Source: Bacillota bacterium (GTDB lineage: Bacteria; Bacillota; Dethiobacteria; DTU022; UBA8154). Taken from it: a stretch of 33,186 nucleotides of DNA. The stretch spans positions 1 to 33,186 of the forward strand of contig JAUSPO010000146.1 of assembly GCA_030656575.1 (NCBI GenBank), in the 5' to 3' direction. Shown in pieces: positions 1 through 33,186 of this stretch. Position 1 is the stretch's first letter. Every line of letters begins with the position of its first letter. The position numbers and the translations under genes were made by a program. Under the pieces are notes generated by a model. It was not told where the DNA came from. It did no database searches and saw only the letters and a program-made list of their open reading frames with translations.

Positions 1-147
1 CTGACCCGGGTCGGAACACATGTACAGGTAATGAGTCGAATGATGCACATGGGGGAAGTTCCGGGCAGCCCGGGCCACCTGTTCAGCGTTGACCACTGAA
101 GAGATGTTGGAACCGCAGTGACAAATAAAGACTCCAACGCGTTTCAT
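1..147 (-). CDS. hdrA: HdrA-like heterodisulfide reductase subunit A, N-terminal fragment
   Basis: The minus strand reads a 49-residue open frame that runs off the window edge. It starts at the ATG at 145-147 behind a GGAGG site. The start MKRVGVFICHCGSNI is the typical N-terminus of HdrA, the FAD and Fe-S subunit that bifurcates or confurcates electrons between ferredoxin, NADH or another donor and the HdrBC module. Only the first part of the N-terminal domain is present, so the FAD motif and ferredoxin domains cannot be checked. It lies 44 bases after hdrB and is the last operon gene visible. The assignment rests on the N-terminal motif plus the adjacent hdrB and hdrC. Confidence 0.85.
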   Translation of the reverse strand, partial: MKRVGVFICHCGSNISSVVNAEQVARAARNFPHVHHSTHYLYMCSDPGQ

Positions 148-191
148 TTGTTTTCCTCCACATCTTTCTTCCTTGTAGTTACAACAGCGTA

Positions 192-1058
192 TTATGCTAA
201 TGCTTTCGCTCTTAAAAGAGGACCGGGATTAACAAAATGTTTTTGAATACCCAGTTCTTTAGGCAGGATACCCATAGCAAGCCCCATTAACTCGGTGAAA
301 TAAAAAATGGGGATCTTATACTTGGTTTTTCTCTGCCTGTTCACATTTGCCTGCCTCATATCCAGGTTAAGCATACACAGAGGACAGGCCACTGTTATGC
401 AGTCCGCGCCGCTCTCCGCTGCAGCAGCCAGGATATCCCCGATTACGTGAAATCCTGCCTTAGAGTTATAAGTTGAATGGAAAGCTCCGCAGCATTCCAC
501 TTTGTGGCTCCAATCAACAGCTGTTCCACCCAGGGCACCAATGATATCATCAATGGAAGAAGGATTCTCCTGATCATCCATGGCCAGCTGCGGGGGGCGT
601 ACCAGCAGACAACCGTAATATGAAGCGACACGCAAACCGGTCAGCGGCTTAGTCACCCGGGCTGAAATATTATCCAGGCCGTATCTCTTACCAAAAACCT
701 CTACGCTGGAGAGGACATCATAAGTAGCGTTATATTCCATGTTCAGGACCCGGTTGATTTTTTCTTTCATCTCCGGAGAAGATTTGACCGCCTCCCTGGC
801 CGCTTTCAACTTGTTATAACAGGCCGCACATGATACGGCCACTTCAAGTTTTTCCCGTTCTGCAAGGGCCAGATTCCGTGCGGGCAGAGCAATGGCAAAA
901 AGGTGACCTCTATTATGACTATAAGAAGCGCCACAGCAGTTCCACTGGGGGATTTCCCGCAGTTCGACACCAAGCTTGCGGGCAAGAGCAAGGGTGGACA
1001 TATTAAATTCAACCCCTGTCGCGCTCAGGGAGCATCCGGGATAATAGGCATATTTCAC
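192..1058 (-). CDS. hdrB: HdrB-like heterodisulfide reductase subunit B (CCG domains)
   Basis: The 288-residue protein carries two CCG domains. The first has WNCCGASYSHNR followed by SCAACYNKL. The second has VECCGAFHSTYN followed by VACPLCMLNLD. In the family these cysteines bind the noncubane [4Fe-4S] clusters that reduce a disulfide or a comparable acceptor. Length matches the family (about 290). The start is GTG at 1056-1058, which overlaps the TGA stop of hdrC in a GTGA junction and so indicates translational coupling. In a bacterium without coenzyme M the partner is not a CoM-CoB heterodisulfide. The context suggests that HdrABC handles electrons from the upstream flavin, SDR and Mo/W enzymes. 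Family is certain; substrate is unknown. Confidence 0.92.
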   Translation of the reverse strand: MKYAYYPGCSLSATGVEFNMSTLALARKLGVELREIPQWNCCGASYSHNRGHLFAIALPARNLALAEREKLEVAVSCAACYNKLKAAREAVKSSPEMKEKINRVLNMEYNATYDVLSSVEVFGKRYGLDNISARVTKPLTGLRVASYYGCLLVRPPQLAMDDQENPSSIDDIIGALGGTAVDWSHKVECCGAFHSTYNSKAGFHVIGDILAAAAESGADCITVACPLCMLNLDMRQANVNRQRKTKYKIPIFYFTELMGLAMGILPKELGIQKHFVNPGPLLRAKALA

Positions 1059-1657
1059 GAATGGCCACCCTCTCTCTCCATTTCTTTGGTTCTGTCAAAA
1101 ATTTCTTTAACTGCACCGCCATCAGCAATTTTATGGGGCAGCAGGCTTATTTTTCTATTGAGCAGCATGGCCGGACCCAGCATAATATCTTTAAAAAACT
1201 GCCCTGATTTAAGATTGAAACCCATAATCAGGCCCATTTCAAATACCCGGCCGAACTGTCTGACCGACCAGAGAAAAAGATCCCCAAAAAGCTTGATCTG
1301 TTTCTCCGGTGCGTGACCGCGCTTAATGGCTTCCAGCCTTAAAGTGTCCATGATACGAGGCAGGTCAACGCTGCGTGGACAGCGGCTATAACAGGTGATA
1401 CAGTGGGAACACAACCAGATCGTATGAGAATGCAAAATGTCATCAACCATCCCCAACTGAAGCATGCGCATGATCTCCCGGGGCATATAATCCATATCAA
1501 AGGCCAAGGGGCATCCGGCTGAACATTTCCCACACTGATAACAGTCTTTCTCATCAACACCGCTCTCCTGGCGAACCATCGCCACGAAACTTCTACTCTC
1601 AGTGAAAAGGGTGCTGATATTCACTAAATTAGATTTTTTTACAGTTTTACTGCCCAT
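1055..1657 (-). CDS. hdrC: HdrC-like heterodisulfide reductase subunit C (2x[4Fe-4S] ferredoxin)
   Basis: The 200-residue protein has two classical [4Fe-4S] ferredoxin motifs, CYQCGKCSAGCP and CSHCITCYSRCP, in its N-terminal half, followed by a helical C-terminal region. This is the HdrC arrangement, in which the protein wires electrons between HdrA and the catalytic HdrB. The ATG at 1655-1657 lies 8 bases after GGAGGG. The stop overlaps the hdrB start. The gene follows the dikinase ATP subunit by about 49 bases on the same strand, so it is probably in the same transcript. Family call is firm. Confidence 0.92.
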   Translation of the reverse strand: MGSKTVKKSNLVNISTLFTESRSFVAMVRQESGVDEKDCYQCGKCSAGCPLAFDMDYMPREIMRMLQLGMVDDILHSHTIWLCSHCITCYSRCPRSVDLPRIMDTLRLEAIKRGHAPEKQIKLFGDLFLWSVRQFGRVFEMGLIMGFNLKSGQFFKDIMLGPAMLLNRKISLLPHKIADGGAVKEIFDRTKEMEREGGHS

Positions 1658-1706
1658 AGTCTCTACCCTCCAGCCCTGAGGACTCGCCGTAAAAAATAGC
1701 AGTTAA

Positions 1707-2804
1707 TTAAAACCTTTTAAATACCTTGCTTATAAACAGATCGGCAATGTTTTCCGCACTCAGCTTTTTATGCTCCACAACATTACTTACCGGTCTTGTT
1801 TGCAGAAGTAAGAGGTTATCCTCAGAGGACAAATCCTGATCTACAGCCCATTCCACATCCTGGGGAGCCCCAAAATACTGCTCCAGCTGCAGGGCAAAAC
1901 GAATTATTCTCTGAAGCTCTTCTCTGGAGAGGCAGGGGTTATTTTGCAGTTCCAACGGAACCTCTTCCTCAGTTGTTCCTTTACTGCTGTAGACAACCCG
2001 CTTTGTTTTACAATTAATCGTGGGATCAATATGCATAGTTTGCTTATCAATAACAAAACGATCCGGTGATATATCCCCCCCGACTACGCTCTCACCCAGT
2101 CCCCAGTTTCCTTCAACCACGATCTTGTTGCGGTCACCGCTGGTGGGGTGAACGGTAAAGGCAACACCGGACGACTTGGCGTTAACCATCTTTAGAACAC
2201 CAACACCGATGGGGGATGTAATATCAATCTTTGGTTCAGGCCCTCCCAGGGAAGTCCCCAGGGAAGGCCGAATAAAACTCTGCTGTGTACTCTTTTGAAT
2301 ACGATAAGCAATCGCCTGGGTGGTAAAAGTGCTGGACCAGCAGTGAATAATTTTTTGTATGACATCCTCAACACCCCGAATATTTAAATACGTTTCAAAC
2401 TGTCCCGGCATGCTCACAGGCCCACTGGAGCGAATTGCTACAGGAACATCTTCTATCCCGCTTTGCTCTTCCACTTCCCGGTAATAGATCCTGATCGTCT
2501 CCGCCATATCTTCCGGCATCTGTCTGGAATCGATCAACTTACGTAAAGCTAAACTGATTTTCTGGTATTCGCTGTAGTTTAAAGGACTGAAGAGGTTATA
2601 CTGTTTTAAATATTCGGTTATTTCCTGGTAAAGCCCTGTTTTATGAAGAAACAAGGTATAAGCATCCACAGAAAGGGCAAATCCTGGCGGTACCGGTAAC
2701 CCAACATGGGTCATCTCACCTAAATTTGCACACTTTTTGCCAACACTGAGAAACTTCTGCTGCGTCAGCTCATTAAACCTGAACAACCATCGTTTTTCAT
2801 CCAC
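1707..2804 (-). CDS. Dikinase ATP-grasp subunit (PEP synthase/PPDK N-terminal-like; phenylphosphate synthase beta-like)
   Basis: This stand-alone ATP-binding half of a PEP-synthase-type dikinase is about 365 residues long. Visible landmarks in order are KKCANLGEMTHVGLPVPPGF, VAIRSSGPVSMPGQFETYLN, VNAKSSGVAFTVHP, EGNWGLGESVVGGDISPDRF and finally DVEWAVDQ with LLLLQTRPVS. In the family this domain transfers the ATP beta-phosphate to the histidine of a swivelling His domain. Here the partner is encoded just upstream as a separate protein, as in phenylphosphate synthase of Thauera (40 and 70 kDa proteins). I chose the GTG at 2804 because AGGGAG then sits 8 bases upstream. An in-frame GTG at 2813 abuts that site. 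No CBS-domain third subunit is seen nearby. Confidence 0.82.
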   Translation of the reverse strand: MDEKRWLFRFNELTQQKFLSVGKKCANLGEMTHVGLPVPPGFALSVDAYTLFLHKTGLYQEITEYLKQYNLFSPLNYSEYQKISLALRKLIDSRQMPEDMAETIRIYYREVEEQSGIEDVPVAIRSSGPVSMPGQFETYLNIRGVEDVIQKIIHCWSSTFTTQAIAYRIQKSTQQSFIRPSLGTSLGGPEPKIDITSPIGVGVLKMVNAKSSGVAFTVHPTSGDRNKIVVEGNWGLGESVVGGDISPDRFVIDKQTMHIDPTINCKTKRVVYSSKGTTEEEVPLELQNNPCLSREELQRIIRFALQLEQYFGAPQDVEWAVDQDLSSEDNLLLLQTRPVSNVVEHKKLSAENIADLFISKVFKRF

Positions 2805-2818
2805 CAGTCCCACTCCCT

Positions 2819-4495
2819 TTAATCTTCCAGCAAATATACGACGCCCAAGTTACCGTCAACACGTACACGCTGGCCGTTTCTAATCTGCTTGGTTCCAACA
2901 AAAACGTTCATCACCACGGGAATATTGTACTCCCGTCCCACAATGGCGGCATGGGAAAGGCTCGCTCCCCTGTCGACGACGACACCTTTCAGCAGAGAAA
3001 AAACAGGCGTCCAGGTCGGATATGTGGCCGGTGCTACCAGCACTTCGCCTTCCTGCACCTTGGCCAGGTCTTCATCGTTTAAAATAACTCTGGCCGGACC
3101 TTCTGCCACACCCGGGGAACCGGGGACTCCGTATAAATCAGCTTTTAATTCCGGTCTGGGAACTGGGAAAGAACCAACCACGACCTTCAGGACAATAGGA
3201 TCGTTGGACTTAATCATCAGCCCCATGGCTTCTTCCATACTGAGAGTGCCGATCATGGGTGGATTATCCTTTTGACACCATTCACCCCACTCACGACGGC
3301 GGTCTTCCACAATGGGCTTCAGGTTGCAGTGGGTGGGCATAATAGCCGCCTTACGGATTTCATCAGGGATTATGAAAAGTACATCGTCGACCTCATTAAC
3401 GGCACCCGCTTCTTTAAAACGCTTTCCCCATTCCATTAGGGCACGGCGCATTAAAGCATGGGTATAAAATTCGTAGAGAATATTATGTTCTTCACTGAAA
3501 GAGCTGGACTTTTGAGCCAGTTCCATGATAGTTTTAAACCATTCCCGCTGTTCCGGAAGGATTTTTTCCAGGACTGTCTTCTCCATCTCTTCCCGCTCTT
3601 GAACCAGTTTTTTCCGTTCCAGGTCCAGGTCAAACTGAGATCCTTTTTTCACAAAATGACGGATATTAACCAATGCAGGTGTTACATCCTCCACCCAACT
3701 TGGCATGTTAAACTCCGACATACGATTGGAACGCCAGCCACGCTCCCAAATAAATTCATTTAATTGCTTCAGCCATTCCTGGGCCTCTTCTCTTGCCTGC
3801 AGGGCCGGGAGGTATTCCTTGGGTTGAAGGTCGGTAAAAATATCCTTAAACCCGCCTTCTTCAGCCATACGGGACAGTTCCCACATTCTTTTATCATCCT
3901 GGAAGACTTTATTATCAAAGCCCCTCATTAAAGCGTGAAAATCAGAGTGAGTATCATCAATGTTCAACAATTCCTTGCACATATTTTCAAAAAGAATATA
4001 TACCCCAAAAACCAGGTACATCAAATACATGTGTATTTCCCACATGCGTTTATTCACATCGATAAGGGCATCAAAATGCTCCAAAAGAGCGATATTAGAC
4101 GCAGTATGGACATCAAAATCTCTCAACACGTCATAACGCTCAATAAGTTCGTTGTTATACGATTCATAAACGCCTTCATAATCCTGGATAAAGGGAATAA
4201 GCTGGCGTCTGAATTCCTTTTCCCGGGCTTTTATCTCCTCAGGGTCATCCACAATAAGCAGGGCCAGGTAGCCGCCGCCGTCTTTGAGGCGCCAATCCCA
4301 CCCTTTACAGGTAGGAAGCGAAAGTTTCTCCGCACCCCACTGCATTCCATGGCGGCAAAAGTTAATCCACGACCATGCAAACATGGGCGTCCACGGGGGA
4401 ACAGAATGGGTTGCATCCAGGAACCAGGCCTTGTGGTGTTCAAGATCCACCTTCTCATCAAACTCAAAGGGTGTAATATCATACTTCATCGTCAT
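2819..4495 (-). CDS. Dikinase substrate-binding/His-domain subunit (phenylphosphate synthase alpha / rifampin phosphotransferase-like)
   Basis: The protein has 558 residues. Roughly the first 440 form a helical region with no textbook motif, where substrate binding would lie by analogy with rifampin phosphotransferase. The last ~110 residues are a PEP-utilising mobile domain beginning at DLYGVPGSPGVAEGPARV. The phospho-accepting histidine is in GASLSHAAIVGREYNIPVV, at codon 515, so catalysis looks intact. Together with the ATP-grasp subunit encoded 14 bases downstream it should phosphorylate an organic acceptor, releasing AMP and phosphate; that reaction is inferred from the family. Two starts are possible, ATG at 4495 or 4489. 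The second gives MKYD, which aligns with the MKYS start of the paralogue at 18935. Confidence 0.83.
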   Translation of the reverse strand: MTMKYDITPFEFDEKVDLEHHKAWFLDATHSVPPWTPMFAWSWINFCRHGMQWGAEKLSLPTCKGWDWRLKDGGGYLALLIVDDPEEIKAREKEFRRQLIPFIQDYEGVYESYNNELIERYDVLRDFDVHTASNIALLEHFDALIDVNKRMWEIHMYLMYLVFGVYILFENMCKELLNIDDTHSDFHALMRGFDNKVFQDDKRMWELSRMAEEGGFKDIFTDLQPKEYLPALQAREEAQEWLKQLNEFIWERGWRSNRMSEFNMPSWVEDVTPALVNIRHFVKKGSQFDLDLERKKLVQEREEMEKTVLEKILPEQREWFKTIMELAQKSSSFSEEHNILYEFYTHALMRRALMEWGKRFKEAGAVNEVDDVLFIIPDEIRKAAIMPTHCNLKPIVEDRRREWGEWCQKDNPPMIGTLSMEEAMGLMIKSNDPIVLKVVVGSFPVPRPELKADLYGVPGSPGVAEGPARVILNDEDLAKVQEGEVLVAPATYPTWTPVFSLLKGVVVDRGASLSHAAIVGREYNIPVVMNVFVGTKQIRNGQRVRVDGNLGVVYLLED

Positions 4496-4511
4496 TTCAC
4501 TCCTTTAGCAT

Positions 4512-5279
4512 TTAATTCATTACTCTGCCGCCATCCACTAACATCGTCTGGCCAGTGATAAAATCACTGTAAGGTGAGGCAAAAAAAGCCACAGCCCCGC
4601 AGACGTCCTGAGGAACACCCAGGCGCTGGAGACAGTTTAAAGAAGTATCATATTTACTGACATCTTTAACAATGGTTCGGCTGGCTTCCGTATCCGTAAA
4701 TCCCGGAGCCACTGCATTAACGGAAATATTATATTGGCCCAGTTCCCTGGCCAGCGCTCTGGTCAACCCAATCACACCTCCTTTCGAGGCAACATAGTGG
4801 ACAAGGTTGTGGGAACCGGTAAAGAAAACCTCGGAGGCAATATTGACAACTTTCCCCCTTCCAAGTTCCTTCATCTGAGGGAAAAAAGCCTTTGTTGTCA
4901 GCCACGGCCCTTTTACATTTACGTTCAGCATCTGGTCCCACTCATCTTCGTTGATCTCCATAAAAGATTTTCTGTCAACACCAAAATAAATAGCTGCGTT
5001 ATTAATAAGGATCTCCACAGGTCCCATACTCCGATAGACATCCTCGGCCATAGCGCCAACCTGACTGCTGTTAGTCACGTCCACCGCTACAGCTTTGACT
5101 TCAATTCCTTCATTTTGCAGTTCCCTTGCGGTCTTTGCCAATACTTCTTCATTTCTTGCACCGATCACGACCCTGGCCCCGTGCAGCCCCAGAAAACGTG
5201 CAAATTCTTTCCCAAGGCCTTTTCCACCACCGGTAATTACGGCTACTTTTCCGGAAAAATCAAGTCCTTCTACCTTCAT
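4512..5279 (-). CDS. Short-chain dehydrogenase/reductase (SDR)
   Basis: This is a classical SDR of 255 residues. It has the nucleotide-binding TGGGKGLG near residue 15, the LINNAA motif, a catalytic serine in VNIASEVFFTGS, the catalytic YVASK and the C-terminal GQTMLVDGG. An acidic residue after the second beta strand is not obvious and GARN follows instead, so NADP preference is possible but unproven. The ATG at 5277-5279 is preferred because GGGGTG lies just upstream and the protein then starts normally. The longer frame to 5381 would only overlap the FAD gene. It probably oxidises or reduces a hydroxyl or ketone on the pathway intermediate. Confidence 0.9.
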   Translation of the reverse strand: MKVEGLDFSGKVAVITGGGKGLGKEFARFLGLHGARVVIGARNEEVLAKTARELQNEGIEVKAVAVDVTNSSQVGAMAEDVYRSMGPVEILINNAAIYFGVDRKSFMEINEDEWDQMLNVNVKGPWLTTKAFFPQMKELGRGKVVNIASEVFFTGSHNLVHYVASKGGVIGLTRALARELGQYNISVNAVAPGFTDTEASRTIVKDVSKYDTSLNCLQRLGVPQDVCGAVAFFASPYSDFITGQTMLVDGGRVMN

Positions 5280-5311
5280 TGTTTCACCCCGATCTATTAA
5301 GACTTGGTTTC

Positions 5312-6973
5312 TTAAAAAGAACGTCCCGCCGTCTCCCAGATCTTCTCTAAACCCAGATCTCCGGCGATAACCTTGAAACAATTATAGCTGCTGCCCCTGC
5401 CAATTCCCCCTGCGGAATGAAGATTGGATGAACAAATGTATAAATTGGACACCGGGGTCCTGTAGTTGGATAATTCGGGTATAGGCCTGAACCTGCCCAG
5501 TTGGTAAGCATGCATGGCACCTTCCACCCAGCCGCCTTCAATCATATCGGGATGGCGGCAGACAACATCAAGGGGTGTAGTGATAAAGGCTTCAATCAGA
5601 TTATCCTTTGTCATATTGGGAGCATAATGAACCCATTGCTTGAAAAGTTCATCAACAAACTCTTTCTTTTTCTGCAGCCACTGCCGCTCTGAGAAGAAAC
5701 GAAATGGCGGTGCAAATTCCTCCACCAAGATACTGTGTTTGCCGGGATGGGCACGCGTCGGGTCCCAGATGCTATCGGGTGCAGTAATGATAAACATTTT
5801 ACTCGGCCATCCACGGGTAAAGATCTCGGCCTGGTAACGGGTGGCCATGTAATCAGGATCCTTGGGCCCGAAATATAAGCGGGGCTGCGGTCCCAAATCA
5901 GGGTTTGTTGCTGCCCCCTTATATTGGGGAAGTTCGTGCAGGGCCACATTACCCCACCAGATCTGAGCACGGTCATAATCTATATTGCGCACTCTATGAG
6001 CTACTTTGGAAGAGACGTACTGCTCACCCATCATGCGAAAGACAGTCTGCGGCACCCCCAGATCGCTGACTACAACCTGGGTCGCTCTTGCAGTGGAACC
6101 ATTTGCCAGTTCCACGCCAACGGCTTTGCCGTTCTCAATAATAATGCGTTCCACCTCGTGATGAACAAAAAACTTGCCTCCCATTTCGCTAAAAGCCCTT
6201 TGCAAAGCGTGGCTGATCGTATGGGTCCCGCCCAGCACTATGGAAGCAGATTCCCATGATAAGACCAGCGCCATGGTGTGAATTAAACCATAAAGACCTA
6301 TTACGTCCCCGGGGAAACAGCCTGTGGAAGTTTCAATAGCACGCATAAACAGCGTCCTTAATTCAGCGCTCTCAAAAAAATCGTAGGCGATCTGTTTTCC
6401 CGTCATAAACTGGTGAACCGGTTCCAACCCCGAATCGGGATCAAGGACGAGCCTTTCCAGCGCATCCGGTTCTCCGTAAGGGGTGGGAGGAGTGTAACGA
6501 TACTCACGAAAAGCTGCCCGCCAGTACTTGATATATTTATCATAGAGCATGCCATAGGCTTCCGCATCACGCTGAGAAAAGTTTTGGATCTGCTTGTATG
6601 TTTTATCAAAGTTTTCCTGGCTAAAAGATTCTTTTCCCGTCTCCAGATCAACGGTTAAGCAGGAATAACCGATAAAACTTGTTTCGTCATCAAAAACCAT
6701 TCCTTCATTTTGGTCGGGGAAAATGTACTGGAGCCCTTTGTCCTTCAACTTAAAATCTGTATAGGCAGGATGTGCCCAGAAACGGGTAAAATGGGCACAG
6801 GGGTTCTGGATAAACCCGGGCAGGGGCAGGTCCTCAACACAGGCCCCTCCGCCAATCTCCATCTGCCTTTCAAAGACGGCAGTTTTTAAACCAGCCCTTT
6901 GCAAATAACAGGCGATAATCGTTCCATGGTGACCTCCACCGACAACAATGGCATCATAAACTGCATCAGACAA
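5312..6973 (-). CDS. CrtI/PYROXD2-like FAD-dependent oxidoreductase (copy 1)
   Basis: The 553-residue protein begins with a Rossmann FAD site, DAIVVGGGHHG, then an ERQMEIGGGACVE segment. It ends with NLYICSSNLHSAGGIGRGS, the C-terminal FAD contact of the phytoene desaturase superfamily. Such enzymes desaturate, saturate or isomerise carbon-carbon bonds in hydrophobic or cyclic molecules; the reaction here is unknown. The start is TTG at 6971-6973, supported by AAAGGAGG eight bases upstream, with no better ATG. It is paired with a second family member at 7236-8846, separated by a 77-residue gene. No other carotenoid gene is present, so a carotenoid role is unlikely. The name phytoene desaturase should not be transferred. 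Confidence 0.85.
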   Translation of the reverse strand: MSDAVYDAIVVGGGHHGTIIACYLQRAGLKTAVFERQMEIGGGACVEDLPLPGFIQNPCAHFTRFWAHPAYTDFKLKDKGLQYIFPDQNEGMVFDDETSFIGYSCLTVDLETGKESFSQENFDKTYKQIQNFSQRDAEAYGMLYDKYIKYWRAAFREYRYTPPTPYGEPDALERLVLDPDSGLEPVHQFMTGKQIAYDFFESAELRTLFMRAIETSTGCFPGDVIGLYGLIHTMALVLSWESASIVLGGTHTISHALQRAFSEMGGKFFVHHEVERIIIENGKAVGVELANGSTARATQVVVSDLGVPQTVFRMMGEQYVSSKVAHRVRNIDYDRAQIWWGNVALHELPQYKGAATNPDLGPQPRLYFGPKDPDYMATRYQAEIFTRGWPSKMFIITAPDSIWDPTRAHPGKHSILVEEFAPPFRFFSERQWLQKKKEFVDELFKQWVHYAPNMTKDNLIEAFITTPLDVVCRHPDMIEGGWVEGAMHAYQLGRFRPIPELSNYRTPVSNLYICSSNLHSAGGIGRGSSYNCFKVIAGDLGLEKIWETAGRSF

Positions 6974-7001
6974 TTGGAAAACCTCCTTTTTAGCAATTTC
7001 A

Positions 7002-7235
7002 CTATCCTTTTAAAAACAAGATAAACGCCTTAAATAAAAAGACCGGCTTACGCAGAACCATCCACAGCATTTGCCGCAGATCCTTACCTTCTAAAAATGC
7101 AGTGATATACCAATGCACAGGCTCTGTCGATTCAATTTTCATACACAGACGATTGGCATTTTCCGGATCCACAAGCAGATCTGTTGTGTGAGCCGTTAGT
7201 TCTGTTTTCCCCAATCCGGTTGAACGCATCTTCAT
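7002..7235 (-). CDS. Small hypothetical protein between the two FAD oxidoreductases
   Basis: This is a 77-residue protein I do not recognise. The ATG at 7233-7235 directly abuts the TAA of the upstream FAD gene (TAAATG), and GGGG lies about nine bases before it, so it looks translated and coupled. It contains LLVDPENANRLCMKIES, then HWYITAFLEGKDLRQML, and ends in a hydrophobic, basic stretch rich in Phe, Leu and Lys. That C-terminal third could be an amphipathic or membrane-associated helix. Its position between two related flavoenzymes suggests an accessory or membrane-tethering role for one of them. This is inference from context only. Confidence 0.7.
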   Translation of the reverse strand: MKMRSTGLGKTELTAHTTDLLVDPENANRLCMKIESTEPVHWYITAFLEGKDLRQMLWMVLRKPVFLFKAFILFLKG

Positions 7236-8846
7236 TTATAACAACCCCTTTTCAACAGCTTTGGTGATTATCTCCGGTTCCTTCCACCACTTCTCAAAGC
7301 CGATTTCTTCCGCAATCGCATTGGCCCCGTTATAAGCAGGCCCGAAAACAACAAGGCCTCCGGAAAAACTGCTGGCACCGCAGAGAAACAGGTTTTTAAC
7401 AGGTGTAACGTGCCGTGAACAGTACTCGTTAGGGCGGTTATAACCCATCTGCAGCGCATGATACGCCCCCTGCTTGATTGATCCCTGCACCATATCCAGA
7501 AACTTATTTTCAATATCAAGAGGTGTTGATACGTAGTGCCATAAAAGGTTGTCATCTCTCAGGTTGGGAACATATTCTTCCAGGGTGCTCATTAAGCGCT
7601 CAGCTTGTTCCTGGCGAATGCGGTACCAGTGCTGGGCGCCCTCTGCCAGGTTATACGGCGCATGCTGGGAGATCTGTCCCGTATGCCTCCCCGGGGGGGC
7701 CTGACTGGGATCGTTGACACTGGGGAAAGTGCAGTTGAATGCTCCGCTGGTTAGTTTCCCTGCTCTAACCTGATCCCAATGGGCGATAAGCTCCTCATCC
7801 GTTTCTGCTCCAATCAGGTAGATAAAAGCATTATCAAGGTCGGGATTCTGATCGGCAGCCTTAAAATGCGGACGTTTTTCCAGGGCCATATGCACACCGA
7901 AAAGACTCATATCTTCCCATTTGTAGTCATTTATTCGCGTGATAAAATCTTTCTCCAGGTTTTCTTTCCCCACATAGTCAAAGAAAGTCTGATAGGGGTT
8001 AAGGGTGCTGGCTACATAGTTGGCATTATAGATGGTACCATTTTCCAGTTCCACTCCTTTGGCCACATTATTTTCCACAATAATGCGCTTAATGATCTGG
8101 CTGCCCAGAATCATTCCACCGTTATCGTAGACACATTTACTTAATACGTGGCTGAGACGGTGTGAACCCCCTATGCACTGGTAATAGTTGGCAGCCCGGT
8201 TAATCATGAGAGGGACAAGAAAACTTACCCCCTCCAGATTATAGTCCAAACCCCACTTGCAGGCTGCGTAAAGGATCAGGGCCTTTACATGTTCGTTTTC
8301 AAAAAGTTCATCCACGATCTCTTTGGGCGTTCTTCCCGTGTGGTCCTGAATTTCCCTCCCCACCTGAGTGCTCTGCATCTTTAACAAGTGTTCAAATGCG
8401 GGTTCCGCCCGAACATAGGTCGCCGGCGCCAAAAAATCATCCACATATGCTTTGTAACGATGGAACATTTCCCGATACGACTCGCTATCACGCTGTGAAA
8501 ACTGGGCAATAGACCGGCAGGTTCTTTCCACATCACTATAAATACAAAGACTTCGGCCATCTTTCAGAGGCATGGCCATCACAGGCTCCGGGCGGATAAA
8601 ACGCAAACCGTATTTTTCATACAGTTCCAGATCGGCAAAAACGGGTGCATAATCCACCATAGCATGGAAGACCGCATGGGTACTGTGCAGAAAACCGGGT
8701 AAGGTAACCTGCTCGGTTTGCAAGCCCCCTCCAATCTCCACCCTGCGTTCCAAAATCAGAACTTTTTGTCCGGCCTTGGCAAGGTAGCCGCCCAGTGTAA
8801 GGCCATTGGGTCCTGCCCCAATGATAATGCAATCGTAATTACTCAT
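7236..8846 (-). CDS. CrtI/PYROXD2-like FAD-dependent oxidoreductase (copy 2)
   Basis: The 536-residue protein starts [20 protein letters not shown], a canonical FAD-binding GxGxxG, followed by [13 protein letters not shown]. The end, [20 protein letters not shown], matches the C-terminal FAD contact of the family. It resembles the other flavoenzyme in architecture but is clearly divergent, so the two may act on successive intermediates or form a heteromer. The ATG at 8844-8846 is chosen. GGAGG lies 13 bases upstream, slightly far, while the longer frame to 8933 adds 29 unlikely residues. The 130 bases before it, after the Mo-enzyme stop, are AT-rich with two TATAAT-like hexamers on the minus strand, so an internal promoter is possible. 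Confidence 0.85.
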
Positions 8847-8976
8847 TTTGATAGAAAAGCCTCCTCTCACAAATGCTAAACTTCCTGACTCGTGATGATT
8901 ATAAAATGAATATAATAAAGGCGAAATATTCACAGTAGGTAAATATATTATAAAATTTGGTCTATAGTAGCTATGA

Positions 8977-11025
8977 TTACAAACCCTTTACGCTGCAGAG
9001 CAGCGATTTTAAGGGATTCGAAGAGATAACAGGATCCCGCTGTTCGTTGGAAGTCAGGAAATTTATATTGGCCCTTCCTTCCCATCCATGAACTCCAAAT
9101 ACAGTACCGGGAGGCACTGCTGCTGTGATCCTAACGCACATCCGACAGCTTCCCCGAAGAGAACTGATCTCTATACTCTGGCCGTCAGCCAAGCCTAACC
9201 ATGCAGCCGTTTCAGGGTGGATCTCTGCCATGGGTTCTATCTCTTTTTCACGTAAACTATCGGACCAGCGAAAGGAAGAATTAACATAATACGTTGATTT
9301 AAAACTGGAAAAGATTAATGGGTAAGACGATAACAATTCCGGGGAGCTTAAGGGGCTTTCCTGCGGCTCACTATAACAGGGAAGCGGTGAGAGTCCTTCC
9401 TTTTGCAGGATTGCAGAAAAAAGTTCCACCTTTGTGGTGGGAGTTTTTAAGACTCCTGAAGAGCGAGTTGAATTTGACAAGGTGAGCAGCCCTTCCTCAC
9501 CAAAATCTTTTAGGGTCAGGCCCAGCGGCTGCAAACGTTCATTAAAACTTTCCTCTACACACCCCATCCAAAATTCTTTCTGAAGGCCCATTTCGTTTGC
9601 CAGGGCAAAAACCAGTTCTGTATCCGTCTTTGTGTTTCGGAATTTAGGCAAAGGCCTGTTTAATAGAAGCCCTTTGGGCATATCAGCATAATAGTTATCA
9701 TTAAGTGCAGGATCATAAAGAAGCAGTTCCAGGCCTTCAGATGCGAAAGCAGCCGGAAAAACAAGATCGGCCCATTTTGCTGTTTCAGTCAAAATAAAAT
9801 CGCTTACTGTGATAAAATCAAGTTTCGTGAGGGCTTTTTGCACCATTTCGGCCTGAGCAAGGGTGACAAATGGGTTACCTTTTGTGACGACCAATGCCCT
9901 GGGACTTTCACGGTGTGATTCGTGCAATCGCTGGATGAAGGTAGGTGCGGCTGCTGTATGCTTGAAACGGCATAATAGAGGGTATTCATTCTTTCCAATC
10001 TGCTGCTGCCGCTTTACTTCAGGAAGGGACTCAGAACGGGAAATGTCCCCCAGCGGTGAAGGGGAAAGTAAGGTGTTGCCTCCTTTCACATTAAGGTTTC
10101 CGCTAACAGCCATCAGGCTCAGGATAGCCCGTATTGACTGGAAACTATTGGTATGCTGATCCAGTCCGTTACCCATTTCTATACTGGCAGGCTTTTCTAT
10201 GGCATAGATTCTGGCAGCGGAAATAATATCTTTTTCAGGCAGACCTGTAATACGTGCCGTTTCTGCTGGCGTAAAGACAGAGACTTGTTCCCTCAGCTCC
10301 TCAAACCCCACACAGCACTGCTGGATAAAATTTTGATCATATAATCCATCCCTGATGATCACATGCAGGAAACCCAATGCCAGCGCCCCGTCAGTCCCGG
10401 GCCGTAAGGGCAGCCATACCTGCGCCATGCGTGCCAGGGAAGTCTGCCTGGGGTCCACGACGATAAACCTGGCTCCTCTTTTTCTGGCTGAAAGCAGTTT
10501 GTAAGAAGTACCCTTCGCCGTGGAAAGTTTATTTTTTCCCCATACGATTACGACTTTGCTGTTCTCAACATCGGGGGAAGCTAACGCCCCGAAGGTAATC
10601 AATTGGGCATTTTTTCGCGGTTGGGAACAAATATGGGAGCGGGAAAGGAGATTCGGCGTGCCGAATAAATTTAAGAAGCGCAGCAGGTACGGCGGGATAG
10701 AACCATACCCCTGGTCCCAGATAAGGGTTTCTGATCCATACTTTAAGCGAAGGTCAAAAAGTTTTTCCCTTAAAATCTCCAGTCCTTCTTTCCAGGAGAT
10801 TTCCTGCCAGGTATTGCTTCCCCGTTCTCCAACCCTTTTTAAAGGATGCTGCAGCCTCCTGGAGCTGTTTAAAAGCTCCGGCAGGTTCTTTCCTTTAAAA
10901 CACAGGGAGCCTTTGCTCAAAAAATCCAACCTGCTTACTTTGACCACATTGTGACCTTCCAGATGCAGTAAAACAGGACACTTGCAATCGCATAAAGGGC
11001 AAAATGAAGATCGCGTCATGTTCAT
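8977..11025 (-). CDS. Molybdopterin-dependent oxidoreductase (DMSO reductase superfamily)
   Basis: The 682-residue catalytic subunit has an N-terminal [4Fe-4S] site with Cys9, Cys12, Cys16 and a later GSLCFKG cysteine. The Mo/W-bisPGD domains follow, with [31 protein letters not shown] and [11 protein letters not shown]. The C-terminal dinucleotide-binding domain includes [17 protein letters not shown]. The cysteine in [14 protein letters not shown] lies where the family places the metal ligand, so Cys ligation is likely. There is no Tat signal, implying a cytoplasmic enzyme. No electron-transfer subunit is adjacent. Reactions in the family range from hydroxylation to hydration and transhydroxylation; none can be chosen from sequence alone. 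The start ATG at 11025 follows GGGGGA. Confidence 0.9.
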
Positions 11026-11054
11026 TCTTCGTATCCCCCATTTATGAAGAAAGT

Positions 11055-11456
11055 TTAACCGGGTTCTGTTCTGATTGTTCTCCGGGGTGTACCCAGGGGC
11101 TTCTCCAACCTGGAACGGCGTTTGAACTCGGCCGCATTACGCCAGACTTCCATAGGAATATCCCATTCGGTCATGCACCGAATTCTCATAACCTCATCTT
11201 CTGTTAAACCAAGTTTTTCTGCAATTTCCTGATCAGAGAGCTGATCCTGAGCCACCAAAATGACACTACCGTCTGGGGATGCTTCCCATTTCTGATAAGC
11301 AAGTGACAGCTTTAAAACTCTGTCCTTAAAAACATTATATAAGTCCAGAGGAACACAAAAGAGGTCATAAACGGATGTTCCAAAGGAATCTCCCGCTAAT
11401 CCACTGTCTTTTCTGCTTTTTTCAAGTATTACTTCTGAATAATCCTGACTACTCAT
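11055..11456 (-). CDS. Hypothetical protein with helix-turn-helix-like segment
   Basis: The protein has about 133 residues and is of no family I recognise. Residues near the middle, LSDQEIAEKLGLTEDEVMRI, read like a helix-turn-helix or a short helical hairpin. The C-terminus is basic (AEFKRRSRLEKPLGTPRR). The ATG at 11454-11456 has GGAAGGTG upstream and overlaps the preceding Fe-S gene by eight bases. It sits 29 bases before the molybdopterin oxidoreductase, so a maturation, chaperone or regulatory partner of that enzyme is one possibility. An operon-specific DNA-binding protein is the other. Neither is shown. Confidence 0.7.
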   Translation of the reverse strand: MSSQDYSEVILEKSRKDSGLAGDSFGTSVYDLFCVPLDLYNVFKDRVLKLSLAYQKWEASPDGSVILVAQDQLSDQEIAEKLGLTEDEVMRIRCMTEWDIPMEVWRNAAEFKRRSRLEKPLGTPRRTIRTEPG

Positions 11457-12330
11457 TTGCAGCACCTTCCCTGCTTTTTAAAAATGATTTAAATGCCTTC
11501 CTGTTTACAGGACATACGCGCATACATTCTATACATCTACCCCAAATCCCACGTCCCGGAGGATCCTCTGCATATTGTCTCGCCTGTCCAATGGCCAGAA
11601 ACTTTCTTTTCTCAGGGTCTTCTTCCTTAATGATTTCTGATAGCAATCGCAAATATGCTGCATTCATGGTTGTAAGAGCACGAGTGGCACATAACTGACG
11701 ATAGTAGATAACATCCTGGAGCCGGGACCCATTGATTGTCCCTTCAATAGCGCTGCAGGCGTCCATACAGGGTGTCGTTTTTTTCTTATTCCACATTTTT
11801 ATGCAGCTGCTGTGGGGACAAACAGGTTTACTTAACAGGCCGTCAGGCGTTAACTCCATCGTCGTTACAACCGCAGAAAACCCCAGAAGTCCAAACTTTT
11901 TGTTTAAAATAATCCCGCCTGCCATAGACCGGCTGCCCAGACCCGCGTATTCGGCAAGCACTTTCAGGCTCAGACTTACATTCATGCCGGTATCAGTCAT
12001 ATGTGCGTTGTAAACGATGGACGGGTATCCCTGTTTTTCCTCCAGATAGCGGGCAAGAACCAGGGGAATTGCATCCCGGGTTCCCATAGCGCTGCGGGAT
12101 CTGTGCATAACTTCAGTGCTGGACGTCATCCAGGTTCCCGCCGTATAACGACGTGCTCCGATTGTAATAACACTTTTTGCCCCGGCTAAAAGGTCCCCTG
12201 GGCGGTGTCCCCGGGGTGCGCTTTTGTTGATATCCTTAACAGAAGCAATGCCTGCCACATCGGCACCCCTCTGTAGGGCTATTTGTTTTATTTTCTCTTC
12301 CACAGCAACACCTATCATAGTACACCCCAT
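11449..12330 (-). CDS. QueG-like 4Fe-4S oxidoreductase
   Basis: The 293-residue protein resembles the epoxyqueuosine reductase/reductive-dehalogenase-like Fe-S family in its C-terminal half. It has CPHSSCIKMW, then PCMDACSAIEG, and GRCIECMRVCPVNRKAF. The last is a clear cluster motif. The earlier one is degenerate (CxxxC with missing neighbours), so the usual two full [4Fe-4S] clusters are not both evident. The N-terminal half (GADVAGIASV, SVITIGARRY) matches the family's substrate domain. The start may be ATG 12330 or, with GGGGTG upstream, ATG 12318. Its place in a catabolic operon argues against a housekeeping tRNA role. It could act as a reductase or electron carrier for a pathway step. 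Confidence 0.75.
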   Translation of the reverse strand: MGCTMIGVAVEEKIKQIALQRGADVAGIASVKDINKSAPRGHRPGDLLAGAKSVITIGARRYTAGTWMTSSTEVMHRSRSAMGTRDAIPLVLARYLEEKQGYPSIVYNAHMTDTGMNVSLSLKVLAEYAGLGSRSMAGGIILNKKFGLLGFSAVVTTMELTPDGLLSKPVCPHSSCIKMWNKKKTTPCMDACSAIEGTINGSRLQDVIYYRQLCATRALTTMNAAYLRLLSEIIKEEDPEKRKFLAIGQARQYAEDPPGRGIWGRCIECMRVCPVNRKAFKSFLKSREGAANE

Positions 12331-12385
12331 TCAGTGAAACTGTTTATCTATTGGAAATCACAAAACTTCAGCCCTTGACACATAA

Positions 12386-12967
12386 TTAACTAAAACCAAT
12401 AATTTCCACCAACCTGGGAAAGCCCTGCAGCAGGCAAAGTTCAATTTCCCGGGCGCTGGCCTGCACATATTGATCACTGTAACAGACAAAATGCGGGTCA
12501 GCAGGGTCATGTTCCGGTTTATAATAGCTCTCCTCCAACAACAGGTGGCCGTCTTGTCCGGCCAGTTCACGCAGAGTGAACACCTTTTCAGAGAGCTCGG
12601 GAAACCTCTCCTGCAGAGCCTGCTTCTGTTCATTTTCCATGGCGATAACCAGTGAAGCTGCTCCTGCAAGGGCTGAGGTGAATTCCTGCGATAAATAGTT
12701 TTCCACTTCCCAGCCACTTTTTTGCAGATAAGAAGTGGTCGTCGAATATGGGGCAACACCATAAAACTCATCCAAATTCTTCGTGCATCCAAAAGAAGAA
12801 ATGAGTTTGCTGTAATAATTCCAATACTCGTCTGCCATAATCCCTGCAGATTTTACTTCCACCTCATTTTCCAAATGACGTTCTTTTAACAAATGCTGCA
12901 GAAAAAACTCAGCAATGATACTCCTGCAGCGATTAGCTGTACAAATCGTTATAATAGTTTTTTTCAA
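12386..12967 (-). CDS. Low-molecular-weight protein tyrosine phosphatase-like protein
   Basis: The protein has about 193 residues. It carries the LMW phosphatase/arsenate reductase P-loop near the N-terminus, ICTANRCRS, with Cys9-x5-Arg15. A C-terminal EHDPADPHF supplies the DP general-acid motif of the family. It is longer than the usual ~150 residues, with insertions between the loop and the DP motif. The TTG at 12965-12967 is chosen because TGGAG lies 8 bases before it; the upstream GTG at 12976 falls within that site. A phosphatase in an operon encoding a phosphotransferase could remove the activating phosphate later in the pathway or act on phosphoproteins. That link is inference. Confidence 0.78.
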   Translation of the reverse strand: MKKTIITICTANRCRSIIAEFFLQHLLKERHLENEVEVKSAGIMADEYWNYYSKLISSFGCTKNLDEFYGVAPYSTTTSYLQKSGWEVENYLSQEFTSALAGAASLVIAMENEQKQALQERFPELSEKVFTLRELAGQDGHLLLEESYYKPEHDPADPHFVCYSDQYVQASAREIELCLLQGFPRLVEIIGFS

Positions 12968-13050
12968 CAGGATCACTCCATTTCATTTGATGAGCTGCTT
13001 CTCAGATTGGAACGATCTTACTGCATTACAAAAGTTGTTGTTTAGTATAG

Positions 13051-14334
13051 TTAAAGATTCGAAGCAGTTTTTTGAGGCTGAAGATGTTGAAGGAATTTCT
13101 CAACGATTTTTTGGGCAAATACGGGGTTATTCAAGGGAGCATCCACTGTGGTAAGGTTAATATGATTATAATTAATATGTCTTTGAAGCTCTTCCAGAAA
13201 GCAGGTATCCGCTTCCAGGTCATAAAGGGGCGAATCCTTTTCGCTTAAAGATGACCACCCCCGCAGGGGTATAACAATTTCAACCGGACCGTTTGCATAT
13301 TGAAGTTTTTCTGCAAACATCCGTGCAATCTCTTTTAGTTCATCTCTGTCCGTTCTCGCCTGAACCCGGTAGGCATCGGGAATAAACAGCTTACGCTCTG
13401 CCAGACGCCGGTTTATCCATAAAAGATCCCCCTTTTCCTTTCTTTCGAGCGGCCCACAGCTGATCATGTCAAAGCCACATGGCGTTACAACTTGTGGTAT
13501 TCCATTTTTACCCGCGGCCTCCAGGCGTTTTTTCCCGGCAGCCCTATTTCCTCCCAACAACTCCTCTGAAAGCCCTGCAGGTACAATATCCAAAACTCCT
13601 ATGTACAACCCCTGCTCAATAGCCTCATCCATGGCCCTGTCTCCAATCCCCTGGGCGTGGTAAGCAATGACTTCGAATCCCTTTTTCTCCAAAGCATGAC
13701 GAATATAATTACAGCAATAATCTGAGAATTTAAATTCGCTCATTGCTACGCGAGAGGAGGTGTTAGCAGTTTTTAATAAATCAGCGCTTAACGAGGAAGC
13801 GTTTACCATCCCGGCCATACATCCTGCAGCTCTTGACAGGATATCTCTGACCAAAGTATTTGTACCGCTAATATCTACAACCGAGTGAAAAAGAACCAAA
13901 TCCTTTGTCCCAAAATAACGGCCCGCATATTCCGGCATGGCTGCTGTGCTGGAAACAGCTAATTTCGGTAAACCAAAGGGGAGACTGTGCATAATCGTTG
14001 TAATCATTGTCGTTCCACTGGCACCCCCGATACCGATTACACCACCCAGCCTTTCCTCTTTTAATAAATCGGTCAGGATCCTTATTGCTCCTTTAATCAT
14101 CATCAGGGACCCCCAGGCCGTATCCCTGCTTTGCTGAATCTGCAGCAAATTTCCTTCAGCAGCGCAAGCAACCTGCGCAGCACTAATATCCGGGCTAAAG
14201 GCGGGATCTCCCCCGGTACTCAGATCCAAAATCATGGTTTTGCACCCAAACTGCTGTATCTGAGCCTGTAAAAGCTTCAGCTCATCTCCCTTTGTATCCA
14301 GGGTACCAATAATTACTACCATCGATTCGGGCAT
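13051..14334 (-). CDS. Tm-1-like ATP-binding (UPF0261) protein
   Basis: The 427-residue protein begins VVIIGTLDTKGDELKLLQAQ, the diagnostic N-terminus of the UPF0261/Tm-1-like family. It continues with GGVIGIGGASGTTMITTIMH, probably nucleotide-binding, and has YHAQGIGDRAMDEAIEQG and IPLRGWSSLSEKDSPLYD. Tm-1 of tomato binds ATP and blocks tobamovirus replicase. The bacterial members have no settled reaction, although they recur beside catabolic genes. The ATG overlaps the TAA of the aldehyde oxidoreductase (TAATG), so the two are coupled. The TIM-barrel partner domain that plant Tm-1 carries is absent here. Confidence 0.88.
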   Translation of the reverse strand: MPESMVVIIGTLDTKGDELKLLQAQIQQFGCKTMILDLSTGGDPAFSPDISAAQVACAAEGNLLQIQQSRDTAWGSLMMIKGAIRILTDLLKEERLGGVIGIGGASGTTMITTIMHSLPFGLPKLAVSSTAAMPEYAGRYFGTKDLVLFHSVVDISGTNTLVRDILSRAAGCMAGMVNASSLSADLLKTANTSSRVAMSEFKFSDYCCNYIRHALEKKGFEVIAYHAQGIGDRAMDEAIEQGLYIGVLDIVPAGLSEELLGGNRAAGKKRLEAAGKNGIPQVVTPCGFDMISCGPLERKEKGDLLWINRRLAERKLFIPDAYRVQARTDRDELKEIARMFAEKLQYANGPVEIVIPLRGWSSLSEKDSPLYDLEADTCFLEELQRHINYNHINLTTVDAPLNNPVFAQKIVEKFLQHLQPQKTASNL

Positions 14335-16169
14335 TACTGATCATCCCCAATAATTTTATCCAAACCCAAAACCTTAATCCTTTCAAAACCAGGCACCCCT
14401 TCATTGGAGTACTCCAGGTAGTCATAATATTCGGCTAAGAGTTTATCCAAAGATTGAATTACCTGTCCTGAGGAAAACCCTGCTTCCCGCAGCGGTTCTT
14501 TGAAGAACCTTTTTGGCAGTTGATCCCGGCTGCCCTCTGACTCTTCCCGCAAGTTAAAGAGCCTTTCCAGGGTTATGATTCTCTCCCCTATTTTTTCCCA
14601 CTCTCCTGTATCCCCCAGTTCTTCCCAGCCTGTCGCCCCCATGATTAGCTGGGAAAGCAGAGAATCATCCATTCCAGACATACCAAAGGTACAGCAAATA
14701 AGCACCTCTTCAAAAGCCTGGCGGATCTGAACTTGGGCTACCATCTGCCCTTTTCCTTCCTCGGTCCAGCCAAAACCGTCTTTAGCTCCGTAAATTTCAG
14801 GCCTGGGCCTTCCATACATATGGTTGCCTCCAATATTTGAAGTGGCATAACTAAGTCCGTACCCTTTTATAGCCCTGGGATCATATGCGGGAAGCTCTGA
14901 ACCTTTAACATGCATGGCAATCTCTTCCGCTCCATTGCCAATAATCTCCGCTGCTTTGCGCACACCCTTTCCTAACAGAGACCCTATCCCCTCAGCAATG
15001 GCAATTTGGCGAATCAAAGCATGAATAGCATCTACATTACCCCATTCGAGGTCAATTCCCCCCAATTGTTCTCTGGAAAGAATACCTCTTTGCAGCAGTT
15101 CACATGCAAAACCAATCACATTACCGGCACTGATGGTATCCAGACCAAGCTCATCACACAGGTGGTCAAAGGCAATTATCGCTGCCGGATCCGTATTGCC
15201 CACCTGTCCTCCAAAAGCCCAGATCGTTTCATATTCCGGCCCTTCGCTCTCATACCCCTGAAACTTACCTGTTGGCACGCGGTAAACCTGACCACATTTT
15301 GTCATACAATGGAAACATCCTTTATTGCGGACTTTGAATTCTTGAAAACTTTGGGCAAACAGATTTTCCACTCCATCCAGCTTCCCCGATTGGAAGTTGC
15401 GTACAGGATACATTCCCAACTCAACGGCCATCTCCACCATAAAAGACGTACCTTCCCTGGAAAGAGCTTTTCGGCGTGAATTCCCCTTTAAACGGGTAAT
15501 CTGCTCACTCAGCATTTCTTTAAACATTTGGGGCTTAGCCAGAGGGAGCCGCTTGGGAGCAATATCCAATACAATAGCCTTTAAATTTTTACTTCCCATA
15601 ACAGTACCTACACCGCAGCGGGCTGCTGCCCTTTTTTGATGCAAAATTGCTGAAAAAAGAACCTGTCTTTCGCCTGCCGGTCCGATAGTGGCAATTTTTG
15701 CTTGTTTACCATATCGCTCCTGCAATTTTTTTTCAGTATTTCCCGTAGTGAGGCCCCATAGCTCTTTTCCTTCCCGCACTTCCACTTTCTCTTTGGAGAT
15801 ATACAGATAACTGGGCTGATCAGCTTTTCCTTCAATAATCAACAGTTCAATCTCAGCAAACCTTAAATATGCTCCAAAGGAGCCACCGATCACTGACCTT
15901 CCAATTAAACCAGTAAGGGGACTTTTGGTAAGAACCACCCAACGGGACAGCCCCTGTGCCCCTGTCCCTGCCAGTAAACCCGGAGCCATGAATATCTTGT
16001 TTTCACTGCTTAAAGGATCTACTTTTGCTTTAACCTCATTATAAAGATAAGCCGCAGCCAATCCGCGCCCGCCATACATTAATTCCATGAACGTAGAGTT
16101 TACCGCTTCCAGAGTCACTGCTTTTGTAGAAAGGTTTATTCTTAATACATGTCCGGGTAAATAAGACAA
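14334..16169 (-). CDS. Aldehyde:ferredoxin oxidoreductase family tungsten/molybdopterin enzyme
   Basis: The 611-residue protein belongs to the AOR family. The N-terminus, LRINLSTKAVTLE and MYGGRGLAAAYLYNEV, is typical. GSFGAYLRFAEIELLIIEGKA and RCGVGTVMGSKNLKAIV form the pterin domain. The [4Fe-4S] cysteines are in CFHCMTKCGQ, with a later cysteine in ICCTFGMSG, and DELGLDTISAGN is the metal-pterin contact. Family members oxidise aldehydes to acids with ferredoxin, or run the reverse; the BamB benzoyl-CoA reductase subunit is a distant relative. The start is TTG at 16167-16169 with GAGGTG seven bases upstream. It is the first gene of the minus-strand operon and faces the divergent regulator. 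Confidence 0.92.
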   Translation of the reverse strand: MSYLPGHVLRINLSTKAVTLEAVNSTFMELMYGGRGLAAAYLYNEVKAKVDPLSSENKIFMAPGLLAGTGAQGLSRWVVLTKSPLTGLIGRSVIGGSFGAYLRFAEIELLIIEGKADQPSYLYISKEKVEVREGKELWGLTTGNTEKKLQERYGKQAKIATIGPAGERQVLFSAILHQKRAAARCGVGTVMGSKNLKAIVLDIAPKRLPLAKPQMFKEMLSEQITRLKGNSRRKALSREGTSFMVEMAVELGMYPVRNFQSGKLDGVENLFAQSFQEFKVRNKGCFHCMTKCGQVYRVPTGKFQGYESEGPEYETIWAFGGQVGNTDPAAIIAFDHLCDELGLDTISAGNVIGFACELLQRGILSREQLGGIDLEWGNVDAIHALIRQIAIAEGIGSLLGKGVRKAAEIIGNGAEEIAMHVKGSELPAYDPRAIKGYGLSYATSNIGGNHMYGRPRPEIYGAKDGFGWTEEGKGQMVAQVQIRQAFEEVLICCTFGMSGMDDSLLSQLIMGATGWEELGDTGEWEKIGERIITLERLFNLREESEGSRDQLPKRFFKEPLREAGFSSGQVIQSLDKLLAEYYDYLEYSNEGVPGFERIKVLGLDKIIGDDQ

Positions 16170-16276
16170 TCCAGCTCACCTCAATTCAGATAAAAATGTC
16201 TTAAATAATCATTTATCACGTTAGCAGAACATAGAAGTAATATAAATGTATAAAATAGATAAAAAATTTCAATTTA

Positions 16277-16294
16277 TTGGCCTATTTCAGCCAA
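16277..16294. promoter_or_regulatory. Inverted repeat TTGGC-N8-GCCAA, candidate operator
   Basis: Five-base arms with an eight-base spacer sit in the 225-bp AT-rich gap between the divergent AOR operon and the regulator. Arms at 16277-16281 and 16290-16294 are perfect. It is the only GC-containing dyad in the gap, which makes it a plausible binding site for the adjacent regulator. No experimental motif supports it. Confidence 0.35.
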
Positions 16295-16352
16295 CTGTTA
16301 TAAAAAGGAAAGTTTTAGTTGTTTGAATTCGGTATTTATGTTAATATATTTT

Positions 16353-16378
16353 AAATATAGTTAATATTATCTATATTT
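16353..16378. promoter_or_regulatory. Inverted repeat AAATATAG-N10-CTATATTT upstream of regulator
   Basis: Perfect eight-base arms (16353-16360 and 16371-16378) lie just before the regulator's ribosome site. The dyad could be an operator or a promoter-proximal element. In such AT-rich DNA chance occurrence is possible. Confidence 0.3.
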
Positions 16379-16394
16379 TTTTAACTTAACCGCA

Positions 16395-18788
16395 TTGAAG
16401 GGGGTGATAAAAATATCTACATCCAACGATCTGGGTACTTATAAAGTTAATGTACATTGCACCAACTTAAGCGCTTCAGAAGAAGTAGAAAATAAGCAAG
16501 GTTATGATATCGACTTTCTTTCCAACGAGGGGACCATTAACCTGCTTGGAACAAGAAGGATAATGTTTCCAGCTGATGCCTTCGGCCACCTGCGTAAAGA
16601 GTTGATTTTTTCCTTGGGGGAAGAGATTGCAAGACAAATTATTTTCCGCTTCGGGTATGAATGCGGGGCCAATGATGCCATTCCGATTGCAGAAACAATA
16701 AAAAACAGGGATATTAGTATTTTGCTGGGACCGTTTTTTCACTGTATAGAAGGTATTGTACTCGCTAAAAACCAGCTCTTGGAGTTCTCAAAAGACGGCA
16801 CCTTAGAAAAAATGAGTGGGAGTTGGTTTAACTCTTACGAGGTGGAACAGCATCTTAAATATCACGGATTAGCCCGGGAAGCAGCTTGCTGGAGCCTAAC
16901 CGGGTATGCTTCCGGGTTTGCATCTTGCGTATTTAATGAAGAACTTCTCTGTATTGAAACTGAATGTGCCGCAACAGGATCTTCTTCATCTTGTACCTAT
17001 GAAATTCGTCCGGTAAGTCAATGGCCCCCTGAAGTTAAGAACCGCTGGTTTTTTGAAGATTATACAGCCCACGTTAAAAAAGATCTCTCCAACTTATTGG
17101 CAGAAGAACGGGAAAGAGACTTCCAACGGAGATTACTTCAAGATTGTTTTGGTCAACTGTACAGACAAGGGGAAGAAAAATTGCTTTTAAGAAAGCTCAT
17201 TTATTATGCTCACAGACTCGTAAAAGCCAGATACACTGCCCTTTTTCACATCGGAACGGAAAGACAAATAGTCCTTGAGGAGTATGTAGGCAATGAATCC
17301 ATTTTTACGCAAAGGTACAATTCCCTCATTAAAGCTCTGGTAGACAAAGCCCTCCATTTTGGCGATTCCTTTATACAATCAGAAACAGATCCTCAGATAG
17401 GCGTTTTACGTTTTTTGTCCGTTCCAGTGACCGTTGAAAAAACAATTGCCAATGTAATGGTCATCATTACAGATAACAAAATTAATAACGAAACCATAGA
17501 AAAGCTCAAATTGCTGACATACTTTTCAGGAACAAAATTAGAACAATTACATATAACCGAAGAATTGTCTCACTTAAAACAAAAAACATCAGCCATGAAA
17601 AAGGAACAGGATTATCTTCAGGAGACTATGGATGAGCTTTCTATTATCTCTGGAAAAACTGAAGAATTCTTAGATTGCATTTTACAGGGGCAGGGGATTT
17701 TGTCAATCGTACGAAAACTGGGAGAAATAACCCAAACGTACATGGTGATCACTGATGAAAGTGAAAATATTATTATTTCTAACTTAAACAAAGAGCGGGC
17801 AGAAAACCTACTACAGCGGATGCGTAAAAAAAATAATGAAACGAATAATCATATTTATATACCCCTTCAGGCTGCAAAAAAAAAGTTAGGTGATTTATGG
17901 GCTGTTGAAAGACATCAACCATTGGATAAAAAGCAAAAAGCCATACTGGAAAAAGGAGCTAGAATTATTTCCCTGGAGCTATTAAAGGAGCAGGAAGCCC
18001 AACTTCAATACCGCTTTAATTTTTTTGATTTGCTTTTATCAGGAAAATATACCGGTACAGAAGTTTTGATCACACAAGCAAACAAGGTGGGTTTTTGCCT
18101 GGACGGTATTTACCAATTAATTGGTTTATCAATTGAAAGCTTTGATACTAAAAATGAAATGCATACTTCCTGGGAACTTCTCTATCATCACGTTAGAACA
18201 TTTATTAAATCCCGGACATCCAGCAGTAAAGTTTTAATGTTTGATAAAGTTCTTATTATCTTTTTAAGCTTTACCGATAAGTACTGGGAAAAAAAGGAAA
18301 TAAATGGACTGCTAAACCAGCTCTTAAAATCCCTAAAGGACACTTTTACCAAGCAGGGTATTTATATGGTCGCAGGAAGAATTTGCAGAAATAATTTAAA
18401 CCATTACCCTGTAGCTTATCGGGAAATAAGATCGTGTATAAGTATTATGAGCAACCTTAAACAGCGGGATAGAGTGGTAGATATTGAAAATTTAGGGGTT
18501 CTATCCATTCTTTTTGAGGTCGAACAAGACAAGCTGGTAGATTTTGTTAACCATATTCTTGGGCCCCTGGTCGAATATGATGAAAAATATGGATCCGAAT
18601 TGATAATGACCTTAAGCAAATTTGTTAAGAATAATTTCAATATACAATCCACTGCCAGAAACAGCTTTATAAGCTCCAGCACCTTAAAATACCGGCTTAA
18701 AAAAATAAGGGAATTTATGGGCTTTGATCTGGACGACCCCGAAGTACGTCTCAGCCTTCAGCTTGCCTTAAAATTAACTGAGTATTAA
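16395..18788 (+). CDS. XylR_N/V4R sensor fused to PucR-type HTH transcriptional regulator
   Basis: This regulator is about 797 residues long. The N-terminal ~200 residues hold a XylR_N-like segment (MFPADAFGHLRKELIFSLGE) and a V4R segment with ETECAATGSSSSCTYEI. In XylR/DmpR-type activators this part binds aromatic effectors. A GAF-like middle region and a coiled-coil linker (about 385-420) follow. The C-terminus, FISSSTLKYRLKKIREFMGF, is a PucR/CdaR-type helix-turn-helix. No sigma-54 AAA+ domain is present. Its divergent position implies control of the minus-strand operon and perhaps the downstream paralogue. Start is uncertain: AAGGGGGTGAT at 16398-16408 is a near-ideal ribosome site, but no ATG/GTG/TTG follows at normal distance, so the TTG at 16395 is only a formal start. 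Confidence 0.85.
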   Translation: MKGVIKISTSNDLGTYKVNVHCTNLSASEEVENKQGYDIDFLSNEGTINLLGTRRIMFPADAFGHLRKELIFSLGEEIARQIIFRFGYECGANDAIPIAETIKNRDISILLGPFFHCIEGIVLAKNQLLEFSKDGTLEKMSGSWFNSYEVEQHLKYHGLAREAACWSLTGYASGFASCVFNEELLCIETECAATGSSSSCTYEIRPVSQWPPEVKNRWFFEDYTAHVKKDLSNLLAEERERDFQRRLLQDCFGQLYRQGEEKLLLRKLIYYAHRLVKARYTALFHIGTERQIVLEEYVGNESIFTQRYNSLIKALVDKALHFGDSFIQSETDPQIGVLRFLSVPVTVEKTIANVMVIITDNKINNETIEKLKLLTYFSGTKLEQLHITEELSHLKQKTSAMKKEQDYLQETMDELSIISGKTEEFLDCILQGQGILSIVRKLGEITQTYMVITDESENIIISNLNKERAENLLQRMRKKNNETNNHIYIPLQAAKKKLGDLWAVERHQPLDKKQKAILEKGARIISLELLKEQEAQLQYRFNFFDLLLSGKYTGTEVLITQANKVGFCLDGIYQLIGLSIESFDTKNEMHTSWELLYHHVRTFIKSRTSSSKVLMFDKVLIIFLSFTDKYWEKKEINGLLNQLLKSLKDTFTKQGIYMVAGRICRNNLNHYPVAYREIRSCISIMSNLKQRDRVVDIENLGVLSILFEVEQDKLVDFVNHILGPLVEYDEKYGSELIMTLSKFVKNNFNIQSTARNSFISSSTLKYRLKKIREFMGFDLDDPEVRLSLQLALKLTEY

Positions 18789-18802
18789 TTATGGTTTTAC
18801 TA

Positions 18803-18864
18803 TTGACTGTTTTGGACAACAATTCATTTTTTTTTAACCCATTCTATCTGTTCTTGACTGTTTT
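18803..18864 (+). promoter_or_regulatory. Direct repeats TTGACTGTTTT in the leader of the second dikinase subunit
   Basis: The 11-base sequence TTGACTGTTTT occurs at 18803-18813 and again at 18854-18864, 51 bases apart, in the 146-bp gap before the next gene. The copies could be -35 elements (TTGACT) or binding sites for the regulator. AT-rich DNA downstream contains TATACT, but the spacing from the second copy (24) is too long for a standard sigma-A promoter. Confidence 0.4.
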
Positions 18865-18934
18865 TAAATATGGTAAAAATAATTATACTTTTATCCTTTC
18901 CTAAATAATGAAAAAGAAAGGTCGGGGAGAATAA

Positions 18935-20611
18935 ATGAAGTACAGTATTACTCCTTTTGAGTTCAACGAGGAACTGGACCTACAACATCATAAAGCATGG
19001 TTTCTGGATCCCACACATGCGGTCCCTCCATGGACACCCATGGTCGCCTGGTTCTGGATAAATTACTGTCGTCACGGCATGCAGTGGGCAGCGGAAAAAT
19101 TGCCTTTGCCAAACTGTAAAGGTTGGGATTGGCGATTAAAAGACGGATGTGGCTACCTTACAATGTTAATTGTGGATGATCCCAAAGAGATCTGGAAAAG
19201 AGAAATTGAATTTAAGAAAAACCTTCTTCCTTTTATCGAAAATTATGATAAAGAGTGGCTTGGTTTTATAAAAGAGATGCTCAGCCGTTATGAAGAAATT
19301 CAAATTTTTGAAGAAAAGACCGCCTCTAACATTGAACTGTTAGAACATTTTGAGAAAACATTAGAGTTAAATAAAAGAATGTGGGAAATTCATTTTTACA
19401 TGATGTATGTCGTATTCGGTGTTTTTATCCTTTTTGAAAGTATGTGCAAAGAACTCCTGGGCATAGATGATACTCATTCTGATTTTCATACGCTCATAAG
19501 AGGTTTCGATAATAAAGTCTTTCAAGTGGATAAAAAAATCTGGGAGTTTTCCCGCCAGGCGCGTAAAGCAGGTTTAAGTAACCTCTTTGTAACTGTTGAC
19601 CCGAAGGATTACTGCGAAGCTTTAGACAAGACAGCAGAAGGAAAAAAATGGCTGGGTGAGTTTAAAAGGTTTTTACAGGAAAGCGGTTGGCAGGCCAACC
19701 GCAAATCCTTTGAATTTAACCTGCCTCTTTGGGTCGAGGACCCTACTCCTGCATTGGTTTACGTAAAGCTTTACCTGCAAAAAAAAGAAGAACAATTCGT
19801 CCTGGATAAAGAAAGGGAAAAACTAGCTCTGGAACGCACGGCCACAGAAAAAAAACTTTTGGAAAAAATTCCTCTTTCCAAAAGGAAATGGTTTACAGAA
19901 GTTATGAAGCTGGCCCAAAAATCAAGCGCATTTAGCGAGGAACACAACGTCTATCTTGATCTCTACACCCATGCCTTACTGAGGAAAGTCCTAATGGAAT
20001 GGGGAAAAAGGTTAAAAGAAGCAGGTTCCATTTCACAGGTTGATGATATCCTCTTTTTAATTCCCGACGAGATTCGTAAAGCTGCAGTACAGCCAACTCA
20101 CTGCAATTTAAAACCTATCGTCAAGGAACGGCAGCAGGAGTGGGCAAAGTGGTGTGACCAGGAAAAACTGCCCATGATCTCTACTATCAACACAGCGGAA
20201 GCTATGGATCTAATGCTGAAATCCAATGATCCAATCGTGCTAAAGGTTGTCGTAGGCTCTTTTCCCGTTCCCAAACCTGACCTAAAAGCTGATCTTTACG
20301 GAGTGCCCGGTGCACCCGGAATTGCTGAAGGTCCCGCCAGGGTCGTAAGGACTGACGAAGACCTCGCCGAAATAAAAGAGAACGAGATTATGGTGGCCCC
20401 TTCCACTTATCCAAGCTGGACACCTGCATTTTCCCTTCTAAAAGGTGTTATCGTTGATAGAGGAGCAAGTCTATCCCAGGCTGCTATCGTTGGCAGGGAA
20501 TATAACATACCTGTGGTCTTAAACGTTTTTGAGGGGAGCAAACGAATTAAAACAGGCCAACGGGTTTGTGTGGATGGCAATATGGGGGTAGTATACATCC
20601 TGGAAAAATAA
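18935..20611 (+). CDS. Second dikinase substrate/His-domain subunit, catalytic His replaced by Gln
   Basis: The 558-residue protein is closely similar over its whole length to the subunit at 2819-4495 (shared HHKAWFLD, CRHGMQW, KGWDWRLKDG, IDDTHSDFH). The C-terminal swivel domain is present, but the active-site motif reads GASLSQAAIVGREYN. The CAG at 20477-20479 (codon 515) replaces the CAT histidine codon at the same position in the other copy. Such a protein cannot form phosphohistidine in the normal way. No ATP-grasp partner is adjacent; it follows the regulator and precedes an HD-domain gene. It may be a substrate-binding regulator or a non-catalytic partner. The ATG follows CGGGGAG. The surrounding domain is well conserved, which argues against simple decay. 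Confidence 0.85.
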   Translation: MKYSITPFEFNEELDLQHHKAWFLDPTHAVPPWTPMVAWFWINYCRHGMQWAAEKLPLPNCKGWDWRLKDGCGYLTMLIVDDPKEIWKREIEFKKNLLPFIENYDKEWLGFIKEMLSRYEEIQIFEEKTASNIELLEHFEKTLELNKRMWEIHFYMMYVVFGVFILFESMCKELLGIDDTHSDFHTLIRGFDNKVFQVDKKIWEFSRQARKAGLSNLFVTVDPKDYCEALDKTAEGKKWLGEFKRFLQESGWQANRKSFEFNLPLWVEDPTPALVYVKLYLQKKEEQFVLDKEREKLALERTATEKKLLEKIPLSKRKWFTEVMKLAQKSSAFSEEHNVYLDLYTHALLRKVLMEWGKRLKEAGSISQVDDILFLIPDEIRKAAVQPTHCNLKPIVKERQQEWAKWCDQEKLPMISTINTAEAMDLMLKSNDPIVLKVVVGSFPVPKPDLKADLYGVPGAPGIAEGPARVVRTDEDLAEIKENEIMVAPSTYPSWTPAFSLLKGVIVDRGASLSQAAIVGREYNIPVVLNVFEGSKRIKTGQRVCVDGNMGVVYILEK

Positions 20612-20660
20612 AAGTTTATTAAGAACCTTTTTAACCAGTGGCTTACTGAAGGAGACAGAT

Positions 20661-21233
20661 ATGGAGAAATTATGTAAGAAGCTATTTGATCTGGCCAGAC
20701 CTTATCTATCGGTAAGAAGCAACCAGGAGCATACTGAAGCATCTTTTTCGTTTGCCAAAGAACTTCAAAAACAATTGGGGGGAAGCCAAGAGATCATTTT
20801 TCCCGCAATTATTCTTCACGATGTTGGTTGGAGTGCAGTTCCAGAGGAACTGCACCTGCAAGCTTTTGGCCCAAAAAACGTAGATTTAAAGATTAATCGT
20901 ATTCATGAAGTTAAAGGGGCAAAAATTGCAGAAAAGCTCTTACAAGAAGTACCTTTGGGAAATCAAGAAAGAGAAGAAATATGCCGTATCATAAAAAATC
21001 ATGATTCAGGCAAAAATCCACTCACCTTAGAAGAAAAAATTGTCAAAGACGCCGATAAATTATTTCGTTTTTCTCCAAGAGGATTTTCTATCGATGCAGA
21101 AAGATTTGGTATTAATCCCCAGGAATACTGGCATATTCTAAATGATTTCAAAGAACTTTGGTTCTTTAATGAGTTAGGTAAAACATTTGCTGTTAGGGGA
21201 TTAGAAAAAGTCCAAGACCAGATGCTTAAATGA
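20661..21233 (+). CDS. HD-domain phosphohydrolase-like protein
   Basis: The 190-residue protein has the metal-binding HD pattern: an early histidine in NQEHTEASFSFAK, the ILHDVGW signature, a central histidine in IIKNHDSG and an aspartate in IVKDADKLFRF. HD proteins hydrolyse nucleotides or other phosphoesters. The small single-domain form here could act on a phosphorylated pathway compound or nucleotide. The ATG lies behind GAAGGAGA and 49 bases after the His-to-Gln dikinase subunit, so the two probably share a transcript. A hairpin follows directly. Substrate is unknown. Confidence 0.82.
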   Translation: MEKLCKKLFDLARPYLSVRSNQEHTEASFSFAKELQKQLGGSQEIIFPAIILHDVGWSAVPEELHLQAFGPKNVDLKINRIHEVKGAKIAEKLLQEVPLGNQEREEICRIIKNHDSGKNPLTLEEKIVKDADKLFRFSPRGFSIDAERFGINPQEYWHILNDFKELWFFNELGKTFAVRGLEKVQDQMLK

Positions 21234-21236
21234 AAC

Positions 21237-21277
21237 GTGGGGCTGCCCCTATTTTATATACTTTGGGACAGCCCCAC
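21237..21277. terminator. Hairpin between convergent genes, candidate bidirectional terminator
   Basis: GTGGGGCTG at 21237-21245 pairs with CAGCCCCAC at 21269-21277. After one mismatch three more pairs extend the stem towards the AT-rich loop. It lies three bases after the HD gene stop and just past the 3' end of the converging anti-sigma gene. There is no long T-run, so termination efficiency is uncertain. Confidence 0.6.
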
Positions 21278-21298
21278 TCCGAATAGTCATGGCAGTGT

Positions 21299-22603
21299 TT
21301 AATTCACGGGAATCTCCAAGATCGTATTATACGATTCTGTGAAAGTAATCCTTTCAATGAGCAGGACAAGTTCCTCACCTGTTCCCGGGAAATGCAATGT
21401 CCGGGTATGTCGTATTCCACCTTCAGGCAGCTTATCGTAATCATCCGTAACAGTTTTCTCCAGTTCGATCCTGCTCCCGTCAACCATCAGCAAAACTCTT
21501 GTAAGGACCGTACTTTCGTCAGTTGTGATAGTGACGAAGGTGCTTCCATTTAATTCATAAACATCATTTATCTCCAGATGCTGGCCAAGGATTTCCATGA
21601 CCCGGTTCTGATGAAGAAGATTAACCTCCTCGTTTACATCTCGGTCAACGGAAATACTCTCTATTTGGATGCGAAGTGATTGCAAATCCGAAGGAAGAGC
21701 GTCAAACGACTGCTCAAAGGTTTTGCCTCTTGTATCTGTACTCATCCTACCCCCCTGCTGTTTTATCACTTCGTGATCATTGGCGATTAGCTTTATATTA
21801 AGGTTATTCATCATGAGCCGCTCTCCACTGAGCTGATCTTTTGCCAGTTCCAAAATGTTTTGTATGGATCCGTAAATAACGGTCCGAGTGGGCGAGGCTA
21901 GAATAGAATCAAATTTTACCTTTGTATGCTCAAGCTCAACGGTTTGATTGATCTTCTTTTTCAAAGTAGTCCCCATCGCCTTTTCCCTGTCCAACTTAAA
22001 GGATATTACCCCCTCCTCCATGGTGCCGCCATCTAATAAGAGAAATCTAAAATGCAGCGTTCGTTCAAGGAAGAAGGGAGGCTCAAAGCTCATCAGCCAT
22101 TTTATCCGGGTATTGTCTTCATTCGATTCCCCCTGCCCGCCTCTCATTATGTAGCGACCGAAAAATCCATTAAATTGGATATGATGATGAATATTCATTG
22201 AATTGACCTCACCCTTCGGATCATGAACCGTATAAAACGCAAGGAGTTGGCTTTCGTCAAGCATAATGCCGTCCAATGTAACAGATACGCCATTATCAAA
22301 AGTATGGCTTTTTTCGATTAGCTGCCCTTTACCCAACTCATTTAACTCTCTTAAAGTACCGGTCATCACCTGGTCATAGCCGATTAATTTCTTGCCGTAG
22401 AAGGCCAGCGTATTAAAGTTATATCCCACAAGGAACACAACCAGACAAACAGCGGCGGCCTTTGCCATCCAGTTATGGCTTCTCCGTCTTACAGGTTTCC
22501 GTTCCTTCAATGCCCGGGATAATCTTGCTTCCAGCTCTTCCGGCACTGCCATCTCATCCAAAACCTTTTTCCTCTCTCTTAGCATGCTTTCAATCTTTTC
22601 CAT
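21299..22603 (-). CDS. DUF4179-type membrane anti-sigma factor
   Basis: The 434-residue protein has a charged N-terminal cytoplasmic part, a single membrane segment near residue 50 (AAAVCLVVFLVGYNF), then a large extracytoplasmic region. The residues after the membrane segment, including FDNGVSVTLDGIMLDESQLLAFY, match DUF4179. Such proteins are encoded behind ECF sigma factors and hold them at the membrane until a signal arrives. The ATG overlaps the TAA of the sigma gene (TAATG). The signal is not evident from the sequence. It has no visible link to the catabolic operon. Confidence 0.85.
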   Translation of the reverse strand: MEKIESMLRERKKVLDEMAVPEELEARLSRALKERKPVRRRSHNWMAKAAAVCLVVFLVGYNFNTLAFYGKKLIGYDQVMTGTLRELNELGKGQLIEKSHTFDNGVSVTLDGIMLDESQLLAFYTVHDPKGEVNSMNIHHHIQFNGFFGRYIMRGGQGESNEDNTRIKWLMSFEPPFFLERTLHFRFLLLDGGTMEEGVISFKLDREKAMGTTLKKKINQTVELEHTKVKFDSILASPTRTVIYGSIQNILELAKDQLSGERLMMNNLNIKLIANDHEVIKQQGGRMSTDTRGKTFEQSFDALPSDLQSLRIQIESISVDRDVNEEVNLLHQNRVMEILGQHLEINDVYELNGSTFVTITTDESTVLTRVLLMVDGSRIELEKTVTDDYDKLPEGGIRHTRTLHFPGTGEELVLLIERITFTESYNTILEIPVN

Positions 22604-23118
22604 TAGCCTTCACCTCCCAGGGATTCTTTTAGCTTTTTAAGGCCGGTGGAAAGGCGGGATTTCACCGTTCCAAGCGGTATTTTTAAAATACGGGATATGG
22701 CTTCATAATCTAAATCGAGGAAATAGCGAAGCCGGATCACTTCCTGATGTTTCTCATGTAATTGCCCTAAAACCGTTTCTAATAAAAGGTGATCTTCCCT
22801 TTGTTTATAATTACTTTCATAAGGTTCTTCTTCAAGAGAATCGTACAAAATGATTTTATTTCTGTTTCTTAATCGCCTTTTACAGCAATTAGCCAAAATG
22901 GTTTTGCTCCAGAAGTGGAAGGCATCTACTTTTTTTAACTGGTGTATTTTTTCATATAAAATAACGATCATATCTTCCACGGCATCCAGGGCATCTTCTT
23001 TATTGCTTAAAAATGCGTAAGCAAGTTTATAATATCCCTGATTTTGCTGCATAATCAATTCTACCAGTGCATCTTTATCTCCCTGCTTTGCCTTCTTAAC
23101 CAACAGCTCTGTTTCCAC
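22603..23118 (-). CDS. ECF-family RNA polymerase sigma factor
   Basis: The 171-residue sigma-70 family protein has an N-terminal region 2 (NKEDALDAVEDMIVILYEKI, then FHFWSKTILANCCKRRLRN). Region 4 reads LRYFLDLDYEAISRILKIPL followed by GTVKSRLSTGLKKLKE, a classic DNA-binding helix pair. The length is normal for ECF factors. Start is GTG at 23116-23118 behind GAGGTGATT. The co-translated DUF4179 gene is its likely anti-sigma factor. Autoregulation is usual in the family, but no clear ECF-type promoter was recognised upstream. Confidence 0.9.
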   Translation of the reverse strand: METELLVKKAKQGDKDALVELIMQQNQGYYKLAYAFLSNKEDALDAVEDMIVILYEKIHQLKKVDAFHFWSKTILANCCKRRLRNRNKIILYDSLEEEPYESNYKQREDHLLLETVLGQLHEKHQEVIRLRYFLDLDYEAISRILKIPLGTVKSRLSTGLKKLKESLGGEG

Positions 23119-23174
23119 ACAATCACCTCACTACTCTCTATATATAAGAGTATCATGGTCAGAGAAAAGTTCAA

Positions 23175-23200
23175 CAGGGAGCTAAAAAAACAGCTCCCTG
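23175..23200. other. Perfect hairpin between divergent sigma and toxin-antitoxin-like genes
   Basis: CAGGGAGCT at 23175-23183 is perfectly complementary to AGCTCCCTG at 23192-23200, with an A-rich 8-base loop. It sits upstream of both flanking genes. It could be an operator, an attenuator-like structure or a relic terminator. No T-run follows on either strand. Confidence 0.4.
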
Positions 23201-23215
23201 AATTTCGCCCAATTA

Positions 23216-23244
23216 TGGACATTTTGGTCATATTGTCTTATAAT
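23216..23244 (+). promoter_or_regulatory. Sigma-A promoter for the toxin-antitoxin-like pair
   Basis: TGGACA at 23216-23221 (5 of 6 to the -35 consensus) and TATAAT at 23239-23244 (perfect -10) are separated by 17 bases. They lie 29 bases before the ATG of the downstream gene, which has AGGTGG as its ribosome site. Confidence 0.65.
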
Positions 23245-23273
23245 ATAATTAACAAATTTAGGTGGTGAGCCAA

Positions 23274-23759
23274 ATGACCTTTTTAGAAGAAAAATCTATC
23301 AGTAAAGCAAAGCAAGACTTTCCAAATATCGTCCGTCAAGCAGCAAATGGTTTTGAAATTATTACAACCAATTTTAAGAGTTCTAACTCTGGTAAAGTTT
23401 CTATCATCTCTACAGAACTTTTCGAAGAAATACTGGATAGAGCCTATAAATTCTATCCTGTAATTGAAAAAGACCCTGATGGCAACGGTTACACTATTTC
23501 CATAGAGGAGCTATTAATTCACGGAGATGCTCCAACTTTGTTCAATGCATTAAAAGATCTTGCCGAAAACTTAATGGAGTATGCTCAAGACTATCTTACA
23601 AGAATTGATTTCTTCAGACAAATTGAAAACAGAAAACATCATTATCCATACCTCCGTAGAATTGCTAAACATAAAGATATTAATCAAGTTATGGAGGTAA
23701 TAGCCGAATGCCATACCGATTTACAACAGGCCATATTAAGACAATCGCAAAAAGGCTAG
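23274..23759 (+). CDS. Putative antitoxin (first gene of a toxin-antitoxin-like pair)
   Basis: This is a 161-residue protein. The N-terminal half (SISKAKQDFPNIVRQAANGF followed by VSIISTELFEEIL) reads like a Phd/YefM-type antitoxin fold. The C-terminal half, FYPVIEKDPDGNGYTISIEE then GDAPTLFNALKDLAENL, recalls the strand-hairpin and helix of HicB. I chose the ATG at 23274 because AGGTGG is correctly spaced; the GTG at 23262 lies in that site. It overlaps the next gene by 52 bases in another frame, a common arrangement in such pairs. The region looks more AT-rich than the operon, consistent with transfer. Function is inferred, not proven. Confidence 0.6.
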   Translation: MTFLEEKSISKAKQDFPNIVRQAANGFEIITTNFKSSNSGKVSIISTELFEEILDRAYKFYPVIEKDPDGNGYTISIEELLIHGDAPTLFNALKDLAENLMEYAQDYLTRIDFFRQIENRKHHYPYLRRIAKHKDINQVMEVIAECHTDLQQAILRQSQKG

Positions 23760-23953
23760 GACTCCAGAAAATAAATGCAAAAAAGTGGAATGGCGCTGAC
23801 ATTGAAGGTCACTTTTGGCAAACCTACATCCATGATCATGGAGACGGCACTCAAATCTTGCCGGGAACTGCAAAACAGCAAGCCAAACAAATGGGGTTCA
23901 AGGATTTGGAAGATATGTATGATTTCCTGGTTAATTCTAAAAAAAAAAGATAA
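23708..23953 (+). CDS. Putative toxin-like small protein overlapping the antitoxin-like gene
   Basis: This basic 81-residue protein begins MPYRFTTGHIKTIAKRLGLQ. Its core, EGHFWQTYIHDHGDGTQILP, precedes a helix with KQQAKQMGF and a lysine-rich end. Size, basic charge and the 52-base overlap with the preceding gene suit the toxin half of a type II module. A loose resemblance to HicA exists (Gly-His turn, then a strand and a helix), but no catalytic His motif can be claimed. The start codon lies within the upstream gene and depends on its translation. Family is unrecognised. Confidence 0.55.
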   Translation: MPYRFTTGHIKTIAKRLGLQKINAKKWNGADIEGHFWQTYIHDHGDGTQILPGTAKQQAKQMGFKDLEDMYDFLVNSKKKR

Positions 23954-24018
23954 AGGGAAAGCTGGTGACGGCCCTATTGACGCATCAGGGATTCACCGTG
24001 AAATGGAATAATAGTTGC

Positions 24019-24117
24019 TTATGGCTCCCTTTCTGTCTGATTTCCGGAAGGAACCGATGCAATATAAATCCCATCTTCGTCTTTCTCAATAAGAATTGTA
24101 AAGTTATACTTTTTCAA
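24019..24117 (-). pseudogene. Truncated HicB-type antitoxin (N-terminus only)
   Basis: The minus strand encodes about 32 residues starting MKKYNFTILIEKDEDGIYIA, the classic N-terminal strand pair of HicB antitoxins. The frame then departs from the family at SVPSGNQ and stops. Full HicB proteins run to 70-140 residues, so the rest is lost. Start is TTG at 24115-24117 behind GAGGTGAAGG, and an extended -10 element lies upstream. No hicA is next to it. Confidence 0.6.
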
Positions 24118-24136
24118 ATACCTTCACCTCAGTGTT

Positions 24137-24145
24137 ATTATATCA
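24137..24145 (-). promoter_or_regulatory. Extended -10 promoter element for the truncated hicB
   Basis: The minus strand reads TGATATAAT, a perfect -10 hexamer with the TGN extension, about 20 bases before the TTG start. No convincing -35 is seen, which extended -10 promoters tolerate. Confidence 0.45.
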
Positions 24146-24164
24146 CAGCATCTCTGTGAACAGC

Positions 24165-24263
24165 CTCTTTTATCTTGGTTTTTCTTTTGGGTTTAAGACC
24201 CCCACCTCTAAGCGTAGCGTAGGTGGGACTTTTCAATCAGGTGGAGTAGACTCTCCACCTGAT
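24165..24263. repeat. 99-bp hairpin-bearing repeat, copy 1
   Basis: This sequence is identical over 99 bases to 33088-33186, in the same orientation. It contains two hairpins: CCCACCT (24201-24207) with AGGTGGG (24221-24227), and ATCAGGTGGAG (24236-24246) with CTCCACCTGAT (24253-24263). Strong, closely spaced hairpins without an ORF resemble the ends of IS200/IS605-type elements or a small non-autonomous derivative; no transposase gene is present. It lies between the truncated hicB and rnfB. Confidence 0.75.
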
Positions 24264-24271
24264 TCCCTGAT

Positions 24272-24290
24272 GTTTCAGCTTTGCTGAAAC
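24272..24290. terminator. Hairpin after rnfB, possible terminator or element end
   Basis: GTTTCAGC (24272-24279) and GCTGAAAC (24283-24290) form an 8-bp stem with a 3-base loop. It lies five bases past the rnfB stop on the minus strand and next to the 99-bp repeat. Whether it belongs to the element or terminates rnfB cannot be decided, because the second repeat copy is cut off by the window end before this point. Confidence 0.4.
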
Positions 24291-24294
24291 GAAT

Positions 24295-25134
24295 TCACTT
24301 TACGCAATTGCTTTTCCGTACGCGGGCGTGGTGTGCTTTTACCACATCTTTTATAACCCTGCGCCTGCATGCTTCCACGCACTTGCCGCAATCATCACAC
24401 TTGCTGCTATGGACCACAGCCAGATTATCTTCAACAACAATGGCATCCCGGGGGCAGGCCCTGACACAGGCTTTATCCCCGGTACAGCCCACCTCACAGA
24501 CTTGACGCACGATCTTCCCCTTGTCCCTGGAGTTGCAGGGAACGTATTTGCCAATACGGTCAGCATCCACAATTCGTATAATATTTCATGGGCAGGCTTT
24601 CACACAGATACTGCAACCGGTACAGCGCTCCAGGTCAACAACCGGCAGCCCGTTGGCACCCATATGCAGCGCATCAAAGGGACAACTATCTGCACAGGTG
24701 CCCAATCCCTGGCAACCGTAAGTACAAGCCTTAAAACCACCACCGTATGCCATGGCCGCCTTGCAATCCCTGACGCCATGGTATTTAAATTTGGTCGGAG
24801 CCACATCCTCGCTTCCCAGACAGTAAACATCCGCAACCTTTTTCGCTTTGGAGGCGGCAGAATCAACACCCATAACCTCACATATGCTTTCAGCCACCCC
24901 TTTTCCACAGGGAGCACAACTGCTTACGTCAACATTACCGGCCACAATATTTTCCGCAAATTTGTAGCAGCCGGGGAAACCGCAGGCTCCGCAGTTAGCC
25001 CCTGGCAGAAGATCACATATTATTTCCACGCGGGTATCTTCTTCAACAGCGAAGTAATTAGCAGCAGCGGCCAACAGGCCGCCGAACACCAACCCCATGC
25101 CGCCAATAAATATTAAAGCCATAAATAAATCCAT
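24295..25134 (-). pseudogene. rnfB: RnfB-like electron transport subunit interrupted by an in-frame TGA
   Basis: The frame is continuous from the ATG at 25134 to 24295 except for one TGA at 24586-24588. The first 182 residues hold a membrane anchor (LFMALIFIGGMGLVFGG), the LLPGANCGACGFPGC cluster site and CTGCSICVKACP. After the TGA the same frame continues NIIRIVDADRIGKYVPC and gives further Fe-S motifs (ACVRACP, CDDCGKCVEAC). RnfB feeds ferredoxin electrons into the Rnf ion pump. The TGA falls where relatives usually have a basic residue after the CP, so CGA or AGA to TGA is the simple explanation. No other rnf gene is nearby. The ribosome site lies inside a HAD gene fragment. Confidence 0.85.
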
Positions 25135-25136
25135 AT

Positions 25137-25238
25137 TCACTCAACCTCCCTGCCTGCCATACGGCGAAGGGCAAGCATCATTACTTCCCAGGAGTCCGCC
25201 AGCGTTCCATCAAAATCGAAGATAATGGCTTTGAACAT
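25137..25238 (-). pseudogene. 5' fragment of a HAD hydrolase gene (duplicate of 30104-30736)
   Basis: 33 codons start MFKAIIFDFDGTLADSWEVM and match the N-terminus of the intact HAD gene almost base for base (few substitutions). After MAGR the sequence diverges and meets a TGA that overlaps the rnfB start region. The rnfB ribosome site GGGAGG is within this fragment. The truncation removes all later HAD motifs. Confidence 0.85.
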
Positions 25239-25278
25239 AACATATCTCCCTTAGTATTGCATCAACATCAAAAAATTT

Positions 25279-25347
25279 CCTGACAGGTTCCTTTTACCTT
25301 CCCTTTTGCAATGCCAGACTTTTTCTTTCCGGCCTTCGTCTTGCCAT
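25279..25347 (-). pseudogene. 5' fragment of the cyclophilin gene (duplicate of 30804-31529), deleted and frameshifted
   Basis: From the ATG at 25345-25347 the DNA follows the first ~22 codons of the intact peptidylprolyl isomerase gene. It carries small indels that shift the frame and create an early stop. At 25279 it joins the leader of the HAD fragment directly, so roughly 690 bases present at the intact locus (about 30773-31465) are missing. Confidence 0.75.
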
Positions 25348-25506
25348 ACCTTTCCTCCTCAAAATTTCAAGTTCTAAGCAGACACGGGGACGTTTCTCCC
25401 GTCCGGATACTCCTGGCAACCTACCATTTGGTGCTCTCACTTATTTAAATTGTGGTCAGTTAATATTGACCACTATCCTGTATAGTAGCCTCATGTTAAC
25501 AAAACT
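25348..25506. other. Intergenic DNA with a REP-like repeat and a dyad
   Basis: No gene was seen here. A 26-base repeat at 25381-25406 (starting GACACGGGGACG) also occurs at 29917-29942 with one mismatch. A dyad, GTGGTCA (25452-25458) with TGACCAC (25467-25473), lies downstream of the TPR gene and might weakly terminate it, but lacks a T-run. Confidence 0.55.
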
Positions 25507-26997
25507 TCAAGGCTCCCCGTTAAAAGCAGCCGTCATTTCCTTCAGCCACACCAGCGCTTCTGCATTGTTCTTCCAGGCCGCCCGGGCCTCTTTTGCATAC
25601 AAAACCGCTTCTTCCTCACTCCCGTGACTGTAACTGGCAGGCAGTCGGTAAGGAACCCATTTTTCGCCCAGTAGATAAGGAGGCACATAAGAGTTTTCGG
25701 CAAGGGCTTCCCGTAAACGGCCATCTTTCCACGGATCACCAGTGCGAAAAGCCCACAGGGCCTCGCTGTAAACCATAAAGCAGGACGCCTCGTCTCCGTG
25801 TTCTTCGATAAATTCGGCAAACTCTGCGTCCCTGCCCCCTTCCAGAAGAGAGCAAGCCAGGAGATACCTTATCCCCTGGTTATCACCGGGGTTTAAACGT
25901 AACAGCTCATAGAATAACTCAATCGCCTGTTCCAGATCTCCCATCTCCCAGTAGCAGCGAGCCAAACCTTCCAGTGAGCGCATATAAGGCCTTGCCTCAA
26001 TTACGTTCCAAAAATTCCCTTCGTTTTCCCAAAAGAAAAGCTCCCCCAAAGAAAGCTCAGCTGCCGTAATCCCCTTTTTAAACAAAAACAATTTCTCCTG
26101 CAGATCACGACTTTCCCAGGCAAGTAAGTTATAGGCATCTGCGCAATAGAGAGATATACTTAATGCCTTACAAGCCATTCCAATCAAATCCTGCCGGTAG
26201 TCTTTATTCCAAGCTTCGAAGACGTAATCCTGCGCTTTATCCAGCTTCTCAGGATCATACTTAACATCGCTTATGGGTTCGTCAAAAAAAGTTCGCAAGG
26301 GCGGCCTCTCTGCAGGATATTGTTGGGGTGATTCAGAGCGCAGCATCAGGCTGCCGGGAGTTTCCTCCCCGGGCTCAGGAAAATACTGCTTAAATTCATG
26401 GTAAGGGCCAACAGCCCTGGGGTGACCCTGAGGGAGATTTTCCCGCCATTTGAGAATCTTGTCCTCACCGCTGTAAGGCTGCAGTTTATAGCGGTAGACT
26501 TTCTTTTTGAGACGCCGCAACGCCTCCAGTGACTGTATGGATAATTGGCCGAGATAAAAGGCAATATTGTCCTCAAGTTCCTTGATAATGTGTATGCCGG
26601 AAGCAAAACCGCTGCTTGGATGGATAACCTCCACGCCCAGTCCCCTTAACCCTGCGGAAAGCCCCGGCAGCGAAATTAGCTTGGGCACAGAGATTACTTC
26701 AGGCATACCATGGAAGTGATCGTCTTCCTTCTCCGCGCACCAGGCATAATGTAAAAAATCCGCCAGGGGTATCAAAGAACTGGAAACAGCAACCTCATAA
26801 AAAAAGTTGCCACTGAAACGGTCCAGCAGCACATAATAGACCAGATGTCTCTTTTTCGACTTCCAGACGTTTGCCGTACTTACCTGCAATGGCTTCTCCT
26901 GGTACTTAAACAAACCATTCTTCTGGAGGTAAAAATGTTTGGAAACAGAGACCAAAAGCTGCTGCAACTGATTAGAGCATACTATATGACCGGACAT
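25507..26997 (-). CDS. TPR-repeat-containing protein of unknown function
   Basis: The protein has about 496 residues. The N-terminal ~230 residues form a mixed domain with no family I recognise (YYVLLDRFSGNFFYEVAVSS, FASGIHIIKELEDN). The second half contains helical repeats of TPR type, clearest at ARCYWEMGDLEQAIELFYEL followed by LLRLNPGDNQGIRYLLACSL. No signal peptide or membrane segment is seen, so it is cytoplasmic and probably a protein-binding scaffold. The ATG at 26997 is chosen over the GTG at 27018 because AAGGAGGGGG lies 8 bases upstream. It follows a 170-residue hypothetical on the same strand, 31 bases away, and they may be co-transcribed. Confidence 0.75.
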   Translation of the reverse strand: MSGHIVCSNQLQQLLVSVSKHFYLQKNGLFKYQEKPLQVSTANVWKSKKRHLVYYVLLDRFSGNFFYEVAVSSSLIPLADFLHYAWCAEKEDDHFHGMPEVISVPKLISLPGLSAGLRGLGVEVIHPSSGFASGIHIIKELEDNIAFYLGQLSIQSLEALRRLKKKVYRYKLQPYSGEDKILKWRENLPQGHPRAVGPYHEFKQYFPEPGEETPGSLMLRSESPQQYPAERPPLRTFFDEPISDVKYDPEKLDKAQDYVFEAWNKDYRQDLIGMACKALSISLYCADAYNLLAWESRDLQEKLFLFKKGITAAELSLGELFFWENEGNFWNVIEARPYMRSLEGLARCYWEMGDLEQAIELFYELLRLNPGDNQGIRYLLACSLLEGGRDAEFAEFIEEHGDEASCFMVYSEALWAFRTGDPWKDGRLREALAENSYVPPYLLGEKWVPYRLPASYSHGSEEEAVLYAKEARAAWKNNAEALVWLKEMTAAFNGEP

Positions 26998-27028
26998 AAC
27001 AAATACCCCCTCCTTCACTTCCGATTTT

Positions 27029-27538
27029 TTACATCATCCGGTAATCATATTCATCAATCCAATCTTCAAATTCATCCTCAGTCGTGTCAAAATATGATTT
27101 CAGCCGCTGCGCAAACCACTCTTTATCCTTGCAGGTCTCTTTAATTTCTCGCAAACAGTCCTTACCAATAAACCCTCTTTTTTGTAGGAATGTATAGAAG
27201 TCAGCAATAGCCCGTAGAAACTTGTTCATTTCCGTAACCTTTGGCGACATAAATTTCCTTATGTACCAGTTGCCTAAAAATGTTTTTATTGCATAATCAT
27301 CGACGTTGCGGATATCCTCTGCAGCATCGTAATAGACAAACAGAAAATCCATGACAAAAAAAACCGCCATGTTAGTCTTTTGACCAGCTATTTCCTCTTT
27401 AAGACCCTTTTCTTCTTTCAAGTATTTAAAAAAAGCATCAAACAAAACACTGGACTGTTCCCACTGTTCTTTTTTCCAATCATCGCAATCATCAATATTG
27501 AGACGTTCAAAACATGTTTCGCCGATATCTGCCAACAT
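27029..27538 (-). CDS. Hypothetical acidic helical protein
   Basis: The 169-residue protein is rich in acidic and aromatic residues. The stretch IKTFLGNWYIRKFMSPKVTE followed by MNKFLRAIADFYTFLQKRGF recalls the SAM-like N-terminal domain of tyrosine recombinases. No catalytic recombinase domain follows, so that may be only a fold resemblance. The C-terminus is very acidic (DTTEDEFEDWIDEYDY). ATG at 27536-27538 sits five bases after GGAGG. Function unknown. Confidence 0.65.
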   Translation of the reverse strand: MLADIGETCFERLNIDDCDDWKKEQWEQSSVLFDAFFKYLKEEKGLKEEIAGQKTNMAVFFVMDFLFVYYDAAEDIRNVDDYAIKTFLGNWYIRKFMSPKVTEMNKFLRAIADFYTFLQKRGFIGKDCLREIKETCKDKEWFAQRLKSYFDTTEDEFEDWIDEYDYRMM

Positions 27539-27646
27539 AAACACCTCCGTAATTAATTCTTCCCGGGTGCAGAACGCTACCCGACGATACTGCTGAATAA
27601 ATCAATGCAAGTTCCCGACCATGAAGCTCGTTCCTTTGAGTGGAAA

Positions 27647-28507
27647 TCAATTTGCCATTCTATTACCTGCCTGCCAGCCGGCTATGTGTGTCAAACCCGG
27701 GAAATCCTCTGTCCGTGTCTCCCTCACCCATCTCCCGGGCATACCCTTTGCCGTGGCAACCAGGGAGAAGTGGCACATGGCAATCCCCATATCTATGTTC
27801 TGAATGCGAACTTTGCCCAACGCCCGGTTGAAAAAACGGTTTTCCTGCAGGTAGAGATGAAAACGCCCTTCCCGGTCTTTAATAATCCGCCAGGGCTGGC
27901 GGTTGCTGGCGGAAGGTCCCAGGCGTACCGCCCCCAGGGCATCCCGGTAGATCCCTGCCTCTGCTTCCGCCAGGGGGCTCTTTCCGTCCGCGGCAAAAAA
28001 GAGTTCGCCCCAGGGTTTGCGCCAGCGAGAACCGGCCCCCTTTTTCATCATCCTCTCGATCACACTTTTCTTAGCCGCAGCATAGCCAATGGGGGAGATG
28101 GCTGGCAGCAGTTCGCCCTCCGATAACTCCATCTGCCGCGCAAAAGAACTCCTGCGGAATGTCCCCGCAAGCCAGCAACTACCCAATCCCAGAACGGTAG
28201 CCTCCAGGATGATCCGCTCCATGCAGAAACCCAGGTCTTCCATACCGCCCGCTCCCTCAGATACAGCCCCCAGTAAATAGAGGCCCGCACCCCGGATCAC
28301 TCCGTAAGTTCCCAGCTGGCGAAGCTCGTCCCGGCTCACTTTCCCCAGGTCCAGCAGGCGAAAACGCACAGCGTTTCCCAAGGGACCAACCCCGTTTTCT
28401 TTCATGCACTCTTCCAGCCAGGAACGGGCCGCTTCATCAACCGGACTAGCCTCATCGTAGGTGCGAATGGATTCCCGTTTCTTTATTATCTCCATGGAAT
28501 TTTCCAT
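27647..28507 (-). CDS. Nitroreductase-family FMN protein
   Basis: The 286-residue protein starts MENSMEIIKKRESIRTYDEA, the usual N-terminus of FMN nitroreductases. It contains LEATVLGLGSCWLAGTF, the FMN-proximal motif, and RLGPSASNRQPWRIIKD, which resembles the family's PSaxNxQPW site but in the C-terminal half. It therefore fits the longer putative nitroreductase TM1586-type group. These bind FMN and reduce quinones, nitro groups or other acceptors; the substrate here is unknown. ATG at 28505-28507 follows AAAGGAGG. The frame is open further upstream into the broken TPR gene, but the internal start has the proper ribosome site. Confidence 0.82.
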   Translation of the reverse strand: MENSMEIIKKRESIRTYDEASPVDEAARSWLEECMKENGVGPLGNAVRFRLLDLGKVSRDELRQLGTYGVIRGAGLYLLGAVSEGAGGMEDLGFCMERIILEATVLGLGSCWLAGTFRRSSFARQMELSEGELLPAISPIGYAAAKKSVIERMMKKGAGSRWRKPWGELFFAADGKSPLAEAEAGIYRDALGAVRLGPSASNRQPWRIIKDREGRFHLYLQENRFFNRALGKVRIQNIDMGIAMCHFSLVATAKGMPGRWVRETRTEDFPGLTHIAGWQAGNRMAN

Positions 28508-28878
28508 ATCTGTTTCCTCCTTTCCGTTACCTTCTTCATCTCTCCCGAAATTATTCAATAATAACCCTACAATGCATATTGGAGTTCCCTGATTACTTTC
28601 CATTTTTTTTGCATCCCCGTCTTCTTCGGGCATTCCAAGATACACATTAATTTCCTCTAATCTATCCAAAACATCGTCCCGGTTTTCAATCCATCTATTT
28701 TAAGCGCCTTTTCCAAAAAATGGATTGCCCTGTCGCTGTTCTTATGCTCCTTTTCTGCAAAATGCCAGTATTCATCCGACCAGCCGATCCAGCCCCACCC
28801 CCAGGTCAGGGTTTCCTGCAGATATTGGCTAAATAACCGGTCACCCTCATCTCTTTTGCCAAGCCTAAAATAATTCAT
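28508..28878 (-). pseudogene. Frameshifted and 5'-truncated TPR/SEC-C-type protein
   Basis: The first frame gives NYFRLGKRDEGDRLFSQYLQ, then GWGWIGWSDEYW and AIHFLEKALKIDGLK, a helical-repeat tail that looks like the C-terminal half of a larger protein. It then stops. One frame over, the sequence continues NRDDVLDRLEEINVYLG, the expected ending. Adding one A to the run at 28683-28686 would restore a single frame. The 5' portion of the gene is absent from the 90 bases upstream. The exact 3' end is unclear because the second frame stays open into the nitroreductase. Confidence 0.6.
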
Positions 28879-28968
28879 CCAAATGAATCAAGACCCTGAG
28901 TTCCCGGTTTAGAAATATTTAACCTCATCCCAAAAGGTTAGACGACTAACATCTTCTCCAGATATTTA

Positions 28969-29682
28969 TTAAAATGTTTCGAAATTATTCAAATAAAGCA
29001 GTTCATCTATCTTTTTCTTCATCCGAAAACTGTATTGCCTTTTTTCAAGCAACTGCAAAAGCGGTTCCTTAACCATTTCCACCGGACATCTGCCTAATAT
29101 GTTAAGTATCTCTGTATATAACTGTCTCGTTGTGTTATTGGATGGCGTCCTACTGAGTTCATTAATAAATGCACTTATTGTTCTTATCTCAGGATCCTTT
29201 TGCGCAAGAGCATTTACTACTTTCACCCTAATATGTACATCCTGCAGGCTGTCTGCAGAGGGCAATTCATTGTAATAATTTAGCAAACCTTCATAAGCAT
29301 TATTATTACCCATGACGATATATGCTGAAAGCGATGTTACTGCCTTTTCAAATTTTGCACTATCTGAACTATCCAGCTGTTTAACAATTCCATCGACGTT
29401 TTGGCTTTTTAAAGTCTCCCTCATCAATATCCCATTAATGTCATCTTCATCGAATATTTCAATAATCTCTGCTTCCTCAAAATCTGAGCATGCAGCTTTC
29501 CCCCCATCAAACCTTTTTTCAAGATACAAATCGTAACAGCAGGCAAAGCTTGAACTTTCCATAATACCTTCAATAAAGGGCTCAAATAGTTCATCTCTCA
29601 GGCAGACGCCTAAACCTGTTTCAAAATCTTCTGTACCAGAAAAATAATAATTGCAATAAAAACAAATCCTATCCTGTTCCAT
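28969..29682 (-). CDS. Hypothetical protein with N-terminal Cys motifs and HEAT-like helices
   Basis: The 237-residue protein begins MEQDRICFYCNYYFSGTED and has further cysteines at GVCLRD and FACCYDLY, which suggests a small metal site in the first ~60 residues. The rest is predicted helical, with repeating units such as SAKFEKAVTSLSAYIVMGNN and VKEPLLQLLEKRQYSFRMKK that resemble HEAT-type repeats. The protein is cytoplasmic by sequence. I know no family name for it. It belongs to the group of small accessory genes in this stretch. Confidence 0.7.
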   Translation of the reverse strand: MEQDRICFYCNYYFSGTEDFETGLGVCLRDELFEPFIEGIMESSSFACCYDLYLEKRFDGGKAACSDFEEAEIIEIFDEDDINGILMRETLKSQNVDGIVKQLDSSDSAKFEKAVTSLSAYIVMGNNNAYEGLLNYYNELPSADSLQDVHIRVKVVNALAQKDPEIRTISAFINELSRTPSNNTTRQLYTEILNILGRCPVEMVKEPLLQLLEKRQYSFRMKKKIDELLYLNNFETF

Positions 29683-30103
29683 ATTATCACCCCTGGCATC
29701 TCATTGTTTTGTTAAGCCAACTCTTGCTATTATAGGCATATTTACATGAAAAAAGCGTAGTCTTTCACAGTCAATAATTTATATTGTGTCCCAAAATTAT
29801 CCAGAAGACAACCACTTTCGTTATGCAACAATCTCTTTCGGGCTGCGCAATGTTTCCAACTATATGGAAACGTTAAAGGAGAGCTGGCGGGTTTTATGGC
29901 AGACATGGGTATGGCAGACATGGGGACGTTTCTCCCGTCCGGTCATCCTGACAATCTACGATTCTGGCATTATCCCCGTAATTAATTCTTCCCAGCCGAA
30001 CGGTACATCCCCGGCAAACTTCGCGCAACTAATTATAAAGCAAAATAATGCCCGTACTCCTCGTTTAAACAATAAGATTCCCAATCTATCATTCCAGATA
30101 ACA
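29683..30103. other. 421-base region without a supported gene
   Basis: A plus-strand open frame (29786-30130) has no ribosome site and includes a dispersed repeat, so I do not call it a gene, though its start (ATISFGLRNVSNYMETLKES) might be a relic. The region holds the second copy of the 26-base repeat (29917-29942), a short segment GTAATTAATTCTTCCC also found near 27550, and at 30035-30060 a minus-strand tail encoding EEYGHYFAL and a stop, resembling the end of the ykgJ-type gene (KEYGQYFDL). Confidence 0.5.
29917..29942. repeat. 26-base dispersed repeat (GGGGACGTTTCTCCCGTCC core)
   Basis: It matches 25381-25406 with one mismatch, and weaker similarity continues for about 25 bases beyond. 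The core reads GGGGACGTTTCTCCCGTCC. Short dispersed repeats of this kind occur in clostridial genomes. A related form may lie at 32272-32290 inside a broken gene. Confidence 0.55.
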
Positions 30104-30736
30104 TCAAGGCTGTCCATCAGCTATTTCTAATATTTCCTCCGGAGTGTGTGCAATATAATTAGGGTTCCCGTTTTCCAGCATGGTTGGGGAGTCAAAACCC
30201 CAGGTGACAGCCAAAACCTTGATGCCGGCAGATTTGCAAGCTTCAATATCCCGCAGTTCATCCCCCACATAGAGAACATCTTCCTTGGATAAACCTTGTT
30301 TTTGCAGCAATTTTAACATGGTGCGATGTTTGCCGAAAAGACCCGGCGATGAATTGATACTGACAAACACGTCCATATCATTGGTCTTAAGAAAGTTGCC
30401 AATAACTTCCCGGGTGTTGGTGGAGAGGACGTAGAGCTCAAAACCCCTTTCTGCTAAAAAAAGAAGCATTTCACGTACACCAGGAAAGGGGCGAAGGGAA
30501 TCCTGTTCTTCCACGAAGGTCTTTTTGATCTCCCTTATTAATAAAGGAATCTTGTAAATAGGCAGTCCCATTTTTTTAAATCTGTCCTTAATGGGAAGTA
30601 TTTTTAATTCTTCCAATTCCTTTCGGCCAAGTACAGGATAATCATACCTGCCTGCCATACGGCGAAGGGCAAGCATCATTACTTCCGAGGAGTCCGCCAG
30701 CGTTCCATCAAAATCGAAGATTATGGCTTTGAACAT
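30104..30736 (-). CDS. HAD-superfamily hydrolase, phosphoglycolate phosphatase-like
   Basis: The 210-residue protein has HAD motif I FDFDGTLADS, motif II in LYVLSTNTRE, and motif IV in YVGDELRDIEACKSAGI. A lysine in SPGLFGKHRTMLK fits motif III. The helical cap between motifs I and II places it with the Gph/PpaX-type small-molecule phosphatases. ATG at 30734-30736 follows AAGGAGAGATGTT. The start of this gene and its leader are duplicated at 25137-25275. It follows the cyclophilin gene by 67 bases on the same strand. Confidence 0.88.
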   Translation of the reverse strand: MFKAIIFDFDGTLADSSEVMMLALRRMAGRYDYPVLGRKELEELKILPIKDRFKKMGLPIYKIPLLIREIKKTFVEEQDSLRPFPGVREMLLFLAERGFELYVLSTNTREVIGNFLKTNDMDVFVSINSSPGLFGKHRTMLKLLQKQGLSKEDVLYVGDELRDIEACKSAGIKVLAVTWGFDSPTMLENGNPNYIAHTPEEILEIADGQP

Positions 30737-30803
30737 AACATCTCTCCTTTAGTATTGCATCAACAATAAAAAATTTGGTCGGCAGCAGGGATACTGATAC
30801 CGT

Positions 30804-31529
30804 TCATATCTTTTGCGGCGGGCCGTATACCACGCCAAACTGCTCCACCCTCACCTGCCTGATGCGCTCATCCTCCAGCGGCTTGTCATCCTGGTCCGTG
30901 GTTACTGCCACAATCCTGTCCACTTTATCCATTCCTTCAATCACAGTTCCAAAAACGGCGTATTTTCCGTCCAGGTCCGGCCTTTCCGCAACGGTTATGA
31001 AAAACTGGGAACCGGCAGTGTCAGGCAATTGGGATCTGGCCATGGAAATAACCCCCCGCCCGTGCACCAGCTCATTCGCATGACCGTTAGCGGCAAACTC
31101 CCCCCTGATGGCATATCCAGGCCCACCGAAGCCCGTCCCTTCAGGACATCCTCCCTGGATCATAAATCCGGGGATAACCCGGTGAAAGGTAAGTCCGTCA
31201 TAATACCCTGCTTCTGCCAGAGCAATAAAATTTTTAACGGTGTTGGGGGCGTTTACAGGATCCAGCTCCACCTTGATCAGAGCACCGGTTTCCATTTCTA
31301 TTGTAACCACAGGTTTCGGCTTATCCGCGTAATCTTCTCCGCTCGTAATCTCTCCTGCATTATTGCTTGTGTCCCCACCCCTGAGCAATAAACTCACAGC
31401 CAAAATCAGCACTATGATTAAAATAGCGATCGGAACAAATCTGAAAATGCCGCTCTTTTGTCTCACAGGTTCCTTTACCTTCCCTTTTTGCATGCCGGTC
31501 TTTTTCTTTCCGCCCTTCTTCTTAGTCAT
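30804..31529 (-). CDS. Membrane-anchored cyclophilin-type peptidylprolyl isomerase
   Basis: The protein has 241 residues. It starts with a lysine-rich cytoplasmic tail (TKKKGGKKKTG), then a membrane segment VPIAILIIVLILAVSLLL near residue 40, then a linker and a cyclophilin domain. Catalytic-site motifs are FHRVIPGFMIQGG and GSQFFITVAERPDLDGKYAV. Without a lipobox it is probably an extracytoplasmic folding catalyst anchored by its N-terminus. ATG at 31527-31529 follows GGAGAGAAGG. Its first codons are duplicated in the relic at 25279-25347. Confidence 0.9.
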   Translation of the reverse strand: MTKKKGGKKKTGMQKGKVKEPVRQKSGIFRFVPIAILIIVLILAVSLLLRGGDTSNNAGEITSGEDYADKPKPVVTIEMETGALIKVELDPVNAPNTVKNFIALAEAGYYDGLTFHRVIPGFMIQGGCPEGTGFGGPGYAIRGEFAANGHANELVHGRGVISMARSQLPDTAGSQFFITVAERPDLDGKYAVFGTVIEGMDKVDRIVAVTTDQDDKPLEDERIRQVRVEQFGVVYGPPQKI

Positions 31530-31553
31530 ACCTTCTCTCCTCTCCAGCTAGAA

Positions 31554-32093
31554 TTATAGATCAAAATATTGCCCGTACTCCTTCTTAAAAAGCTTAAACT
31601 CATCCCTGTAATGTTTTTTCAGCCGCTCAAATATTTCAAACAAAACGGGACAGACAGCGCAGTTTTCAACAAGAGCGATTAACCTCGTCCATACTTCCTT
31701 TTTTTCAGTAAAAGGGTATTCCTTGCAGCCCAAAGGCATGCACTCATCAATGGAGCAGCCCTTTTCCGTTAAAAACGGGCATGGCTTTTGCTTAACAACA
31801 AAGCCTCCATCTGTTTCATCAACATTAAGATATTACTTGTCTTTAAACTCTTCATCAGTTAAACCCAGCTTCTTTGCTATGGCACCAATTTCATCATCCT
31901 CAACCTTCGCCGCAATTACTTTGCAGCAGTTTGAACACGCCACACAGTCGTATCCGGCAAACAACTCCCGGTGCAGGCCGTTCACAATCCTGTCCACCTC
32001 ATCTTCATCCTGCCCCTTCAAAAAGGACCGCAACATCCAATTATCCTTCTCCACTTTGGCAAATGACTTTTTTAGCATTTTTGGTGACAGCAT
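31554..32093 (-). pseudogene. YkgJ-type (Zn/Fe-chelating) protein interrupted by an in-frame TAA
   Basis: One frame runs from the ATG at 32091-32093 to 31554, broken only by a TAA at 31833-31835. Before it, YDCVACSNCCKVIAAKVEDD is the family's first Cys cluster. After it the frame continues YLNVDETDGGFVVKQKPCPF, then CSIDECMPLGCKEYP, the second Cys cluster, and an ordinary helical end. A single substitution (AAA, CAA or GAA to TAA) explains the break. The ribosome site GGGAGG lies upstream. The ORF beginning at 31739 might still be translated as a 61-residue fragment. Confidence 0.8.
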
Positions 32094-32127
32094 CAATAAT
32101 AACCTCCCAACAAAACCAAATCTAAAC

Positions 32128-32412
32128 TCACATCAAATTTTCCGCTTCCGGAAAACTTATGGTCAGATATACATTCTTAATTATCATTAAGTTATCCTGC
32201 TGAATACTTCTCCGGTCCCCGGAAAACTTCTCTAATATGCCAGGCAATATAATTATCTTTTGGTTTATATTGGGGACGTTCCGGCGACACCCAACAGCCA
32301 TTCTATCTTCGCTTTTGCACCCTAAACATCGGCTTTTTGTATTCGTGTTATAATTCGGGCAAAGTACGCAAGAAAGCCCACATATTCCGATTTCAGGGTA
32401 TTCTATTTCCAT
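32128..32412 (-). pseudogene. DUF3795-like protein, 3' truncated
   Basis: The frame starts MEIEYPEIGICGLSCVLCPN, with CLGCKSEDRMAVGC following. This is the cysteine-rich N-terminus of DUF3795 proteins. Normal members continue with further Cys motifs. Here family similarity ends at VGC (codon near 32288) and about 50 unrelated residues follow. The break coincides with GGGGACGTTCCGG, similar to the dispersed repeat core. ATG at 32410-32412 follows GAGGAG. Confidence 0.6.
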
Positions 32413-32458
32413 GGCTGCTCCTCTCATCATATTATTATCCTTCTGCAACCAGACTTTT

Positions 32459-33087
32459 TTACGATTCATTTTCACCAAATGTATCTTTAATCCGAAAAAT
32501 ATTATCCGTAACGTCAAATATCATCGCTAATAAAGCGGCTCTGATCCACATCCCGTTTCTTACTTGGCGCCAGTACATTGCCCGTGGATCATTGTCAACC
32601 TTAGAAGAAATTTCCTGTCTTCGGGGCAATGGATGCATTACGATGGCATGGGGCTGCAAAAAGCTCATATTTTCTTTTGTTAATGAGTAACCCTGAACAT
32701 TAATACTCTTTTTATCCCCACCATCTTTATCGTCCCATTCATCCTGCAAGCGCGTCATATAAAATGCATCCGCATCAGACAAGACACTGCTAAAATCTTC
32801 CGTCAATTTGTAAGAAACACCATGCTGATCCAGATAAACAGGAACAGGCCTATTGGAATTATTGAGAACGTGGGCAATATGTTGGGCAAAATCTGCTTGA
32901 TGATGACGCATAATAATGACATCATAATATGACGAAAAAGTGCGAACAGTGTCTGCTTCAGATTCTCCCTTCACCTCCGAAGATGTGTTGGTATCCCTCA
33001 CATCTGCAGTCTTCATCCCGAGAATCTGACATGCAGACTGAAAGGATAAAAAGGTCCGGGTTGATGGTTGAACAAAATAGAGCATTG
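32459..33087 (-). pseudogene. pyrB: Aspartate carbamoyltransferase (pyrB) remnant, 5' truncated and internally deleted
   Basis: The frame holds the carbamoyl-phosphate loop PSTRTFLSF, VKGESEADTVRTFSSYYDVI, MRH, then TRLQDEW, MHPLPRRQEI, and WIRAALLAMIF, all ATCase landmarks. The normal ~45 residues before PSTRT are missing; the frame enters the 99-bp repeat instead. Between RPVPV and YLDQHGVSYK some 75-80 residues are lost, including the HPTQ motif and the GDLKYGRT segment that complete the active site. It cannot encode a functional enzyme. An intact pyrB presumably exists elsewhere. Confidence 0.85.
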
Positions 33088-33186
33088 CTCTTTTATCTTG
33101 GTTTTTCTTTTGGGTTTAAGACCCCCACCTCTAAGCGTAGCGTAGGTGGGACTTTTCAATCAGGTGGAGTAGACTCTCCACCTGAT
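33088..33186. repeat. 99-bp hairpin-bearing repeat, copy 2, cut by the window end
   Basis: It is identical to 24165-24263 and in the same orientation. It begins exactly where the pyrB frame loses family similarity, so an insertion or rearrangement at this site removed the 5' part of pyrB. The window ends inside the element, at the end of its second hairpin. Confidence 0.8.

Follow-up and report, generated by a model that had tools for sequence, protein, structure and literature searches.

The window analysed here, a 33,186-nucleotide stretch of DNA from a Bacillota bacterium, encodes two paralogous A subunits of a two-component dikinase, and in one of them, referred to below as the Gln copy, the catalytic histidine is replaced by glutamine (the paralogue being the His copy). 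Judged from its sequence, the Gln copy appears to be a dikinase subunit that is naturally dead yet maintained by purifying selection, with the acceptor site intact in the window. The substitution is shared by a second genus of the same family (genome G001), where the gene order around it is conserved.

Glutamine at the phospho-histidine position

The Gln copy is of the phosphotransfer (A/H) subunit type of the phenylphosphate-synthase/CreHI/HpeHI dikinases, and its 558-residue translation contains VDRGASLSQAAIVGREYN, with Gln at residue 515, the position that a printed alignment with rifampin phosphotransferase (RPH) pairs with His825. An earlier note on this DNA had read Gln (CAG) here against His in the paralogue, and both the translation and the G001 orthologue agree with that reading. 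The two paralogues are 65.5% identical as proteins, both match PF00391 (PEP-utilisers mobile domain; E = 1e-18 for the Gln copy and 6e-20 for the His copy), and both align with RPH across its acceptor-binding and swivel parts. The Gln copy has the layout of A/H subunits (~560-610 aa), with an acceptor-binding domain, then a C-terminal swivel domain, and no ATP-grasp domain; its swivel loop carries Gln515 instead of the phospho-His. Because of this replacement we do not file it as an active dikinase subunit; on its sequence we regard it as a relative and structural member of the A/H subunits. Its acceptor-site motif aligns with two RPH residues, Arg666 and Glu667, which contact the transferred phosphate and His825 (PMC4844700). 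An AlphaFold model built from three sequences was too poor for pocket mapping (mean pLDDT 59), and a Foldseek search with this model still returned RPH as first match.

The regulator gene ends 146 nt upstream of the Gln copy, and an HD-domain gene, absent from the earlier note, begins 49 nt downstream. Within the regulator/Gln-copy gap lies a candidate operator (Table 1), similar to an element in the same gap in G001; no operator motif common to this gap and the divergent promoter was established, the repeat count being near chance. Neither in the window nor at the G001 locus (L013) does an ATP-grasp B/I gene adjoin the Gln copy, for which the earlier note had likewise seen no ATP-grasp partner. 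The only cognate ATP-grasp gene of the window adjoins the His copy alone; a search of the rest of the window genome for B-subunit homologues at E <= 1e-30 yielded a single one, on contig C180. The two A-subunit genes belong to different transcription units. The minus-strand cluster that houses the A-B dikinase (192-16169) also encodes HdrBC-like proteins, an SDR, two CrtI/CrtO-like FAD oxidoreductases, a molybdopterin oxidoreductase, a UPF0261 protein, an aldehyde:ferredoxin oxidoreductase and a low-molecular-weight phosphatase-family protein (PF01451; 12386-12976, minus strand), the last being a further candidate for an aryl phosphatase in addition to the HD protein. This cluster probably represents an uncharacterised anaerobic pathway with phosphorylation as its first step.

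Table 1. Coordinates of the features discussed, in window positions
Feature	Position	Strand	Basis or equivalence
XylR_N-V4R-PucR (HTH_30) regulator, 797 aa	16395..18788	+	domain matches
TTGACTGTTTTGGACAA in regulator/Gln-copy gap, possible operator (candidate)	18803..18819	+	similar TTTGACAGTTTGGACAA in same gap in G001
Ribosome-binding-like GGGGAG, 5 nt before Gln-copy ATG	18924..18929	+	sequence
Dikinase A (phosphotransfer/acceptor-binding) subunit, Gln copy, 558 aa	18935..20611	+	PF00391 at 480-551
Acceptor-site motif Glu-Glu-His, codons 335-337, kept in Gln copy	19937..19945	+	aligned with RPH Arg666/Glu667
Codon 515 CAG (Gln), catalytic phospho-His position	20477..20479	+	equivalent to HpeH His581, PpsA His569, RPH His825
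HD-domain protein, candidate aryl-phosphate phosphohydrolase	20661..21233	+	PF01966; neighbours in related clusters
Active-type paralogue, His515, 558 aa	2819..4495	-	translation, PF00391
ATP-grasp B subunit (PPDK_N), partner of His copy	1707..2813	-	PF01326, E = 1.5e-85

Descent and constraint of the Gln copy

The survey of homologues covered 98 genomes from the class, of which 71 belong to the order, and two largely overlapping phylum-wide samples of 398. Apart from the window genome, only G001 yielded a close Gln-type homologue. This orthologue (L013) is 70% identical at the nucleotide level, also uses CAG, and lies in the window's order of XylR_N-V4R-PucR regulator, A(Gln) and HD gene. The earlier note had named His in all homologues at this locus as what would tell against its reading, and the G001 copy does not have it. 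Every other homologue covering position 515 has His. Among 25 full-length sequences, including Azoarcus and Rhodococcus plasmid proteins, His is present in all 23 non-Gln rows, and Gln as a common family variant is ruled out. The tree groups the two Gln copies in a clade of their own (100/99); the window His copy is its sister (99/97), and that of genome G481 branches outside. Because of this clade, and of the independent CAG in G001, codon 515 is not an error of sequencing or assembly, and both copies probably inherited Gln from their common ancestor, a single His-to-Gln change being the simplest reading by parsimony from two sequences. Elsewhere in the survey, a tandem pair of A subunits with one B gene alongside (L041:2176-5676, G555) has His in both.

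The two Gln copies are 72.5% identical as proteins vs. 46% at third positions and 31% at fourfold sites, the last being near random, which suggests that replacement changes have been strongly removed while silent sites were randomised; the neighbouring regulator and HD protein share 53% and 57% protein identity between the two genomes. Codon-based dN/dS gave no value since synonymous sites were saturated, and for this reason fourfold-site identity and lineage-unique changes were used. The latter number 29 in the window Gln copy, 24 in the G001 Gln copy and 37 in the His copy, giving no sign of acceleration. At 21 positions invariant in the 23 His homologues, the window Gln copy shows two departures, the loss of His515 and a conservative L486M, and its acceptor half has diverged at a few positions (R253Q and a one-residue insertion near 258). 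The swivel domain, which the earlier note had described as otherwise preserved, indeed retains its PF00391 match and is 78% identical between the Gln copies, rising to 94% across residues 500-530; the G001 copy lacks Gly510. In the manner of a pseudoenzyme, the catalytic residue would have been lost in an ancestor, once by parsimony from two sequences, with constraint kept thereafter. These data make it likely, to a high degree, that selection has kept the Gln copy in the window lineage, in keeping with the earlier claim of retention without decay.

The locus in related genomes

The G001 Gln copy contains a single in-frame TAG (L013:4791-4793), which aligns with Glu335, an invariant residue of the acceptor site. 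G001 also encodes the large and small subunits of PylS, PylB, PylD and tRNA-Pyl(CUA) (L080/L078), and a corrinoid-protein-like ORF near these genes likewise reads on through TAG; an initial reading of this copy as an outright pseudogene was withdrawn on account of the pyl genes. TAG nevertheless terminates six other genes in the loci sampled, and we consider that this codon may be either nonsense or pyrrolysine. Radical changes number 6 downstream vs. 3 upstream of the TAG, a difference that is not significant (p 0.19). No PylS scored above the cut-off in the window genome.

Gene order elsewhere suggests how the locus arose. In G481 (L012), a single operon runs from FAD oxidoreductases and an SDR through A(His) and B to HD, and the V4R regulator gene is divergent; the window has an A(His)-B operon lacking HD, and an A(Gln)-HD pair lacking B beside the regulator. 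Because HD directly follows A-B in related clusters, the arrangement at the Gln locus resembles an A-B-HD unit from which B has gone. The A(His)/B locus of G001 survives only as a rearranged remnant (A residues 1-145 and 338-403 in different frames, and only B 270-367), and a duplicate regulator-HD block on C83 (L075:7130-10146), 83% identical at the nucleotide level to C93, has suffered deletion of the Gln ORF, leaving its 3' end, with a complete 784-aa regulator ORF and a still recognisable HD gene. Loss of the Gln ORF beside an intact regulator, together with the A(His)/B remnant, favours the view that it is the dikinase, and not the regulator, on which the Gln copy depends, a pattern seen in the one lineage.

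One may ask if the Gln copy is simply a slowly decaying duplicate devoid of present function. Loss of both the catalytic His and the B partner would fit this, as would the in-frame TAG and missing Gly510 in the G001 orthologue and the deletion in the C83 block. However, the window copy has an intact 558-codon frame preceded by a ribosome-binding-like site, constraint has been strong despite Gln in both lineages, the Gln copy evolves no faster than the His copy, and a history in which each lineage gained Gln separately and began to decay recently would be less parsimonious. Decay is thus rather improbable in our estimation.

Chemistry and possible roles

The closest biochemical precedent is HpeHI of Rhodococcus rhodochrous GD02, a two-component enzyme whose HpeH subunit has the same acceptor-binding domain and C-terminal swivel, and in which the same residue change (H581Q) left no detectable activity (PMC12167813). 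Phenolic phosphorylation by A plus B with ATP has been published for His-type homologues only, and HpeH by itself exchanges phosphate between aryl phosphate and phenol, a transfer that its authors assign to the conserved His (PMC12167813). From the inactive H581Q, the Gln protein would very probably be unable either to phosphorylate or to run the aryl-phosphate/phenol exchange, and by this analogy there is little doubt in our minds that it would be dead as a kinase, as the earlier note had proposed. H581Q was made in the laboratory, whereas the change in the window is natural, inherited by two genera and placed beside an intact His copy. PpsA of Thauera/Aromatoleum and CreH of Corynebacterium glutamicum share the A-subunit architecture and have A, B and a V4R-type regulator or phosphohydrolase nearby, but keep the phospho-His and the adjacent B gene, unlike the Gln copy. 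RPH (PDB 5fbs/5fbu), the top solved-structure match by sequence and fold, has the same order of acceptor-binding and swivel domains but is a single chain with its own ATP-grasp domain, His825 and a different acceptor. That phosphate still passes through some other residue of the Gln copy, or reaches the Gln copy in trans from the swivel domain of the His copy, would be in line with the preserved acceptor half of the window copy; against this stand the inactivity of H581Q and a predicted HpeH dimer interface on the face opposite the swivel domain (PMC12167813), and we give this notion very little credence.

Our leading reading, still tentative and held at somewhat less than an even chance, is that the Gln copy serves the dikinase module as an A subunit that does not phosphorylate. 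The A-subunit gene would have duplicated before the host genus and the other genus split, with the Gln copy then kept by purifying selection. Its product should be able to fold and to bind either the phenolic substrate or the phosphate of that substrate, and should keep a docking-competent swivel domain; it would be unable to take phosphate from ATP. We surmise that it most likely works within the dikinase/phosphohydrolase module formed by the ATP-grasp subunit, the HD protein and the His copy. It may pair with the His copy as a hetero-partner, HpeH by itself being a mixture of monomer and dimer (PMC12167813), or alternatively act as a brake by tying up the ATP-grasp subunit or the substrate. 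The substrate binding of the Gln copy, its interaction partners and its net effect on flux are what we infer. Four points weigh against a role in the module: 1) co-loss of the Gln copy and the dikinase was seen in one lineage only; 2) if the G001 TAG encodes pyrrolysine, the Gln copy persists in G001 without this cognate dikinase; 3) the genes of the Gln and His copies are in separate transcription units; and 4) the window Gln copy carries the acceptor-half changes given above.

A link to the HD protein ranks as a close rival to this role in the dikinase module. Here the Gln copy would bind aryl phosphate, which it could not return onto His, and would buffer it or pass it to the co-operonic HD phosphohydrolase. 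This is consistent with 1) the short Gln-HD gap (49 nt in the window and ~27 nt in G001); 2) HD homologues adjoining dikinase A-B genes in several clusters (L042, L026, L028 and L018), the window HD protein being 33% identical to that of a Rhodococcus A-B-P450 cluster; 3) the exchange carried out by HpeH, of which the Gln copy should be incapable; and 4) the intact acceptor site of the window copy. In the cre cluster, CreD carries a phosphohydrolase annotation, and we take it to be an HD protein. The HD gene nevertheless remains recognisable in the G001 C83 block from which the Gln ORF was deleted, and the phosphohydrolase identity of the HD protein is only presumed from its context; we hold this buffering role to be credible but unlikely.

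The earlier note had suggested a sensing or binding role, or a subunit that modulates the active enzyme, and had asked if Gln copies form a clade always adjoining the XylR_N-V4R-PucR regulator. On the sensing reading, the Gln copy would be a ligand-sensing partner of that regulator. They do form one clade, and the two genes are adjacent and co-directional in both genomes having the Gln copy, but the C83 block retains a full regulator ORF and no Gln ORF. In addition, related V4R regulators sit with His-type clusters that have no Gln copy, and V4R domains of this kind sense phenol directly (PMC10715001). The sensing role is weakened by these findings to the point of being quite improbable.

We did not find in the open-licence literature any described case of a natural, conserved and retained inactive A subunit in this dikinase family. 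The family and a bench-made dead mutant were already known; the new aspect would be that such an inactive A subunit occurs naturally and is conserved. A bolder and doubtful possibility is that the Gln clade is a distinct class, a pseudo-dikinase subunit controlling or channelling substrate for anaerobic aromatic phosphorylation, in which the G001 protein may carry an acceptor-site pyrrolysine (TAG at the invariant Glu335, with a full pyl cassette in the genome). The HpeHI authors found the reason for starting with phosphorylation unclear (PMC12167813), and the wider question is what purpose is served by phosphorylating phenolics ahead of their breakdown, and by what means ATP-costly dikinases are controlled. 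A conserved His-to-Gln subunit that matches a published dead mutant makes it testable that a dead A subunit may modulate the live enzyme or bind aryl phosphate.
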